From Candidatus Angelobacter sp. Gp1-AA117 (GTDB lineage Bacteria > Acidobacteriota > Terriglobia > Terriglobales > Acidobacteriaceae), in contig QHVI01000030.1 in assembly GCA_003223515.1 (NCBI GenBank), positions 1 to 64,000 on the forward strand: 64,000 nt of DNA, read 5' to 3'. Below are positions 1-64,000 of the stretch, piece by piece. The first letter of the stretch is position 1; each line of letters opens with the position of its first letter. The notes under the pieces are model-generated. The model saw only the letters and a program-made list of their open reading frames with translations. It had not been told where the DNA came from and made no database searches. The position numbers and the translations under genes were made by a program.

Positions 1-681
1 GGTGAAGGTAGATGGCGTTCCCTCACCTTCTTCGGGCGAGGCTACGCCACGGTTGTTCTCGGCACTATCAGGACGCTCAGAACTGGAAGCGGATTTTTTC
101 ATGGGACCTCCTGCGCATTTGGCTACAAGCTGGACCAGGCAAGGTCCAATTTCGCTGGCCGGCAGCACATGATCAGCCCCTCCGTACTGCAGAGCCGATT
201 GCGGCATCTGGCTGGATTGGGCATCGGCGGGGTCCTGCACGATGGCAGTGCCCCCGCGTGAGCGGATCACGCGCAAGCCCGCCGCTCCATCATCCAACTG
301 CCCGCTCATAACCACCCCCAGCACGCGCGGGCCATAGACGCGGGCGGCGGTGCGGAAAAGAGGATCGATGGCCGGACGGTGGCGGTTCTCGCGCGGTCCG
401 CGTTTCACGCGCACCATGCCTTCCTCCAGCATCAGATGGCGGTCGGGCGGAGCAACATAGATATGCCCATGCCTGATGGATTCGCCATCCAGTGCATGGG
501 TGGCGGGAAGGGCGCCGGCACGGGAAAGAATTCTGGGCAGCATACTCTCAAAGTCCATGGGGATATGCAGGACAATGAAGATGGCTGCGGAAAAGTTCTG
601 AGGAAGAGGGCGCACCAGTTGCTGGAAAGCTTCCACGGCGCCCGCCGATCCCCCCACTACGATAATGTCGCAAGGCGGCAA
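1..681 (-). CDS. CheB-type protein-glutamate methylesterase, C-terminus cut by window edge
   Basis: Reading the minus strand from a TTG at 681 gives 227 codons open to the window edge. The product matches the CheB catalytic domain, which removes methyl groups from glutamates of chemoreceptors. The triad is visible: Ser12 in GGSAG, His39 in VLHIP, Asp131 in LDDGAAG. No response-regulator domain precedes it, so it is a stand-alone esterase. After the domain (about residue 190) comes a Ser/Glu-rich linker heading into a further region outside the window. An in-frame TGA lies a few codons upstream and no in-frame ATG precedes the conserved core, so TTG is the probable start. It sits directly downstream of a second CheB-containing gene on the same strand. 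Confidence 0.85.
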   Translation of the reverse strand, partial: MPPCDIIVVGGSAGAVEAFQQLVRPLPQNFSAAIFIVLHIPMDFESMLPRILSRAGALPATHALDGESIRHGHIYVAPPDRHLMLEEGMVRVKRGPRENRHRPAIDPLFRTAARVYGPRVLGVVMSGQLDDGAAGLRVIRSRGGTAIVQDPADAQSSQMPQSALQYGGADHVLPASEIGPCLVQLVAKCAGGPMKKSASSSERPDSAENNRGVASPEEGEGTPSTFT

Positions 682-810
682 TTGAGCTTCTTTCGCTCAA
701 GTAGGATGCATCCCTCTCGTGGCGGGATTGCGAGGATTTACGGCAAAGGACGCAAACGCATTGAGCTACCAGCTTCTAGAGCAAAACCAGAGTTGCTGTA
801 GCCGGGAAGG

Positions 811-848
811 AACGTGTGGCACAGCCGCCCCCGGCTGTGCGGAAGGCT
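811..848 (+). repeat. Dispersed palindromic repeat (GTGTGGCACAGCC type)
   Basis: A short self-complementary block, GCACAGCC...GGCTGTGC, in the 178-base gap between the two chemotaxis genes. Similar blocks occur at 15561-15592 (opposite orientation) and 58536-58562. It could form a hairpin at the 3' end of the upstream gene. Confidence 0.7.
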
Positions 849-859
849 CGCTCCATTTC

Positions 860-3514
860 TCACTGGTCTCCAGCGTTCTCACCCACGGGCAGCTCTTTCT
901 GCATAAGAGTGAGGACTGCGCCCTCGATCTTGTTGTCACTGGTGCGATAAGGCGCCAGGCGCAATGTATAAAATGCGCCATTCGCATGTCTCACCTGCCG
1001 GCGGGTGGGAACCATATCACGCAAGACGTTGAGCACCGCCTCTTCCAGGTTATCCGCTGCAATCTTGAGTTTCACGCTGCTGATGGAGCGGCCCACGTCC
1101 ACTGCTGACAGCCCCAGCACCTTCTCCGCCTGATGGGTGAAGCGCCGTATGCTCAAGTCGGGCCCCAGCATGACAATGGGAATATTCACGCTGTTGAGCA
1201 GGTTCACAAGATCGTCATTGAGTTGCGCAAGCTGGGCGTTGCGGTGCTGCATCTCTTCGTTGACGGTGTTGAGTTCTTCATTGGCGGATTCCAGCTCTTC
1301 CTTCGAGGTCTGCAATTCCTCATTAGTGCTTTGCAATTCCTCATTAGCTGACTGGATCTCTTCATTGGCCGATTGAAGTTCCTCATTGGTGGCTTCGCGC
1401 TCTTCGATAATGGATTGCAGGTATTCCCTGGTGGACGCCAGTTCCTGCTTGAGCTGCTCAAGCTGGCGGTCTTTCTGCAGGTCAGCCTCAGGCGCGGCTT
1501 TGGCTGATTTCTGGCGGGAGACCGGCTGTGAGTCAGGGTTGGAGCCGGAGCTGTCTTCAAACACAATCATGTAATTGGCAGGGGAGCTGGCGCTGGTCTT
1601 GAAGGGAATGATCTCCAGGTTCACAGCTTTCAGATGCTCGTTGCTCTCCACCTGCACGCCTTCTTTTCTGACTGCCGCGCCGCTCTTGCGGGCTGACTCC
1701 ATGAGCCTTTGCAGTTCAAACATCAGGCCCGGCCGCACCATGCGCGGCAGATTGAGGCTGGCCTTTCCGGGAGAGAGTTCGAGATATCTTCCGGTGCGTC
1801 CGCGGCTTTGCAGAATGTCCATCTGCTCGTTCACTACCACGGCCGCGGGAACATACCTGGCCAGCAGCAGCCGGTCCGCCTCCTTCTGCATGTCGGGAAT
1901 AGCTTTGGCGGTTTCATTTTCCTTGCCTTCTGCAGGCGCAGCCGGCAGAAGCTCGGCATCGACCATCGCAGACCGGTCGATAGACATGCCGAACGACACG
2001 GGAGAAAGAACTGCCTTTTTGGAATAAATCTTATGTTTTTTGTCAGCCATTTCAAACAACTCCGCGCCCGAGCCGACCAGTCCTTCGTTATTGCCTACCA
2101 TCAGGAATCCGGACGGTTTCAAGGCGTAGTGAAAGATAGGTATTACACGCTTCTGGAGCCCCGGCCCCAAATAGATAAGGAGGTTACGGCAGCTCACAAT
2201 ATCCAGGCGGGAGAAGGGCGGATCCTGAAAAACATTCTGTCGCGCAAAGACGCAGTAATCACGAATGGTTTTGCTGATCTGGTAGCCCTCTTCCACTCTA
2301 TTGAAAAACCGCCGCAGGCGTACCGGGGCAACATCGGCAACGATGTTTTCCTTGTAGATTCCGGCGCGGGCGCGCTGAATGGCGGTTTCGCTCAAGTCGG
2401 TGCCGAAGACCTGCACTGTAAATTCCGCTCTCAGGTCGCTCAGGAACTCCATCAGCGCAATTGCGTGCGAATAGGCTTCTTCGCCGGTAGAACATCCGGG
2501 CACCCACACCCGGATAACGTCGTTTTGCGCGCGGTTTTTGAGCAGCGCGGGATACACCACCTGCTTCAATGCTTCGAAGGATTCCGGGTTCCTGAAAAAG
2601 CTGGTTACGTTGATCAAGATGTCCTGGTAAAGGGCGTCGGCCTCGGAACGGTGCTCGCGCACGTAGGCGATGTAATCGCTGAGTTTCTCGATCTTATTCA
2701 GCGCCATGCGCCGCAGGATCCGGCGCTGGATAGTCCCGGACTTGTAATCGGAAAAATCTACGCCGCTGACCTGCTTGACGATACGGAACAGGTGGATAAG
2801 ATCATAATTGCCTGCGGCCAGCAGGTCTTTTTTCTTACCGCCTCCATTCGCTATGTAAGGATGGTTCCGAAGCTGCGCCAGCTCGGCGGCGATGCGCGCC
2901 GGCGGCATCACGAAGTCCACGCAACCAGAGGCTACCGCGCTGCTCGGCATGCCGTCAAACCTGGCCGATTTTGCATCCTGGGCAAAGGTGATGCCCCCTT
3001 CTCCCTTGATGGCTGCCAATCCCAGGGTGCCATCGGAAGCCGTGCCGGAAAGCACCACGCCGATGGCGTTGCTTTGCCTGTCCTGTGCGAGCGAACGCAT
3101 GAAGGTGTCAATCGGCAGGTGCTGGTGGTCGCGATTACGCGTCTCCAGCCTCAGGATTCCCCCAGCTATAGTCATCTCCATATTGGGAGGAAGGACGTAG
3201 ACATGGTCAGGCTTGACTTGCGTTCCATGCCGTACCTGCAGCACCGGCAACTTAGTCGCGCGCGCCAGCAGTTCGGTCATGGCGCTTTCATGGCTGGGAT
3301 CAAGATGAGGCACGATGACGAAGCCCATGCCGGGTGTTTGCGGAAGCGCTTTCAACAGCTCGGTAATGGCCTCCAGGCCGCCGGCGGAAGCCCCCACGCC
3401 TACAATCGGGAAATCGCTGTCCATAGGACCGCTGGAGCCTGCTTCACCCCCGGACTTTGCGGAACTGCGCCCGGCATTGCCGGACTCGGTACGCTTCCTG
3501 TCAGGTTTGGCCAT
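860..3514 (-). CDS. CheB-CheR fusion with coiled coil and C-terminal PAS domain
   Basis: A multidomain chemotaxis-type protein. Counting from the upstream ATG at 3556, a CheB methylesterase domain covers about residues 48-230 with Ser57 (VGASAGG), His84 (VPHLDPS) and Asp175 (TASDG). A CheR methyltransferase follows at about 250-530, with the SAM-binding motif VPGCSTGEEAYS near 351-362. A long coiled coil with NEELQSANEE-type heptads covers about 700-785, and a PAS domain about 790-890. Many relatives continue into a histidine kinase; this one stops after PAS. The ATG at 3514 (MAKPDRK) is preferred over 3556, but neither has a strong ribosome-binding site. It may sense a signal through PAS and act on receptors or partner kinases. 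Confidence 0.93.
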   Translation of the reverse strand: MAKPDRKRTESGNAGRSSAKSGGEAGSSGPMDSDFPIVGVGASAGGLEAITELLKALPQTPGMGFVIVPHLDPSHESAMTELLARATKLPVLQVRHGTQVKPDHVYVLPPNMEMTIAGGILRLETRNRDHQHLPIDTFMRSLAQDRQSNAIGVVLSGTASDGTLGLAAIKGEGGITFAQDAKSARFDGMPSSAVASGCVDFVMPPARIAAELAQLRNHPYIANGGGKKKDLLAAGNYDLIHLFRIVKQVSGVDFSDYKSGTIQRRILRRMALNKIEKLSDYIAYVREHRSEADALYQDILINVTSFFRNPESFEALKQVVYPALLKNRAQNDVIRVWVPGCSTGEEAYSHAIALMEFLSDLRAEFTVQVFGTDLSETAIQRARAGIYKENIVADVAPVRLRRFFNRVEEGYQISKTIRDYCVFARQNVFQDPPFSRLDIVSCRNLLIYLGPGLQKRVIPIFHYALKPSGFLMVGNNEGLVGSGAELFEMADKKHKIYSKKAVLSPVSFGMSIDRSAMVDAELLPAAPAEGKENETAKAIPDMQKEADRLLLARYVPAAVVVNEQMDILQSRGRTGRYLELSPGKASLNLPRMVRPGLMFELQRLMESARKSGAAVRKEGVQVESNEHLKAVNLEIIPFKTSASSPANYMIVFEDSSGSNPDSQPVSRQKSAKAAPEADLQKDRQLEQLKQELASTREYLQSIIEEREATNEELQSANEEIQSANEELQSTNEELQTSKEELESANEELNTVNEEMQHRNAQLAQLNDDLVNLLNSVNIPIVMLGPDLSIRRFTHQAEKVLGLSAVDVGRSISSVKLKIAADNLEEAVLNVLRDMVPTRRQVRHANGAFYTLRLAPYRTSDNKIEGAVLTLMQKELPVGENAGDQ

Positions 3515-3556
3515 AGTTGGAATCAGAGAACATGGTTGGGCTGCCTGCAATCCCAA

Positions 3557-4148
3557 TCAAGTCATTAGATTCGGAAATACTGATTAGATTATAAGCGCCG
3601 CAATTCACCACCGAACTCTTTTTTGCACCGGGGTTGCAGCAGCAGTCGCGGAGCAGGAGTGACAACGAAGCGCGGCATTGCCCGTGAGGGGAAAGTGAAT
3701 TTTTGCCCGTGAATCTTCATCTATCTTTTATCTTGCTTCGCGACTTCGGTCTCCGCGTCTTCGTCCTTCCATAGCGAACTTCGATTCAGCTTTGCTCCTC
3801 GGTATCATTCAAATCAGTATCATCAGTGATTTCCCTGCTGGCGCGAGCTTTGCTTAACGATTTCCAATTTTCGTAATATCTGATGCGCCATCCTGCCCAC
3901 TTCTGCGATTTTCGCTTGTTATTGCCGGCATGGCGCAGTAATATTTCAACAGGGTTCGAGGACAAAGTCGGTCTAGGCGGCAGGACAACCATAGTTCTTT
4001 CGGCAACATCATAGATTACGAAATTTTTGAAACAGAACTTGCCCATGAGTGCCGTCGATCAAAATGATCTTCTGAATTCATGATGATCTTCTGAATTCAT
4101 GGAAAGAGATGGCCCCAATCCATAGCTTTTCTGTCTTAGGAGTTTCCA
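3557..4148. other. 592-base gap without a convincing gene
   Basis: The gap lies upstream of both the minus-strand CheB-CheR gene and the plus-strand HTH gene. An 86-codon minus-strand reading frame (3786-4046) has no recognisable domain or ribosome-binding site. The right end holds a decayed copy of the start of the HTH gene (4045-4101). Confidence 0.6.
4045..4101 (+). pseudogene. Decayed duplicate of the HTH gene start, with a 19-base tandem duplication
   Basis: Starting at ATG 4045 the sequence copies the first codons of the gene at 4149 with scattered substitutions (ATGAGTGCCGTCGATCAAAA against ATGACTGCCGTAAACCAGCA). A 19-base unit, ATGATCTTCTGAATTCATG, then occurs twice in a row (4064-4082 and 4083-4101). 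A TGA interrupts the frame inside the copy, and similarity fades after GGAAAGAGAT. It is most simply a broken 5' duplication. Confidence 0.75.
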
Positions 4149-4544
4149 ATGACTGCCGTAAACCAGCACGATCTTCTTAATTCATGGAAGGAGATAGCCG
4201 CTTACCTCAACCGGGGTGTGCGTACCGTGCAACGCTGGGAAGCAGAACTGGGACTGCCGGTGCGCCGTCCACGCGGCATGAGCCGTAGCGCGGTCATCGC
4301 CATGCGTTCAGAGATTGACGCATGGTTGAAAACCTGTCCGGTGACGGAACACGCCGGGAGCCCCCCTGCAAAAGTTATACAGGTGGTGCAGCGGCCCAGT
4401 CCGCCCATCGGTTCTCTTATCATCAGATCTCATGAATTGCAGCACTCTGTCTCCCGCACCCGTGAAGAACTGGGCGACAGTCTCAGCCGCCTGATGAATA
4501 CGCTGGAGAAGATGGTGGGCAAAAAGCCAGCTCCTAGCCTTTAG
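4149..4544 (+). CDS. Small helix-turn-helix DNA-binding protein
   Basis: A 131-residue protein whose first 60 residues contain the segment SWKEIAAYLNRGVRTVQRWE, a helix-turn-helix of the MerR/excisionase kind. The arrangement WKEIAAYL..GVRTVQRWE..LGLPVRRP is common in acidobacterial proteins, often at the N-terminus of larger regulators. The C-terminal half is predicted mostly helical and may mediate dimerisation. TAGGAG seven bases before ATG is a good ribosome-binding site. The target is unknown. A broken copy of its start lies just upstream. Confidence 0.8.
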   Translation: MTAVNQHDLLNSWKEIAAYLNRGVRTVQRWEAELGLPVRRPRGMSRSAVIAMRSEIDAWLKTCPVTEHAGSPPAKVIQVVQRPSPPIGSLIIRSHELQHSVSRTREELGDSLSRLMNTLEKMVGKKPAPSL

Positions 4545-4592
4545 CTGCTCGCTGACTGCACCTTGACTTTTTACTTCCCCCTATCCTCAGTT

Positions 4593-5387
4593 CTACTCTA
4601 TGTTTCTCTGTGCCTGCGTGTCTCCGTGTTGGGTTTCCTCAAAGACACACAATAATTTCTTCGCTGTAATGTGTGTCTCCCGCGGATAGCCGAAAGCATT
4701 ATTGATATATGTTATGCCCCCGCGTTCGGTGCGCTGGTTCACGTGGTAGTGTCCGTAGATGTGCATCGAAGAGCCAAGCTTCCTTACATGATCATCAATG
4801 GCTTCTGCCCCAAGCACCGGCCGCAGCAGCTCAATAGTTTTTCTGCCACTGGGCAATAGGTCGCTGCGCGGCACAAAATGCGAGAAGGAGATGACTGTCC
4901 GGCCCGGATCGGGCGTGAATGGCGGGTTTGCGGAGAGAAAATGCCGGGTAATTCGGGGCTGATCAAAATTCTCAGGCCACAGACACATCTGATAGTCGGC
5001 CCATTTTTCCCGAAGCTCTTCTGACGGCTCAGCAAATGAATGATCGTACCAGGCAAGCACCGGAACCAGGGAAACTGCGTCGAGATGTACTACACCGGTT
5101 TGCACGCCTGAACCGGAGGCCACATTTTGAATGTCGCGGAATTTCTCCAGCGAATCCTGTGTCGATTGATACCGTACCCAGAGCTCGTGGTTTCCGGGCA
5201 GATAGGCCACTACCTGAAAGCGTTTCTGCAGCGTGACCAGCGTCTTTTCGATCTGCGCGAGAGTATGCGTGATATCTCCGGCGCAGATGAGCGCATCCTG
5301 CCGGTAATCCCAGGCGGAAAGCTGCGACACCCAGCGGGCATTCTCGGGGTGGTCTACATGGAGATCTGAGATGGCGAAAATTCTCAT
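4593..5387 (-). CDS. Calcineurin-like metallophosphoesterase
   Basis: A 264-residue protein with the metallophosphoesterase signature in order: ISDLHVDHPEN near the N-terminus (D-x-H), AGDITH (GD), LPGNHELW (GNHE) and IYGHYHVN (GHxH) near residue 220. These residues bind two metal ions in the catalytic site of calcineurin-like hydrolases. No signal peptide, so it is probably cytosolic. The substrate cannot be told from sequence. It stands alone, followed by a repeat-filled gap on its 5' side. Confidence 0.88.
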   Translation of the reverse strand: MRIFAISDLHVDHPENARWVSQLSAWDYRQDALICAGDITHTLAQIEKTLVTLQKRFQVVAYLPGNHELWVRYQSTQDSLEKFRDIQNVASGSGVQTGVVHLDAVSLVPVLAWYDHSFAEPSEELREKWADYQMCLWPENFDQPRITRHFLSANPPFTPDPGRTVISFSHFVPRSDLLPSGRKTIELLRPVLGAEAIDDHVRKLGSSMHIYGHYHVNQRTERGGITYINNAFGYPRETHITAKKLLCVFEETQHGDTQAQRNIE

Positions 5388-5392
5388 TCACA

Positions 5393-5516
5393 AATACTTA
5401 GTATTTAGTATTTAGTATTTTAGTATTTAGTACTTAGTACTTAGCTGCTAGCTTCTAGCTGCTGGCTTTTAGCTCTTGGCTCTTGGTTTTTAGTTCTTGG
5501 CTTTTGTTATTGGTAG
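5393..5516. repeat. AT-rich short repeats (ACTTAGTATTTAGT and TTAGCTCTTGGCT types)
   Basis: A run of 7-14-base units with the core TTAGTAT/TTAGTACT, followed by CTAGCTTCTAGCTGCTGG- and CTTTTAGCTCTTGGCTCTTGG-like units. Related units in other orders occur at 12911-12965 and 36064-36156. Confidence 0.75.
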
Positions 5517-5530
5517 AGCAAGTTTTGAGT

Positions 5531-5596
5531 CAGATCATCCGATCATCGATCATCGATCACCGGATCACCCGATCTCCGGATCTCCCGATTCTCCGT
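5531..5596. repeat. GATC-rich dispersed repeat, copy 1
   Basis: Repeated GATCATC, GATCACC, GATCTCC half-units, rich in CCGATC and CGGATC. The same family occurs at 7167-7215, 8818-8856, 12849-12886, 15495-15546, 17148-17255, 34539-34578 and 34661-34700, always between genes. It merges on its right with a TTTGCGTCCTTCGCGCCC-type repeat (5600-5632). Confidence 0.8.
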
Positions 5597-5625
5597 TACC
5601 TTTGCGTCCTTCGCGCCCTTTGCGG

Positions 5626-6336
5626 TTAAACCGGTTTGCTGCCGATGAGCAAAAGCGCCCCAATCCGCTTGAAGTCCTTCAGCTCCGCGGCATTCTTGAA
5701 CCACTTGCCTGAATACTCTTCCGGCGAAGGGCTACGATCGGGAATGCGCCGGGCTTCAACCTGCTCAAAGCCGTGCTGCTGCAGCAAAGTAATATACTCG
5801 GCCTCGGAGAGGGCCTGCACCGGCACTTTCAACTCAGTAACCCAGCGCAGCGAATAAGGATTGTCCCTATAAAGGTTAATCAGGATGAAAAGCCGACCGC
5901 CGGGGGCCAGCACGCGCCGTACCTCGTCCAGCGCCTTGCCCTGGTTGGCATAGTAATAAAACGATTCCACCGAGAGAACTTTGGTGAAGAAGTTATCCTG
6001 GGAGGGGATGTTCTCAGCAGAACCCCAGATGTAGCGAACGTTTTTGGTTCCTGCGGAAGCCTGCTCGGCGCGGCGCAACATCTCGTCGGCCACGTCAATG
6101 CCCACGATGTCTCCGCCGGTGGCGATGCGGGCCAGGCGGCGCGAGGCCCATCCGGTGCCGCAGCCCAGATCGAGGACGCGGTCACTGGGTTGAAGATTCA
6201 TGAGCGCGATGGCCTGCTCGGTGATGTCGGAGTGGTGGTCTTCCATCTCGTCGCCGCGTCCGGCCTGCGCCCACTGGTTGAATTCCTGCTGCAGTTTCTG
6301 GTCTGCCTGGTGAATGACTTGGTCTTTGGTCTCCAT
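5626..6336 (-). CDS. Class I SAM-dependent methyltransferase
   Basis: A 236-residue protein with the Rossmann methyltransferase core: motif I VLDLGCGTGWASRRLA (residues about 54-69), an acidic strand GIDVADEML after it, and VLAPGGRLFILIN as the later motif. This resembles the UbiE/Methyltransf_11 group. The acceptor substrate is unknown. It is divergent from the Cys-rich mini-protein at 6357, with a 20-base gap, so the two probably share a control region. Confidence 0.88.
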   Translation of the reverse strand: METKDQVIHQADQKLQQEFNQWAQAGRGDEMEDHHSDITEQAIALMNLQPSDRVLDLGCGTGWASRRLARIATGGDIVGIDVADEMLRRAEQASAGTKNVRYIWGSAENIPSQDNFFTKVLSVESFYYYANQGKALDEVRRVLAPGGRLFILINLYRDNPYSLRWVTELKVPVQALSEAEYITLLQQHGFEQVEARRIPDRSPSPEEYSGKWFKNAAELKDFKRIGALLLIGSKPV

Positions 6337-6356
6337 AAGTTCTATGCTACAGAAGC

Positions 6357-6521
6357 ATGAGCGAACCAGCCAACCCCAGGCAGCCTGTCCCCGAGGCGCT
6401 GTATTGCCCCAATTGCGCGCGCGAGGTTCACGATCCTCTCACCTGCGGCGACTGCTCCGCCGTCATCTGCCGCGTGTGCGGTATGCCCCTGGAATCGTCG
6501 GCTGATCTGGGGATCGGATAA
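6357..6521 (+). CDS. 54-residue Cys-rich (zinc-ribbon-like) protein
   Basis: ATG at 6357 to TAA at 6519-6521 encodes 54 residues with six cysteines in three CxxC pairs: CPNC, CGDC and CRVC, plus a His between the first two. The spacing suggests one or two zinc-bound knuckles. It starts 20 bases from the divergent methyltransferase gene. The regular CxxC pattern in a short frame supports a real gene, although no strong ribosome-binding site is visible. The function is unknown; small zinc-ribbon proteins often bind nucleic acids or partner proteins. Confidence 0.6.
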   Translation: MSEPANPRQPVPEALYCPNCAREVHDPLTCGDCSAVICRVCGMPLESSADLGIG

Positions 6522-6530
6522 CCGCAGAGG

Positions 6531-6622
6531 AATTTGGTAAATGGATAATTTGGTAAGTGGGTCAATGAAAACCGTACATCTGCAATTTACCCATTGACCA
6601 AATTACCCACTTACCCATTTCT
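6531..6622. repeat. Facing pair of AATTTGGTAAGTGGGT repeats
   Basis: A plus-oriented copy (6531-6570, GGTAAATGGATAATTTGGTA and so on) faces an inverted copy (6583-6620, CCATTGACCAAATTACCCAC and so on), so the pair could fold into a long hairpin. Other copies are at 9246-9298, 9623-9660, 36023-36059 and 58619-58653. Confidence 0.8.
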
Positions 6623-6691
6623 AGATTCGATCCAGAAGAGTCTCTCGATTTTTAGTAACGGTTCACCTTTGGAGCGCATCTATTCTTGTGC

Positions 6692-6922
6692 ATGGCAGCG
6701 TGGCTCCGGAATCTCGGGATCGAAGTAGCAGGTTGGGCTCTCTTAGGTCTGGCTGTAATCGTTCTTCCTTTGCCCATTGTTCCTTCTTTGCTGCTGATTG
6801 CCGCCCTGGCGATTCTTTCCTCCCGCTACATATGGGCCGAGCGCCTTCTGGATAAAGTACGCAAGAGCGTCCCTTTATTCACACGCCAGCGCAAGACCAT
6901 GGAATCTTCGCAGAGCGTTTGA
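6692..6922 (+). CDS. Small two-segment membrane protein, PGPGW-like
   Basis: A 76-residue protein with a hydrophobic stretch at about residues 9-40 broken by Pro residues (LAVIVLPLPIVPSLLLIAAL) and a basic tail (LLDKVRKSVPLFTRQRK). The layout resembles the putative transmembrane PGPGW family, but the PGPGW motif itself is degenerate (PLPIVP). An in-frame TTG six bases upstream is an alternative start; GGAG lies 11 bases before that TTG. The role is unknown. Confidence 0.6.
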   Translation: MAAWLRNLGIEVAGWALLGLAVIVLPLPIVPSLLLIAALAILSSRYIWAERLLDKVRKSVPLFTRQRKTMESSQSV

Positions 6923-7302
6923 GACCATCGTTTCAAATCAGCCGTCCCCTTCGGGACTGAATTTTCATCCGCTTATATACCCGGCATTCCGCTGCGCTTC
7001 ATGCCGGGCTACTTTCACGCCGTGCCTTCGGCACTTCTGCATGTCAGCACAACAGGTGGTCACGCCTGCATTCCAGCACAGGCAGTGGTCACTTCTGCAT
7101 TCCAGCAGAGATAGGTGGTCACGCCTGATTATCAATTCCGGCGATTTTGGCAATTATGCGCAATTCAGGTCACCCGATCACGGCGATCTCCCGATCTCTC
7201 GATCTTCTGTTACCTCTGTACCGTTGTCCCCCTGTCCTTTTGCGCTTCTAATACCCGCAACAGAAGCAAGACTGCCCAAGAGATTCAAGGAGTGCGTCCG
7301 CC
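6923..7302. other. 380-base intergenic region made of repeats
   Basis: From left to right: a CCCCTTCGGGACTGAA / GCATTCCGCTGCGCTTCATGC block with inverted parts, a roughly 29-base tandem repeat (7054-7133), then GATC-rich repeat copy 2 (7167-7215). AAGGAG near 7288 belongs to the next gene's ribosome-binding site. Confidence 0.7.
7054..7133. repeat. Imperfect tandem repeat, period about 26-29 bases, nearly three units
   Basis: Units begin AGGTGGTCACGCCTGCATTC, AGGCAGTGGTCACTTCTGCA and AGGTGGTCACGCCTGATTAT. The unit contains GTGGTCAC, itself a palindrome. No protein reading frame is conserved through it. Confidence 0.7.
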
Positions 7303-8814
7303 ATGACGTTCCAGAATTCGTTAATCCATAAACTCCAGGTATGTATCCTGATGCTGGCACTGAGCGCCTGCCTCTGCGCTGAACCGAAACCGAGCAGCAG
7401 CGGAATGCAGATGAGCACCAGGTCTCCGCAGGCCCGCGCCTTCTTTGAAGAAGGCCTGGCCAAGATGGAGACCCTGCACATCGAAGCCGGACTGCAGGCC
7501 TGGCGCAATTCAGCCAAGGCTGACCCGAATTTCGGGCTGCCCCACATCTTCCTGGCCTATTTTGCGCAGGATCCCACCGAGCAGGTAGCTGAGCGTGAGA
7601 AGGCCCTGACTGCGCGCCATGGAGCAGGTCCCGAGGAGCAACTCATCATCGATTGGCTGGCCAATGCCGGGGAGAGCAAATGGGTGCCGGCCATTCAGGC
7701 CATGAACGGCGCATTGCAGCAGTATCCCAAAGACAAGCATCTGGCATGGCTTGCGGGCTGGTGGCTGCTGCTGGCGCAGAACGAACCTATGCGCGCCATC
7801 CCGGTTTTTGAACGCGCCATCCAGATTGACCCGAATTTTGCCGATCCGTGGAACGAAGTCTCGTATTGCTATGCGCGCACCGGAAACTTTGACGAGGCGT
7901 TTCGCCACATCAAGCGCTACACCGAACTGCTGCCCACAGAGGCCAATCCGCAGGACACCTATGCTGAGATTTCGCGTATGGCCGGCAAGTATGAGGAAGC
8001 GCTGAAGCACTACCGCATGTCGCTGAAGATCGATCCCACTTTCATCGAGTCGCAGCTTGGCCTGGGTGACACCTACGCTCTGATGGGTGAAGAGACCCAG
8101 GCCCGTGACGAGTATGCTGTTGCCATCCGGAAAGGCACCAAGGTGCAGGGCGTGTTGTGGGGATTGCAGTCAGCCGCGACTTACGTGCGTGAAGGCAATT
8201 GGAATGGCGCAGACGAAGCTTTTCAGTCGGCGGCCAACCAGGCCCATGAACTGGATTTTGCCAACCTCGAAGCCGAGGCTTACCGCAGCATGGGACTTTA
8301 TCGTAGGAACCCGGCGGCAGCCATGGCGGCGCTGGATAAAGCCGAAGCTGCCCTGAGCGAGAAGCACAAGGTTCCGCAGGCGCTGATGGACCTGGAAATG
8401 GCATCGGTGTTGAGGACGCGGGTGGATCGCGCCCTTCAGGATCACAACATGGAAGCGGCATCAGCAGCGCTGAAGAAGCTTGAGAACCTCGCCAATGCCA
8501 GCCCCGATGCAAACCTGCAGGTGGCCTATCACGGCGCAGCCGGCGCCATGATGCTGGCCCAGGGCAAGTATGACGATGCGGTGAATCACCTGGAAGAAGA
8601 CACCAGGAATCCGTTCTCCATGCGCGGGCTGGTCATTGCCTACGAAAAAACTGGAGCGCATGACAACGCTATCCGCATGACCGCGCGACTCTCGACCTTC
8701 AATGAGCCTCTGATCGAGCAGGCAGTGGTCGTCCCGGCCTTTCGCGCCGACAGCTCTGCGCCCTCGCAATCGCAGGCCCGGCTGGATAGAGAACGCAGCG
8801 AACCAGAGTGGTAA
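7303..8814 (+). CDS. TPR-repeat lipoprotein
   Basis: A 503-residue protein starting with a lipoprotein-type signal peptide: hydrophobic segment VCILMLALSAC with Cys23 as the probable lipid-modified residue. The rest consists of helix pairs typical of tetratricopeptide repeats, for instance AIPVFERAIQIDPNFADPWN (about residues 165-184) and ALKHYRMSLKIDPTFIESQL. Such proteins are envelope scaffolds for protein-protein contacts; no enzymatic motif is seen. AAGGAG about 10 bases upstream of ATG supports the start. It is the only gene in its transcription unit. Confidence 0.85.
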   Translation: MTFQNSLIHKLQVCILMLALSACLCAEPKPSSSGMQMSTRSPQARAFFEEGLAKMETLHIEAGLQAWRNSAKADPNFGLPHIFLAYFAQDPTEQVAEREKALTARHGAGPEEQLIIDWLANAGESKWVPAIQAMNGALQQYPKDKHLAWLAGWWLLLAQNEPMRAIPVFERAIQIDPNFADPWNEVSYCYARTGNFDEAFRHIKRYTELLPTEANPQDTYAEISRMAGKYEEALKHYRMSLKIDPTFIESQLGLGDTYALMGEETQARDEYAVAIRKGTKVQGVLWGLQSAATYVREGNWNGADEAFQSAANQAHELDFANLEAEAYRSMGLYRRNPAAAMAALDKAEAALSEKHKVPQALMDLEMASVLRTRVDRALQDHNMEAASAALKKLENLANASPDANLQVAYHGAAGAMMLAQGKYDDAVNHLEEDTRNPFSMRGLVIAYEKTGAHDNAIRMTARLSTFNEPLIEQAVVVPAFRADSSAPSQSQARLDRERSEPEW

Positions 8815-8817
8815 GAG

Positions 8818-8856
8818 GATCGAATGATCGGTAGATCCGGTGATCGGGTGATCTGA
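8818..8856. repeat. GATC-rich dispersed repeat, copy 3
   Basis: GATCGAATGATCGGTAGATC followed by CGGTGATCGGGTGATCTGAA. It begins four bases after the TPR gene stop. Confidence 0.75.
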
Positions 8857-8888
8857 AAACCCGGTCAGTAATCCATCCTCAAAAACAA

Positions 8889-8956
8889 AGATGTCATTCT
8901 GAACGCCCGTTAAGCTCACGCGCGTTTTCTCCAGCGCGCGAGTCGGGCGGAGCATC
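8889..8956 (+). repeat. GATGTCATTCTGAACGCCCG-type repeat
   Basis: Contains an internal hairpin, CTCACGCGCG...CGCGCGAG. A second copy with few changes lies at 9394-9463, and a partial inverted copy at 9572-9596. It is an intergenic element without coding potential. Confidence 0.75.
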
Positions 8957-9045
8957 ATCTATTGTAGTAATATTTCTATTTAGGTTAAGCATCAATCGTA
9001 ATTGGGGTGGAATTTGCAAGGACATCCAGCGGCTACAATTGGGGC

Positions 9046-9246
9046 ATGGCAAAACTAACGTTGGTTTACGGTATGCGTCTGCTGCCCGAAGGAGAAGTTA
9101 CAGAAGTGGGCGAGGCCCCCATTAAGCTGGCTAACGGCCGCACCGCTCATGTCACCATGCACGTGCTCGAAGGCAGCAAAGAGGACATTGAAGCCCAGCT
9201 CCGGCAGAGTGTGGAGGCGTTCTTCGACCTGTATCCGGAGATCTAG
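9046..9246 (+). CDS. Small conserved-looking hypothetical protein
   Basis: 66 residues from ATG 9046 (MAKLTLVYGMRLLPEGE). The composition is that of a soluble alpha/beta protein; the C-terminal half (SKEDIEAQLRQSVEAFFDLY) is a clear amphipathic helix. It is not recognised. An in-frame GTG at 9007 would add 13 residues that look non-coding. It is flanked by repeats on both sides, with no operon partner. Confidence 0.5.
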   Translation: MAKLTLVYGMRLLPEGEVTEVGEAPIKLANGRTAHVTMHVLEGSKEDIEAQLRQSVEAFFDLYPEI

Positions 9247-9668
9247 GGGAATGGGTAAATGGGGATGGATAAGTGGGTAATTTGGTAAGTGAGTAAATGA
9301 ATTACTCCTAGATCGTTTTTCCGCAAGACTCTTCCGCGCAGCCGGGGGCGGCTAATGTCACTTACTTTAGGACACCATGCTGTATCCCAATGAGAGATGT
9401 CATTCCGAACGCCCGTTAAGCTCACGCGCGTTTTCTTCAGCGCGTGAGTAGGGCGGAGGAATCTGCCCCGCTGCCGCCCGCCCATGCGAAAATTCTCTTA
9501 AATTCATGCTCGAATGTGCAAAGTAAGTGACATTGGCTGGGGGCGGCTGCGGTCCATCGAGAATTTTTTTCTAACGGGCGTTCGAATGGCAATCTCTGTC
9601 TGGAGATATTGCTTTGACCTGCAAATTTACCCACTTACCAAATTACCCATTTACCCATTCCTCGTGGC
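9247..9668. other. 422-base intergenic mosaic of inverted repeats
   Basis: Contains two TTTGGTAAGTGGG-type repeats (9246-9298 plus, 9623-9660 inverted), a GATGTCATTCCGAACGCCCG copy (9394-9463) with an inverted partner at 9572-9596, and a perfect 15-base inverted pair AATGTCACTTACTTT (9353-9367) / AAAGTAAGTGACATT (9520-9534). No gene is seen. Confidence 0.75.
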
Positions 9669-11735
9669 TCATGGGTGCTTCTTGATGTGCTCGTCTACCC
9701 ACCCATTCACCGTCTGATACCACAACTGGCTGTTGAGCGGCTTCAGCACCCAGTGGCCTTCGTCGGGGAAATAGAGCATCCTGGATGGAACCTTGAGGCG
9801 CTGCAGGGTGGTGAAGAGCTGGAAGCCTTCAGAGACGTCGAGGCGGTAATCAAGTTGTGAGTGGACGACCAGCGTGGGCGTCTTGAACTGGGTGGCGAAC
9901 AGGTGCGGCGACCATTTGCGGTAGAGTTCGCGGTTGTTCCAGGGCGTCCCTTTGAACTCCCACTCTGGGAACCACAACTCCTCGGTGCTGCCGTAGGCCG
10001 ACTCGGTGTTGAACATGCCATCATGCGAGACCAGGCACTTGAAGCGGTTGGTGTGGCCAAGAATCCAGTTGATCGCGTAGCCGCCATAGCTCGCGCCCAG
10101 GGCACACTCGCGGTCTTTGTCCACGAAGGGATAGCTCTTCTCCACGTAGTCGAGGCCCTTCATCAGGTCTTCATAGGGTTTGCCGCCCCAGTCGCCGTTG
10201 ATGCCATCGATGAATGCCTGGCCGTAGCTGGTGGAGCCGCGCGGGTTGATCATCACGACGATGTAGCCATTGGCCGCGAATAGCTCGGCATTCCAGCGGT
10301 AGGACCACTCATCGCCCCACATGCCCTGCGGACCGCCATGAATGAGGAACTTCATGGGATATTTCTTCTGCGGATCGAAGGCCGGAGGCTTGACGATAAG
10401 GCCTTCCACCTTCGTTCCCACCGCGCCGGTGAACCAGAAAGGTTCCACCGGCTGCATGGAAACCTGCGAGAGCACCGCATCATTCAGGTGGCTGAGCCTT
10501 TCTGCGTCTTTGCTGCCCAGGGCCAGCTTGAAAACTTCGCTGGGCGCCTGGATGGACATACGCGTAAACACCAGCGTCTTGCCATCGGGAGTGACCACCA
10601 GATCGTCATTGGAGCCGCGCGTAATCTCCTGCGGCGCGCCGGCCGGATCGACGCTGATGCGGTAAATAGGAATCTCGCCCTTATCTTCAGAGGTGAAGTA
10701 GATGGATTTCGAATCGGGTGCCCATGACATGGTGCCTACCCAGCGGTCGAAATTCTCGGTGAGGTTGTTGATCTGGCCGCTTTTGCGGTCATAGACGACC
10801 AGGCGGAAGCGGTCACTTTCATAACCGGGGCGCTTCTGCATGCGCCAGGCAATGAAGCGTCCATCAGGAGAGTAGAGCGGGGTGGAATCACTGCCCGGGC
10901 TGGTGCTGATCTTCTTCGGCGTGCCGCCGGTGATGGGCACCAGGAAGACCTCGTTGTTGGTGCTGATAGCTTCCACTTCATCGATGTTGCTGGTGAAGGC
11001 CACTTCCTGGCTATCCGGCGAGATGGCATAAAGATCCTGGCCGCCAAGGCTGAAGGGAGGAACGTCGTGATCGCCGGGAGTGATGTCCTTGGCCACGCCA
11101 CCCGAAGCCGGAACCACGAACAGATGCGTGCGCTTGAAATGAGTGTAGCTGGACCAGTGACGGTAGAAGAGCCGGGTGAAGATCATGGCCTTTACCTTGG
11201 AATTGGCGTGCTCCTCGTCACGTTTTTTGTTGCAGGCGTCGTCGGGGCAATCGAAATAGACTTCCGAGGTAAAGAGGATATTCTTGCCATCGGGTGACCA
11301 GATGCCGCCATCGGCCTCGGTAGAAATACTGGTGATCTTCTGCGGATTGCTGAGAGCGCCGCTACCGGAATCGAAGCCGGCCAGCCAGATTTGCGAGCTG
11401 CCATCACGGCTGCTGGTGAAGATGACCTGGCGTCCATCGGGCGAGAATCGTCCGCGGTCCTCACCGGCGGGATCATTGGTGAGCTGTCTGGCCTCGCCCC
11501 CGGCCACAGGCACAAGCCACAGATGCGGCGTCTTCTTATTGGCCTGAAGATCGACGCGCACGGCGGAAAAGAGCACCCATTTGCCATCGGGAGAGACCTG
11601 CGGGCCTCCAATGCGCTGGAGCGCCATCATGTCTTCAAAGGTAAATGGACGTTTGCCGGTATTCTGGTTCTGGGCGACTGCCGGAACCCGGAGAACGGCT
11701 GCCATAAGAATGAGAATCGCGATAAAATGCCGCAT
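9669..11735 (-). CDS. Exported S9-family prolyl oligopeptidase-like peptidase
   Basis: 688 residues with a signal peptide (FIAILILMAAVLRVPAVAQ). The N-terminal two thirds form a beta-propeller of PD40/WD40-like repeats (several SPDGKWVLFSA-type blades). The C-terminal alpha/beta hydrolase domain carries the serine nucleophile in GASYGGY, an aspartate in SQLDYRLDV and a histidine in DEGHW. It probably cleaves short peptides in the periplasm, as dipeptidyl/acylaminoacyl peptidases do. AGGAGG six bases before ATG sets the start. It is divergent from the exported protein gene that follows. Confidence 0.92.
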   Translation of the reverse strand: MRHFIAILILMAAVLRVPAVAQNQNTGKRPFTFEDMMALQRIGGPQVSPDGKWVLFSAVRVDLQANKKTPHLWLVPVAGGEARQLTNDPAGEDRGRFSPDGRQVIFTSSRDGSSQIWLAGFDSGSGALSNPQKITSISTEADGGIWSPDGKNILFTSEVYFDCPDDACNKKRDEEHANSKVKAMIFTRLFYRHWSSYTHFKRTHLFVVPASGGVAKDITPGDHDVPPFSLGGQDLYAISPDSQEVAFTSNIDEVEAISTNNEVFLVPITGGTPKKISTSPGSDSTPLYSPDGRFIAWRMQKRPGYESDRFRLVVYDRKSGQINNLTENFDRWVGTMSWAPDSKSIYFTSEDKGEIPIYRISVDPAGAPQEITRGSNDDLVVTPDGKTLVFTRMSIQAPSEVFKLALGSKDAERLSHLNDAVLSQVSMQPVEPFWFTGAVGTKVEGLIVKPPAFDPQKKYPMKFLIHGGPQGMWGDEWSYRWNAELFAANGYIVVMINPRGSTSYGQAFIDGINGDWGGKPYEDLMKGLDYVEKSYPFVDKDRECALGASYGGYAINWILGHTNRFKCLVSHDGMFNTESAYGSTEELWFPEWEFKGTPWNNRELYRKWSPHLFATQFKTPTLVVHSQLDYRLDVSEGFQLFTTLQRLKVPSRMLYFPDEGHWVLKPLNSQLWYQTVNGWVDEHIKKHP

Positions 11736-11833
11736 TGTGCCTCCTGCAAGCGGCCAGTCTAAATAGTTTTCAGCTTTACGGCCAGTCTTGCAGCGCCTAT
11801 TTGCCCGTTCTCATCAGGGGGAGGATGGACGCA

Positions 11834-12805
11834 ATGAGTCTTTTTTCAATTGCTAAGATTTTTTCCCCGCAGCCGGGGGTACCTTTACCCCACCACGCGC
11901 AACATCGGCGCGTGGTGGCGGCCCCAAAGGCTGCGCTCCATAAAAATTTCCGTTTTGGTTGCGGACATGTCGCGCTGTGTACCGCGATGCTCATTATGAT
12001 GCTGTTGCCGGTGGCCGTTTCGGCACAGACCAACTGCAATGAAGGCGCGGGGCCGCTGGTCAACGAGCAGCCCAAGGGCATCACCACGGACGCAATGATC
12101 CAGAAGTTCACTGCACAGGAAAGTTTCTTCAAGGAAGCGCAGACGCATTACGCGTTCACGCAAGACGTCGCCGTACAGACGCTGGCAGGCAACGACGTGG
12201 ATGGCGAATTCCGCCGCGTATCCGACATCAGTTTCAAGACAGGGAGGCGCTTCGAATACGTGACCTTTGCTCCGCAGTCGAGCCTGCGGCGTATTTCACT
12301 GGAGAAAGAGGATTTCGAAGACATCGATGGCTACTCCAACTTTGTGCTGACCAGCGAGCACGCGCCGAAATACAACTTCCTTTATGCGGGCCGGCAGAAA
12401 GTGGATGACATCGATACGTATGTGTTCGATGTAGCACCCAAACAGCTTGAGCCCGGCAGGCGCTTTTTCCAGGGCCGCATCTGGGTGGATGACCGCGACA
12501 TCCTCATCGTGAAGACCTGCGGCAAGAATGTTCCGGACAAGCCTCCGGTAGCCAACGAAAAAAAGAAGAAGAAGAAAAAGAAGAGAGGGCAGATTCCGGA
12601 AGAAAACATTACACCTACGGTGGTCACTTACCGGGAACTGATCGACGGTAAATATTGGTTTCCCACCTATGTCCGCTCAGACGAGACGCTGCACTTTGTC
12701 TATGGAGATGACATACACGTGCGTGAGGTGATCCGCTATACGAAGTACAAGCGCGTGGATGCTGTGACGCCGGGAAATGCGGTGGTGGAGGCGAAACAGC
12801 CATAG
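11834..12805 (+). CDS. Exported protein of unknown function, paralogue A
   Basis: A secreted protein closely related to the next gene; shared blocks include QTNCNEGAGPL, VQTLAGN, DIDTYVFDVAPK, FQGRIWVD, IVKTCGK and YWFPTY. The fold may resemble LolA/outer-membrane lipoprotein carriers, but this is weak inference. It carries a run of eight or more lysines (residues about 237-247). ATG 11834 is chosen because GAGG lies nine bases upstream; ATG 11825 and 11987 are alternatives. The codons between 11834 and about 11965 lie in a dispersed repeat, so the positively charged start of the signal peptide appears to derive from repeat DNA. Confidence 0.7.
   Translation: MSLFSIAKIFSPQPGVPLPHHAQHRRVVAAPKAALHKNFRFGCGHVALCTAMLIMMLLPVAVSAQTNCNEGAGPLVNEQPKGITTDAMIQKFTAQESFFKEAQTHYAFTQDVAVQTLAGNDVDGEFRRVSDISFKTGRRFEYVTFAPQSSLRRISLEKEDFEDIDGYSNFVLTSEHAPKYNFLYAGRQKVDDIDTYVFDVAPKQLEPGRRFFQGRIWVDDRDILIVKTCGKNVPDKPPVANEKKKKKKKKRGQIPEENITPTVVTYRELIDGKYWFPTYVRSDETLHFVYGDDIHVREVIRYTKYKRVDAVTPGNAVVEAKQP
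11856..11965 (-). repeat. Repeat of the GGAGCGCAGCCGCC family overlapping a gene start, with internal hairpin
   Basis: Compared with the copy at 19583-19660 it is inverted: CCGCAGCCGGGGG...GGCTGCGCTCCATAAA...CGTTTTGGTTGCGG. An insertion in the middle forms a perfect 11-base inverted repeat, CCACCACGCGC (11890-11900) and GCGCGTGGTGG (11908-11918), with a 7-base loop. Confidence 0.75.
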
Positions 12806-13029
12806 CGCATTAACCGCGAAGGGCGCCAGGGGCGCAAAGTAACAAGGAATCGGGAGATCCGGTGATCCGGTGATCGGGAGATCTGAAACGGCGGTTTCTC
12901 TAAGACCGATAACAAGAGCCAAAGCTAAGAGCCAAGTACTAACTAAATACTAAGAACTAAGTACTGCCGCTCCAGCAACTCTCACGGCCAGCCCCGCATC
13001 TAATAGATGTATTCCAAGGAAAATTTTCT
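12806..13029. repeat. Repeat-filled spacer between the paralogues
   Basis: In order: an AACCGCGAAGGGCGCCAGGG-type unit (12811-12843), GATC-rich repeat copy 4 (12849-12886), and AAGAGCCAAAGCTAAGAGCC / TACTAACTAAATACTAAG units (12911-12965). No ribosome-binding site stands out before the next ATG. Confidence 0.7.
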
Positions 13030-13884
13030 ATGTCTTCATTGAAACGCCCTTGGTGGGCAGGTTTTATCTTTTTACTGGCATTCATTCCCGCATCCGTGGC
13101 GGCCCAGACCAACTGCGATGAAGGTTCAGGGCCTCTCAACCGCAACCAGCCCCAGGGAACCACTCCTGAAGAGGTCATCCAGAAGTTCGCGGCCAAGGAG
13201 GCGGTCTTCAAGCAGGCCCGTGACAACTACACCTACACGCAGGATGTGACGGTACAGACGCTGGACGGCAACACCGTGGATGGCGAGTTCAAGGAGGTCA
13301 CCGATATTACCTATGACGATAAGGGCCGTCGCAACGAAAACGTGACCTACGCGCCCCAGTCATCGCTGCAGCGCGTGCAGATGACCAAAGAGGATCTCGA
13401 CGACATTCGCAACAAGATGCCCTTCGTGCTCACCACAGTAGAGCTTCCCCTGTATGACGTGCATTACGAGGGCACGCAGCACGTAGACGAGATCGATACT
13501 TATGTTTTTGACGTGGCTCCCAAGCACATTGAAAAAGGCAGCAGGTATTTTCAGGGGCGCATCTGGGTGGACAACCATGATTTTCAGATTGTGAAGACCT
13601 GCGGCAAGGCGGTTCCGGAAATTCGCGGCAAGGGCAATGAAAATGTCTTTCCCAAGTTTGTGACTTATCGCGAACAGGTGGACGGCCAGTACTGGTTCCC
13701 CACTTATACGCGCGCCGATGATTACCTGCGTTTCAGCGGCGGTGAGGTTCACATCCGCGAGACCATCAAGTACACAAACTACAAGCGTTTCGGCTCGCAT
13801 TCCAAGATCATCTTCGGTGGTGAAGTCTCGCCGGACAAGCAGCAGCCGCCACAACAGCAACAGCAGAAGAAGCCGCCACAGTAA
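13030..13884 (+). CDS. Exported protein of unknown function, paralogue B
   Basis: 284 residues with a signal peptide (RPWWAGFIFLLAFIPASVAAQ) and a mature part collinear with the preceding gene: QTNCDEGSGPL, YTQDVTVQTLDGN, DEIDTYVFDVAPK, FQGRIWVD, IVKTCGKAVPE, YWFPTYTRAD. It ends in a Gln/Pro/Lys-rich tail (QQPPQQQQQKKPPQ) where paralogue A has its poly-Lys insertion further upstream. The tandem arrangement indicates a local duplication. No catalytic motif is visible; it is probably a periplasmic binding or carrier protein. Confidence 0.8.
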   Translation: MSSLKRPWWAGFIFLLAFIPASVAAQTNCDEGSGPLNRNQPQGTTPEEVIQKFAAKEAVFKQARDNYTYTQDVTVQTLDGNTVDGEFKEVTDITYDDKGRRNENVTYAPQSSLQRVQMTKEDLDDIRNKMPFVLTTVELPLYDVHYEGTQHVDEIDTYVFDVAPKHIEKGSRYFQGRIWVDNHDFQIVKTCGKAVPEIRGKGNENVFPKFVTYREQVDGQYWFPTYTRADDYLRFSGGEVHIRETIKYTNYKRFGSHSKIIFGGEVSPDKQQPPQQQQQKKPPQ

Positions 13885-13895
13885 GGCCTAAAACC

Positions 13896-14140
13896 TTTAA
13901 CCGCAGAGGACGCAGAGAGCGCAGAGGAATAAAAAAATTGAGATTATTCTGACTGAAACGGCAACTTGCTCAGCAAGTTTTGTCATGTACCAGAAACTTG
14001 ATGCCTGCAACTCTTGTTCTCTTACATCCAGCGGTAACGATCCGAAATCGTTAGGGCGAGATCGGTGCCAGACAAATTGAACAGATATAAATTACTTTTC
14101 TTCCTCTGCGGTCTCTGCGCCCTCCGCGGTTAAAAGGTTT
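13896..14140. repeat. Facing AACCGCAGAGGACGCAGAG repeats
   Basis: A plus copy at 13899-13930 (TTTAACCGCAGAGGACGCAG...) faces an inverted copy at 14099-14135 (CCTCTGCGGTCTCTGCGCCC...GCGGTTAAAAGG). Together they flank 165 bases with no gene, between two convergent genes. Confidence 0.7.
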
Positions 14141-14159
14141 TGGTTGTGGCTCGCCTACG

Positions 14160-15182
14160 CTACGCAGCCGCAACTGGTGCCAGTGATCTCTGTGCCGCCT
14201 GGTGGATGAATTTCTTCATCACGTTGGCCCACATCACCTTCTTGCGCACGGCGCTTTCTTTCACGTTCCTTCCCTGGGCGAACATCCCCAGCAACGCCTT
14301 CATCTTGAGCACGCGCAGGACGGCCGCGTCGGCCTGGGTAATGCCGTAGGAATCGAGAAAGTTTTCCTGGATCTGGCTGGTGATGGTGCGGTTGCAGAAA
14401 GGATATTTCTCCAGCGCTTCCACCGAGGCCAGGAACATGGCGACATCTTCAAAAGAATTGCCGCGCTGCTTCATGCGGGCAAACTCGCAGAATCCTACGC
14501 CATCTTCGGTGACCACGATATTCAGCGGAGTGAAGCCGGTTAGAACGGCGGAGCTGGGCAGGCTCTTTTTCGTTTTTGCAAGCACGTTGCGTGCGCCGCC
14601 GAGAATCACCCTGATGGATATCTCATCAAGGCCTTCCGTGCGGCAGCTTTCGCAGAGTTTTTCCAGGCTGGTCATGAGGAGATTGCCGTCAAAAGGCTCC
14701 GGCATCTCGGTTGTGGCTTTGTGGAAAGCCCTGAGCCATTCACCGGCGCGGCGGGCTACCAGCGCGATGCTGCCATTATCGGCAAAGCCCGGCAGAAGAG
14801 CGGCCTTCATGATCACGGATTGCAGAGGCAGGCCCGAAATCTTATCGGTGACCACGGCCATGTGCTCGCTGAAATCACCCAGCGAACGCGGCACCCCGGC
14901 CAGCTTCTTCTTGATCACCGCACTCTGGATGAACTGCAGGTTGGCATTTTCAGCCTTGGCGACGGCTTTGGCATTCCCACCGCACTTATTGGAACGATAG
15001 ATTTTTACTGCCAGCTTTTCATGGCCGCCGGCAAAGTCAGCACAGAGGTCATAGATGAAATGATCATTTTTGGGGGTGTGCCCGACTACCCGAAGGTTCT
15101 TGAACTCGCCCCGATGCGAATATTCCTGCGCCACGGTCGGGCGCAACTCCGTAAGAATCTGATCCAAAACCGTTTCTGCCAT
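14160..15182 (-). CDS. Kinase-fold (APH-like) protein lacking catalytic residues
   Basis: 340 residues from ATG 15182, with GGAG eight bases upstream. The architecture follows aminoglycoside phosphotransferase-like kinases: N-lobe lysine in LAVKIYRS, a Glu in the following helix (AENANLQF), then a C-lobe. Where active members have HGD and, later, an acidic DFE-type motif, this protein reads TGFTPLNIVVTEDG and CEFARM. The catalytic Asp and one metal-binding Asp are therefore replaced, while the Asn is kept. It may be a binding or scaffold pseudokinase, but the alignment is by eye. No linked genes suggest a substrate. Confidence 0.65.
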   Translation of the reverse strand: MAETVLDQILTELRPTVAQEYSHRGEFKNLRVVGHTPKNDHFIYDLCADFAGGHEKLAVKIYRSNKCGGNAKAVAKAENANLQFIQSAVIKKKLAGVPRSLGDFSEHMAVVTDKISGLPLQSVIMKAALLPGFADNGSIALVARRAGEWLRAFHKATTEMPEPFDGNLLMTSLEKLCESCRTEGLDEISIRVILGGARNVLAKTKKSLPSSAVLTGFTPLNIVVTEDGVGFCEFARMKQRGNSFEDVAMFLASVEALEKYPFCNRTITSQIQENFLDSYGITQADAAVLRVLKMKALLGMFAQGRNVKESAVRKKVMWANVMKKFIHQAAQRSLAPVAAA

Positions 15183-15610
15183 TCTTGCTCCAAACTGGGT
15201 GAATGAGGTGTAGGCAAAAAGATACCTGGTTGAGCCAAAAGACACTGGCTGGCGCTCTTAAGTGCAGCAGTTTAAGTGCCACTCTGGACTTTTAATTAGA
15301 TGCTAAATGTCTGGAAATGAGCAGCTTACAACAAATTTTCATGGGAAGAATTTACCCGGTGGAACCGGGGTACACACATTGGGCAACGGCACTCCGGAAT
15401 TGAAACCGCAAAGGGACGCTGAACACTGAGGACGCAAAGGTAGCCAATGTAAGGAAGTCAGATGATTGGAACCATACACTTCTGCGCCCGTCTAGGATGA
15501 CCGGATGATCCGATGACCGGGTGACCCGATTTTCAGATCACCCGGTTCTAATATGTAATCCGCACAGCCGGGGGCGGCTGTGCCACACGTGTTTAATAGC
15601 TGTGCCGTGC
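15183..15610. other. 428-base intergenic region with three repeats
   Basis: Holds a GAAACCGCAAAGGGACGCTG-type unit (15399-15440), GATC-rich repeat copy 5 (15495-15546) and the CGCACAGCCGGGGGCGGCTG palindrome (15561-15592). No gene is seen in the remaining sequence. Confidence 0.65.
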
Positions 15611-16216
15611 TTAGTAGAAGAGGTATTTTCTCCACTTGTTGTCAGAACGGCCGATCATGCGCATGATGTGGCGGCTGGTGTGGAGGGTGAACGGACGCGG
15701 CTCCTTCAGCAGCTTCATGTCGGTCTCGCCCAGCAGGTGGTTGCCCTTCCTGCGGTTGCAGGAATGGCAGCAGGCCACTAGGTTCTCCCAGGTGGACGAG
15801 CCTCCGCGGGAGCGTGGGACCACGTGGTCCAGGGTCAGATCGCTCGATGACAGCACCACGCCGCAGTACTGGCAGGTATTGCGGTCGCGCAGCAGGATGT
15901 TCTTGCGGGAAAGCGCGCGCGTCTGATGCGGGATGCGGCGGTATTCCAGCAGGCGGATCACCGAAGGCACACGCATGGCGATGCGGGCCGCATGCAGGCA
16001 ATGCCCGTTCTCCTCTTCAGGCATGGCAAGGCCTTTGAGCACCAGCACAATGGCGCGGCGGGCCGCGCAGATGTTGATGGGCTCGTAGGACGCATTCAGC
16101 ACCAGCACCGGAGTCTGCATGAGCAGGCTCTTGCGGGTGGGTGCGTCCTGGCGTACCGGCTCACCATGGCTATATTGGCGTGCCTTGTGTTTGCCTCTGT
16201 CCCGAGTGTCGTGCAT
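15611..16216 (-). CDS. HNH endonuclease
   Basis: 201 residues. The C-terminal half has a complete HNH motif with flanking zinc cysteines: CQYCG, then [11 protein letters not shown], then [16 protein letters not shown]. The N-terminal part begins [16 protein letters not shown], typical of a widespread bacterial HNH family outside restriction loci. It likely cuts DNA; the cellular role is unknown. The start at 16216 (MHDTRDRG) is chosen because GGAGG lies about 10 bases upstream and it does not overlap the comF-like gene; MQTPVLVL at 16120 is another option. It follows the comF-like gene by 19 bases and is probably co-transcribed. Confidence 0.88.
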
Positions 16217-16235
16217 GGCCCTGTTTACCTCCGAA

Positions 16236-17132
16236 TCAGGCGTGGGCCGCATTGGCCCAGGCGCTCTGTTCATCGAACCGAATCTCAATCTCTCTGGTGG
16301 CCCGCGCAACCGTGGCCACAAAGACCTGTTTGGCGCCCGCGCGCAGCAGTACCCGCGCACACTCGCCGGCGGTGGTTCCGGTGGTCATCACGTCATCGAC
16401 CACCAGCAGATCCCGGCCTTGAATACGCTCCGGCCTGGCCACCGCAAATGCGCCACGGATATTGGCCCGGCGCTGGTGGCGAGTGAGTCCTGTCTGGGAG
16501 GCGGTTTCGCGTATTCGCGCCAGAGAAGATGTGTCTAATTGGATGCTTCTGGCCCTATGGCGGATTACAAAAGCTTTGGCAATGGCTTCAGCCTGGTTGA
16601 ACCCACGGCTGCGGCGTTTGCCTTTGAACAAAGGAACCGGGATGACCAGCAGCTCCTGCGGTAACTGGCGACCCTGGATAGCCTGATCCATGAGCTGTCC
16701 GAGAAGCGGCGCCACCGATTGCACCCGCTGGTACTTCAGCAGATGGATAAGATCGCGGAGCACGCCTTCATAAGCGCCATACGCCGAAGCCCAGGCAAAG
16801 GGCGGCGCGGCACGGCGGCACATGCCACAACGCGGACCTTCTTCCGTCTGCACATGCTCACTGAAAAGCTTTTCGCCGCAAAGGCTGCAGAAAAGACCAG
16901 TGCGGGGGGCGACCTGCTTTAAACATGCCTGGCAAACAGGCAGGTTCGAGATGTTGAGCAGCGAGGATTGGCAGATACGGCAATCAGAAGGAAAGAAAAC
17001 CGCAAAGAGGCTCTCTGCCGCGGTTTTTAGCGTCCGTTGAGCCCGGTTTAGGTCACCGCTACTGCTGAAGACGATCCTCCTTGCAGGGAACCGTTGTGGA
17101 TAGCTGGGTTCAGTATAAGCCGTGTTGTACAT
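16236..17132 (-). CDS. ComF-family phosphoribosyltransferase-like protein
   Basis: 298 residues from ATG 17132 (a TTG three codons earlier is possible). The first half carries three CxxC pairs forming zinc ribbons (CRIC, CQAC, then CSLCGE with CGMC). The second half is a phosphoribosyltransferase fold with the PRPP-binding loop [16 protein letters not shown]. In naturally competent bacteria ComF helps bring DNA into the cytosol; elsewhere its role is unclear. An HNH nuclease gene lies downstream in the same direction. Confidence 0.9.
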
Positions 17133-17147
17133 CAGGTGCAACGAGGA

Positions 17148-17255
17148 ATCACCGGATCGGGTGGTCGCCGTGATCTGCAGATCGGGTGATCGGAATCTTT
17201 GTTGGCTTCAGATATTCCGATCTACCGATCTCCCGGTCTCCCGATCACCCGATTT
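17148..17255. repeat. GATC-rich dispersed repeat, copy 6 (longest)
   Basis: About 108 bases of alternating ATCGGGTGATCGG and CCGATCTCCCGGTCTCCCGA half-units in both orientations, so it can fold on itself. It sits between the divergent comF-like and OPT genes, where promoters should lie. Confidence 0.8.
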
Positions 17256-17317
17256 GTGTAAAATCCCGTCACGTGCTAACTTGCGGCAATTCAATGCGCT
17301 AACCATCGGAGGACGCT

Positions 17318-19564
17318 GTGGCCGAAACCATCGAAGCGAATGCAGCAGCAACACCAGAAACTAAATTTCAGCCGTATGTATCGCCAGGAGAAACTCGGCC
17401 CGAATTCACGCCACGCGCCATCATTTTTGGCGGGCTTTTCGGCATTTTATTTGGCGCGGTTACGGTTTATGTAGGCCTGCGGGCCGGACTGACTGTCTCC
17501 GCTTCGATACCGATCGCGGTGCTCTCCATCAGCGTTCTGCGGGCTTTGGGCAAGGCCAGCATTCTCGAAAACAATATCGTACAGACGGCAGGGTCAGCCG
17601 GGGAGTCGGTCGCTGGCGGCGTCATCTTCACGCTTCCCGCGCTTATCTTTCTGGGATATTCCCTGGGTGACTCCTATTGGCGCATCACTTTGCTGGCCCT
17701 GATCGGCGGGTGGCTGGGCGTGCTTTTCATGATCCCGCTGCGTCGCCAGCTCATTGTGAAAGAACATGGAAACCTTCTTTACCCGGAGGGCACTGCCTGC
17801 GCGGATGTCTTAATTGCTGGTGATCGCGGCGGTTCTTTTGCAGGCCGCGTCTTTGCCGGCCTCGGATTGGGAGCGCTGTACACAGTGTTTCAGAACGAAA
17901 ACCTGTTTTCGGCGTGGCCAAGTACTCCGACTTACACACCAGGCTGGTTTTCGGGTTCATCGATACGCGCCAATACAACTTCTGAATATTTAGGCGTTGG
18001 GTACATCATTGGGCCGCGCATTGCCGGTGTGATCTTTTCCGGGGGCGTCTTCGCATGGCTGGTGGTAATGCCTGCCATTAAGTTTTTTGGCTCCCACGTG
18101 GCTGGCCCTCTCTTTCCCGGAACCATACCCATTTCTGAAATGGGGCCTGACCAGATTTACCGCGCTTACATCCGTCCGATGGGCGCCGGGGCGGTGGCTG
18201 CTGCCGGTCTCATTACTCTGGTAAGGACCATTCCAACCATCATTAATGCTTTGCGTGCGGGGGTAAAGGATTTGGCTGCCGGGGCCGCAACAGCTGCCAG
18301 CCAGCGGCGTACGGACCGCGACCTGAACCTGAAATGGGCCCTTGCGGGTTCGCTGGTACTTATGATCATCATGTGGGCTATGCTCACGTTCTATCCGGTA
18401 CCCGGAGCGCCCACCTCGGCTTTGAATAATATTTTTGCGGCAATCCTGGTGGTGATCTTCGGTTTCCTGTTTGTCACGGTTTCTTCGCGCATCACCGGCC
18501 TGATCGGAAGTTCGTCGAATCCTATCTCCGGCATGGCTATTGCAACCCTCATGGCCACGTGCGCTATGTTCCTGGTCATGGGCTGGACGGCAGGCCCGTT
18601 CGCAGCTCTCGCCATCAGCATTGGTGGCGTGGTTTGTATCGCTTCTGCGAATGCCGGCAATACCTCGCAGGATTTGAAGACCGGGTTTCTGGTGGGCGCT
18701 ACGCCGGCGCGGCAGCAGATGGCGCTGATGGTGGGCGTGACGGTTTCGGTATTTGTCATCGGCGGCACGCTGATCAGCATGAACCGCGGGCTGGAAGAGT
18801 TTCGTCCAGCCAGCATTGCTTTGGATGTCAACAATCTTCCTGCCGGAGTGAGCCAGGATACCAATACGCAGTTCAGCCGCACCCAGATCACAGTCACAAC
18901 ACCGGCCGGAGCGGAAAATAAAACAGCTACGACAAAACAACAATCTGTAAGCGGCATGGTGCTCTATAACGCCATCAACTCCCCAGCGGTGCCTAACGGA
19001 AAGTATTTCTACAATGCGCAGACCGGTAAGCTCGAGATTCAATGGATTCAGGGCATCGGCAGCGACCGCGCCGCCGCGCCGCAGGCGCAACTCATGGCGA
19101 CGGTCATCAATGGAATTCTTACCCGGAAGCTGCCATGGGGATTGATCCTGCTGGGGGTGTTCCTGGTGGTTGCGGTCGAATTGCTGGGCATACGCTCACT
19201 GTCTTTTGCGGTGGGCTTTTATCTTTCGATTGCTACTACCCTGGCGATCTTCTGCGGAGGCGTGGTGCGCTGGCTGGTGGAACGGCAGGCGGCCAAGGCA
19301 GGGGAAAAGGTGGAAGAGAGCGAGATCAGCCCCGGCTCGCTTTATGCCAGCGGCTTAATTGCGGCTGGCGGCATCGTTGGCCTGATTGGAATCGCCATCA
19401 AATTGATGGAAAAAGCCGGGTGGCTGAAAGAAGGCGCAATTGCCTGGGGCGCAAAGATAGAGTTCCTGCAGAATGCCAACTGGCTTGCTGTAGTCACATT
19501 CGCATTGCTGGCATTCTCGTTGTATCACTTCGCGCGCAAGCCGCTGGATAGCGACAAACGGTAA
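17318..19564 (+). CDS. OPT-family oligopeptide transporter
   Basis: 748 residues, with about 14 hydrophobic segments spread over the length. The N-terminal part (VYVGLRAGLTVSASIPIAVL, then NNIVQTAGSAGESVAGGV) is characteristic of bacterial OPT transporters, which import oligopeptides or metal-peptide complexes using proton symport. A loop at about 520-610 is hydrophilic and probably periplasmic. The GTG start is supported by GGAGG five bases upstream. It stands alone, but a POT-like transporter and an M24 peptidase lie further down on the same strand. Confidence 0.92.
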   Translation: MAETIEANAAATPETKFQPYVSPGETRPEFTPRAIIFGGLFGILFGAVTVYVGLRAGLTVSASIPIAVLSISVLRALGKASILENNIVQTAGSAGESVAGGVIFTLPALIFLGYSLGDSYWRITLLALIGGWLGVLFMIPLRRQLIVKEHGNLLYPEGTACADVLIAGDRGGSFAGRVFAGLGLGALYTVFQNENLFSAWPSTPTYTPGWFSGSSIRANTTSEYLGVGYIIGPRIAGVIFSGGVFAWLVVMPAIKFFGSHVAGPLFPGTIPISEMGPDQIYRAYIRPMGAGAVAAAGLITLVRTIPTIINALRAGVKDLAAGAATAASQRRTDRDLNLKWALAGSLVLMIIMWAMLTFYPVPGAPTSALNNIFAAILVVIFGFLFVTVSSRITGLIGSSSNPISGMAIATLMATCAMFLVMGWTAGPFAALAISIGGVVCIASANAGNTSQDLKTGFLVGATPARQQMALMVGVTVSVFVIGGTLISMNRGLEEFRPASIALDVNNLPAGVSQDTNTQFSRTQITVTTPAGAENKTATTKQQSVSGMVLYNAINSPAVPNGKYFYNAQTGKLEIQWIQGIGSDRAAAPQAQLMATVINGILTRKLPWGLILLGVFLVVAVELLGIRSLSFAVGFYLSIATTLAIFCGGVVRWLVERQAAKAGEKVEESEISPGSLYASGLIAAGGIVGLIGIAIKLMEKAGWLKEGAIAWGAKIEFLQNANWLAVVTFALLAFSLYHFARKPLDSDKR

Positions 19565-19582
19565 ATCTTTTTTACCGCAACG

Positions 19583-19660
19583 CGGCAGGCCGCAACCAAA
19601 ACGAGAATCTTTATGGAGCGCAGCCGCCCTCGGCTGCGGCGGATAAATCTTTCGTGAGTC
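19583..19660 (+). repeat. TTTATGGAGCGCAGCCGCCC-type repeat
   Basis: CCGCAACCAAAACGAGAATC is followed by TTTATGGAGCGCAGCCGCCC, CGGCTGCGG and GATAAATCTTTCGTGAGTCG. Close copies are at 48360-48425 and 61788-61858, and a rearranged inverted copy at 11856-11965. Confidence 0.8.
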
Positions 19661-19775
19661 GAGAAGGATTTGACGAATAGTAATACAAAGGGCATATAAG
19701 GAACACCAAGGAAAGGCAGGCAAGATACATTGACTTCGTGTTCCTTCGTGTCCTTTGTGGTTGCTGGTTTTCTGC

Positions 19776-20486
19776 ATGTCTATTCATGACAATGTGGCGG
19801 GTATTCGCGAGCGGATTGCCAAAGCTGCGGCTCGCGCCGGGCGCAGTGTGGATTCCATTACCCTGATGGGCGTAAGCAAGACCGTGGAACCGGAGCGCAT
19901 ACGGCAGGCCTACGAAGCGGGGATTCGCGTGTTCGGCGAGAACAAGGTACAGGAGTTTGGCGGAAAAGCGGGGCTCCTGGCTGATCTTACCGAAGCTCAA
20001 TGGCACCTGATCGGACACTTGCAGAGCAACAAAGTCAAAAAAGCTGTTGAGCTGTTTCAAGCAGTGGATTCGGTCGATTCCTTGCGGCTGGCGGAGAAGC
20101 TGAATCAAGCGGCTGAGCAGATGAACAAAATTTTGCCGGTGCTGATCGAAGTTAACGTCGGCAGTGAAGAGAACAAGAGCGGCCTTGCGCCGGACTCCTC
20201 AGGATTGGAAGAACTCCTTTCCGGCGTGCAGAGTCTCAAGAACCTGCGGGTGCGCGGATTGATGACCATCCCGCCATTCACCGAAGACCCGGAAGGCGCC
20301 CGGCCTTATTTCCGCCAGTTGCGTGAATTGCGCGAGAAGATTGCCGCCCGGAAATTACCCTGCATCGAGATGGATGTGCTTTCCATGGGCATGTCTCATG
20401 ATTTCGAAGTGGCCATTGAGGAAGGCTCAACCTGCGTGCGCGTGGGAACGGCCATCTTCGGGTCTCGGCCTTATCCCTCAAAATGA
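19776..20486 (+). CDS. yggS: YggS-family PLP homeostasis protein
   Basis: 236 residues from ATG 19776 (the frame opens seven codons earlier without support). It is a type III fold PLP-binding protein without enzymatic activity, known to control pyridoxal phosphate levels. Visible blocks: LMGVSKTVEPE with the PLP-binding lysine, FGENKVQE, WHLIGHLQSNK, VNVGSEENKSG, LMTIPPF and DVLSMGMSHDFEVAI. The next gene (DUF167) begins in its stop codon (ATGA), a frequent pairing. Confidence 0.95.
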   Translation: MSIHDNVAGIRERIAKAAARAGRSVDSITLMGVSKTVEPERIRQAYEAGIRVFGENKVQEFGGKAGLLADLTEAQWHLIGHLQSNKVKKAVELFQAVDSVDSLRLAEKLNQAAEQMNKILPVLIEVNVGSEENKSGLAPDSSGLEELLSGVQSLKNLRVRGLMTIPPFTEDPEGARPYFRQLRELREKIAARKLPCIEMDVLSMGMSHDFEVAIEEGSTCVRVGTAIFGSRPYPSK

Positions 20487-20782
20487 TTCCTATCCGTGAA
20501 ACTTCTGCGGGTGTGAGTTTCAGCGTGAAGGTGCAGCCACGTGCCCGCAAGAATGGCATTACCGGCACAGTGGGTGACGCGCTGAAGCTGGCCTTGACCG
20601 CGCCCCCGGTGGAGGGCAGGGCCAACCAGGCGGTCATCGAATTCTTTGCAGATTTTTTCCAAATTGCGCGTTCCTCCGTTACCATAGCGAGCGGTGAATC
20701 CAGCCGATTCAAGGTCATTCGCGTGAGCGGAATATCCGCCGGGCAGGTTCACCAGTGTCTTGTACGTCATATAGCCGAGTGA
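20483..20782 (+). CDS. yggU: DUF167 (YggU-family) protein
   Basis: 99 residues. Family landmarks are SVKVQPRARKNGITG near the N-terminus and LTAPPVEGRANQAVIEFFAD in the middle, followed by the basic IASGESSRFKVIRV strand. The family is small, cytosolic and of unknown function. It overlaps the yggS stop by four bases, so translation is probably coupled. Confidence 0.92.
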   Translation: MIPIRETSAGVSFSVKVQPRARKNGITGTVGDALKLALTAPPVEGRANQAVIEFFADFFQIARSSVTIASGESSRFKVIRVSGISAGQVHQCLVRHIAE

Positions 20783-20797
20783 TCAAGGAGAAACGAT

Positions 20798-22117
20798 TTG
20801 GCCTTCTCTGAGCGTTTGCAGGAAATCCGGACCGGTTTTGAGCGGCCCTTCTGGGTCGCCAATATCAGCGAGCTTTTCGAGCGGCTGTCCTACTACGCCG
20901 TCTTCGCTTCACTGGCGCTCTACCTGAAAGAGAACCTGCAGTTTCCCGTGGAACGGGCCACCGGCTTAACCAGCATATTCGGAGCAGCGGTATGGTTCCT
21001 GGCAGCCGTGGGCGGTACCATGGCGGACCGGCTGGGATTTCGCCGGGCTTTATCCCTGGCTTATCTGATCCTGAGCTGTGCTTATTTCATGGTTGGATCT
21101 ATCACAGCACCATGGTTGGCGCCGGTGCGCAACGTGGTACCGCTCACGATTCTGGCTACCTTCATATTGCTGCTGCCGGCGCTGGGCGTGGCGCTTGTAA
21201 AGCCCAGTGTGGTAGGGACCACGGCGCGGGCTTCGAAGGAAAATGTCAGGTCGATCGGTTATTCGATTTACTACACCATTGTGAACATTGGTGGCGCAGC
21301 CGGTCCCTATCTTGCCGGATGGATACAAGATCGCATGCGCGCAGAGATTGTTTTTCGGATGGCGGCGGCCTGCGTCTTTGTCATGTTTTTCTTTGTATTG
21401 CTGTTTTTCAGGGAGCCGAAACGTTCCAGTGATGAACGGCCTCCAACTTTCGCGCAGGCTGCAAGGAATTTCTGGACGGTGGTGACAAACCCCAAGTTTA
21501 TGCTGTTCCTGCTGATCTTTTCCGGTTACTGGGTGATGTACTGGCAGGAATTCATTACGCTGCCGATCTACATACATGATTACATCAATCCCAATGCTAA
21601 TACTGCAAAAATACTAGCTACCGGGCCCGTGGTGGTCATTGTGTTCACGATGGCAGTGAGTGTAATCATGCGCAAGCTGCCTGCATTTCATGCCATTGTT
21701 CTTGGATCACTCATTTCCAGCCTCGGATGGGTGTTTCTGATACTTCAGCCCACAGTAAAGATGGCAATTGCGACGCTGATTGCCATTGCCATTGGCGAGA
21801 TTATCCAGTCACCCCGCTACTACGAATATATTTCGCGCCTCGCCCCGGCAGACCAGCAGGGTACCTATCTGGGATTTGCGTTTTTGCCCATCGGAATCGG
21901 ATCGCTTATTGCAGGTCCGGTTGCCGGAAAGCTTCTTCATCATTACGGTGAAGTTACGCATCAACCGGTGCGCGTGTGGTGGATCATTACCGGCATCGGC
22001 CTGGTGACCACGCTACTGCTTTGGGTCTATGACAGGACCTTGAAGCCAACTGAGGTGACGGAAACAGCAAAAACCGGGTCTTCACCGCAGAAGCCGCGGA
22101 GCGCGCAGAGATCATAG
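20798..22117 (+). CDS. POT/PTR-like MFS transporter (probable peptide uptake)
   Basis: 439 residues with about 12 membrane segments. ERLSYYAVFASLALYL near the N-terminus fits the ExxxxYY-type opening of proton-dependent oligopeptide transporters, and GGTMADRLGFRRAL is the MFS loop 2-3 motif. TTG start with AAGGAG eight bases upstream. The last 11 residues (SPQKPRSAQRS) are encoded by an ACCGCAGAAGCCGCGGAGCG repeat, so the natural C-terminus may have been altered. An M24 aminopeptidase follows by 46 bases, consistent with peptide import and breakdown, though the substrate is inferred. Confidence 0.82.
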   Translation: MAFSERLQEIRTGFERPFWVANISELFERLSYYAVFASLALYLKENLQFPVERATGLTSIFGAAVWFLAAVGGTMADRLGFRRALSLAYLILSCAYFMVGSITAPWLAPVRNVVPLTILATFILLLPALGVALVKPSVVGTTARASKENVRSIGYSIYYTIVNIGGAAGPYLAGWIQDRMRAEIVFRMAAACVFVMFFFVLLFFREPKRSSDERPPTFAQAARNFWTVVTNPKFMLFLLIFSGYWVMYWQEFITLPIYIHDYINPNANTAKILATGPVVVIVFTMAVSVIMRKLPAFHAIVLGSLISSLGWVFLILQPTVKMAIATLIAIAIGEIIQSPRYYEYISRLAPADQQGTYLGFAFLPIGIGSLIAGPVAGKLLHHYGEVTHQPVRVWWIITGIGLVTTLLLWVYDRTLKPTEVTETAKTGSSPQKPRSAQRS

Positions 22118-22163
22118 AACCTGACTCCGCCCTTGCAAGACAGATATAATGGAGCTTCAAACC

Positions 22164-23330
22164 ATGGACATTGCCGCAATCCAATCAGCCCTGCGGGAGC
22201 GCAGCTTTGACTGCTGGCTTTTCTACGATCATCATCACCGCGATCCCATCGGCTACAAGGTACTGGGCCTCTCAGAGCACCAAATGGTGACCCGGCGCTG
22301 GTTTTACCTGATTCCGCAGAATGGCGAGCCCACCAAGCTGGTCCACCGCATCGAGGCCGGACATCTCGATTCGCTGCCCGGCAGCAAGCGTGAATACTCC
22401 TCATGGCGGGAGCTTTGGGACCATCTCAAAGCCATGCTCGGGCCACATAAGACGGTGGCCATGCAGTATTCGCCCAACAACCTGATTCCTTATATCGGGC
22501 TGGTGGACGCAGGCACGGTCGAACTGGTGCGCAGCTTTGGCAAGGAGATTGTCAGCTCCGGCGACCTGGTAGCCCGCTTTGAGGCGGCATGGAATGACGA
22601 GCAGATCAAGAGCCATTTTGAGGCGCGCGATGCGATCGACCGCATTACCGAAGAGGCTTTCAAAGAGATTGGGCGGCGCACCGGCAACGGCGGCACTCAC
22701 GAATACGAGATCCAGCAGTGGATTGCCGAGGCCTTCCGCCGCGAAAACCTGGTAACGGAAGACCTGCCCATTGTGGGAGCGAATGTCAACAGCGGCAATC
22801 CGCATTACGAGCCGAAGGCAGAGACTTCAGCGCCGATCAGGAAGGGCGACCTTATCCTGTTGGATATCTGGGCCAAGAAGAACACGCCCAACGCCGTCTA
22901 CTACGACATCACTTGGATGGGCGTGATCGGCACTCCTTCAGAAAAGCAGGTGAAGATTTTCAACATCGTGCGCGATGCCCGGGACGCCGGTGTAAAGAAA
23001 GTGCAGGAGGCATTCTCTGCAAAACGTAAGATTGCCGGGTGGGAGGTCGATGAGGCCACGCGGGGGCATATCGCATCTGCCGGACTGGCCCAGTACTTTA
23101 CCCACCGCACCGGGCACTCCATTGGCGTGAATGTGCACGGTAACGGCGCTAACATGGACAACCTTGAAACCAAGGACGACCGCGAGATTATCCCTAATAC
23201 CTGTTTTTCTATCGAGCCGGGAATCTACCTGCCCGGCGAGTTTGGCGTGCGCAGTGAAGTGAACGTCCTCACCAGAAACGGCTCAGCCGAGGTGACAGGT
23301 AAAATTCAACAGGAACTGGTTCGAATTTAA
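22164..23330 (+). CDS. M24-family metallopeptidase (Xaa-Pro aminopeptidase-like)
   Basis: 388 residues. The pita-bread catalytic domain is in the C-terminal two thirds, with metal ligands visible as Asp in LLDIWAKK and YYDITWMG, His in THRTGHSIGVNVHG, and Glu in FSIEPGIYLPGEFGVRSEVN. The N-terminal domain is shorter and typical of creatinase/prolidase relatives. It should remove N-terminal residues from peptides with a Pro at position two. ATG 22164 with GGAG 10 bases upstream is preferred to ATG 22149. The stop overlaps the next start by one base. Confidence 0.9.
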   Translation: MDIAAIQSALRERSFDCWLFYDHHHRDPIGYKVLGLSEHQMVTRRWFYLIPQNGEPTKLVHRIEAGHLDSLPGSKREYSSWRELWDHLKAMLGPHKTVAMQYSPNNLIPYIGLVDAGTVELVRSFGKEIVSSGDLVARFEAAWNDEQIKSHFEARDAIDRITEEAFKEIGRRTGNGGTHEYEIQQWIAEAFRRENLVTEDLPIVGANVNSGNPHYEPKAETSAPIRKGDLILLDIWAKKNTPNAVYYDITWMGVIGTPSEKQVKIFNIVRDARDAGVKKVQEAFSAKRKIAGWEVDEATRGHIASAGLAQYFTHRTGHSIGVNVHGNGANMDNLETKDDREIIPNTCFSIEPGIYLPGEFGVRSEVNVLTRNGSAEVTGKIQQELVRI

Positions 23331-23755
23331 TGGCAAATAGCGAAGTGACTACAAGTGAAGTACGGCCCAAGGCGGCCGCGCAGCCGTTCACAGCGATGGC
23401 GGCAATTGCACCTCTCGTTGGCTGGCTCATTCCCGGCGGCGGGCACCTCATTCAGCGCCGCTGGATACGCGGCCTGCTGTTGCTGATATCTATTCTGGCG
23501 ATGTTTGAAATCGGCCTGGCGATGAACGGCAAAGTGTACCAGCCGAACACCGGCGACCTGCTCGACATGCTTGGATTCGTGGGTGACGTGGGCGCAGGCG
23601 GACTGTATTTTCTGGCGCGGATGATGAACTGGGGAACCAATGCCATTGCAGTGGCGGTGGCGGATTATGGAACCAAGTTCATCGTGGTTTCCGGACTGCT
23701 GAATGTAATGGCAATGGTGGACGCCTATCACATCGCGATTGGAAAAAAACAATGA
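23330..23755 (+). CDS. Small membrane protein (DUF6677-like)
   Basis: 141 residues with a hydrophobic segment around 30-45, one near 50-68 (GLLLLISILAMFEIGLAM) and one near 115-130. The segment WLIPGGGHLIQRRWIRGLLLL resembles a family of small acidobacterial membrane proteins and also TM2-like proteins (PGxGHFY pattern). The function is unknown. The start overlaps the peptidase stop (TAATG) and its own stop overlaps the next start (ATGA), so three genes form an operon. Confidence 0.8.
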   Translation: MANSEVTTSEVRPKAAAQPFTAMAAIAPLVGWLIPGGGHLIQRRWIRGLLLLISILAMFEIGLAMNGKVYQPNTGDLLDMLGFVGDVGAGGLYFLARMMNWGTNAIAVAVADYGTKFIVVSGLLNVMAMVDAYHIAIGKKQ

Positions 23756-23940
23756 TCCTGGCCTTGCAACTCTCTCATTTCAGCGCCGCAGTGGTGTTTG
23801 CTTTCTTTGCGTCGATTGTCTTCGGTATAACTCAACGCAGTGAGTCGCGGGATATGCTCCGCTACGCTGGATATTGCTTCATGGTGTTTGTGGTGGGCAT
23901 GTGGCTTGCGGCATGGGTGATGTGGCTGTTGCATCACTGA
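23752..23940 (+). CDS. Small two-helix membrane protein
   Basis: 62 residues with two hydrophobic helices (about 9-26 and 41-60) joined by a charged turn (QRSESRDMLRY). ATGA overlap with the preceding gene strongly supports translation. No family is recognised. It may be an accessory subunit for the neighbouring membrane protein. Confidence 0.75.
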   Translation: MILALQLSHFSAAVVFAFFASIVFGITQRSESRDMLRYAGYCFMVFVVGMWLAAWVMWLLHH

Positions 23941-24069
23941 CCAGTCAGCCGTCAGTATTCCAGCGCTCAGCAAAAGAAGCCGCGAATGACGCGAATCTAA
24001 CGAATTACGCGAATTCCAGAAGAGCTATTCAGCAGATTAAAGGGCCGGCTATTTGCATTTCCGCCGTAA

Positions 24070-24519
24070 TCACGGGACGAAGGCAGAAAGTCGGAGAACA
24101 GCAAAGCCAACAGTTTGTGCAGCCTTGCTTAGCCGCTGATCTCCACAAATAAAGCATCTTTTAGAAGGTCGTTGCTGACACCACATCATCGCTGCTGCCA
24201 TTTGTAAACTGTCAGCAGCACGTAGATCATGTTTATCCAGCACGAGGATAGCTAATTCTCGTAAGTGATCACTCGGCAGAATTTCTTTCCAGCCACTGCT
24301 GAGAACTGAAAGTCGAGCTAAGGCTCGTTTTCTCTCGACATCCGTTAGCTTGCCCGTTCGATCCAGCCTCGCAATTGCGCTGTGCACTTCAACCTTGCTT
24401 CCCCACCATGTAACCGGAGCAAGTTTACGAAGAAAAGATCGGGCCTGTCCGGTGGTTGGCTCATAGAGGCATAATGGAACGAGCGCGCTGGCATCCCAGA
24501 ATGCTGTTTCTTTTGTCAC
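24070..24519 (-). CDS. vapC: VapC-type PIN-domain toxin
   Basis: 149 residues with the PIN-domain acidic residues in place: Asp9 (FWDASALVPL), Glu44 (SKVEVHSAI), Asp103 (LRAADSLQMAA) and Asp127 (FICGDQRLSKAA). PIN toxins are magnesium-dependent RNases that often cut tRNA or rRNA. The start overlaps the antitoxin stop by four bases (ATGA). It is longer than average and has a Trp-rich segment (VTWWGSKVE). Confidence 0.9.
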   Translation of the reverse strand: MTKETAFWDASALVPLCLYEPTTGQARSFLRKLAPVTWWGSKVEVHSAIARLDRTGKLTDVERKRALARLSVLSSGWKEILPSDHLRELAILVLDKHDLRAADSLQMAAAMMWCQQRPSKRCFICGDQRLSKAAQTVGFAVLRLSAFVP

Positions 24520-24806
24520 AGTCCTTCGTCGCGATCGGCTAACAGCGCTTTCGTACCCTCGCCTGATGACATTTTTCCTGTAGGGATTTTGAATAATGTG
24601 TCTAAATCAATTGGAGTCTCTGGAATGCGCATTATGCCGGCGGCCACCAGCAATGCTTCTTCATCAGTAAGATTGTCTGCCGAAAAAGGCACTAGTTTGG
24701 CAACGGGCAGATTACGATCCCGGATGATGATTTCTTCACCATCCTTCGCAAATGTCACGTATTTGCTGAGCTGATTTTTGAGTTCTGCAATATTGACGCT
24801 GCGCAT
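24516..24806 (-). CDS. vapB: VapB/Phd-type antitoxin
   Basis: 96 residues. The N-terminal half (MRSVNIAELKNQLSKYV, DGEEIIIRDRNLPVAKLVP) is the Phd/YefM fold that binds DNA as a dimer. The C-terminal half (from about residue 47) is the flexible part expected to neutralise the toxin. The operon is probably autoregulated through the palindrome at 24821-24837. Confidence 0.9.
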   Translation of the reverse strand: MRSVNIAELKNQLSKYVTFAKDGEEIIIRDRNLPVAKLVPFSADNLTDEEALLVAAGIMRIPETPIDLDTLFKIPTGKMSSGEGTKALLADRDEGL

Positions 24807-24820
24807 GAGCTTTGTCCTTC

Positions 24821-24837
24821 ATGGCTATTATAGCCAT
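24821..24837 (-). promoter_or_regulatory. Palindromic operator overlapping the -10 region of vapBC
   Basis: ATGGCTATTATAGCCAT is a 17-base palindrome with one central unpaired base, ending 15 bases upstream of the antitoxin start. On the coding strand it reads GGCTATAATAGCC and so contains a consensus TATAAT. Phd-type antitoxins bind such palindromes, so repression by promoter occlusion is likely. Confidence 0.75.
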
Positions 24838-24866
24838 AAATACCAGGAATAGCATGTGCGCCTTAA

Positions 24867-25187
24867 TTACTCCGCGATTTGGGCGATTTTGCTGATGTCT
24901 TCGCCGTGGACCAGCAGAAATTCGCCTTTTGATCCGGCCAGGCGGCGCTCGCGATAGGGACGGTATTCCTCGCTGTCATAAAAAGCTTTGGCTGCTTCTT
25001 TCGATGGCCATTCCAGCAGCAGGCAAATCTGCGGGACCGGGCGCTCGCCTTCCCATTTCTCCACGTTGGAAGTGCGGGCCAAGTAGCGGCCACCATGAGA
25101 TTCCACCATTTTAGTGACGTTCTTCACGTAATCGCGCACCCAGCTCTGGTCGGTGATCTCGATTTCTGCGACAGAATAGAATTTCAT
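24867..25187 (-). CDS. DUF1330-like small protein
   Basis: 106 residues from ATG 25187, with GAGG nine bases upstream; the open frame extends further but lacks support. The pattern of MKFYSVAEIEITD, a central LLLEWPSKEAAKAFYDSEEY and a C-terminal strand fits the DUF1330 dimeric alpha-beta barrel family. The Glu/Trp-Pro and Tyr residues are typical. It lies just downstream of the Rieske oxygenase gene on the same strand. Confidence 0.8.
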   Translation of the reverse strand: MKFYSVAEIEITDQSWVRDYVKNVTKMVESHGGRYLARTSNVEKWEGERPVPQICLLLEWPSKEAAKAFYDSEEYRPYRERRLAGSKGEFLLVHGEDISKIAQIAE

Positions 25188-25252
25188 CGATTGTGTCCTC
25201 AAGATATTTGTTAAGGGAGAAATATGTCGCCAGCTTCGCTGGCTTGTTTTGC

Positions 25253-26392
25253 TCACGTGCGACTACGTCCTTCTACGCGATCCAGCACAAAGCGGTCCAG
25301 CGCCAGCAGCAGCTCTTCACGGTTGGAATACGGGCCAGGCAGATAGCCTTTTGAAGAGATGCCTTGCTGTGCCATATCGGAGAGTTCCCAGTCCTGCTGG
25401 TTGGTGATATCCCAGAATTCGATGGCATCGTTGGGATTGAATCCCGGCCTGGCGATTTCATCCGGATGGAAATGCCATTCGCAGATGATCTCCGTCTGGT
25501 CCACGGCATGGGGCCACATGGTGAAAGTCAGCATGTAGTCAGGATGCAGGTTCAAAAAGAAATTGGGCAGCAGGCAGTAGTAATAGACGTGGCGCTGGTC
25601 GTCACTGCTCAGGCCCGGCAGCGCACAGCGGCTGGTATTGCCGTCCATGGTGAGGCTCTTCACGCCGTCGCGCAGGTCCATGCGTCCGCCGAGATAGGTG
25701 GGTTGCGGCGGCTCGTTGGCTCCGCTCATGTAATGCGATTGTTTCTGCAAGAGAGGATGAACAATGGGGCAGTGCAGGCATTCCGAGTAGTTCTGGATAA
25801 TCAGCTTCCAGTTGGCCTGCAGATGATAGACGCGGCGCTCCACCATATGCAGTTCTTCCATTCGCCAGGGACGAAATTTCCGATCGAGCCCGGCGAGATG
25901 TTCAGGGAAGGGGACTGGATGCGCGGAGAGGTTGATGAAGATGTGGCCATCCCAGACCTCAGCGGCCACGCGATTGAGCGGATAATCGGCCTCGCAGAAG
26001 CCCTCAACTTTTTCCATGTGCGGGGCGCGAAGCAGGGAACCATCGAGCTTGTAAGTCCAGGCATGATAACCGCACTGGATGCTGCCGCTGAACGTGCCTG
26101 ATTCCTGCTTGCACAACAAAGTCCCACGGTGGCGGCAGACATTATGAAAAGCGCGGACGGCACCCTGCTCATCACGCACGATGATCACACTGGCGTTGGC
26201 CACGCGGCGGATGAAGTAGTCGCCGGGATGGGGAATCTGGTGGACGCGTCCGGCGCACAGCCACATGTCGAAGTGAATGGCTTCCATCTCGCGCTGGAAG
26301 TGCGCAGGATCGGTGTAATACCGCTGCGGTAGCGTCATGGCTTCCGAAGCGGCTAACGCCGGCCTGCTGTTTGCGTATGTGGCGGACATGGG
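25253..26392 (-). CDS. Rieske non-heme iron oxygenase, probable quaternary-amine demethylating type
   Basis: 379 residues from ATG 26392, preceded by CAGGAGG. The Rieske cluster ligands are Cys85/His87 (CRHRG) and Cys106/His109 (CGYHAW). The catalytic iron site is NYSECLHCPIVHP, with His206, His211 and a bridging Glu203. Aromatic-ring oxygenases usually have Asp at that position; Glu is reported for carnitine oxygenase CntA and is seen in betaine oxygenases. It probably hydroxylates an N-methyl group with oxygen and a separate reductase, which is not in this window. Confidence 0.85.
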   Translation of the reverse strand, partial: PMSATYANSRPALAASEAMTLPQRYYTDPAHFQREMEAIHFDMWLCAGRVHQIPHPGDYFIRRVANASVIIVRDEQGAVRAFHNVCRHRGTLLCKQESGTFSGSIQCGYHAWTYKLDGSLLRAPHMEKVEGFCEADYPLNRVAAEVWDGHIFINLSAHPVPFPEHLAGLDRKFRPWRMEELHMVERRVYHLQANWKLIIQNYSECLHCPIVHPLLQKQSHYMSGANEPPQPTYLGGRMDLRDGVKSLTMDGNTSRCALPGLSSDDQRHVYYYCLLPNFFLNLHPDYMLTFTMWPHAVDQTEIICEWHFHPDEIARPGFNPNDAIEFWDITNQQDWELSDMAQQGISSKGYLPGPYSNREELLLALDRFVLDRVEGRSRT

Positions 26393-26435
26393 GGCCTCCT
26401 GATTCATTTACCGCGAAGGGCGCAAAGGAACCAAT

Positions 26436-28022
26436 CTATTTTCTCAAGTTTTTCAAAATTTCTCTGGCGGCATTTGCTCCGGAGCCGCCAGTCAGCCCTG
26501 CGCCCGGATGCGTTCCCGAGCCGCAGAGATAAAGATTCTGTATAGGAGTGCGATAGCGCGCCCAATCGAGCAGCGGACGCATGGTAAAGAACTGGTCCAG
26601 CGCCAGCTCGCCATGGAAGATGTGTCCGCCGGTGAGGCCGTAAGTTTCTTCGAGGTCTTTGGGTGTGATGATCTGGCCATCAATGATTAATCCCCGCAGG
26701 TCAGGTGCATACTCGCTCAGGGTATTCACCACGGTGTTGCCAAAGTGGTCGCGCTGGCTGTCCCAGTCAGTGCCCTTCAACTGAAAGGGTGCGTACTGCA
26801 CATAAATGGACATCACGTGTTTGCCTTGCGGCGCGAGTGAGGGATCGGTGAGCGAAGGAATGGCCACTTCGAGATACGGATGCTGAGAAAAGTTGCCGTA
26901 CTTCGATTCATCGAAGGCCCGTTCCAGGTAATCGATCTCAGGGCCAATATGAATGCGTCCACGCATAGCGTCACGATTGCCGTTGCTCAAAGCTTTGAAT
27001 TTCGGCAATGCCGAGAGCGCCAGGTTCATCTTGGCGACGGTTCCAGGCATACGGTAATGCTGGAGCTTCAGCACGAAGTCAGGCGTGAGATGCGTGGGAT
27101 CAACCAGCTTCAACAATGTACGCTTGGGATCGGCGTTGGAGATTACTGCCCTGGCGCTGATCTCTTCGCCATTGGCCAGCACCACGCCATTGGCTATGCC
27201 ATCTTTGACCCGCACCTGGGCAACACCTACGCCGGTGCGAATCTCCGCGCCCGCTTTCTTTGCCGCTGCCGCCATGGCCTGCGTGACTGCGCCGATTCCG
27301 CCGGAGACAAACCACGATGAACCGGCCGGATGCGCATCACCTGCGCTCCGCAGCAGCAACACCAGGCTGCTGCCTGCCGACCATGGGCCAAAAAACGTTC
27401 CGAAGATTCCGCGGGCGGCAACTATAGCGCGCAGCAGTTCGGTCTCGAAGAACTCCGCCACCAGGTCGGCCACCGCCATTGGTCCCCAGCGCAGCACGCG
27501 GTAAAGATCCTTCTTGCCCAGTTTTCGCAGCGCGCGTCCGGTCTGCAGCATGCTCCACAGGTCGCCCTTGCTGGGATCGTCAATATCAGGTGGCGTGAGC
27601 TTCAGCGCCTCGCCAATGACGCGGCCGATCTTCTCGAGTGACTGCTGAAAATCCGGCCAGGCAGCCGCGTCTTTTTGCGAGAATCTGGCGATCTCCTGGG
27701 CCGAGCGTTTCGCGTCGTTATAGAGAGACAGGGCGCGTCCGTCAGGAGCAAGCGCTACAGCACTTACATCCGGGGTGATGAACTTGAGGCCGTGCTGCTC
27801 CAGTTCCATATCGCGGACGATCTCCGGACGTAGTGGCCCCACTGCATGGGAAAGTATGGAGCACAGGAAGCCGGGATGGAACTCTTCCGTGATCGCCGCT
27901 CCGCCAACGATGTTGCGGCGCTCCAGCACCAGCGGTTTGAAGCCGGCTTTGGCAAGGTAGAAGGCCGTGACCAGCCCGTTATGTCCCCCGCCGATGATGA
28001 TGACATCGCGAGCTTCGGCCAC
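26436..28022 (-). CDS. FAD-dependent oxidoreductase, phytoene-desaturase/PYROXD2-like (copy 1)
   Basis: 528 residues. The N-terminal dinucleotide fold VIIIGGGHNGLVTAFYLAKA continues with LVLERRNIVGGAAITEEFHPGF, a pattern of the PYROXD2-like group within the phytoene desaturase superfamily. The C-terminal FAD motif is LYLCGSGTHPGAGLTGGSGANAA. The substrate is unknown. It lies four bases from the following paralogue on the same strand and upstream of the Rieske gene. Confidence 0.85.
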   Translation of the reverse strand: MAEARDVIIIGGGHNGLVTAFYLAKAGFKPLVLERRNIVGGAAITEEFHPGFLCSILSHAVGPLRPEIVRDMELEQHGLKFITPDVSAVALAPDGRALSLYNDAKRSAQEIARFSQKDAAAWPDFQQSLEKIGRVIGEALKLTPPDIDDPSKGDLWSMLQTGRALRKLGKKDLYRVLRWGPMAVADLVAEFFETELLRAIVAARGIFGTFFGPWSAGSSLVLLLRSAGDAHPAGSSWFVSGGIGAVTQAMAAAAKKAGAEIRTGVGVAQVRVKDGIANGVVLANGEEISARAVISNADPKRTLLKLVDPTHLTPDFVLKLQHYRMPGTVAKMNLALSALPKFKALSNGNRDAMRGRIHIGPEIDYLERAFDESKYGNFSQHPYLEVAIPSLTDPSLAPQGKHVMSIYVQYAPFQLKGTDWDSQRDHFGNTVVNTLSEYAPDLRGLIIDGQIITPKDLEETYGLTGGHIFHGELALDQFFTMRPLLDWARYRTPIQNLYLCGSGTHPGAGLTGGSGANAAREILKNLRK

Positions 28023-28026
28023 GGGG

Positions 28027-29637
28027 CTACGCGCTCCCCTTCATGTCTTTGAGAATCTCCAGCGCGGCCAGCCGTCCCGGTGCTCCCATGATACCGCCAC
28101 CCGGATGCGTGGCTGAACCGCACATATAGAGATTTTTGATAGGAGTGCGGAACTGCGCGTATCCCGGCACCGGGCGCAGGAAGAATAGTTGCTCCAGGGA
28201 AAGCTCACCCTGGAAGATATTGCCCTCGCTCAAGCCAAAGTCGCGTTCCAGATCGAGCGGCGTGAGCACCTGCTTGTCGATGATGATGTCTTTGATGTTG
28301 GGCGCGTATTCGGCCAGCGTATCAATCACGTTGTTGCCGAAGGCTTCGCGCTGCTCGTCCCAATTCAGCCCCGGACGCAGCTTGTAAGGCGCGTATTGCA
28401 CGAAGCAGGAGAGCACGTGTTTTCCCGGAGGCGCTACCGAGGGATCGGTGAGCGAGGGAATCACCATGTCAATGTAAGGATGGCGGGAGAAGTTGCCGTA
28501 CTTGGCGTCGTCGTAAGCTTTCTCCATGTACTCGACGCTGGGCGAAATCGAAATCGCGCCGCGCAGGTGCGCACCGGGTCCGGGCAGGCACTTGAAATCA
28601 GGCAGGGCATCGAGCGCTATGTTCACCTTGCCTGACGAGCCACGAAACTTGTAGCGGCGAACGTCGGCGAGAAACTCGTCTGGAAGCTGGCCTTCTTCCA
28701 TGAAGCGCAGGAAGGTAAGCCGGGGATCAACGCTGGATGAAACCACATCGGCGTAAATCTCATCGCCGTTTTCCAGCACCACACCCTGGGCGCGGCCATT
28801 CCTGGCAATGATGCGCGCAATCGGCGACTTGGTGCGAATCTCCGCACCGGCTTCGCGGGCGGCTTCGGCAATGGCGTTAGAGATGGCTCCAGTGCCGCCA
28901 CGCGCGAATCCCCAGGAGCGGAATGCGCCGTCAATCTCTCCCATGTAGTGGTGCAGCAGCACGTAAGCGGTTCCCGGCGAGCGCACGCCGAGGAATGTGC
29001 CGATGATTCCCGAGGCAGACATGGTGGCCTTGAGCACGTCGGTCTCGAACCACTGGTCAAGAAAATCGACCGCGCTCATGGTCATTAACTGCACCTGGTT
29101 GTATTTGTCTTCGCTGCTAAGGCCCTGGAAGCGGCGCCCGATGAACAGCAGCTTCATCAACTCGCGCGGATTCAGCGTGTTGGGATCGGGCGGCACCATG
29201 CCCAGGATGGGCTTGACGAAGCGGCACATGGCCTGCATGGCCTTGCCGAATTCCTCGTAGGCTTCAGCATCGAGCTTGGAATGTCGGGCAATCTCGCGCC
29301 GCGTTTTGCCATGGTCATTTACGCGCCACAGGTAATCGCCATTGGGCATGGGCGTGAAGGTGCCGTCCAGGGGAAGGATTTCCAGGCCGTGGCGGGGAAG
29401 GTCGAGATCGCGGATGATCTCCGGCCGCAGCAGCGAGACCACGTAAGAGCAGACAGAGAATTTGAAGCCGGGAAAGACCTCCTCGGTCACGGCGGCCCCG
29501 CCCAGCACGTGGCGGCGCTCCAGTACTACAACTTTCTTGCCGGCACGCGCAAGATAGGCGGCATTGGTGAGCCCGTTGTGCCCGCCGCCAATCACGATTG
29601 CGTCATATTTCGATCTCGCGCCGTTGGTAGAAGCCAT
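28027..29637 (-). CDS. FAD-dependent oxidoreductase, PYROXD2-like (copy 2)
   Basis: 536 residues, collinear with the downstream gene. N-terminal FAD motif IVIGGGHNGLTNAAYLARAG, then VLERRHVLGGAAVTEEVFPGFKFS, followed by LLRPEIIRDLDL. C-terminal LYMCGSATHPGGGIMGAPG. The N-terminal stretch strongly recalls human PYROXD2, a mitochondrial matrix protein of uncertain chemistry. Two paralogues side by side suggest a heteromer or two successive oxidations. It is divergent from the GcvT-like gene across a 151-base gap. Confidence 0.87.
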   Translation of the reverse strand: MASTNGARSKYDAIVIGGGHNGLTNAAYLARAGKKVVVLERRHVLGGAAVTEEVFPGFKFSVCSYVVSLLRPEIIRDLDLPRHGLEILPLDGTFTPMPNGDYLWRVNDHGKTRREIARHSKLDAEAYEEFGKAMQAMCRFVKPILGMVPPDPNTLNPRELMKLLFIGRRFQGLSSEDKYNQVQLMTMSAVDFLDQWFETDVLKATMSASGIIGTFLGVRSPGTAYVLLHHYMGEIDGAFRSWGFARGGTGAISNAIAEAAREAGAEIRTKSPIARIIARNGRAQGVVLENGDEIYADVVSSSVDPRLTFLRFMEEGQLPDEFLADVRRYKFRGSSGKVNIALDALPDFKCLPGPGAHLRGAISISPSVEYMEKAYDDAKYGNFSRHPYIDMVIPSLTDPSVAPPGKHVLSCFVQYAPYKLRPGLNWDEQREAFGNNVIDTLAEYAPNIKDIIIDKQVLTPLDLERDFGLSEGNIFQGELSLEQLFFLRPVPGYAQFRTPIKNLYMCGSATHPGGGIMGAPGRLAALEILKDMKGSA

Positions 29638-29788
29638 AGAAAAGCTGTGCTTGCAAATGATTTCAGACGAACAGGAGTTGATTTCTCATTCTACTAAACA
29701 TCGGCATTATCAGCGTTCATCAGCGGCCAAAACGGGTTTTTCACCACGTATAATCAAACGTCATCTACACTTTTGCTGAGGAATCACT
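29638..29788. promoter_or_regulatory. Divergent control region of the Rieske/flavoprotein and GcvT-like genes
   Basis: 151 bases between divergent starts. It contains a GTTCATCAGCGGCCAAAAC repeat element also found near 33221-33247 and 48539-48560. GAGG eight bases before the GTG at 29789 serves the plus-strand gene. No clear operator palindrome was found. Confidence 0.45.
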
Positions 29789-30799
29789 GTGCCGGTTGGA
29801 ACTGCTTTCCACGAACGAACTTTTGCCCTCTGCCAGAGCCTGAACTACCGCGAATGGTCGGGGTATTACACGGTCAGCGTCTATGAGATGCATCATGAGC
29901 ACGAGTACAACGCCATCCGCAACGCCAGCGCGCTCATCGATATCACGCCGCTCTACAAGTACATGATTACCGGCAAAGATGCCACGCGGCTGGTGAACCG
30001 CGTGATCACCCGCGACATCAACAAGGTGAAACCCGGACAGGTGATTTACTGCTGCTGGTGCGATGAGCAGGGCATGGTGATCGACGACGGCACCATCACC
30101 CGGCTCGAAGAAAACAAATACCGCTGGACGGCCGCCGATCCCAGCCTGCGCTGGTTCCGCCAGAACGGCCTCAATATGGATGTGCAGATCGAGGACATCT
30201 CCGAGCAGGTGGCGGCGCTCGCCCTCCAGGGGCCAACTTCGGGCAAGCTGCTCAAGAGCATTGCCGAGGCCGATATTGCCAACCTCAAATATTTCCGCAT
30301 GACCAGCGGCAGGATTGCAGGCGTTCCCGTGGACATCTCGCGCACTGGCTATACCGGCGACCTTGGCTATGAAATCTGGGTGCCTTGGGAAAGCGCAGTC
30401 AAGGTATGGGACGCGCTCATGGAAAGCGGCAAGCGCTTCGATATTCATGCGGCCGGCATGCTGGCCCTGGATGTGGCCCGCGTGGAGGCCGGACTGCTGC
30501 TGATCGAGGTGGATTACATCAGCAGTAAGAAAGCGCTGATTCCTTCACAGAAGTATTCCCCGTATGAGCTGGGCTTCGGACGCATGGTGCACCTCGACAA
30601 AGAAAACTTCGTGGGACGATCCGCTCTGGTGCAGCAAAACAAGAATGGCGTGTCGCGTCAGCTTGTGGGGCTGGAAGTGGACTGGACCGAAGTGGAAGCC
30701 GGTTACGAAGAGTTTGGGCTCACCCCGGTGGCTCCGGCGCAGGCTTCGCGCGTGCCCGTGCCGGTTTACTCAGGCAGCAAACAGGTAGGGCCGGTGTAA
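29789..30799 (+). CDS. GcvT-like aminomethyltransferase-family protein, C-terminal barrel missing
   Basis: 336 residues from GTG. It follows the folate-binding GcvT fold: YNAIRNASALIDITPLYKY, LVNRVITRDINKVKPGQVIY, VAALALQGPTSGKLL and RTGYTGDLGYEIWVP are the family blocks. Normal members continue past VYSGSKQVG with a C-terminal beta-barrel; here the stop comes right after QVGPV, at the edge of an ACCGCAGAGCAG repeat. Relatives accept a methyl or methylene group from N- or S-methyl compounds onto tetrahydrofolate. It is placed divergently from the Rieske/flavoprotein genes. Confidence 0.85.
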   Translation: MPVGTAFHERTFALCQSLNYREWSGYYTVSVYEMHHEHEYNAIRNASALIDITPLYKYMITGKDATRLVNRVITRDINKVKPGQVIYCCWCDEQGMVIDDGTITRLEENKYRWTAADPSLRWFRQNGLNMDVQIEDISEQVAALALQGPTSGKLLKSIAEADIANLKYFRMTSGRIAGVPVDISRTGYTGDLGYEIWVPWESAVKVWDALMESGKRFDIHAAGMLALDVARVEAGLLLIEVDYISSKKALIPSQKYSPYELGFGRMVHLDKENFVGRSALVQQNKNGVSRQLVGLEVDWTEVEAGYEEFGLTPVAPAQASRVPVPVYSGSKQVGPV

Positions 30800-30907
30800 C
30801 CGCAGAGCAGAACCACAACCTTACCGCTGATGACACTGATGAAACTGATGGACGCTGTTCCAAATTTTCACCACAGATCACCACAGATGAACAGTGATCC
30901 TTGTTCT
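30800..30907. repeat. Short repeats between convergent genes
   Basis: CCGCAGAGCAG, ACCGCTGATGACACTGATGA and CACCACAGATCACCACAGAT units. This is where the GcvT-like gene ends; the unit at 30800 coincides with its stop codon. Confidence 0.6.
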
Positions 30908-32047
30908 TCAACCGCCGAACGTCTCCAGCGGAACAAGATTTGGTAAAGATACCCGCTTCAATGCACTCACTATTCTGTCATTCTGTTCTTTCCCTTTCAC
31001 CGCAATCCGCAGGAAGTTGTCATGAAATCTTGGGCTCATGGAATCGCAATGGCGGACGAAGATGTTTTCGGCTTCCAGTTGTTGCTGCACCCAGGCGGCG
31101 CTCTGCTGCAGGCATTTCAATAAATAAAAGTTGGCGCAGGAACCGAAGGCCTGCAGTCCTTCAAATTCTCCAAAAGACTCCAGCGCCGCGCAGCGCAGAA
31201 GGTGAGTGTCACGATAGCGCTGCTGGTAATACTCAGGGTTGGACAGCGCTTCAACCGCGGCTACTTGCGCAGGCAGGCTGACCGACCACGGAGGAAGATA
31301 GCGGCTGACCTTGCGCACGATCTCTTCTGCGGCCGCCATATAGGCCACGCGCATACCGCTTAAGGCATAGACCTTTGACATGGATTTGAGCACCACCAGG
31401 TTTTTGAAACGCGTGACCTGGCTTTCCAGCGACTGATTGCCAAACAGGTAGTCGATATAGGTTTCGTCGACCAGGCAGAGGGTGTCGGGAAAGCGCTGCA
31501 GCAGCTCCAGCAACTCTGCCCGGCGCCAGTATTGTCCGGTGGGACTGTTGGGATTGACCATGATCAGGAGGTCAGGCTGCAGCACACGCACATGTTCGAA
31601 CAGAGGCGCCGAGTCGATCTGAAAACTTTCTTCTTCATACAGATGGTGGCGGCAGACATTGCGATGCAGCACCTGCTCCAGCACGTGCGCGTATTCACCA
31701 TACATAGGATCGAGAATCAGGACGCGGCTTTTCTCCGAGGTGAGCAGCGGCAGCAGGGTGAAGATCAGGTGAGAGGAGCCGCCGCCCAGGCAGAGATTGG
31801 CGGCTGGAATTCCGCGCACTTCAGAGATAGCGCTGGCCAGGCCATCGCCATGCACCGGCGGCGATGTCCGCATGAGGAATGGAAGATACTCTCGAAGTTT
31901 CTCTACGACTCGCGGAGCTGGATCGAACCAGGCATCGAGCACATCGGCGCTGATGACAGAATCTGCGCGCGAGAGATCGTGGAAGCCGATTCCTATGGTC
32001 TCAAAAAACCTGCCTCCATGAAAGGCTTGCGGTATGGATGGCTGCAT
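30908..32047 (-). CDS. HisC-like PLP aminotransferase
   Basis: 379 residues of fold type I aminotransferase. Visible: GGGSSHLIFTLL near residues 88-99, NPNSPTGQYW, LVDETYIDYL with the PLP-pairing Asp, and SMSKVYALSGMRVAY with the Schiff-base lysine. The order and spacing fit histidinol-phosphate aminotransferase or the related threonine-phosphate decarboxylase; no other his or cob genes are nearby, so the substrate is open. It is convergent with the GcvT-like gene. Confidence 0.85.
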   Translation of the reverse strand: MQPSIPQAFHGGRFFETIGIGFHDLSRADSVISADVLDAWFDPAPRVVEKLREYLPFLMRTSPPVHGDGLASAISEVRGIPAANLCLGGGSSHLIFTLLPLLTSEKSRVLILDPMYGEYAHVLEQVLHRNVCRHHLYEEESFQIDSAPLFEHVRVLQPDLLIMVNPNSPTGQYWRRAELLELLQRFPDTLCLVDETYIDYLFGNQSLESQVTRFKNLVVLKSMSKVYALSGMRVAYMAAAEEIVRKVSRYLPPWSVSLPAQVAAVEALSNPEYYQQRYRDTHLLRCAALESFGEFEGLQAFGSCANFYLLKCLQQSAAWVQQQLEAENIFVRHCDSMSPRFHDNFLRIAVKGKEQNDRIVSALKRVSLPNLVPLETFGG

Positions 32048-32144
32048 GAAAGCACGATAGCAGGCTCATTTGCGGGCGCAAGCGGCAAAGCACGGCAGCA
32101 CCAAGCTGCCTTTGAGTGCCGCGCCGGATCATAACAGACATGAG

Positions 32145-32789
32145 CTAAGGGCATGGCAAAAGCCCGGTATTGAAATCAGCTTCGTCTGGATTCTTTTCCG
32201 CCTGCTTCGCCTGGTCTGCCTGCTTTGTATAGGGGGTCACACACATGGCAGCGCGCACGCTGTCACTGAGAAGGTCGTGGTTGTACTCTCCCTGGTTGAG
32301 GCCTTTCGCTTTCTGGATGGGAACGAATTGTGTGCCAAAAACCTGCGCCTGTTTCATAGAATGCAAGTACCGGTCCAGTGTGGCTGCAGCGATCCAACGG
32401 CCTCCTTTTTCTCCTTTGCTTACCGCAGCCATGGCCAGTACATGGGCCAGCAGATAATCATTAGAAGTCCGGCCGTGCTGAAATATAAGCGAAGCCCAGA
32501 TGTAATCATTGCCGGTCCGTACGGTTCCCGAATTGAGCATCTCGTGCACGCGTGCTTGTCTGGCAAGATCATGCTTGTTGATCTCGTCCCAGGGCAGGTC
32601 CTTCCATCCTTTGGCCGGTTTTTCTTTATCAGAGAATGGGTCTGCTCCCCGGTCGTGTTGATCGTCGGCAAACAGTTGCTGGAGTTCCTGGTTATCGGGT
32701 TGTGGAGAAGATTGGGACTTATTGGATTGTGGCCATAGTGTTATCCACACCAGAAGAGCAGCAAAAAATCCAACTGAGTAAAACTTCAT
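32145..32789 (-). CDS. Exported DUF6624-like protein
   Basis: 214 residues. A signal anchor (SVGFFAALLVWITLWPQ) is followed by a helical domain whose blocks IFQHGRTSNDYLLAHVLAM, LDRYLHSMKQAQVFGTQF fit the DUF6624 family (HG...DY, DR, Q.GTQ). Function unknown. GAGGAG six bases before ATG supports the start. Co-directional and 10 bases from the SET gene upstream. Confidence 0.72.
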   Translation of the reverse strand: MKFYSVGFFAALLVWITLWPQSNKSQSSPQPDNQELQQLFADDQHDRGADPFSDKEKPAKGWKDLPWDEINKHDLARQARVHEMLNSGTVRTGNDYIWASLIFQHGRTSNDYLLAHVLAMAAVSKGEKGGRWIAAATLDRYLHSMKQAQVFGTQFVPIQKAKGLNQGEYNHDLLSDSVRAAMCVTPYTKQADQAKQAEKNPDEADFNTGLLPCP

Positions 32790-32799
32790 CGTAAACTCC

Positions 32800-33192
32800 T
32801 CATTTCAAAAACTTCTGGCATTTTGCTGTCCCACATGCGCAGGGCACTTTGCCATAATGGTGGGATTCACCGTAGTCAAAGGTCAGTTCTTCACCGGCCT
32901 TTACATCTCTCAGCGCATAGAACTCAGCCCGGCCATAGGCGATGCGCATGTAAACATTGGGGGAGCAGGAATGATTGATGTAGGTAAACGGGCCGCCGTT
33001 CACGCTACCATCGATGGCCACCTTGCCGGAAACTTCTACAATCGTTATGCAGCGCTGCGTTTTAGCACGTCTTCGGCCTTCGCTAATAGAGATGCGTTCG
33101 CCCGAATATTCACCAATTTTGGTGCGGGCACCAATGGTAGAATCGGTGAATACTCCGGTTCCGTGAATCGGGCTTTTACGCGTGAACAGCAT
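32800..33192 (-). CDS. SET-domain protein
   Basis: 130 residues, essentially one SET domain: IHGTGVFT (residues 9-16), YINHSCSPN (71-79), AGEELTFDYGE (99-109), and a post-SET cysteine cluster CACGTAKC (118-125). These residues form the SAM site, the pseudoknot and a zinc site in lysine methyltransferases. Bacterial SET proteins often resemble eukaryotic ones and may methylate proteins of the host or the cell itself. Here it precedes the DUF6624-like gene in one unit. The substrate is unknown. Confidence 0.88.
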   Translation of the reverse strand: MLFTRKSPIHGTGVFTDSTIGARTKIGEYSGERISISEGRRRAKTQRCITIVEVSGKVAIDGSVNGGPFTYINHSCSPNVYMRIAYGRAEFYALRDVKAGEELTFDYGESHHYGKVPCACGTAKCQKFLK

Positions 33193-33277
33193 CGTTGACT
33201 GGATTTCCTGCCTCTAATCAGCGTTATCAGCGTTAATCAGCGGCAAAAATCATCCTGCTTGAATTGCAGAAATGTTG

Positions 33278-34522
33278 TTACTCCAACTGCTTTCCCCGGG
33301 TTTCGGGCAGTTGTGTCGCCATGAGTGTGCACAGCAAAAAACCGGCGGCGCACAGCCAGAAAGCAACGCTCAACCCATTCTTATCCGCAACCCTTCCAAC
33401 CGTATATGGCGCAATGCAGCTTAAGGCGCGTGCGCCGTTGTAGGTGAATCCCAGAGCGCGGGCACGTATGGAGGTAGGAAAGATCTCGCTGCCGATAATC
33501 CCGGACCCGGCGAAAAAGCCGGTGCCGAAGAATGCCACGACCGTCCCGAAGATCATGATCAGCCATGGATTGCGTGCCGCAGCATAGGCAGGAATCAGCA
33601 GCGCGGCGCACAACGTGTAGAACATGAGCGAACGTTTGCGCCCCAGGCGGTCTGCCACCCATCCGTAGCAGAGATAGCCGGGAAACATGCCGACAAGGTT
33701 CAGGATGACAAGCAGAGTGGTCGTTCCCATCAAGCCCAGACCACGTCCGCCGCGTTCCACTGACAGGGTGAGATAAGGAGGCATCCAGCTAAACAGCCCC
33801 CACCAGGCAAACAGGCCGAAGAGGTTCATCAGAAACAGGAAGATCGCATGTTTGCGCAGTCCCGGAGCGAATATACGCGAGAAGGGTTCACTCCTGGGCA
33901 TTGCATCTTTCTGCTGTTTCCACATCTCTGATTCAGGGACGCTCCTTCTGATCCAAAGCGTCACCAGCGCTGGCAGAATGCCCACAAGGAACACCAGGCG
34001 CCAGTTCTGGCTGGTATAGCTGAGTACCATGCCGCTTACCAGGGCTGCGGCGGCCAGACCCCAGGCCCAGGAGCTTTGCACCACAGCAATGGCCTTGGCA
34101 CGCAGATGCATAGGCCAGGTTTCCGCCACCAGCGTAGCGCCCGTATTCCATTCGCCGCCCATGCCCAGGCCAAGCATGAAACGGAAGAAGATCAGCACCG
34201 CAATCGATGTTGACAGCCCTGAGCCCAGCGAGCATACAGAGTAGGTGAGGATACTGAGCATCAGGGCTTTCTTCCGCCCGATACGATCGGCGATCAGCCC
34301 GAACAGGATGCCGCCAATTCCTGAGGCCAGGAGCATGAAGGTGTTGGGCAGGCCTGCCAGAGATTTGCTCACAATGCCCAGCGACGTCATCACTCTGGCC
34401 TGGACATTGCTGTAGAGCATGACATCAAAGCCGTCGAGCCCCCAGCCCAGCGCTGCGGCAACCAGAGTACGTTTCTGGCCAGAAGTGATCTCGGAATAGC
34501 GGAATTGACCGGTGGCAGACAC
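33278..34522 (-). CDS. MFS transporter
   Basis: 414 residues with about 12 hydrophobic segments. The loop 2-3 motif is GLIADRIGRKKAL and its second-half equivalent GWVADRLGRKRSL; GMGGEWNTGATLVAETW is typical of the sugar/aromatic-acid symporter group. No neighbouring catabolic gene points to a substrate. The upstream gap carries a GATC-rich repeat. Confidence 0.87.
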   Translation of the reverse strand: MSATGQFRYSEITSGQKRTLVAAALGWGLDGFDVMLYSNVQARVMTSLGIVSKSLAGLPNTFMLLASGIGGILFGLIADRIGRKKALMLSILTYSVCSLGSGLSTSIAVLIFFRFMLGLGMGGEWNTGATLVAETWPMHLRAKAIAVVQSSWAWGLAAAALVSGMVLSYTSQNWRLVFLVGILPALVTLWIRRSVPESEMWKQQKDAMPRSEPFSRIFAPGLRKHAIFLFLMNLFGLFAWWGLFSWMPPYLTLSVERGGRGLGLMGTTTLLVILNLVGMFPGYLCYGWVADRLGRKRSLMFYTLCAALLIPAYAAARNPWLIMIFGTVVAFFGTGFFAGSGIIGSEIFPTSIRARALGFTYNGARALSCIAPYTVGRVADKNGLSVAFWLCAAGFLLCTLMATQLPETRGKQLE

Positions 34523-34853
34523 GGGCAGATTCTAACAGTGATCGGGTGATCTGGTGACCGGGAGATCGGGTGATCTGAATTCAGACCTCATTACATCGCA
34601 ATAACAGCGTTTTATTAAGTGCTAAACACTCGCTTGAAAACTCCTGTCTATGAGTAACTTCCGATCACCCGATCCCCAGGTCTCCCGATCTTCCGATTTC
34701 AATTCCGGTGATTACGGGAGTTTTGGCAATTATGGCAATGTTGTGACGGGCGTCACAGCCCCCGGTATCCGGCCTGCGGATAAAATACCCTTTTGTAAAC
34801 ATCAACACTTACTTTCGTGTACCATACCTCGTTTTACTGGAGAGACAATTCAC
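34523..34853. other. 331-base divergent region with two GATC-rich repeats
   Basis: Repeat copies 7 (34539-34578, ATCGGGTGATC orientation) and 8 (34661-34700, opposite orientation) are followed by TGTGACGGGCGTCACAGCC, a near-palindrome (34741-34759). GGAG 11 bases before the ATG at 34854 serves pntA. Confidence 0.6.
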
Positions 34854-35993
34854 ATGAGGATTTCGGTCCCACTCGAAAGACAGTCGGGAGAGACACGGGT
34901 TGCACTTGTCCCCGAATCGGTCAAGAAACTTGCGGGCTTGGGCGTGGAAGTGGCGGTGGAAAAGGGCGCAGGCGATAAGGCCGGCTTTCGTGACAGCGAT
35001 TACACCGCCGCCGGAGCGCAGATCATGGATCGTGCTTCTCTGCTGGCTGGAGCAGACGTTCTCACGGTTGTGAACCGTCCGGAGCCGGACGACTATGCGC
35101 GCCTGAAGCCCAATACCATCATCATCGGCTTTCTGAAACCGCTGGATGATCCTGCCGGGCTCGAGCCCGTCGTGAGAAAACAGCTCAGCGCGTTTGCCGT
35201 AGAGCTGGTGCCGCGCATCACACGCGCGCAATCCATGGACGCGCTTTCCTCCATGGCCACCATTGCCGGATACAAAGCAGTGATCCTGGCGGCCGAGAAT
35301 ATCCCCAAATTATTTCCATTGTTAATGACCGCCGCCGGAACCATTCCTCCGGCCAAGGTGCTGGTGCTGGGCGCCGGTGTGGCCGGACTGCAGGCCATTG
35401 CCACCGCCCGCCGCTTAGGAGCAGTGGTTGAGGCCTATGACGTGCGCGCGGTTGCGGGTGAACAGGTGCGTTCGCTGGGGGCCAAGTTCCTGGAAGTGGA
35501 TTTAGGCGGCATTGAGACTCAGGATGCCGGAGGTTACGCGAAAGAGCTGACCGAAGAGGCCCTGCAGCGCGGACGCGACATGGTAGCCAAACACGCCGCT
35601 ACTTCTGACGTGGTGATTACCACCGCCCAGGTGCCGGGGCGCCGGGCGCCGCTCATGCTCACGGAGCAGGCCGTGGCCAATATGAAGCCGGGGTCGGTGA
35701 TTGTCGATCTGGCGGCCAGCACCGGCGGAAACTGCGCTCTGACCAGGCCGGGAGAGACGGTCAATCAGAATGGCGTGTCCATTATGGGTCCGCTGAATAT
35801 TCCGGCCACCGTTCCATTGCATGCCAGCCAGCTTTATTCACGCAACCTGGTCAGCTTTTTATCTCTGATCATCGATAAGGGCGCGCTGAAAGTCGATATG
35901 CAGGACGAGATCCTGAAAGGCGCGTGCGTGGCGTTCCAGGGCGGCAGCGTGCATCCGAAGTTGGCCGCAGCCATTGGACAACCGGTGGGATGA
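34854..35993 (+). CDS. pntA: NAD(P) transhydrogenase alpha subunit, soluble part
   Basis: 379 residues from ATG 34854; the open frame reaches further upstream but only through repeats. It is the NAD-binding domain I of proton-translocating transhydrogenase: VPLERQSGETRVALVPESV at the N-terminus, VLVLGAGVAGLQAIATARRL as the NAD-binding fold and DVVITTAQVPGRRAP in the mobile-loop region. It lacks the membrane part, which is encoded by the next gene, as in the three-subunit form of many bacteria. Confidence 0.93.
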   Translation: MRISVPLERQSGETRVALVPESVKKLAGLGVEVAVEKGAGDKAGFRDSDYTAAGAQIMDRASLLAGADVLTVVNRPEPDDYARLKPNTIIIGFLKPLDDPAGLEPVVRKQLSAFAVELVPRITRAQSMDALSSMATIAGYKAVILAAENIPKLFPLLMTAAGTIPPAKVLVLGAGVAGLQAIATARRLGAVVEAYDVRAVAGEQVRSLGAKFLEVDLGGIETQDAGGYAKELTEEALQRGRDMVAKHAATSDVVITTAQVPGRRAPLMLTEQAVANMKPGSVIVDLAASTGGNCALTRPGETVNQNGVSIMGPLNIPATVPLHASQLYSRNLVSFLSLIIDKGALKVDMQDEILKGACVAFQGGSVHPKLAAAIGQPVG

Positions 35994-36022
35994 CTGTGAC
36001 AAAAGTAAATCGCGAATGAAAA

Positions 36023-36156
36023 ATTTGGTAAATGGGTAATTTGGTAAATGAGTAAATGAAAGCCTTTGGCCCTTAGCACTTAGCATTTAGCCAAACAAAC
36101 AAGAGCCAAAAGCTAAGAGCCAAAAGCTAAGAGCCAAAAGCTAAGAGCCAAAAGCC
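36023..36156. repeat. Repeats between pntA parts: TTTGGTAAATGGGT unit and a 14-base tandem array
   Basis: The TTTGGTAAATGGG unit (36023-36059) is followed by four consecutive 14-base units AAGAGCCAAAAGCT at 36101-36114, 36115-36128, 36129-36142 and 36143-36156; only the last differs, by one base. The array separates two genes that are normally tightly linked. Confidence 0.85.
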
Positions 36157-36194
36157 AATTGCTATTTGCCAGTTGCTCGTATGGAGAAATACAC

Positions 36195-36572
36195 ATGATT
36201 CATGCGGTAATGCTTGCATTCATATTTGCCTTCGCTGAAGCTGAGTCGTCGGCGCAGTTCAGTCCTCCGGTGCTGATCGCCTCGCTTTATGTCTTTGCGC
36301 TGGCAGCATTCCTTGGTTACCAGGTGATTTCGCGCGTGCCGCCTCTGCTGCACACGCCGCTGATGTCCGCGACCAATGCCATTTCCGGCATCTCGCTGAT
36401 TGGCTCCATCGTGATTGCCGGACGCGAGTCCCATCTCACGCTGAGCACCATCCTGGGCTGCGTTGCCGTGACCTCGGCCATGATCAACGTGACCGGCGGG
36501 TTCCTGATCACCGACCGCATGCTGAAGATGTTCCATAAGAAGGAAGCCCCGAAGGCAGAGGAGAAAAAGTGA
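36195..36572 (+). CDS. pntAb: NAD(P) transhydrogenase alpha subunit, membrane part
   Basis: 125 residues from ATG 36195, with GGAG nine bases upstream. Three or four hydrophobic segments with HTPLMSATNAISGISLIGSI, a strongly conserved block of the transhydrogenase membrane domain. The end is charged (MFHKKEAPKAEEKK). It overlaps pntB by four bases (GTGA). Confidence 0.93.
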   Translation: MIHAVMLAFIFAFAEAESSAQFSPPVLIASLYVFALAAFLGYQVISRVPPLLHTPLMSATNAISGISLIGSIVIAGRESHLTLSTILGCVAVTSAMINVTGGFLITDRMLKMFHKKEAPKAEEKK

Positions 36573-37942
36573 GCAACGCCCAATACATTCTCGAAGCCAC
36601 TTATCTTGTTGCGTCCATCCTCTTCGTTCTCGGCCTGAAGGGACTAAGTCATCCTGATTCTGCACGGCGCGGCATGATCATGGCCGCCTGTGGCATGGCC
36701 GCCGCCGTTCTTGGAACACTTTTCCATCCTGAAATCGTCAGCTACACGTGGATTCTCATTGGACTGGTCATCGGCTCCGCCATTGGCATACCCATCGCCA
36801 TGGTTCCCATGACTGCCATGCCACAGCGAACCGCGTTGTCACATGCCTTTGGAGCACTGGCGGCATCCATGGTAGGCGTTGCCGAATACATCATTCACGG
36901 CGCAAACATGGGGCCGATAAAGATGGGAGCCCTGGGATTTGAAGTCATGCTGGGCTCGCTGACAACTACAGGCAGCTTGATTGCCGCCGCGAAGTTGCAG
37001 GAGTTGATGCGCGGAACTCCCATTCAGTTCAAGGGCCAGCATCTCGTGAACCTGCTGCTGGCTCTCAGCATGGCCGGCTGCTATATCGGATGGCTGACGC
37101 ATCCGGGCATGGCTGTTCTGTTTTATGGCATGATCGCCTGCGCGCTGATCTTCGGCGTCCTGCTGGTAGTTCCTATTGGCGCCGCCGATATGCCGGTAGT
37201 GATGTCGCTGTTGAATTCCTATGCAGGTCTTTCATCCGCCGCTACCGGCTTTGTGCTTTCCAACAACGTATTGATCATCGCCGGCACACTCGACGGTTTC
37301 TCCGGGTTCATTCTCTCCATCCTGATGTGCCGTGCCATGAATCGCTCCATGGCCAACGTGCTCTTTGGCGGGTTCGGCGCAGTCGTCGGCACCGATACAG
37401 GCGCAACCGGAACCATGCGCGAGGTCAGTCTGGACGATGTGGCCGTGCAACTTGCCTATGCTAACCAGGTGGTTTTCGTTCCCGGTTACGGCATGGCCAC
37501 AGCCCAGGCGCAGCATGCGGTGCGCGAACTCGGCAACATTCTGGAAGAGCGTGGGGTGGGGGTGAAATACGCGATCCATCCTGTGGCTGGCCGAATGCCA
37601 GGGCACATGAACGTCTTGCTGGCCGAGGCTAATGTGCCTTATTCGTCACTTTACGAGATGGAGCAGATCAACCCCGAACTGCCCAGCACGGATGTCGCGG
37701 TAGTCATCGGCGCGAATGACGTGGTGAACCCTGATGCCCGCGATAATCCCCAGAGTCCGATTGCGGGCATGCCGATTATCGAGGTGGACCGTGCTAAATC
37801 GGTGGTGGTGCTGAAGCGAGGCAAGGGCAAAGGATTCTCCGGCCTGGAGAACCCGTTGTTCTTCAAACCTGTTACCGGCATGCTCTACGGTGATGCTAAG
37901 AGTTCACTTACATCGCTCGTCCAGGCAGTGCAGAAGGTGTAA
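36569..37942 (+). CDS. pntB: NAD(P) transhydrogenase beta subunit
   Basis: 457 residues, GTG start overlapping the preceding stop. The N-terminal half is membrane-embedded (about eight segments). The C-terminal NADP-binding domain III contains PGYGMATAQAQHAVRE, HPVAGRMPGHMNVLLAEA, VVIGANDVVNP and SVVVLKRGKGKGFSG. The complex uses the proton gradient to reduce NADP+ with NADH. A strong hairpin terminator follows. Confidence 0.95.
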   Translation: MSNAQYILEATYLVASILFVLGLKGLSHPDSARRGMIMAACGMAAAVLGTLFHPEIVSYTWILIGLVIGSAIGIPIAMVPMTAMPQRTALSHAFGALAASMVGVAEYIIHGANMGPIKMGALGFEVMLGSLTTTGSLIAAAKLQELMRGTPIQFKGQHLVNLLLALSMAGCYIGWLTHPGMAVLFYGMIACALIFGVLLVVPIGAADMPVVMSLLNSYAGLSSAATGFVLSNNVLIIAGTLDGFSGFILSILMCRAMNRSMANVLFGGFGAVVGTDTGATGTMREVSLDDVAVQLAYANQVVFVPGYGMATAQAQHAVRELGNILEERGVGVKYAIHPVAGRMPGHMNVLLAEANVPYSSLYEMEQINPELPSTDVAVVIGANDVVNPDARDNPQSPIAGMPIIEVDRAKSVVVLKRGKGKGFSGLENPLFFKPVTGMLYGDAKSSLTSLVQAVQKV

Positions 37943-37966
37943 TGGGGTAGTGTCCGTCAATCAATG

Positions 37967-38003
37967 AAATGGGGAGTGAGTTGTGATCACTCCCCATTTT
38001 TAC
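37967..38003 (+). terminator. Rho-independent terminator after pntB
   Basis: Perfect 13-base inverted repeat AAATGGGGAGTGA / TCACTCCCCATTT with a 7-base loop, followed by TTTTTA. It begins 24 bases after the pntB stop. Confidence 0.85.
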
Positions 38004-38581
38004 GTTCAATAGTTAAGATGTTTTAGTCATGTCGTCGTGTCTTGCTTGATGAATGCCGGCCCATGCAACCCCGAAATGTCTCAGGTATAACTTTAGCTCT
38101 AACAACCTATCGCCAGGAAATTCCAGCCATGACAGGAGCAGAGGACAACGGCGCACGTTTTGATTTTTAGGAAATTCGTGCAGTTGTTGGGCAGTGTCAC
38201 GTCTATGAGAAATTTATAAACTCAGGATGCCGAAGGGGAATTCCAATATGGAACCTGCCTCTACGGCTTTGTGTATTGCGGCGAACTGCCGTCATAGAAC
38301 CTCAACACTGCGGAAGTCACCTATCTCGTTGAATTTGTGGATTCAAGCATTTCAATATCAAAGTAATTCCTGGCCCGGTTTTTGTCCCAAAATGGAACCA
38401 GGAAAGCGAAATTCCTCTAAGTCATTCGCCTTATCTGGGTACATGTACTGTCTAACTTTCCATTGGCCAATCTGTACTTCAAAGTAACAATCTACAGCAG
38501 GAAGTTTTCAGAATCCGGATTTTTAAACTATGACGGTTATTTCCGGCATTCCGGGGCTAGAGTCGCGTAGGAGAGACAGAG
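38004..38581. other. 578-base AT-richer region without a convincing gene
   Basis: Base composition is visibly more AT-rich than neighbouring genes. An 86-codon frame (38227-38487) has no domain, no clear ribosome-binding site and an unusual composition, and is not called. It should hold the promoter of the precursor gene that follows. TAGGAGAG at 38567-38574 is a possible ribosome-binding site for an upstream ATG at 38582. Confidence 0.55.
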
Positions 38582-38635
38582 ATGCTCATGAAGAGTACCC
38601 AAGCCTCTCTAAATCAAAGAAAAGGAGAGAGTCGC

Positions 38636-38845
38636 ATGATTGACACCCGGAAAGCAATCAACTTAGCCGACCTCCGTCCTGAGGAACTGGAATCCCGACT
38701 GGAGCTGCAAGTACTGAGCTTTGGCGGTGGCGATGGTAGTGCCACTGGCGGCGGGTTCTTCGGCGGTGGTGACGGCAGTGCCACTGGTGGCGGGTTCTTC
38801 GGCGGTGGTGATGGTAGTGCCACTGGCGGCGGCCTCGTCAGTTAG
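38636..38845 (+). CDS. Candidate RiPP precursor with three 13-residue repeats
   Basis: 69 residues. Residues 1-28 (MIDTRKAINLADLRPEELES and on) look like a charged, helical leader. Residues 29-67 are three near-identical 13-residue units of the form F-GGGDGSATGGG-F (29-41, 42-54, 55-67; the last ends GGGL), then VS. The units are also repeated at DNA level (39 bases, synonymous differences), so coding is preserved. AAAGGAGAG seven bases before ATG 38636 supports this start; ATG 38582 with its own GGAGAG would add 18 residues. An M50 protease follows in the same direction. A structural role for the Gly-rich repeats cannot be excluded. Confidence 0.7.
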   Translation: MIDTRKAINLADLRPEELESRLELQVLSFGGGDGSATGGGFFGGGDGSATGGGFFGGGDGSATGGGLVS

Positions 38846-38855
38846 GCCAGTAACG

Positions 38856-38901
38856 GCCTCGCAAGGTCCTATCTGGTTCGCCGGCAAAAGCTTTGCGAGG
38901 C
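38856..38901 (+). promoter_or_regulatory. Hairpin between precursor and protease that could mask the ribosome-binding site
   Basis: GCCTCGCAA (38856-38864) pairs perfectly with TTGCGAGGC (38893-38901). The right arm includes GAGG and the TTG that could start the protease frame. Folding would lower protease translation relative to the precursor, or act as a partial terminator. Confidence 0.55.
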
Positions 38902-38913
38902 TTTCTCAGAGAA

Positions 38914-40137
38914 ATGCCTACTCATCTTTTCCTTAAACCTGGTTGCACGTTCCATCCATTTCATAATGGATCGGCACTGCGGGATTACATTTTGCGTACT
39001 CCTGACCAGCGACAATTCCGCATCTCAGAATCCGCTTATGCGATATTGAACGACCTAAATCAGGGTAGATCGCTGGAACAGATTTACGCCTCACGGGAAG
39101 ACAAAACGGTCAGCTTTCCCGAGTTTTACCAATTTGTTGTTACCCAATACCGGCCTTTCTTATTAGAGGGTTCCAGCCCCGAATCTCCTGCCGCACCGAT
39201 TGCGAAGCGAATGAAGCTCTTATGGCATCACACGTTGATTTCGCAGACGATTGTGGTGCGCTTGTCCCGGTACTTAAGCAGCGCATACCGGCCGCTGGCG
39301 GTATGGGTAATGCTTGCTCTTATTGCGGCGGCCCATGGGGTGCTCTATCAGGTTTATGCGCCCGGCCAGGGTGCGAAATTTCATCCCAGCCTAGTACTCG
39401 TGGCTGTTTTGTTCAGCGTTGTAGTCCACGAATTTGGCCATTCTTCAGCGGTCTTCAGGTTCGGCGGAACTCCGGGCAGCATCGGGGTGGGGTTATATAT
39501 TCTCTTGCCTGTCCTTTACGCAGATGTCTCTCAAGTCTGGACTTTTCGGCAAAGGCAGAGAGTAGTCGTGGATTTAGGGGGAATATATTTCCAGCAAATC
39601 GTCTTCGCAGTGCTGGCCGTTGCTGCGGTGCTGGCGCATGATCCATCACTGCGCGCGGCCTGCATCTCCATTGACGTGATGACGCTGGTGGCCATCAATC
39701 CGGTATTCCGGTTTGATGGTTATTGGGTGCTGGTGGATTGGCTGGGAATGCCTAATCTGCACCGTCAGGCAACGAACTACTTGCGGCAGTTGATACGCTC
39801 GTTATTAAGGCTGCAAGGGCGGTCGCCACAGCATACTTCGTTGAATCACAGCCGCTTTAAAGCTGCTATTTTCCTGTTCTATGGTATTGCAGGAAATCTC
39901 CTGCTTGCGTTTGTGATTGTCCTCAATTTGCGCTGGATGCAGTCCACTTTCACCGGACTGGTCAGGCATGCGCCCGTCCTGTGGATGCAGGCGCAATTGG
40001 CGATTGCGCGGCATCAGGTGTGGAGCACCATCGATCTGCTGACCGCGCTGTTCTTCCTGCTTGCTTCCGGCCTCACCCTGATGGGCGCGTTATGGCTGCG
40101 TGGCCGGGAAATGCTCAGCTTCAGGCCGCGTCAGTAG
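38914..40137 (+). CDS. M50 (site-2 protease-like) zinc metalloprotease with possible PqqD-like N-terminal segment
   Basis: 407 residues from ATG 38914; a TTG at 38893 would add seven. Residues about 10-80 (FRISESAYAILNDLNQGRSL) resemble the PqqD-like peptide-recognition fold of peptide-modifying enzymes. The rest is a polytopic membrane protein with the zinc motif HEFGH (residues 172-176), LYADVSQVW, and the later NPVFRFDGYWVLVDWLGMPNL, a layout seen in metalloproteases of peptide-maturation loci. It would cut or export the peptide made by the gene 68 bases upstream. Convergent with the orphan permease. Confidence 0.8.
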   Translation: MPTHLFLKPGCTFHPFHNGSALRDYILRTPDQRQFRISESAYAILNDLNQGRSLEQIYASREDKTVSFPEFYQFVVTQYRPFLLEGSSPESPAAPIAKRMKLLWHHTLISQTIVVRLSRYLSSAYRPLAVWVMLALIAAAHGVLYQVYAPGQGAKFHPSLVLVAVLFSVVVHEFGHSSAVFRFGGTPGSIGVGLYILLPVLYADVSQVWTFRQRQRVVVDLGGIYFQQIVFAVLAVAAVLAHDPSLRAACISIDVMTLVAINPVFRFDGYWVLVDWLGMPNLHRQATNYLRQLIRSLLRLQGRSPQHTSLNHSRFKAAIFLFYGIAGNLLLAFVIVLNLRWMQSTFTGLVRHAPVLWMQAQLAIARHQVWSTIDLLTALFFLLASGLTLMGALWLRGREMLSFRPRQ

Positions 40138-40162
40138 CATCTTCGGTGGAAGGATCTCCCGA

Positions 40163-42562
40163 TTAGTCGTGTCTCAGCATCATGGTCGGATTGGCCCGTG
40201 TCGCGCGATAGGCCGGTAAGAAACTTGCCATTACAGCGCCTAGCATAAGCAGCAGAATCACGGTGCAATAGGTCGTTAAATCAACCGACTTAGTGCTGGC
40301 CGTATCAAACAACTGGCTGCGCAGAAAAGGCGCCACTCCGAGCGAGACCAGCAATCCAATGGCGGTGCCCAGAACTACCAGTTTGAGTCCGGTGCTCATC
40401 ACCATCCGCATGATGCTTGCGCGAGGCGCGCCCAGTGCAATGCGTATTCCAAACTCCTGGCGGCGCTGGGTAACGGAATAGGCCATTACTCCATATACAC
40501 CCAGTACAGCGAGAATCATGGCCAGGCTGGCAAACAGGCCCAGAAGAAAAGTCGAATAGCGTGTGCCCGAAATAGAGCTGTCAATAATTTCGTCCATGGT
40601 AGCCGGTGTGGCGATGGGCTGGTCTATGTCCGCCGTAAGCACCGCGGTTTTACCGGCATACAGGGCGCTCCTGGGATCCAGGTTCGTCCTCGCAATCAGG
40701 GTCATCGATGAACTCGGATACTGAAGCATGCTTAAGTAAAGTTGATAGGAAACGGCTTCAGGACTGCCCGTTTTCATGTCAGGCACAACCCCCACGATTT
40801 GCTGCCAGGTGCTTTGATCGGAGTCAATTTTTATGAACTTGCCAATAGGATCGTCTCCGGGAAATACCTGCCGGGCTGTGCTCTGGCTGATTACCACGGC
40901 TTTTACGCTGTTCTCATTGTCTTGTTCATTGAGGTAACGGCCGGAAATGAGAGACATGCGCATTGTCTCAAAATAATCTGGAGCCACATAATGCTTTTGT
41001 GCCCATGGCAATTGGGCAGGGTCTACTGCCCGTCCTTTTATCTCAAAGGTTCCGGTCTGGCCGCCTCCATACGGCGAGAAGGAAGTGGCTGAAGCAGCAG
41101 AGATGCCAGGTTGTACCCGGAAGTTCTGCAGTACTTTTTGGAAAAACCGTGAACGCTGCTCCGGTTTCGGATATTTTTGTTCAGGTATGGCCACCCGGAA
41201 TGTAAACAGGTTTCTGGTATCAAACCCGTGATCGACATTCAGCAGCTGGACGAAGCTCCGCATCGTGAAAACGGCGGAAATCAGCAAAATAGTGGCGAAG
41301 GCAATCTCGGACACCACAAATATATTGCGCAGGATACCGCTGCCTCCTCCTCCCGTATTTTGCGTAGATTGAGATTCCCGGATGCTGCGAATAATGCTCT
41401 GTCGTGAGACACGCAGCGCGGGGATCAGGCCGAATAGTACCGTGCTCAGCAGTGCAACCACCCCGGTGAAAATAAGCACGTGCCAGTCGATTGCGATGGC
41501 CTCTGGCCTTTGCAATGTAGAAGGCCACAACTTGAAGGCCTGTATTCCAAGAAAATAAGAAAACACCAATGACAGCATCGCTGCGAGAGTAGTCAGAATC
41601 AGGCATTCCACGAGTAATTGCCTGATGAGGCGGCCACGGTTCGCGCCCAGTGCTTCGCGCAGGGCCATTTCCCGGGTCCGTCTGGTGGCCCGGGTCAATA
41701 TCATGTTGGCCACGTTGGCGCAGGCAATCAGCAAGACCATGCCTACAGTGACCAGCAGTACGTTGAGTGCGCGTTTGGCGGTGCCCAGCACAAAATCTGG
41801 CACGGTCACCATGTTCAGCGTGTGTTTATTGGCGGGATACTGGGCATTCAGCCTGGACTGGATGACTTCAAGGTCTTTACGTCCGGAATCAAGGTCGTGT
41901 CCAGCCTTCAATTTTGCGATGGTCCAAATGTAGTTGTAATCTTCGGCCTCGTGCGGTGGGTTGCCTTCCAGCGGCAGCCACACTTCATTCTTTAACGTGC
42001 GGAAATCAGGTGCGTCATTGGGGACAATACCGACAATGCGGTAACGCTTTCCGTCCAAGGTAATGGAGCGGCTGAAAACTTCAAGATCATTTTCGTATTG
42101 CTCATGCCAGAATTCCTGGCTGATCAGGCAGACAGGTTCAGCACCCTTTTCCTGTTCTGAGTCAAGAAAAAAGCGGCCCAGCCGTGCCTGGGTGCCGAAT
42201 ACTTCAAAATAATCACGGGTGATTAATGCAGCGCGGAGTCTCCGTGGCTCTTCAGTATTCGTAAACGTCACACTGGTAAGGTAATATCCGCCCATCTTGG
42301 AGAAAGCCTGGGTTTGAGATCTCCAGGCCGCAAGATCAGGCAGAGAAGTGCCTAAGACGACATTCGGATATTGGGTCCGGATGAAAATTAAGTTATCAGC
42401 GTCTTTGAATGGGCCGTGAAAATTCAATGCACTCACGATGCTGAAAATCAGGGTATTGGCGCCAATCCCGAGCACTAACGTGAGCAGCGCAATAATGGTG
42501 AAACCTGGTGCGCGGCGGAGGACACGGAATCCATAACGAATGTCTCTAAACAGCATATGCAT
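40163..42562 (-). CDS. Orphan ABC permease (MacB/FtsX type; acidobacterial duplicated orphan permease)
   Basis: 799 residues. One membrane helix at 20-45 (FTIIALLTLVLGIGANTLIFS), a large periplasmic MacB_PCD domain, three helices at about 275-390, a second periplasmic domain and three final helices. The duplicated-permease architecture without an ATPase gene nearby fits the ADOP family known from this phylum. Whether it uses a distant ATPase is unknown. It ends 26 bases from the convergent M50 gene; a link to the peptide is possible but unproven. Confidence 0.87.
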   Translation of the reverse strand: MHMLFRDIRYGFRVLRRAPGFTIIALLTLVLGIGANTLIFSIVSALNFHGPFKDADNLIFIRTQYPNVVLGTSLPDLAAWRSQTQAFSKMGGYYLTSVTFTNTEEPRRLRAALITRDYFEVFGTQARLGRFFLDSEQEKGAEPVCLISQEFWHEQYENDLEVFSRSITLDGKRYRIVGIVPNDAPDFRTLKNEVWLPLEGNPPHEAEDYNYIWTIAKLKAGHDLDSGRKDLEVIQSRLNAQYPANKHTLNMVTVPDFVLGTAKRALNVLLVTVGMVLLIACANVANMILTRATRRTREMALREALGANRGRLIRQLLVECLILTTLAAMLSLVFSYFLGIQAFKLWPSTLQRPEAIAIDWHVLIFTGVVALLSTVLFGLIPALRVSRQSIIRSIRESQSTQNTGGGGSGILRNIFVVSEIAFATILLISAVFTMRSFVQLLNVDHGFDTRNLFTFRVAIPEQKYPKPEQRSRFFQKVLQNFRVQPGISAASATSFSPYGGGQTGTFEIKGRAVDPAQLPWAQKHYVAPDYFETMRMSLISGRYLNEQDNENSVKAVVISQSTARQVFPGDDPIGKFIKIDSDQSTWQQIVGVVPDMKTGSPEAVSYQLYLSMLQYPSSSMTLIARTNLDPRSALYAGKTAVLTADIDQPIATPATMDEIIDSSISGTRYSTFLLGLFASLAMILAVLGVYGVMAYSVTQRRQEFGIRIALGAPRASIMRMVMSTGLKLVVLGTAIGLLVSLGVAPFLRSQLFDTASTKSVDLTTYCTVILLLMLGAVMASFLPAYRATRANPTMMLRHD

Positions 42563-42839
42563 AATGAGCCCTACTCCCCTAAACCAATGGTGGTGGAGAC
42601 ATTCTCATACGAAGTGGGCCTAAACCCGGTACTTACTTTAGTAATTTCCTGTTTTCGGAATATTTTAGATTAGAAGATTAAGTTGCCTAGGTTTTAGTGG
42701 TACGCCGCAGGCCCTGCCTGCCTGGGTTTATTGGGAATAATTAATGCAAAGGGACGAACCTTTAGCGCTTCCGTCTTTTTGACGTTTCCGCTTAACGCCC
42801 CGCCATTCACAGGTCACGCATGTACTCTATGATGAGTGC
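42563..42839. other. 277-base divergent region, AT-rich in its middle
   Basis: Lies between divergent permease and aminotransferase starts. Contains AGTAATTTCCTGTTTTCGGA and AATATTTTAGATTAGAAGAT, AT-rich stretches suited to promoters. No family repeat is recognised here, in contrast to most gaps of the window. Confidence 0.5.
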
Positions 42840-44003
42840 ATGTTCGCCGGCCGCACCAACTGGAACCTCACCACCAATAAGCTTACCCAGGCCTTGGCCG
42901 GACATCGGGCCAGCGGCAGGGAGGTGCTGGACCTGAGTGTTTCCAATCCTACGGAATGCGGCTTTCGCTATGACCAAAAGGCCATCATGCGGGCGCTGTG
43001 CAGCCCGGCATCGCTTGAGTACCATCCTGACCCCAAAGGACTTGAGCAGGCGCGCAGGGCAGTTGCGGGCTACTATGAGGGGCGTGGAGGAATGGTTAAG
43101 CCGGAGGAGATCATCCTCACCACCAGCACCAGCGAGGCATACTCATACGTTTTTCGTCTGTTGTGCAATCCGGGCGATGAACTGCTGATTCCGACTCCCA
43201 GCTATCCGCTGTTTGATTTTCTTGCCGACATTCAGGACGTAAAACTCAAACGCTATCCTCTGATCTATGACCACGGCTGGCAGATTGATTTTCATGGCTT
43301 GCAGCAGGCCATGACTGAGCGCACGCGCGGGGTGATCGTGGTGCATCCCAATAATCCCACCGGACATTTCACTAAGCCTGCCGAAATGGCCCAGCTTAGC
43401 CAAATTTGCGCCACACGGCAGATGACGATCATTGCCGATGAGGTATTTCTGGACTTTGCCTTAGAGGAGCAGCGCCCGCAGAGTTTCACGAGCAGTCAGG
43501 AAGCCCTTACATTTACGTTGAGCGGCCTCTCCAAAATTTCCGGGCTGCCGCAGATGAAATTTGCCTGGCTGGCAACCAGCGGCCCGGAGAACCTGAAAAC
43601 GGAAGCGCTCTCGCGCCTGGAGATGATTGCCGATACATTTCTTTCCATGAATGCGCCCGTGCAACTGGCCGCAGCGGCATTTCTCGAACAGCGGTACAGC
43701 TTCCAAAGCCAGCTCATGCAGCGCGTGCGCAACAATCTGAAAGAGTTGGCCGGGCAACTGGCCGCACAGCGGCATTGCAGCCGTTTGGAACTCGAAGGTG
43801 GCTGGTATGCCGTGCTGCGCGTTCCGGCTACCCGCTCAGATGAAGAGCTGGCGATTGCATTGTTACAGGAGAAAGATGTCTATGTGCATCCAGGACATCT
43901 CTATGACTTCCATCAGGAAGGCATTCTGGTGGTGAGTTTGATTACGCCGGAGAGCGTATTTGCGACGGGCCTGGCGAGGTTGTTGGAAGTGGTTACACGT
44001 TGA
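42840..44003 (+). CDS. Class I/II PLP aminotransferase
   Basis: 387 residues. Aminotransferase landmarks: DLSVSNPTE, HPDPKGLEQARRAVAGYY, ILTTSTSEAYSYVFRLL, VVHPNNPTGHF, IADEVFLDF and SGLSKISGLPQMKFAW with the PLP lysine. It resembles aspartate/alanine aminotransferase-type enzymes. The substrate is not determinable. A ribosome-binding site is weak; ATG 42840 is the first plausible start. Confidence 0.87.
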   Translation: MFAGRTNWNLTTNKLTQALAGHRASGREVLDLSVSNPTECGFRYDQKAIMRALCSPASLEYHPDPKGLEQARRAVAGYYEGRGGMVKPEEIILTTSTSEAYSYVFRLLCNPGDELLIPTPSYPLFDFLADIQDVKLKRYPLIYDHGWQIDFHGLQQAMTERTRGVIVVHPNNPTGHFTKPAEMAQLSQICATRQMTIIADEVFLDFALEEQRPQSFTSSQEALTFTLSGLSKISGLPQMKFAWLATSGPENLKTEALSRLEMIADTFLSMNAPVQLAAAAFLEQRYSFQSQLMQRVRNNLKELAGQLAAQRHCSRLELEGGWYAVLRVPATRSDEELAIALLQEKDVYVHPGHLYDFHQEGILVVSLITPESVFATGLARLLEVVTR

Positions 44004-44333
44004 TGTATCGAAGATGTATCTGAAAATAAATCGAAATATTTCTCTTTGTGAGATTCTCTCTCAACTTTGTCATCTTGAGCGTAAGATTCTCTTTCAACTT
44101 GTCATCTTGAGCGGAGCGCCTGAATAATGTTTGTTTCACTGGAACCTTATGGCGCGAAGCGAAAGACCCCGAGAATATTTCGAGTTGCTATGCCGCGTCA
44201 GGGAGTTCTCACGATGGGTGTTCCCGTTGAATTCCCTGCTGCGGCGTGGCGGCCGAAAACACTTCGGGTTCTTCGCTGTGCTTTCCTCCTTCGTCGGTCG
44301 GCTTGCAGAATGACAGGCGGGAAAAGAAATGTC
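44004..44333. other. 330-base gap with GTCATCTTGAGCGGAGCG-type repeats
   Basis: Tandem-like TTGTCATCTTGAGCG units (44069-44116) lead into a CGGAGCG...GAAAGACCCCGAGAAT block that matches the element at 54530-54605. Short reading frames in it come from repeat sequence. The region separates convergent genes. Confidence 0.6.
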
Positions 44334-45260
44334 TTACTGCAGTGGAACCATCCCGGTGAAGAAGCCGTCCGTTACATTCCCTACAAGCCTGTTATTGCCA
44401 AACGAGAGCACCTGCCCGCCAAACGATGGAATGCCCTGCATGTTATCGGTGATCGTCGAATGGCTTACACGCGCCAGTGATCCACCATAGGAGACGATGC
44501 CATTGTTATTGTTCTTAATGATGCACCCTTCAATGTTGGCCACTGCGTTTCCGGGTGACCCGGCTGATACCTCGATTCCATTCTGGAAATTGTCTGTTAT
44601 CAGGCTGTTGGAAATCACAGCCTGAGTGTTGTTCCAAACCCCGATTCCGGTGAATTGATTGTTCTTGATATGGACGCGGTCGAACGTGGCATGGATCTGG
44701 CCGGAACTCGTCTGCATCGCCACTCCCATCTGGTTGTCGCGGATGAGGGTATCGGTCACGATGATCTTGCCCGGCCCATCCACCCGGATTCCATTGGTTA
44801 AATCGGAAAGAACGCAGTTTTCCACCAGCAGCGCTCCTCCTGTCCAGAAGTGAATGCCGGTCCATCCGGATGTTGCCGAACCGTTGATGGTCAATCCGTG
44901 TAGAACGATGGAGTCCGATGATCCGGCGTTGATTGCAATGGCGTCTCCGAATCCAGAACTCAAAATGGTTACATCGGCGCCGGGGGCTGCTTTGATCGTT
45001 ACAGATTGAGTGATGTTAAAAGGCATGTAATTTCCGGAATCGAGCGCCACCAGCTCTCCATGGGATGCGGTTACGCCCAGGGCAATGTTGAAGTTGCGGC
45101 AGGGAGCGATCTGCTGGCATCCCGAACTCGCATTGCTGTCATTCCCGTTGACTGATACGTAGGTGCGATATGGAGACGCAGGCGGAGGAGGCATCTGCGC
45201 CTGAACAGCAATGGAAATAAAAGTAAACAGTGACAAGAGAAGAAAAGATTTTGCTTTCAT
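44334..45260 (-). CDS. Exported right-handed beta-helix protein
   Basis: 308 residues with a signal peptide (SFLLLSLFTFISIAVQAQ). The body contains parallel beta-helix coils of roughly 22 residues, for example HIKNNQFTGIGVWNNTQAVI and GCIIKNNNNGIVSYGG, as in pectate lyase-like proteins. It begins with YVSVNGNDSNASSGCQ, a common start of this fold. It may bind or cut a polysaccharide, but no lyase residues could be placed. AGGAGAG five bases upstream supports the ATG. Confidence 0.83.
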   Translation of the reverse strand: MKAKSFLLLSLFTFISIAVQAQMPPPPASPYRTYVSVNGNDSNASSGCQQIAPCRNFNIALGVTASHGELVALDSGNYMPFNITQSVTIKAAPGADVTILSSGFGDAIAINAGSSDSIVLHGLTINGSATSGWTGIHFWTGGALLVENCVLSDLTNGIRVDGPGKIIVTDTLIRDNQMGVAMQTSSGQIHATFDRVHIKNNQFTGIGVWNNTQAVISNSLITDNFQNGIEVSAGSPGNAVANIEGCIIKNNNNGIVSYGGSLARVSHSTITDNMQGIPSFGGQVLSFGNNRLVGNVTDGFFTGMVPLQ

Positions 45261-45384
45261 GAGACTCTCCTGAATTTGGATTGAATTGAAGCGCGGGCAA
45301 TGTAGTACGGCTTTGCGTGATCTCCCGAGCGCCTCGCTGGAAAATTCCAGAGTTGGAAATCCGGAGCTGAATTACTTCCATTTG

Positions 45385-45475
45385 TTACCTTTGCGGCTCA
45401 CTTGCCTTCCTCTGCGCTCTCTGCGTTCTCTGCGGTTAAAGCCTTTTGGTTGCGGCTCGGCTGCGCTGTGGTGAA
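45385..45475 (-). repeat. CTCTGCGTTCTCTGCGGTTA repeat with a TTTTGGTTGCGGCTCGGCTG tail
   Basis: Long copy of the AACCGCAGAGAACGCAGAG family in the inverse orientation, ending in GGTTGCGGCTCGGCTGCGCTG, which also occurs near 14135-14162 and 55089-55130. It lies upstream of the next gene. Confidence 0.7.
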
Positions 45476-45508
45476 AATCTGAAAGACCGCATTTGATAAA
45501 ATTCCTGC

Positions 45509-46147
45509 GTGCCCAAAGCCCTAGTCACCATTTTTCTTTTTGCCAGCATCGGTGCGTTTGCCCAGCAGGAGCAGCCGCAGGTCAGGATGAATTACCTGAA
45601 TGTCTGCACGCCGTCAGCAGAAGACCAGGCGGCATTGAAGAATGCGCTGGCCAAAGTTTCGGGAAAACCCGCCTTTGCCCCGGATTTTGAGATTTCCCGC
45701 GGACGAGCCACTCTCAAAGACGCTCCCGTCTCGCGCTTCGTGCGACTGCGCCGCGAATTTGCGCCGGAATCCGCGCTGTTGACCGTGCAGTACTCGATGA
45801 GCGCTGATGAAAAAGCCATCATCGAAACTCTGGTTCTGCGTGTACGCGATCCAAAGGACTTTCACGAGATCGCCATTGAAGACCGGGTCTCGGCGGGAGC
45901 AGCCGCTCCCCTGGTAGTGCTCTCCACCGATACGCCTGCGGCCCGCATCCGGGTGGAACGGCTGGGGAAAAGTTCGGTGACTTTGTCACGCTGTGAAGGG
46001 GCCGATCAGGGCGACTATGAGCCACTCTTCCGGCAGGCTTCAGAGCTGATGGCCAGCTATCGCGGGAATCTGGGCTTGCGTACCACCTTCCGCTCTGACG
46101 TTTCCTGGCTCACTCAGCCCAAAACCGGACAGGGTGCTCGAAAATAG
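45509..46147 (+). CDS. Exported hypothetical protein
   Basis: 212 residues from GTG. A short signal peptide (KALVTIFLFASIGAFAQQ) precedes a soluble domain with two cysteines far apart (VCTPS and SRCEG) that could form a disulphide. No family recognised. The next gene, trxB, starts 40 bases downstream; co-transcription with a thioredoxin reductase gene is possible but functionally unexplained. Confidence 0.7.
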   Translation: MPKALVTIFLFASIGAFAQQEQPQVRMNYLNVCTPSAEDQAALKNALAKVSGKPAFAPDFEISRGRATLKDAPVSRFVRLRREFAPESALLTVQYSMSADEKAIIETLVLRVRDPKDFHEIAIEDRVSAGAAAPLVVLSTDTPAARIRVERLGKSSVTLSRCEGADQGDYEPLFRQASELMASYRGNLGLRTTFRSDVSWLTQPKTGQGARK

Positions 46148-46187
46148 TCTTGAAACTAAATCGATATTCGTGAATCTAAGGAATGCT

Positions 46188-47123
46188 ATGGAAAACTCCG
46201 TTCGTGACACTGTAATTCTGGGCACCGGTTGTTCCGGTTTGACCGCAGCTATTTATGCCGCGCGCGCCAACCTGAATCCACTGGTGATCGAAGGCCATGA
46301 GCCCGGAGGACAGTTGTCGATGACCACGCTGGTGGAAAACTTCCCCGGCTTTCCCGAGGGAATTCAGGGGCCGGAACTGATCGAAAACATGCGCAAGCAG
46401 GCGGAACGCTTTGGCGCCGAGTATATGGCAGGCCATCTGGTCAGCGCCGACCTGGGCCACTATCCGTTTACCTTGAACTTTGGCAGTAAGTCCGTTCAGG
46501 CGCGCACGTTGATCATTGCCAGCGGCGCTTCGGCGCGCTGGCTGGGGCTGCCCAGCGAGCAGGCATTGATTGGTTATGGGGTCTCTTCCTGCGCCACCTG
46601 TGACGGCTTCTTTTTCCGCGACAAGCCAATCACGGTGATCGGCGGCGGCGACTCTGCCATGGAAGAAGCTCTTTTTCTGACACGTTTCGCCAGTAAGGTC
46701 ACACTCATTCATCGCCGCGACCACTTCCGCGCCTCCAAAATCATGCTGGACCGCGCACGCCAGCACGAGAAAATCGAGTTCCTTCCCGACACGGTGGTGG
46801 AGGACGTCTACGACGTGCAGAAGAAAGAGGTCAGCGGCCTCAAGCTTCGCAACGTGAAATCTGGAAAGGTCTGGGACTTTCCCACCAGCGCCATGTTCCT
46901 GGGGATTGGCCACCATCCCAACGCCAAGATGTTTACCGGACAGCTCGACATGGATCAGGACGGCTACCTGAAGACCCACGACTTTGTTTTCACCCGCGTG
47001 CCGGGTGTGTTTGCCTGTGGTGACGTGCAGGATCGCCGCTATCGCCAGGCCATCACCGCCGCAGGTTCAGGTTGCGCCGCTGCTATGGAAGCCGAGAAGT
47101 TCCTGGAAGAGCACGGCAGGTAA
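46188..47123 (+). CDS. trxB: Thioredoxin reductase
   Basis: 311 residues from ATG 46188, with AAGGA six bases upstream. FAD-binding LGTGCSGLTAAIYAARA, redox-active CATC (SSCATCDGFFF), NADPH-binding VIGGGDSAMEEALFL and C-terminal VFACGDVQDRRYRQAITAAG are all present. It passes electrons from NADPH to thioredoxin in the cytosol. It ends at a repeat with CTTCGCGTCCTTGCGGTTAA. Confidence 0.95.
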   Translation: MENSVRDTVILGTGCSGLTAAIYAARANLNPLVIEGHEPGGQLSMTTLVENFPGFPEGIQGPELIENMRKQAERFGAEYMAGHLVSADLGHYPFTLNFGSKSVQARTLIIASGASARWLGLPSEQALIGYGVSSCATCDGFFFRDKPITVIGGGDSAMEEALFLTRFASKVTLIHRRDHFRASKIMLDRARQHEKIEFLPDTVVEDVYDVQKKEVSGLKLRNVKSGKVWDFPTSAMFLGIGHHPNAKMFTGQLDMDQDGYLKTHDFVFTRVPGVFACGDVQDRRYRQAITAAGSGCAAAMEAEKFLEEHGR

Positions 47124-47160
47124 TTTGCAACCTTCGCGTCCTTGCGGTTAATCCGGCACA

Positions 47161-48315
47161 ATGCGCATGGTACATTTGTCTGCCATGCACAAGAAGGCCC
47201 TGCTCCTGACCTTGCTGGTTTCTGTAAGTTTTAGCCGTATGCAGAACCGGCAAGCCTCGTCGCAATCGTCTTCAGAGAGCACTATGAGCGCAGGAACAGC
47301 GGAGCGGTTCTCCAGGCTGGCGCTGGCCTGCGTGCATAAGGAATACCCGAATAAGCTTGCCCACTCGTTAAATAGCGATGCTGACGTGGCGCCGCCCCGC
47401 CAGCTCACGCCTGCGTTTTATGGCTGCTATGACTGGCACTCCTCGGTGCACGGACACTGGCTGCTGGCCCGGCTGGCGCGGACTTTTCCTGATGCCGTCT
47501 TCACCGCCGACGCGCGCAATGCCTTACGCCAGAGTCTCACCGAAGCCAACATCCGCCATGAAGCGGCGTACTTGAAAGCTGAAGGCCGGGCGAGCTTCGA
47601 GCGTCCGTATGCACTGGCCTGGCTGCTGCAGCTTGGCATGGAACTGCGCGAATGGGAGAAGGCAGGCAGTGATCCGCTTGCTCACGAACTCTCCAGTAAC
47701 CTGCACCCGCTGGAAGAAGCGGCTACAGAACGTTTGAAGACGTGGTTACCCAAGCTTTCTCATCCGGTGCGATCGGGCGAGCACAGCCAGACGGCATTTG
47801 CCCTGGGTCTGATCATCGATTATGCACGCTTCATAGATGACAAGGATTTTCTGAATCTTCTTCTGGCCAAGTCACGTGATTTCTACCTGCAGGACAGAGA
47901 CTGTCCGCTGGCCTATGAGCCGTCAGGCGAGGACTTTCTCTCTCCCTGCCTGGCTGAAGCGGATGTCATGCGGCGAGTACTTCCGGCGAATGAATTTGCC
48001 CGATGGCTGCACCAGTTCATGCCGCAGGTACCCCACAATGGTTCCGACGCGTGGCTGCATCCGGAAAAATCCACCGATCCTTCCGATCCCAAACTTGCAC
48101 ACATCGACGGCCTAAATCTCAGCCGCGCCTGGATGCTCGATGGCATCGCCTCCGGTCTTTCTAAAAACGATGCACGGCTCAATGCGCTACAGAAATGTAT
48201 TGCCGCCCATCGCGCTGCGGGCCTGGCGGCGGTCACAGGAGAGCACTATGAAGGCGGGCACTGGCTGGGAAGCTTCGCCGTATATCTGGTAACCCGTAGA
48301 GGCATAAGCCGATAA
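47161..48315 (+). CDS. Exported DUF2891 protein
   Basis: 384 residues. The start may be ATG 47161, 47167 or 47185; the short hydrophobic segment KKALLLTLLVSVSFS looks like a signal peptide. The body matches DUF2891 with YGCYDWHSSVHGHWLLARL, HSQTAFALGLIIDYAR, EPSGEDFLSPCLAEADVM and HYEGGHWLGSFAVYL. The fold is probably an alpha/alpha toroid as in sugar-processing enzymes. Function unknown. Confidence 0.85.
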   Translation: MRMVHLSAMHKKALLLTLLVSVSFSRMQNRQASSQSSSESTMSAGTAERFSRLALACVHKEYPNKLAHSLNSDADVAPPRQLTPAFYGCYDWHSSVHGHWLLARLARTFPDAVFTADARNALRQSLTEANIRHEAAYLKAEGRASFERPYALAWLLQLGMELREWEKAGSDPLAHELSSNLHPLEEAATERLKTWLPKLSHPVRSGEHSQTAFALGLIIDYARFIDDKDFLNLLLAKSRDFYLQDRDCPLAYEPSGEDFLSPCLAEADVMRRVLPANEFARWLHQFMPQVPHNGSDAWLHPEKSTDPSDPKLAHIDGLNLSRAWMLDGIASGLSKNDARLNALQKCIAAHRAAGLAAVTGEHYEGGHWLGSFAVYLVTRRGISR

Positions 48316-48359
48316 GAACCACTGATCAGCACAGCGCAGCGACGCGCAATCAAAATATG

Positions 48360-48425
48360 AAGATCTTTATGGAGCGCAGCCGCCCCGGCTGCGGGGATAA
48401 ATCTTTCGTAAGTCGAGAATGACAC
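48360..48425 (+). repeat. TTTATGGAGCGCAGCCGCCC-type repeat, copy 2
   Basis: ATCTTTATGGAGCGCAGCCG, then CCCCGGCTGCGGGGATAAAT and CTTTCGTAAGTCGAGAATG. It nearly matches copy 1 at 19609-19660. GTTCATCAGCGGCAAAAG at 48543-48560 belongs to another family (also near 29715 and 33230). Confidence 0.78.
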
Positions 48426-48607
48426 AAGGTTCCACAAAGGGTAACAGAGGAAGAAAGTCTTTGCGCGTCCTTAACCCGATTCCGCCCTCATGAAAATTTG
48501 TATTTATCTGTGTCGACCTGTGGTTGGGTTTGTTTTTTTCAGCGTTCATCAGCGGCAAAAGAATTGGCTATGGTTTGGCTACGCTGTGTCCCCGTGGTAG
48601 GTTTGTC

Positions 48608-50008
48608 TCAGCCGAAAAGCTTCATCAATCCTTGAGCCTTCAGGTCGGGAATCAGGAACTGCTGTGGGTTTCCAATTGATCTGGTCAACGCTTCGGCGGC
48701 GAGATAGCCGCTGCGGACTGCGCCTTCCATGGTCGCAGGCCAGCCGGTGGCTGTCCAGTCGCCCGCCAGGAAGAGTCCTGGCCACTGTGTCCGGGCTTGC
48801 GGACGGAAGCGATCCAGCCCGGGCATAACGGAATAGGTGGCATAGACTTCTTTGATTACGGCCGCCTTGAGCAGTTTGGCTTCTTTCGCGCTGGGAAAGA
48901 ATTCGGCCAGTTCAGCCAGTGCCAGATCGATTATTTCCTGGCGGGATTTTTCGACAAGGCTCTTGGACGCGCTCACCACCAGCTCAAGATAGCTGCCCTG
49001 CGAGTCGTTGCCATTGGAGTGGAACTTATTTTTCTGGAACATCCATTGAATAGTGCGGTCAAGCAGTACCGCGTGGGGCAGGGAAGTGATCTCGCGGTCA
49101 AACCAAAGATGAATGCCGGTGATGGGGGAGGCTTCAAATTGGCCCAGGTTATTTTTCAAAGGCTCGGCAATTGGACCAGCGGGCAAAAGGCTGGCGGCGG
49201 TCTGGAAGGGAACAGCCAGAATGGCAAAATCAAACTGCTGCTCGCCCGGATTGCTGGTAATTTTCACTCCGTCAGGTCCAGAGTTGATGCCAGTCACGGA
49301 AGCGCGCAGCAGCACCTCTCCTCCGTGGCTGCGGATAAATTCGGCAGCGCTGTTGTAAAGCTCGGAAAGCGGGATGCGCGGCACTCCCATTTTTCCGGCC
49401 TTCGCAGATTTCAGAAACGACTCGCGAAACACCTGCACGGCATAACGCACAGAGATGCGGTCCAGGTCTTCATTGAGCGCGCTGACCAGCACCACTTTCC
49501 AGAAGCGCTCGATGGCGCGTTCTGTCTGTCCATGCCGGCGCAGCCATTGCAGAAAATCTCCGTCGCCATCCTCGGGAAGGCGGCGCATCATGGCGGTGAG
49601 TGCTCGGGAAATGCCCAGCTTGTCGCCTAATGACAGTGATGATGTTCCAAAGAACGCAGGCATGCTGTGCAGCGGAGCGGGCAACATGGATGGAGATAGC
49701 GTGCTGGCGCGTCCGCCGGGCTCGATAAAAGTGAGTTCGTCAAACCACTGGATTTTGTCGCTCACGCCTATGTGCTCGTAGAAGTGGGTCAGGTTGGTGC
49801 AGCAGCCGAGCAGGACGTGCTGGCAGTTATCCACGACCTCTCCGGTGCCCGGATGCTCGTAAGACGAGGCGCGTCCACCGACATAGGGGCGGCGCTCAAA
49901 TAGTGTCACTTCGAATCCGGCATCAGCAAGGGCGCACCCGGCAGCAAGCCCGGCAAGCCCGCCACCGATAATGGCAACACTCGAGTTGGAAGAGTGATCA
50001 ATCATCAC
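48608..50008 (-). CDS. hpnE: Hydroxysqualene dehydroxylase-type FAD protein HpnE
   Basis: 466 residues of amine-oxidase/desaturase fold. N-terminal FAD motif VAIIGGGLAGLAAGCALADA, then LFERRPYVGGRASSYE; NCQHVLLGCC is typical of HpnE; C-terminal GLFLAGDWTATGWPATMEGAVRSG. It reduces hydroxysqualene to squalene in the HpnCDE route. It lies downstream of hpnD across a 325-base gap containing an inverted-repeat element, so co-transcription is uncertain. Confidence 0.9.
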   Translation of the reverse strand: MMIDHSSNSSVAIIGGGLAGLAAGCALADAGFEVTLFERRPYVGGRASSYEHPGTGEVVDNCQHVLLGCCTNLTHFYEHIGVSDKIQWFDELTFIEPGGRASTLSPSMLPAPLHSMPAFFGTSSLSLGDKLGISRALTAMMRRLPEDGDGDFLQWLRRHGQTERAIERFWKVVLVSALNEDLDRISVRYAVQVFRESFLKSAKAGKMGVPRIPLSELYNSAAEFIRSHGGEVLLRASVTGINSGPDGVKITSNPGEQQFDFAILAVPFQTAASLLPAGPIAEPLKNNLGQFEASPITGIHLWFDREITSLPHAVLLDRTIQWMFQKNKFHSNGNDSQGSYLELVVSASKSLVEKSRQEIIDLALAELAEFFPSAKEAKLLKAAVIKEVYATYSVMPGLDRFRPQARTQWPGLFLAGDWTATGWPATMEGAVRSGYLAAEALTRSIGNPQQFLIPDLKAQGLMKLFG

Positions 50009-50050
50009 TTATTGGAGCATTCTCAAATAACATAGACCGTCCAGGAGCGA

Positions 50051-50301
50051 GACAAGTAACAGGGTATGACTTCAGTCGTACCGAAAATGTCAAAATGATC
50101 CCGGGCTTTAGCCCCTGCCGCTGTGTCCTCCGGATGAATGCTGGTCGGCCATTTTCAGATTAAACACAATGTCGATGATCTGCTGGTACATTTAGAACTG
50201 GTACGGGTCTGTTTTTCAGCGAGCAAACACATCAGCAGGGGCTAAAGCCCAGGCATATAAAACTTTATCGGCACGACTGAAGTCATGCCCAGTTACTTGT
50301 C
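50051..50301. mobile_element. MITE-like element with 33-base terminal inverted repeats
   Basis: 251 bases. Left end GACAAGTAACAGGGTATGAC (50051-50083) matches the inverse of the right end (50269-50301) with three mismatches over 33 bases. Inside, GGGCTTTAGCCCCTGC (50103-50118) pairs with GCAGGGGCTAAAGCCC (50235-50250). No coding frame. The ends and internal arms would fold into a near-complete hairpin. It sits between hpnD and hpnE. Confidence 0.75.
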
Positions 50302-50333
50302 TTTCGATATCTATCGGCAACCCGAAATAGTGG

Positions 50334-51233
50334 CTACATAACCCGCATCACAAATCCGCGCGAGAGTATTTTTAACTTCTCCCATACACTGAGCTGGATC
50401 CGTTCCGTGAACACATCATAATTGCGTTCGGCGATTCTTTTCAGCAGGCGGCTGTAGATTTCCACCAGCACCCACAGCGCCGGACGGCTGTCTTCTTCGA
50501 TGAGTTCCATCAGCCACCTGGCGGACTCGTAGTAGCGGCGGGCGCGCTCAGCCTCGAATTCCAGCACCGGCTGAATCGCTTGTGACTGTGGGCCGCCATT
50601 GAGGTTGGCAACCGCAAACTGCTCCGGCGATACGCCGAATTTCTTGAGGTCTTCGACTGGAAAATATAAACGGCCAAGGCCTGCGTCTTCCTTCACGTCA
50701 CGAATGATGTTCGTAAGCTGGAAAGCCAGGCCGCAATCTTCAGCCAGCATCTCTGCCTTTGGGTCGGTGTATCCCCAGATGCGGATGCAGACCAGTCCTA
50801 CGACGGACGCTACGTAGTAGCAGTAATGCTTCAGGTCTTCGAAGGTCTGGCAGACCACCGCAGGAACATCCGATGGCGGAGGGATATCGAGATCGAGGCT
50901 GGTTCCGTAGACCAGTTGTTCAAACAGATCGGCTGGAATCTTGAAACGGCTCTGTGTGTCCGCCAGCGCCATCAATACAGGATCGTCGGTCGGCTTGCCG
51001 CTGAAAACAGCTTGGGCGGATTCCAGCCAGTCGCTCAGCTTCTGCCGTTTCTGTCGGGGATCGGAGCCGGGATCATCAGAGAGATCATCGGCATGACGCA
51101 TGAAAGCATAGACGGCACAAAAGGCGTCACGCTTTTCTGAAGGCAGTACGAGAAAGCCGTAATAGAAATTCTTGGCCGAACGGCGGGCGATGCCTCTGCA
51201 TACCGCATAGGCATGGGCGAGCTGCGAACTCAC
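50334..51233 (-). CDS. hpnD: Presqualene diphosphate synthase HpnD
   Basis: 299 residues from GTG 51233, whose GTGA overlaps the hpnC stop; the longer frame to 51269 would overlap more. Squalene/phytoene synthase fold: FCAVYAFMRHADDLSDD carries the first Asp-rich motif and LTNIIRDVKEDAGLGRLYFP the second. It joins two farnesyl diphosphates to presqualene diphosphate. Assignment as HpnD rests on order after HpnC and on typical length. Confidence 0.88.
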   Translation of the reverse strand: MSSQLAHAYAVCRGIARRSAKNFYYGFLVLPSEKRDAFCAVYAFMRHADDLSDDPGSDPRQKRQKLSDWLESAQAVFSGKPTDDPVLMALADTQSRFKIPADLFEQLVYGTSLDLDIPPPSDVPAVVCQTFEDLKHYCYYVASVVGLVCIRIWGYTDPKAEMLAEDCGLAFQLTNIIRDVKEDAGLGRLYFPVEDLKKFGVSPEQFAVANLNGGPQSQAIQPVLEFEAERARRYYESARWLMELIEEDSRPALWVLVEIYSRLLKRIAERNYDVFTERIQLSVWEKLKILSRGFVMRVM

Positions 51234-52171
51234 AGCAGCTTGCCTGCGGCCGCGCGCAGTACCAGCCACAGCTTGCGTGGTTTGGAGATGACCGGACGAC
51301 TGCTCAGCACATCGAAGCCCTGCCGCTCAATCGCATTCAGAATTTCCTGGCCGCCACGGCTGAACAGTTCCAGATCGACGGCCAGTTCGCGGTTTACCTT
51401 CTTTACCAGCGGCAGGCCACGGTCGAACCATTCACGCGCGCGCTGCACTTCAAATTTCAACATCTCGATGAACTCGGGCGTGGCGCGACGATTGGCAATG
51501 TCTTCTTCGCTAACCCCGAAGCGCTGCAGTGACTCCAGCGGAAGATAGATGCGTCCCTTGCCGTAATCGACGGCCACATCCTGCCAGAAATTGGCGAGCT
51601 GCAGCGCGGTGCAGGTGTAATCGGAAAGCTGCTGCCTCTCGGCATCGCTGTAGCCGCAGAGATAGAGCACCAGGTGGCCGACCGGATTTGCCGAATACCT
51701 GCAATAGCCGAGCACGTCATCAAATGTGGGGAAGCGGGTAACCGTCTGGTCCTGGCGGAAGGCGATCAGCAGATCGGAAAATTCATGCTGCGGAATGCCA
51801 AACTGGCGTACTGTCTGAGCGAGGGCTACAAATACAGGATGCCGCGGAGAGCCGTGATAACAGGCCTCCAGCTCTGCTTCCCATTGATCGAGCAACTCCA
51901 ATGACTGTTGCGCATTGCCTACTTCATCGCCCAGATCATCGGAGATGCGGCAGTAGGCATAGACATTATAAAAATGCTGGCGCAGAGCGGAGGGAAGGAA
52001 CCAGGTGGCAACCGAAAAATTTTCGTAATGGGTGCGCGCCAGCCGCCCGCAATAGCGTTGCGCTTCTTCGAGAGAAGGCGCAGATTCGGGAATGCGGTAT
52101 GACTCCGGCAACGCCTTCCAGCCCAGCGACTGCATGGGTAGCGAAGGGCTGTTGGTGCGCGTTGCTGCCAT
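51230..52171 (-). CDS. hpnC: Hydroxysqualene synthase HpnC
   Basis: 313 residues. The first Asp-rich motif is YCRISDDLGDEVG, and the second NFWQDVAVDYGKGRIYLP. SANPVGHLVLYLCGY is the mark of HpnC-type synthases. It converts presqualene diphosphate to hydroxysqualene. It lies 11 bases downstream of an alcohol dehydrogenase gene, and its stop overlaps hpnD, so the three are probably one operon. Confidence 0.88.
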   Translation of the reverse strand: MAATRTNSPSLPMQSLGWKALPESYRIPESAPSLEEAQRYCGRLARTHYENFSVATWFLPSALRQHFYNVYAYCRISDDLGDEVGNAQQSLELLDQWEAELEACYHGSPRHPVFVALAQTVRQFGIPQHEFSDLLIAFRQDQTVTRFPTFDDVLGYCRYSANPVGHLVLYLCGYSDAERQQLSDYTCTALQLANFWQDVAVDYGKGRIYLPLESLQRFGVSEEDIANRRATPEFIEMLKFEVQRAREWFDRGLPLVKKVNRELAVDLELFSRGGQEILNAIERQGFDVLSSRPVISKPRKLWLVLRAAAGKLL

Positions 52172-52182
52172 AAGTCAGTGGC

Positions 52183-53247
52183 TCAGTGGCCGGGAATGAT
52201 CGCAGTCTTGATCTGGCTTCCCCGCTCGAGCATCTGCTGCAAGACCTGCTTGAGTTTCGAAAGCGGCGCTTCCCCGGTTACATAGTCTGTGCTCTTGATC
52301 TTCTTTTCGGTGATCAGGGCGAATGCTTTGCGCACAGTTTCCGGTGTATGGTGGAAAGTAGCTTTCAGGCTGATCTCGGAGTAGTGCAGCCGGTTTGTAT
52401 CCAACTCCACCTTGGTTCCGGCAGCGCAGCCGCCGAAGAAGTTGGCAACGCCGCCACGGCGCACCATATCCACGGACCACTGCCACGCCTGCGGACGGCC
52501 AACAGCTTCAATCACCACATCTGAGCCGCGGCCTTCCGTGAGGTGAACCACCGCTTCGACGGGATCTTTGGTTTTGGCGATCTGGACGACATCGTCTGCG
52601 CCAAAGCGTTTGGCGGCGCTGACCTGCTCGTCGCGCTTCACCACGGCAATCACTGAGCAGCCGCTCAGCTTGGCCACCTGCATCAGCATCAGGCCCAGTG
52701 GCCCGGCGCCGATGATGGTCACGTTGTCGCCGATATCTGCGCCCGTCTCCTGCAATCCACGCAGGGCGCAGGCCAGGGGCTCAGTCATGGCAGCGGATTC
52801 GAAGCTCACATCATCCGGCAGCGCCAGCATGTTCGATTCGACGATGCGGCGGGGAATCTTGATGTATTCGGCATAAGCGCCATTGTTGAACAACAGGTCT
52901 TCACACAGGTTTTCCTGGTGGCGCCTGCAATAGAAGCAGGAGCCGCAGGGAGCGGAGTTCAGGGCGACGACTCTCATGCCCCGGCGGAAATCTCTTACGC
53001 CCGGACCGACTTCTTCGATCACTCCGGAAAGCTCATGCCCGAACAGGGCGGGAGGCACGATCATGCGCGCGTGATAGCCACGCTTAAAAACCTTGAGGTC
53101 AGTCCCACAAGTCAGGGCCACGTTCACCTTGACCAGCACTTCACCGAATTCCAAAGGAGGTATGGGAACCTTTTCGATTTTTACGTCCTCTTTGCCGTAG
53201 AGGACAGCCGCTGTCATTTGTTTTTTCACTAAGCTTTCTCCACTCAC
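52183..53247 (-). CDS. Zinc-dependent medium-chain alcohol dehydrogenase 1
   Basis: 354 residues from GTG 53247; ATG 53217 is an alternative. Catalytic zinc site: CGTDLKVF and GHELSGVIEEVG. Structural zinc: CGSCFYCRRHQENLCED. NAD-binding ADH fold: VTIIGAGPLGLMLMQVA. It resembles sorbitol/threonine dehydrogenases. The partner gene upstream is of the same family. A link to hopanoid side-chain or carbon metabolism is suggested only by position. Confidence 0.85.
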   Translation of the reverse strand: MSGESLVKKQMTAAVLYGKEDVKIEKVPIPPLEFGEVLVKVNVALTCGTDLKVFKRGYHARMIVPPALFGHELSGVIEEVGPGVRDFRRGMRVVALNSAPCGSCFYCRRHQENLCEDLLFNNGAYAEYIKIPRRIVESNMLALPDDVSFESAAMTEPLACALRGLQETGADIGDNVTIIGAGPLGLMLMQVAKLSGCSVIAVVKRDEQVSAAKRFGADDVVQIAKTKDPVEAVVHLTEGRGSDVVIEAVGRPQAWQWSVDMVRRGGVANFFGGCAAGTKVELDTNRLHYSEISLKATFHHTPETVRKAFALITEKKIKSTDYVTGEAPLSKLKQVLQQMLERGSQIKTAIIPGH

Positions 53248-53269
53248 TTTCGCATCGCATAGCGACGAA

Positions 53270-54394
53270 TCAATCTTGTGTGCCGGACTCCCATCCGATT
53301 CCCGGTTGAATCACGACTTTCATTGAATCGGGACCCGGATGTGCTGCAAGATCAATGGCTCGAATCGCCTGGGTCAGGGGAAATCTGTGGGTGATCAGGC
53401 GGGCAAAATCCACTTCGCCGCTGAAAACCAGCCGGACATTCTCCTCTTGTAAATCAACCGAGGCACTATAGGAACCAAGCAGTATTTTTTCGTCTACGCA
53501 GATGGCTGCCGGATCGATGGCAGCTTCGCTGCGCTGCGTCTGCGCAAACAGCATGACCCTGCCGCCCGGCCGGGCTGCATCCATGGCAGTACAAATCAAG
53601 CTGTTTCCAGCAACTGCCAGGATGACTGCATCTGCGCCACGCCCATCTGTCATCTCCCGCACTCCTCTGAGGAGGTCATCAGAAGAAGCGTCGACATTTT
53701 CCGTAAATCCGTAACTTCTACTTATTGTAAGCCGTTGAGGATACAAATCGGAAGTTACGACAGACGCACCCGTTCGTTTGGCCAATACAGCAAGAATAAT
53801 GCCGATTGGGCCTTGTCCGATCACAAGCACGGTTTCGCCCTTCTGGAGATTGAGCGACGCAATGCCTTTCATGCAGGTGTTGACCGGCTCGATGAAAGAG
53901 GCCTGCTCATAAGAAACACCGTCAGGCAATTTGACTACACCCTTCTGAACGATCCAATCCATCACGCGCACATACTCGGCGAAGCCGCCACCGCTGGCTT
54001 CGAATCCGGCCGTGGCTCCGACCTTTTTGTAGACCGGACACTGCGCAAAAACTTTGTGGCGGCAGTAGTAGCACTTGCCGCAGGGGATGTGATGAAAGAC
54101 CATCACGCGGTCACCGATTTTGAAATGGGTGACGCCTTCGCCAACCGCGACGATTTGTCCGCTGGTCTCATGCCCAAAGATACGCGGCGCGGAATGGGAG
54201 CCGGTAGAAATCTTTTTCAGATCGGTGCCGCAGATGCCGCAGGTGTGCACGCGCACCAGAATTTCGCCGTCGCCGATCTGCGGGGTGGGAACAGTTTCCA
54301 GGCGGACATCGTCTTTGCCGCGATAGACAGCGGCCATCATCTGCCGGGGAATGGCGGATTGAGTTGTTGAAGATTCCTTGGTTGCTGTTTCCAT
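53270..54394 (-). CDS. Zinc-dependent medium-chain alcohol dehydrogenase 2
   Basis: 374 residues. CGICGTDLKKI and GHETSGQIVAVG give the catalytic zinc ligands; CGKCYYCRHKVFAQCPVYKK the structural zinc set; VLVIGQGPIGIILAVLAKR the coenzyme fold. It shares the family of the next gene 22 bases downstream, but the two are diverged. It is the first gene of the operon leading to hpnC and hpnD. Confidence 0.85.
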   Translation of the reverse strand: METATKESSTTQSAIPRQMMAAVYRGKDDVRLETVPTPQIGDGEILVRVHTCGICGTDLKKISTGSHSAPRIFGHETSGQIVAVGEGVTHFKIGDRVMVFHHIPCGKCYYCRHKVFAQCPVYKKVGATAGFEASGGGFAEYVRVMDWIVQKGVVKLPDGVSYEQASFIEPVNTCMKGIASLNLQKGETVLVIGQGPIGIILAVLAKRTGASVVTSDLYPQRLTISRSYGFTENVDASSDDLLRGVREMTDGRGADAVILAVAGNSLICTAMDAARPGGRVMLFAQTQRSEAAIDPAAICVDEKILLGSYSASVDLQEENVRLVFSGEVDFARLITHRFPLTQAIRAIDLAAHPGPDSMKVVIQPGIGWESGTQD

Positions 54395-55110
54395 CTATGC
54401 TTGTGTGCTGCCTATAACCATCTTATTCGTTTTCGATAATTCCTGCTGAGTCATACATCCTCAGTTCACTCAGAGGTCGCAGAGAACGCAGAGTCATTCA
54501 GATCCTTCTGTCATTAACATTGATCCTTTGTCATTCTGAGCGGCGCGCCTCAACCGTGCTTCCTCAGCAATAATCTGTGGCGCGGAGCGAAGAACCCCGA
54601 GAATGCCTATTCCAACCATGCTGCATTAAGGCATTCTCACCAAACTGCCTGATCCGAACTCTTACCTTAAATTCCTCTGCGCCCTCTGCATTGCTATCTT
54701 TCAAATTCTTCGCGACCTGAAAAGAATTTGGCGCTTCTCCGTGACCTCCCTTTTCCTCAGGTATTTGCAGATGAGACTTTGTTTTCGGCGGGAAGGTAAA
54801 TATCGGATCACCTCCACAAAATTCGTATTTGTTTAGCGTGTTTCGCATAATGGAATCAGTAACTTACAAAGCACCATCCGACATTAGCAGGTGATTTCTG
54901 GTACGGCGGCTTCTTGGAAATCACGAAACATTGGGAAATTGACAATTCGCACCCTCCAATAAGGGCGAAAACACGCTAAACAATACCAAAATTCTTATCG
55001 TTTTTCTCCGTGTCTCAGTGGTTAAGGTTTTGATTCTTATTGCCTCTGCTTACTCTGTTCCTCTGTGTTGCAAAGGTTTTGCTTTTGTGTGCGGCTAGGC
55101 TGCGCTGTGA
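54395..55110. other. 716-base intergenic region rich in repeats
   Basis: Contains a CAGAGGTCGCAGAGAACGCA unit (54467-54500), a GTCATTCTGAGCGGCGCGCC element (54530-54605, related to 44090-44185), a CCTCTGCGCCCTCTGC unit (54673-54690) and, at the right end, AAAGGTTTTGCTTTTGTGTG followed by GGCTAGGCTGCGCTG and AAAAGGTTTTGGTTGTG. No gene is convincing. It splits the hopanoid block into two parts. Confidence 0.65.
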
Positions 55111-55848
55111 TTAAAAGGTTTTGGTTGTGACCACACCTGCCGTCTCACTCACCCTCACAACCCGCGAAGGCTGCAACCCGGTCGCGAGATGTTGCTTGAG
55201 CCATGCGCACAGCGCCTGCGCTGCACGGTTGCTGTTTCTGCCCAGCGCAATCATTCTGGGCCACACTGCAGGACGAAGACTCGCCCATGCCGCAAACTTG
55301 CCGGTCTGCAGGTTGCCTTCCGCATCCACAAAGCGATTCAGTGGAGGCATGGGAAAATCCGCTTCATCAGAGATGGCCTTTACGCAGCGAAAGCCAATCT
55401 GCTCCTGGGCCGCAACCGCGGCCACGCCTGCGGCCTCCATGTCTACAGCCAGGGCGTGAAAGCGTTCCACCAGTTGCTGTTTCGATTTACTGCCGGCAAT
55501 TTCACCGGCGCTTACCAGAACGCCTCCGCCGGATTCGCAGCGGTATTCAGAACCGGTGGCGGCATCAACGATTACATTTGGGGTAATCACGTTGGCCACC
55601 TTCAGGCTGCGTATCAACGCGCCGGCCAGACCGACGGAAAGCAACATCTGCGGCCTGTATTTCGCAATAATGGCCTGGGTTGCCGCAGCGGCCGGCCTGG
55701 GCCCGATGCCCCCGGATACTGCAATCACATTGTCATACTCATAGACATGGTACGTATGATCTTTGTGCGTGAGCGCAGAACTCTTCCAGCCTTTCACCAG
55801 CGGGTGCAGTTCGCGCTCCAGCGCGGCGATAATGGCAATCGTGTTCAT
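55111..55848 (-). CDS. hpnG: Hopanoid-associated nucleoside phosphorylase HpnG
   Basis: 245 residues from ATG 55848, which overlaps the hpnA stop (ATGA). It belongs to the MTA/SAH nucleosidase-phosphorylase fold: TIAIIAALERELHPL, the GIGPRPAAAATQAII motif and FHALAVDMEAAGVAAVA with the purine-recognition Glu, then CVKAISDEAD. HpnG removes adenine from adenosylhopane to give ribosylhopane. Confidence 0.88.
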   Translation of the reverse strand: MNTIAIIAALERELHPLVKGWKSSALTHKDHTYHVYEYDNVIAVSGGIGPRPAAAATQAIIAKYRPQMLLSVGLAGALIRSLKVANVITPNVIVDAATGSEYRCESGGGVLVSAGEIAGSKSKQQLVERFHALAVDMEAAGVAAVAAQEQIGFRCVKAISDEADFPMPPLNRFVDAEGNLQTGKFAAWASLRPAVWPRMIALGRNSNRAAQALCAWLKQHLATGLQPSRVVRVSETAGVVTTKTF

Positions 55849-56864
55849 GCGCGCGCGGTGGCGATCTCTCCTGCTACTTCCACGTAACCGTGTGCCAGGA
55901 ACCACTGAATCGCCCGGTGCAGGGCGTCGCCTACGGGAACAACTTTGTATCCAAGCGCATGCTCGGCCTTGCTGGATGAGGCAAACATCTTTTTCCGGCC
56001 CATGCGCACGGCATCCACAGTTGCACGGGGCTCTTTGCGCAAAATCATGCCAGTGAAGAACTGGTCGAAGACGGCAAAGCCCATCGCCACAGCGTGCGGA
56101 ACCTTCATGGTCGGAGAAGGCAATCCAGTAAGGGCCGCGAGTTTGTCGAGAATCTGTTTCAAGGTGAGGTTCTCGCCCCCCAGGATGTAGCGCTCCCCGG
56201 GAACGGCTTTCTCCATGGCCAGCAAATGTCCGCGCGCGACCTCTTTTACGTCAACAACATTCAATCCCGTGTCTACGTAGGCAGGGAAGTTGCGCTTGAG
56301 AAAATCGACGATGATGCGGCCTGTGGGCGTAGGCTTGATATCCTGCTCGCCCACCGGAGTGGTGGGATTTACCACCACAACATTCACGCCGTTTTTTCCG
56401 GCTTCGATGGCGATCTGCTCGGCCATGAACTTGGAACGCTTGTAGTGGCCTACCATTTCTTTGATGGAAACCGGTGAGGTCTCTGAAGCGATGTGGCCTG
56501 TAGTAGTAAATCCCATAGTGGCCACAGAACTGGTGTAGATCACCCGCCGTACGCCGCTCTCCTGGGCGGCGCGGATAATGGCCCGCGTGCCTTCTACATT
56601 GGAGCGATACATCTGTTCGGGATCGCGTACCCACAGCCGGTAATCGGCAGCCACGTGAAAGACGAACTCACACCCCTGCATGGCCTTCTTGAGGGAGTCG
56701 GGATCGCGCAGGTCGCCGGTGACGCGGTCGGCATTCAGGCTGGCGATGTTTTCCATGCGGCTCAAGGGACGCACCAGCAAACGCAGATCAGCGCCGTGCG
56801 CAGCCAATAGCTGCGCAACATGGCTGCCAACAAACCCCGTAGCTCCTGTGACAAGAACTTTCAT
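55845..56864 (-). CDS. hpnA: Hopanoid-associated sugar epimerase HpnA
   Basis: 339 residues of extended short-chain dehydrogenase fold: VTGATGFVGSHVAQLLAAHG at the N-terminus, YTSSVATMG, and KRSKFMAEQ giving the Y/S-containing YxxxK region (HYKRSKF). NPTTPVGEQDIKPTPTGRII is typical of HpnA. It is thought to act in processing the hopanoid side chain; the exact reaction is not settled. Co-transcribed with hpnG. Confidence 0.9.
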   Translation of the reverse strand: MKVLVTGATGFVGSHVAQLLAAHGADLRLLVRPLSRMENIASLNADRVTGDLRDPDSLKKAMQGCEFVFHVAADYRLWVRDPEQMYRSNVEGTRAIIRAAQESGVRRVIYTSSVATMGFTTTGHIASETSPVSIKEMVGHYKRSKFMAEQIAIEAGKNGVNVVVVNPTTPVGEQDIKPTPTGRIIVDFLKRNFPAYVDTGLNVVDVKEVARGHLLAMEKAVPGERYILGGENLTLKQILDKLAALTGLPSPTMKVPHAVAMGFAVFDQFFTGMILRKEPRATVDAVRMGRKKMFASSSKAEHALGYKVVPVGDALHRAIQWFLAHGYVEVAGEIATARA

Positions 56865-56968
56865 GCTTCTCTGCGTCCTTTGCGCCCTCTGCGGTAAATT
56901 CGGAGGCCTTTCTGCTCGGATGAGACTTGAGGCTTACAACACTGGGCAGGGGCAGACTGCTGAAGCTT

Positions 56969-57384
56969 TCAGTCCAGCGCTTCCGGCTTCAGCTCGATAT
57001 TCTTCTCGCCCGCCATTCTCTTTTCCCAGTACTTGCGAGTCCAGGCTTCAAAGCTCTTTCCGGCAGCGGTATCGCGTCCGGTAAAGGCGAGCGCGGCAAT
57101 ATCAGCATAAGCAATCGAAATTTTCTGGCTCGAATCTTTGGGGAACAGCCGCACGACTGAATCCACCAGTGTCCTGCCGGTACGGCGGTCAAAGATGTAG
57201 CCTTCCACTTTGCTGCCATCTTTGCGGGTGATGGTCACATCGCCACGATAGTCGAAGGCTTTCTCCATGGCTTCACGGACTTCATCGTCGCTGGCCATCT
57301 CCGGAATCGAGCCTTCGAGTTGTTCATGGGCAAATCCGGGAACAACTTCCAATGCATCAGGATTCTTCTGATTGGTAGGAGCGC

Positions 57385-57388
<4 letters not shown>
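56969..57388 (-). CDS. Hopanoid-cluster protein of unknown function, small beta-barrel-like
   Basis: 139 residues. The middle part (DVTITRKDGSKVEGYIFDRR, VRLFPKDSSQKISIAYADI) has the strand pattern of a small SH3/Sm-like barrel. It is followed by FTGRDTAAGKSFEAW and a basic helix. The ATGA overlap with hpnH shows translational coupling, so a role with HpnH is plausible. No catalytic motif. Confidence 0.75.
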
Positions 57389-58512
<1,124 letters not shown>

Positions 58513-58535
58513 TCAGTGTCCTCCAATAAGCTCAT

Positions 58536-58653
58536 GTAGCACAGCCGCCCCGGCTGTGCGGATTAACCTCAGCTAATACGTAGCTGCTTTTGCAACAGTA
58601 ATTCGGTCTTGGTTTTCATTTACCCATTTACCAACTTACTCATTTACCCAATC
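58536..58653. repeat. Two repeats between hpnH and shc
   Basis: A TAGCACAGCCGCCCCGGCTG palindrome (58536-58562) and an inverted CATTTACCCATTTACCAACT unit (58617-58653). They fill most of the 143-base gap between the genes. Confidence 0.7.
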
Positions 58654-58655
58654 CC

Positions 58656-60659
58656 CTAGCCTCTTGCATACCCGACTTCTCCCTCACCGTATAACGCCGC
58701 GAACTCACGCGAATACGCCGAGAGGGCAATCAGCGGGAAATAATCGCGGTACAGGTGATAGGCGAGATAAAAGACTCGCGGGAAACCCGTTCCGGTGTAC
58801 TGCTGCTCGTCCCAGGAGCCATCGGCCCTCTGGGTTTCCAGCAGGTATAAGATGCCGCGCTGTACCGAGTCGCTGCGGGTATCGCCCGCCGCCAGCAATC
58901 CCATGATGGCCCAGGCAGTCTGCGATGGAGTGCTCGGCCCGATACCCCGCATCGTGGGCTCGTCATAAGAGCCGCACGTCTCGCCCCAGCCGCCATCAGA
59001 GTTCTGTACCATACGCAGCCACTCTGCCGCCTGCTGGACGTATGGCTCATGATTATCGATGCCGATGGCCTGCAGCCCGCGCAGCACCTGCATGGTGCCA
59101 TAAATGTAGTTCACGCCCCAGCGTCCGAACCAGGAGCCATCCGCCTCCTGCTCGCTGAGGATGAACTGAATCGCCTTCTTTACCTGAGCATCATCATTGC
59201 TGTAACCGTAGCTGGCCAGCATCTCCAGGACGCGCCCGGTGATATCCACGGTCGGCGGATCGAGCATGGCATTGTGATCGGCGAACGGGATGTGTTGGAA
59301 TACCATGCGTGTGTTGTCGCGGTCGAACGACGCCCAACCGCCGCTCTTGCACTGCATGGCGAAGATCCAATGGATGGCGCGCCTGGCGACTTCATACTGG
59401 TAGCGCTCGCGCGGATTATCTACCTGGTCGAGGCCGAGCAGCACCATCGCGGAATCATCCACGTCGGGATAAAACTCGTTATTGAATTCGAAATACCATC
59501 CACCGGGTTCGACCTTGCGCACCTTCACCGCCCAGTCACCCTTTTGCCGGACTTCTTTGCTCAGAATCCAGTCGGCAGCCTGTACCAGCCGGGGATCATT
59601 CTTGGGCACGCCGCTCTCTCCCAGGGCAAACATTGCATACGCGGTGTCCCACACGGGAGACATGCACGGCTGCATGCGGAAGGTTGGTTCGGAATGGTCG
59701 GGAATGCCGTCTTCTTCAATGCCCAGTTTTTCAAACTCATCGAGGGCGCGAATGACCTGCGGATCGTCGGTCGAATAGCCCAGGCAACGCAAGGCAATGA
59801 GTGAGTTGAGGACGGCTGGGTAGATTGCGCCCAGGCCATCAGACATCTCGAAGCGTTCCAGCATCCACTCTTCGGCCTTCTTCAAAGCGCGCTGGCGCAA
59901 CGGACGGATGTGGAACTTCTCGCAGAAATGCACAATGCGGTTCAGCACCAGGAAGAAGTTGCGCCAGGAGATGAGTCTCTCATTCCAGCGCAGGTGCAGG
60001 TGCTTGCCGTGGCGTCCGCCAACGAACAACTCATCAATGCCCATCTCCGCCGGAATCTTCTTGAACGGCTTCTTGGCAAAGGTGATGGAGAGCGGCACCA
60101 GGATGGCGCGCGACCATGACGAAATCTCGTAGATGTTGAACCAGAACCAGTTGGGGAAGAGCACGATCTCCGGTGGAATCGCAGGGACGGCCTCCCAGTC
60201 ATACTGGCCGAGGAAGCACAGATAAATCTTGGTAAAGGTGTTGCACTCGGTGGCCCCGCCCATCGCCAGGATTTTGGTGCGGGCGCGCTCCAGCATCGGA
60301 TGATCGGACTTCGTTCCCATCAGCTTCAGCGCAAAGTAGGCTTTGACCGAGGCGCTGATGTTCGATGGTCCGCCCGGGTAGATGGGCCAGCCGCCATCTT
60401 CATTCTGGTGGCGGATGATTTCCGGCACCGCGCGTTCCAGGCGGCGGCGGTTGCCGGTCCCTAACAGCGTGTGAATAGCGATGTAATCAGATTCCAGGGT
60501 AGTGTCGGCTTCCAGTTCTCCGCACCAGTAGCCGTCAGGGTGCTGTTTCGAGAAAAGATGATTGCGGGCTGCCTCGATGCCAACGGCAACGCGGCCCAGC
60601 ATGTCATCAATTTTTCCAAATAGCATTTGCGCGGGATACCCGTCGAACTTCTTGCTCAT
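58656..60659 (-). CDS. shc: Squalene-hopene cyclase
   Basis: 667 residues from ATG 60659, two bases after the ispH stop; the longer open frame through ispH is not coding. It cyclises squalene to hopene/hopanol. The catalytic motif DVDD is at residues 399-402. QW repeats are visible as DGGWPIY, GGWASFDRDNTRM, DGSWFGRWGVNYIYGT, DGGWGETC and DGSWDEQQYTGTGFP. Length is normal. ispH, shc and hpnH follow each other in one direction. Confidence 0.96.
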   Translation of the reverse strand: MSKKFDGYPAQMLFGKIDDMLGRVAVGIEAARNHLFSKQHPDGYWCGELEADTTLESDYIAIHTLLGTGNRRRLERAVPEIIRHQNEDGGWPIYPGGPSNISASVKAYFALKLMGTKSDHPMLERARTKILAMGGATECNTFTKIYLCFLGQYDWEAVPAIPPEIVLFPNWFWFNIYEISSWSRAILVPLSITFAKKPFKKIPAEMGIDELFVGGRHGKHLHLRWNERLISWRNFFLVLNRIVHFCEKFHIRPLRQRALKKAEEWMLERFEMSDGLGAIYPAVLNSLIALRCLGYSTDDPQVIRALDEFEKLGIEEDGIPDHSEPTFRMQPCMSPVWDTAYAMFALGESGVPKNDPRLVQAADWILSKEVRQKGDWAVKVRKVEPGGWYFEFNNEFYPDVDDSAMVLLGLDQVDNPRERYQYEVARRAIHWIFAMQCKSGGWASFDRDNTRMVFQHIPFADHNAMLDPPTVDITGRVLEMLASYGYSNDDAQVKKAIQFILSEQEADGSWFGRWGVNYIYGTMQVLRGLQAIGIDNHEPYVQQAAEWLRMVQNSDGGWGETCGSYDEPTMRGIGPSTPSQTAWAIMGLLAAGDTRSDSVQRGILYLLETQRADGSWDEQQYTGTGFPRVFYLAYHLYRDYFPLIALSAYSREFAALYGEGEVGYARG

Positions 60660-60661
60660 GG

Positions 60662-61636
60662 TTACTCCGCAGCGACAGCAGGAGCTGCTTGTATCGCTTC
60701 TACGATTTCGGGCGGCAGGCCAAAACGGACGTTTTCCGGCATGACCTCCACCTCTTCGATCCTGGTAAAGCCCTTGGCCTTGAGGAACTCGACCGCCTGT
60801 TCCACCAGCACTTCCGGAGCAGAAGCCCCGGCCGTGAGTGCAACAGTTTTTATGCCGCTGAGCCATTCCGGCTTGATGTCGTCAGCGGTATCAATCAGGT
60901 AGGAAGGTGTACCGAGATTGGTGGAAACTTCCACCAGCCGGTTGGAATTGGAGCTGTTTTCCGAGCCGACCACCAGCAGCATTTCGGCTTGGTGGGCCAC
61001 GTCTTTCACCGCTGTCTGGCGGTTCTGCGTGGCGTAGCAGATGTCCTGCGCATGCGGCCCCTCGATCAATGGGAATTTCTTGCGCAGAGCTTCAATAATG
61101 TCTTTGGTTTCATCCAGGCTGAGCGTGGTCTGGGTAATGTAAGCCACGTGGCTGGGATCGGGAACATGCAGCCTGTCCACCTCCTCCACGCTGCCCACAA
61201 CCTGGGTCACTTCAGGAGCTTCGCCCAGCGTGCCGATCACTTCATCATGATCGCGGTGGCCGATAAGAATAATGCTGTAGCTGCCCTTGGCGTACTTCAC
61301 GGCTTCCACATGGACCTTGGTCACCAGCGGGCAGGTAGCATCGATCACCCGCAGGTCGCGCAGCTTGCTGGCTTCGCGCACTGTGGGCGAGACGCCGTGG
61401 GCGCTGTAGATCAGCCTCTGGCCGTCTGGAACTTCATACACCTCATCGACAAAGATCGCTCCCTTAGCCTTTAACTCTTCTACCACGTAGCGGTTATGGA
61501 CAATTTCTTTGCGCACATAAATGGGCGGGCCAAAGGCGTCCAGGGCGATACGGACGATATCGATGGCGCGAACCACACCGGCGCAAAATCCTCGGGGTTT
61601 GAGGAGGAGCAAAGTCTTAGTTTCAGGTGCTGTCAT
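60662..61636 (-). CDS. ispH: 4-hydroxy-3-methylbut-2-enyl diphosphate reductase
   Basis: 324 residues. The three cysteines that bind the iron-sulphur cluster are Cys18 (GFCAGVVRAI), Cys102 (DATCPLVTKVH) and Cys200 (DICYATQNRQ). It makes isopentenyl and dimethylallyl diphosphate in the MEP pathway, feeding squalene. Being first in front of shc links precursor supply to hopanoid synthesis. Confidence 0.96.
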   Translation of the reverse strand: MTAPETKTLLLLKPRGFCAGVVRAIDIVRIALDAFGPPIYVRKEIVHNRYVVEELKAKGAIFVDEVYEVPDGQRLIYSAHGVSPTVREASKLRDLRVIDATCPLVTKVHVEAVKYAKGSYSIILIGHRDHDEVIGTLGEAPEVTQVVGSVEEVDRLHVPDPSHVAYITQTTLSLDETKDIIEALRKKFPLIEGPHAQDICYATQNRQTAVKDVAHQAEMLLVVGSENSSNSNRLVEVSTNLGTPSYLIDTADDIKPEWLSGIKTVALTAGASAPEVLVEQAVEFLKAKGFTRIEEVEVMPENVRFGLPPEIVEAIQAAPAVAAE

Positions 61637-61975
61637 TCTCGCTAAATTATACCTTTTAAGCTTAAGTATTTATGTAAGGTTAATAAATTAGTCAATAATG
61701 GAGTGACTGCAAGGCATTGAAATTCAGGGATTTAACATCGGATGGCGAGAATCGGGTTGTGAATGGGGCATCAATTTTGGGGCAATGTCTTATGGAGCGC
61801 AGCCGCCCCCGGCTGCGGGGATGAATCTTCGTGAGTGGAGACAATTTGACGAACAGCAGTGCAAAAGCCCATCAATTATGGCAATTTTGGATTCAGGAGG
61901 GCTGCATCCACCCGCTACAAACTTTCTGTTAACCACATCTCCCCTGCCGCGTTGTAGTGGGCAGAGGAGATGTTC
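61637..61975. other. 339-base divergent region with repeat copy 3 and a hairpin
   Basis: Starts with an AT-rich stretch upstream of ispH. Repeat TTATGGAGCGCAGCCGCC...GGCTGCGGGGATGAATC occupies 61790-61858. Near the right end a strong hairpin spans 61936-61972. Reading frames here come from the repeat. Confidence 0.65.
61936..61972 (+). promoter_or_regulatory. Hairpin enclosing the ribosome-binding site of the next gene
   Basis: CATCTCCCCTGCC (61936-61948) pairs with GGCAGAGGAGATG (61960-61972), 12 of 13 bases, with an 11-base loop. The right arm holds GAGGAG and the first of two possible ATGs. It would hide the ribosome-binding site until opened. Confidence 0.65.
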
Positions 61976-62890
61976 ATGCACAGAACGCATTCTTACCTGT
62001 CCCGGTTTGTCGGCGTCATAATCCTTCTTCTTATGGTTGTTTATTCCGGTGGGATGGCAGCCCAGGCTCAACCGGCCCGCTCCGCGAGTGACGCGGAGAT
62101 CTCGGCTACGCGGCAGCAGTTGTTCAAGCTGTTGCGCCAGAGTCCCAAACTTACCTCGGTTGTGGCCCGGGATTCATCCTTGATGAGTAACCAGGAATAT
62201 GTCACCCGCAATAACCCGGCGCTGGGCCAGTTTCTTCAGCAGCATCCTGAGATTGCCCGCAATCCGGAGTTCTACCTCTTCGCCGAAGGAGAAGGGAACA
62301 GCCCGGAAGATCGGCTGGCGCAGGTGGTCTGGCCGGACCTGCCGTATCAGCCCCGCACACGGCTCGATGCAACCGATCTCATCGCCTTTATGGTGTTCTT
62401 TTGTGTGCTGAGCGCCCTGATGTGGCTGCTGCGTGTGCTGCTGGAGAACCGGCGCTGGGGACGCATCCTGAAAATCCAGACCGAAGTCCATGGCAAGCTG
62501 CTGGATCGGTTTGCCAACAATCAGGAACTGCTTACCTATATGAACACTGACGCGGGAAAGCGTTTTCTGGAATCTGCGCCCATTGCGGCGGGCCTGGACT
62601 CAAGTCCACAAGCCAGAATGTCAGTGATGCGTGTGCTCACCCCGCTGCAGATCGGTGTGGTAACAACCCTGGTGGGAATCGGCTTTCTGGCGATGCGCCA
62701 CAAGCTCGATGCCGGAATCGAAGGGCCATTCCTGGTATTTGGAACTTTGGGGTTGATGCTCGGACTTGGGTTTATGATCTCCGCAGGAATTTCATTCTTC
62801 CTGGCGCGGCATCTCGGCCTGTTGCCTGAGACCAGCGCAAATGGTGAAATGAACGCCACTCTGGCCGCCAGGGACAAAGATCGGCTGTGA
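61976..62890 (+). CDS. Membrane protein of unknown function upstream of a sigma factor
   Basis: 304 residues from ATG 61976 (GAGGAG six bases upstream; ATG 61970 is also possible). A signal-like segment (FVGVIILLLMVVYSGGMAAQAQ) is followed by a soluble helical domain, a membrane helix near 130-150 (IAFMVFFCVLSALMWLLRV), a cytosolic linker and two further helices near 220-280. No family recognised. The sigma factor gene starts 15 bases after the stop. Confidence 0.78.
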   Translation: MHRTHSYLSRFVGVIILLLMVVYSGGMAAQAQPARSASDAEISATRQQLFKLLRQSPKLTSVVARDSSLMSNQEYVTRNNPALGQFLQQHPEIARNPEFYLFAEGEGNSPEDRLAQVVWPDLPYQPRTRLDATDLIAFMVFFCVLSALMWLLRVLLENRRWGRILKIQTEVHGKLLDRFANNQELLTYMNTDAGKRFLESAPIAAGLDSSPQARMSVMRVLTPLQIGVVTTLVGIGFLAMRHKLDAGIEGPFLVFGTLGLMLGLGFMISAGISFFLARHLGLLPETSANGEMNATLAARDKDRL

Positions 62891-62905
62891 GGGCTGCAAA
62901 CTTCT

Positions 62906-63484
62906 ATGACGTGGGACAGCATGATCACGCAGATGAATGCCGCAACGGCCGAGGCTATCGCCGAGCCGCTTATGGATGAAGAGGCATTCACCGGCTTTTA
63001 TCAGCGAACCTCACGGCAGGTATGGGCCTACCTCGCGCGCGTCTCCGGCAGTCCTGCTCTGGCCGATGATCTGGTGCAGGAAAGCTATCTGCGCTTCCTG
63101 AGCGCTTCCGCGCCCTGGAGAGATGGCGAGATCGCCTGTCGCCGTTACCTGTTCCGCATTGCCACGAACTTGCTGCACGATCACTGGCGGCGTCCGCAGA
63201 CAACGCCTCTGGAAGATCTTCCTGAGGCGGCCTTGCCGGTGCTTGCCGGCCAGGATACAGAACGAATCCATGCCCAGGCGCTGCTTGGACCCGCCCTGGC
63301 GCAGTTGAAGCCCCGCGAGCGCCAACTGCTATGGCTGGCCTACGCCGAAGGCTACAATCATCGCGAGATCGCAAACATCACCGGACTGGCTGCAACGGGA
63401 ATTCGCCTGCTGCTCTTCCGGGCACGACGCAAACTGGCGCGCCTGTTGCGCCAGCAGAATTTGAAAATGGTAAGAAGTCTATGA
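62906..63484 (+). CDS. ECF-type RNA polymerase sigma factor
   Basis: 192 residues with sigma region 2 (VWAYLARVSGSPALADDLVQ and LRFL) and region 4 (LKPRERQLLWLAYAEGYNHR, EIANITGLAATGIRLLLFRA). It directs RNA polymerase to special promoters. The promoter targets are unknown. The next gene, encoding a likely anti-sigma factor, overlaps its stop by four bases (ATGA). Confidence 0.9.
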   Translation: MTWDSMITQMNAATAEAIAEPLMDEEAFTGFYQRTSRQVWAYLARVSGSPALADDLVQESYLRFLSASAPWRDGEIACRRYLFRIATNLLHDHWRRPQTTPLEDLPEAALPVLAGQDTERIHAQALLGPALAQLKPRERQLLWLAYAEGYNHREIANITGLAATGIRLLLFRARRKLARLLRQQNLKMVRSL

Positions 63485-63951
63485 AGTATCTCTGTCCTCA
63501 GGAAGAACGTGTCAGTGCCGCGATTCAGGCCGGTCAATGGCCGGATGCCTGTGACCCGGATTTGCGCGCTCACGCAGAAGGCTGCCGGGTATGCAGTGAC
63601 GTGGTACTGGTGGCCACGGCTTTGCGCCGCTCCTACAACTCCATGCTCCAGGCTGCCCAGCCTGCTTCACCGGGTCTCTTGTGGTGGCGCGCTCAGATAC
63701 GCCAGAAAAACGCCGCCCTCGAACGCGTGATGCAGCCCGTGGTTGTTGCTGAGAAAGTGGCAGCTATGATCATACTTCTGGCGGTGGTTGCGTTGCTGGT
63801 ATGGCGGCGCGCTGATTTGAGTGGCTGGTTGTCCAGCGTGTGGGGGCCACTCTCAAGCATGGCGTTGCTGCCGGGATTCCTGATCGGCACAGCCGCTACC
63901 CTGGCGATTTTTGGTGGAGTCGCTGTGTACCTGCTGAAAGCCAAAGAGTAA
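63481..63951 (+). CDS. Putative anti-sigma factor (zinc-finger, single-pass membrane protein)
   Basis: 156 residues from ATG 63481. The N-terminus has a CP..., then HAEGCRVC motif, a His-x3-Cys-x2-Cys pattern of zinc-binding anti-sigma domains. Two hydrophobic segments follow (about 90-110 and 125-150). The ATGA overlap with the ECF gene supports pairing. It would hold the sigma factor at the membrane until a signal arrives. Confidence 0.78.
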   Translation: MKYLCPQEERVSAAIQAGQWPDACDPDLRAHAEGCRVCSDVVLVATALRRSYNSMLQAAQPASPGLLWWRAQIRQKNAALERVMQPVVVAEKVAAMIILLAVVALLVWRRADLSGWLSSVWGPLSSMALLPGFLIGTAATLAIFGGVAVYLLKAKE

Positions 63952-64000
63952 TCAAATCATCAGACAAGATTTAAATCATGTCACGATGCGCGGTTCGTCC

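Follow-up and report, generated by a model that had tools for sequence, protein, structure and literature searches.

The window analysed here, a 64,000-nucleotide stretch of DNA from Candidatus Angelobacter sp. Gp1-AA117, contains a two-gene cassette comprising a precursor open reading frame (ORF) and an M50 protease gene. Both lie on the forward strand, flanked by pntB, which ends at 37942 and is the upstream neighbour, and by a gene for a MacB/FtsX-like permease (40163-42562, reverse strand) that is convergent with the cassette. A class I/II aminotransferase gene is found at 42840, 4.9 kb beyond pntB. Directly after pntB, a terminator-like hairpin on the forward strand (37966-38000; 14 bp stem and T run; fold of -22.6 kcal/mol, z -6.97), which is absent from the list returned by a consensus scan, suggests that the cassette forms its own transcription unit. 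The gap between pntB and the precursor (37943-38580) is AT-richer than its surroundings, as originally described, with a GC content of 44.7% compared with 55.6% for the window, and is presumed to be the promoter-bearing region; a consensus search of this gap gave no sigma-70-like site, and the radical SAM cluster discussed below found no match in it. The precursor lies 68 nt upstream of the protease gene on the same strand. Between the precursor stop and the protease start, a second hairpin (38855-38902, forward strand; -26.5 kcal/mol, z -2.33) has a 13 bp outer stem and no strong U run. It is possibly an attenuator or mRNA-stabilising element and could set the ratio of precursor to protease product.

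The precursor ORF (forward strand) extends from 38582 to 38845 (87 aa) or, when read from the second in-frame ATG, from 38636 to 38842 (69 aa). As GGAG is located 8 nt 5' of each ATG (38570-38573 for the ATG at 38582, 38624-38627 for the ATG at 38636), translation may start at either; the Shine-Dalgarno-like AAAGGAGAGA before the second can be read directly at 38621-38630. From this second ATG, the peptide begins with a leader of the ELExRLE class, MIDTRKAINLADLRPEELESRLELQVLS (38636-38719), recognised by the 30-leader profile described below. Translation and codon comparison define the Cys-free core of 41 aa (38720-38842) as three FGGGDGSATGGG units and a tail, with the leader/core border placed provisionally at 38719/38720. 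The units occupy 38720-38758, 38759-38797 and 38798-38836 (39 nt each including the next codon, which encodes F, F and L, respectively), and the peptide ends in LVS. The original prediction of a leader-like region followed by three units that differ by synonymous bases only was borne out, given that six of the 12 codons per FGGGDGSATGGG unit vary across the three copies and all six differences are synonymous. For five transitions and one transversion, this outcome has a p of about 0.001 under a naive model with synonymous fractions of 0.33 (transitions) and 0.24 (transversions). Each unit holds Asp-Gly, a pair generally prone to succinimide and isoaspartate formation, and it is a guess that this chemistry is used in the peptide units.

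The adjoining gene (38914-40137, forward strand) encodes an M50 (site-2 type) intramembrane metalloprotease of 407 aa fused to a RiPP recognition element (RRE), an assignment based on NCBIfam, Pfam and predicted structure. The nearest NCBIfam model was daptide_HExxH (E 5.7e-35; 121.2 bits, cut-off 300), followed by LiaK/YydH (46 bits, cut-off 225, residues 158-288 only). The Pfam M50 match was weak, and the N-terminus was unreported by the Pfam PqqD model at E<=1. The window protease shares 21-29% overall identity with its 71 aligned relatives and has kept its catalytic residues: across the 72 sequences, H172, E173, G175 and H176 are invariant in the HEFGH zinc-binding motif (residues 172-176; 39427-39441), as are N262, P263, D268, G269, Y270 and W271 in the NPVFRFDGYW motif (residues 262-271; 39697-39726), in which Asp268 is presumed to be the distal zinc ligand. 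The only PDB sequence match of the protease family profile at E<=1 was 3b4r, the site-2 protease of M. jannaschii (E 0.005).

An AlphaFold2 model of the protease, built on the 72-sequence alignment (pLDDT 87.7), places strands and three helices at residues 5-85, a low-confidence linker at 86-98 and a helical remainder. Residues 1-88 (38914-39177, forward strand) are modelled as an RRE (PqqD-like) winged helix, also when predicted alone (pLDDT 87.4). A Foldseek search with this isolated domain against 350,542 chains placed three TbiB1-leader structures, a lasso B1-leader complex and the LynD heterocyclase in its first five ranks (probability 0.96-1.00, TM 0.56-0.60, E 0.015-0.13, the best E being weak); in the rows listed next, GdmN and other chains begin at rank 6 with a probability of 0.77 and below. 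TbiB1, LynD and lasso B1 are RRE-bearing proteins. The full model returned nothing at E<=0.001 with Foldseek; among the best 50 matches listed, LynD (probability 0.97) and the TbiB1-leader structure (0.90) aligned over about 90 columns, and site-2 proteases were absent. Realignment of the same candidates with VIA-align, in which a Z of about 8-9 is middling by the tool's own note, ranked SpoIVFB first (Z 9.2, 173 aligned, 4.8 A, model residues 110-399) and 3b4r second (Z 8.3, 165 aligned, 4.2 A, 104-396), followed by TbiB1 (5v1u_A; Z 8.2, 2.5 A, residues 5-86) and TigE (Z 8.2, residues 1-92), with unrelated helical rows beginning at Z 6.8. The model thus resembles a site-2 protease over residues 104-399 and an RRE over residues 1-92, and the M50 membrane protease with a PqqD-type N-terminal segment that had been proposed from the sequence is also what structure prediction gives.

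Site-2 proteases also act in regulated intramembrane proteolysis. A use unrelated to RiPPs, with a regulatory site-2 protease and a low-complexity repeat ORF that stands upstream by chance, would fit SpoIVFB as best structural match, this known function of the class and the low complexity of the repeat. It would also make coincidences of both the predicted RRE fold and the leader-profile result given below, and is considered highly improbable.

Relatives of the protease were collected with a five-sequence alignment from 84,980 species genomes, which yielded 174 stretches, of which 164 were relatives. The best 80 of these 164, together with four plasmid loci and a same-genus contig, comprise the 85 relative loci discussed here. 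The first link to the leader was seen by eye in Flavobacterium saliperosum (L140), in which two small ORFs precede the protease (ELEERLELKNWVGGGDGG... and similar). A strict leader motif was found within 1.5 kb upstream in the sense direction in 22/81 loci, in antisense in 0/81 and downstream in 0/82, and a looser motif gave 22, 3 and 0 matches, respectively. The leader profile was made from 30 precursor leaders of other genomes, with that of the window excluded, and its training precursors were picked by a motif first noticed from the resemblance of the window peptide to L140. Against 1,757 six-frame segments of the window, the window peptide was its sole significant match (E 2e-4; next E 5.6). 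Among 23,567 segments from the 85 relative loci and seven pntB control loci of the genus, 84 matches at E<=0.5 fell in 60 of the 85 relative loci (81 upstream on the protease strand, three downstream and none antisense), with no match in the control loci. Loci outside the profile training had a leader match in 35/60 cases, some of them near-copies of training loci; several loci are near-copies (e.g., L134/L137, L125/L136, L098/L101, L062/L088/L089), so the locus counts are not independent. The leaders are also alike beyond the motif (window, INLADLRPEELESRLELQ; L132, LNLADLDVQELEQRMELA; L119, LNLDEIDVEELEKRLELA), and NCBIfam gave no family match for eight such precursors, with one chance match at E 0.14.

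The leader-profile results indicate that peptide and protease are a real pair within a broad ELExRLE-leader family, which spans Bacteroidota, Pseudomonadota, Cyanobacteriota, Balneolota, Ignavibacteriota, Chloroflexota, Acidobacteriota and others. The window pair has the traits of this RRE-M50/ELExRLE family, namely a leader-profile match, an RRE with an HExxH...D site-2 core, and a precursor upstream on the same strand. The family is related to the daptide and epipeptide proteases, lies under both curated cut-offs and is apparently unnamed. Open-access literature, which is weak as evidence of absence, gave no paper on the ELExRLE leader family or the repeat core; the accessible text of the RRE-Finder paper contains no description of this family, with 'M50' absent from its main text (PMC7470986), and the family is likewise not described in the accessible part of PMC12670281. 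Within Flavobacterium the protease occurs in 10/249 genomes, and a leader-motif search of ten further Flavobacterium loci with 1.5 kb flanks gave one match, which is not Gly-rich. Protease matches in the family genomes lie mostly in frames of about 700 aa, which is another architecture. A quick tree of 80 proteases, not taken as evidence, puts the window protease on a long branch within a weak, poorly split region of mostly radical-SAM loci.

The core presents a different picture from the leader. Thioether and lanthionine chemistry needs Cys, and is therefore out for the window core. Cys is present in 79 of 83 relative cores, the exceptions being those of L094 and L104 and two of L140; the two precursors of L179, outside the 83 counted, are also Cys-free despite the radical SAM genes there. 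A DNA search for core relatives with a DGSATGGG-type pattern matched in 6/396 genomes of the phylum (three times in the source genome and once in each of the other five), and a backwards control pattern matched once. The matches in the five other genomes lie in frames unlike small precursors, have no leader-profile match and were thus taken as chance. With the peptide as protein query, 29 of 200 family genomes, the source included, matched at E<=0.1, the best other match (E 0.0014) having an internal stop. Of 88 loci, one has a Gly-rich ORF (>=28% Gly over the final 40 residues) in the 2.5 kb preceding the protease, and tandem cores occur among the 84 leader-profile matches only in L104 (Pro/Thr) and, weakly, in L140. 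The L104 example (L104:6407-6640), a cyanobacterial leader-type precursor with a Pro/Thr-rich tandem repeat core, is the clearest other tandem among these matches. Judged by sequence, the window precursor appears homologous to other precursors in its leader only, with core relatives absent from what was searched, so the function of the core is read from its composition.

These results bear on the original prediction of a peptide-maturation pair, which named as arguments against itself a lack of related peptides beside M50 proteases in other genomes and a structure prediction without a PqqD-like fold. Both were looked for: the same kind of leader stands beside protease relatives in 60/85 loci by profile, and the PqqD-like fold is predicted, which supports the pair. 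It is by its anatomy (leader homology, RRE and protease), not by its chemistry, that the pair is shown, and the homology found to other precursors ends with the leader.

Enzymes that could modify the peptide are common beside the relatives. Genes within 7 kb were grouped into neighbour classes by single linkage, and one to three members of each class were checked for their family. The classes are a radical SAM cluster in 43/85 loci (two proteins tested, both closest to NCBIfam TIGR04463 and under its cut-off), lipid A acyltransferase-like clusters (3/3 tested members match PF03279) and a squalene-cyclase-like cluster in 20/85 loci (weak NCBIfam/Pfam matches in the one member tested). In each of the 36 relative loci whose strict-motif precursor lies no more than 4 kb away, a candidate modifying enzyme is encoded within about 7 kb: 35 have one by cluster, and L094, the last, has a B12-binding radical SAM and a protein resembling a radical SAM/SPASM protein of L179; an unmodified product would therefore be an exception. 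When all 85 loci are counted, with or without a precursor, 17 had none of the three clusters.

Several of these neighbours are of interest in themselves. Squalene/oxidosqualene-cyclase-like proteins (L140:10187-12151; cluster 3), of about 650-750 aa where read, recur beside the RRE-M50 and radical SAM genes and are an unexpected partner for a peptide pathway. PF03279 proteins are encoded near RRE-M50 genes at L082:3427-4377, L120:9586-10557 and L071:3281-4435, and the acyltransferase-like loci of Pseudomonadota have precursors with ELEARFEMEA-like leaders and short Cys-containing tails; such neighbours might mean lipidated peptides. The products of L094:2768-4138 and L179:4360-5613 show similarity to the radical SAM maturase cluster over its N-terminal part (for L094, the best stretch is about residues 26-119). 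The Pfam radical SAM domain is absent from L094:2768-4138, the one tested, and the two are possibly pseudo-radical-SAM or scaffold partners.

No such enzyme is recognisable beside the window pair, in line with the original prediction. The window matches to profiles of seven neighbour clusters were limited to a hopene cyclase with an adjacent DUF3463 radical SAM protein, 17 kb off, and a weak TPR-type match at 7.3-8.8 kb. The genes at 57-61 kb were considered as tailoring enzymes because of these matches and were set aside, as Pfam identifies a full hopene cyclase and a radical SAM protein with DUF3463; together with two squalene/phytoene synthases they are ordinary hopanoid-type genes (50337-60881, reverse strand), and the DUF3463 gene is presumably HpnH-like. 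Apart from this gene at 57.4-58.5 kb, the window has no CX3CX2C ORF of at least 100 aa. Pfam analysis of 20 neighbour genes (28.0-54.4 kb) gave nothing recognisable as a RiPP enzyme, the products being aminotransferases, FAD and zinc dehydrogenases, transhydrogenase, a SET-domain protein, squalene/phytoene synthases and similar. An azole (LAP) product was rejected, given that the source genome has 0 matches to YcaO (PF02624), the cyclodehydratase, and control genomes matched.

In the absence of a recognised tailoring enzyme beside the pair, its product is most likely either left unmodified or altered by an enzyme whose gene lies elsewhere (in trans). A full RiPP pathway of the latter kind, with for example a radical SAM enzyme acting on Phe/Asp/Thr or an Asp-Gly enzyme elsewhere in the genome, gains from the 36/36 strict-motif loci with candidate enzymes and from the content of the source genome, which has two SPASM-domain proteins over the cut-off (C165, C16) as well as two further radical SAM proteins with weak similarity to the maturase of the same-genus genome G153 (E 1.8e-7 and 5.9e-6). 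It is held to be unlikely, given that none of these four genes has a leader-motif peptide within 1.5 kb on either side, one of them resembles MoaA by eye, and YcaO is missing from the genome.

Comparison within the genus gives a further view of the cassette. The protease is present in 2/9 genomes, the source genome and G153. In the latter, contig C555 encodes a 477-residue radical SAM protein, a precursor that includes ELDDRLDMSVDPLTGILSATATKPTVPPTNGNCGNVFCC (ELDDRLDM) and a related RRE-M50 protease, truncated where the contig stops. The pntB site was compared across eight other genomes, of which G566 matched over 42 bases only and was left out. In four (G050, G153, G198 and G184), pntB is followed by the same aminotransferase gene as in the window, at a distance of about 1.2, 1.3, 0.1 and 0.7 kb, respectively, and this protease is absent there; in G134, G170 and G106 neither that aminotransferase nor the protease was found within 1.5 kb of pntB. 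From this comparison, the cassette looks accessory at the pntB site. These data have also been weighed for the alternative that the pair is a remnant of a larger cluster, kept as a passenger after loss of its maturase: the version in G153 comes with a radical SAM gene, the pair sits where pntB and the aminotransferase gene are close neighbours in four relatives, and the AT-rich upstream gap of about 640 bp could be a scar. However, both ORFs and the catalytic residues are intact, the differences between units are all synonymous, the radical SAM cluster is unmatched in the window bar the DUF3463 gene 17 kb off, and the core is without the Cys found in 79/83 relative cores. A remnant is thus improbable.

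The pair is probably a minimal RiPP-like cassette, in which the RRE-M50 protease recognises the leader, cuts, and releases a Cys-free three-unit core, and the structure matches and the neighbour-gene scan agree with this explanation. In the sequence of leader binding, cleavage and export that we infer by analogy, leader INLADLRPEELESRLEL would dock on the N-terminal RRE of the M50 protease, and the precursor would be kept at the membrane for the intramembrane zinc protease to cut it just C-terminal to ELExRLEL. The putative product, presumed to have a biological role, would be a Cys-free Gly/Asp-rich core of roughly 41-45 residues with three near-identical 13-residue units, released to the membrane or outside. 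The best reading is that of a minimal RiPP-like peptide, leader-peptidase-only or trans-modified. A more specific proposal, held tentatively and with somewhat less than even confidence, is a bare two-gene pathway in which the RRE-site-2 protease needs no partner to mature and release a Cys-free, three-unit Gly/Asp-rich peptide. It would stem from a large, apparently undescribed ELExRLE family whose single RRE-protease platform and leader grammar serve several chemistries (SPASM-type radical SAM, B12 radical SAM, lipid A acyltransferase-like and squalene-cyclase-like, across many phyla). The window pair is a variant member of this family, with a tandem Gly-rich Cys-free core and no recognised tailoring enzyme adjoining.

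The shared leader ties short ORFs of many phyla to one RRE-fused intramembrane protease, which offers a handle for mining RiPP loci with differing tailoring enzymes. If the protease alone matures the peptide, the pair would offer an assay system of two genes, with no modifying enzyme, for leader recognition, cleavage and perhaps release. It also poses the question of why a Gly-rich triple repeat is kept at the protein level.

Among known systems, the daptides provide a close parallel. The accessible text of the daptide study describes an RRE-fused site-2 protease, MpaP, that removes an ELExMEAP-type leader (PMC10036551). MpaP (NF041824) and the window protease share an N-terminal RRE joined to a site-2 protease, with short ELEx-type-leader ORFs nearby. 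However, the window protease (121.2 bits) is under the MpaP-type cut-off of 300 bits, the window peptide ends in LVS and not in the invariant C-terminal Thr, the leader has ELESRLELQ in place of ELExMEAP, and neither an iron-dependent alcohol dehydrogenase (PF00465) nor a class III aminotransferase (PF00202) is among the 20 neighbours. The class I/II aminotransferase gene at 42840 is also beside pntB in relatives without the cassette.

TMcins likewise use a site-2-clan protease, TmcP (DUF3267), to remove the leader at the membrane; as set out in the available portion of that report, they differ from the window pair in a precursor with a transmembrane helix and two conserved Cys, and TmcP belongs to PF11667 (PMC13252029). 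Other RRE-M50/ELExRLE loci carry radical SAM, lipid A acyltransferase-like or squalene-cyclase-like genes, whereas the window pair lacks all three and its core is a Gly-rich tandem. By appearance, the nearest core is that of F. saliperosum L140, which is Gly-rich right after the leader (ELEERLELKNWVGGGDGGDGATGGDGG...) with an adjoining RRE-M50 gene, but lacks a regular 13-residue unit and has radical SAM and squalene-cyclase-like genes after the protease.

The epipeptide protease EpeP/YydH/LiaK (NF058609) is, like the window protease, a member of M50, and EpeP is thought, in the accessible text of its description, to cleave and export a small peptide (PMC10885120). The window protease reaches 46 of 225 bits with this model, over residues 158-288, and has no radical SAM gene adjoining and no epimerising radical SAM. 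The window protease would, by analogy, work as the daptide and epipeptide proteases do, but reaches neither curated cut-off.
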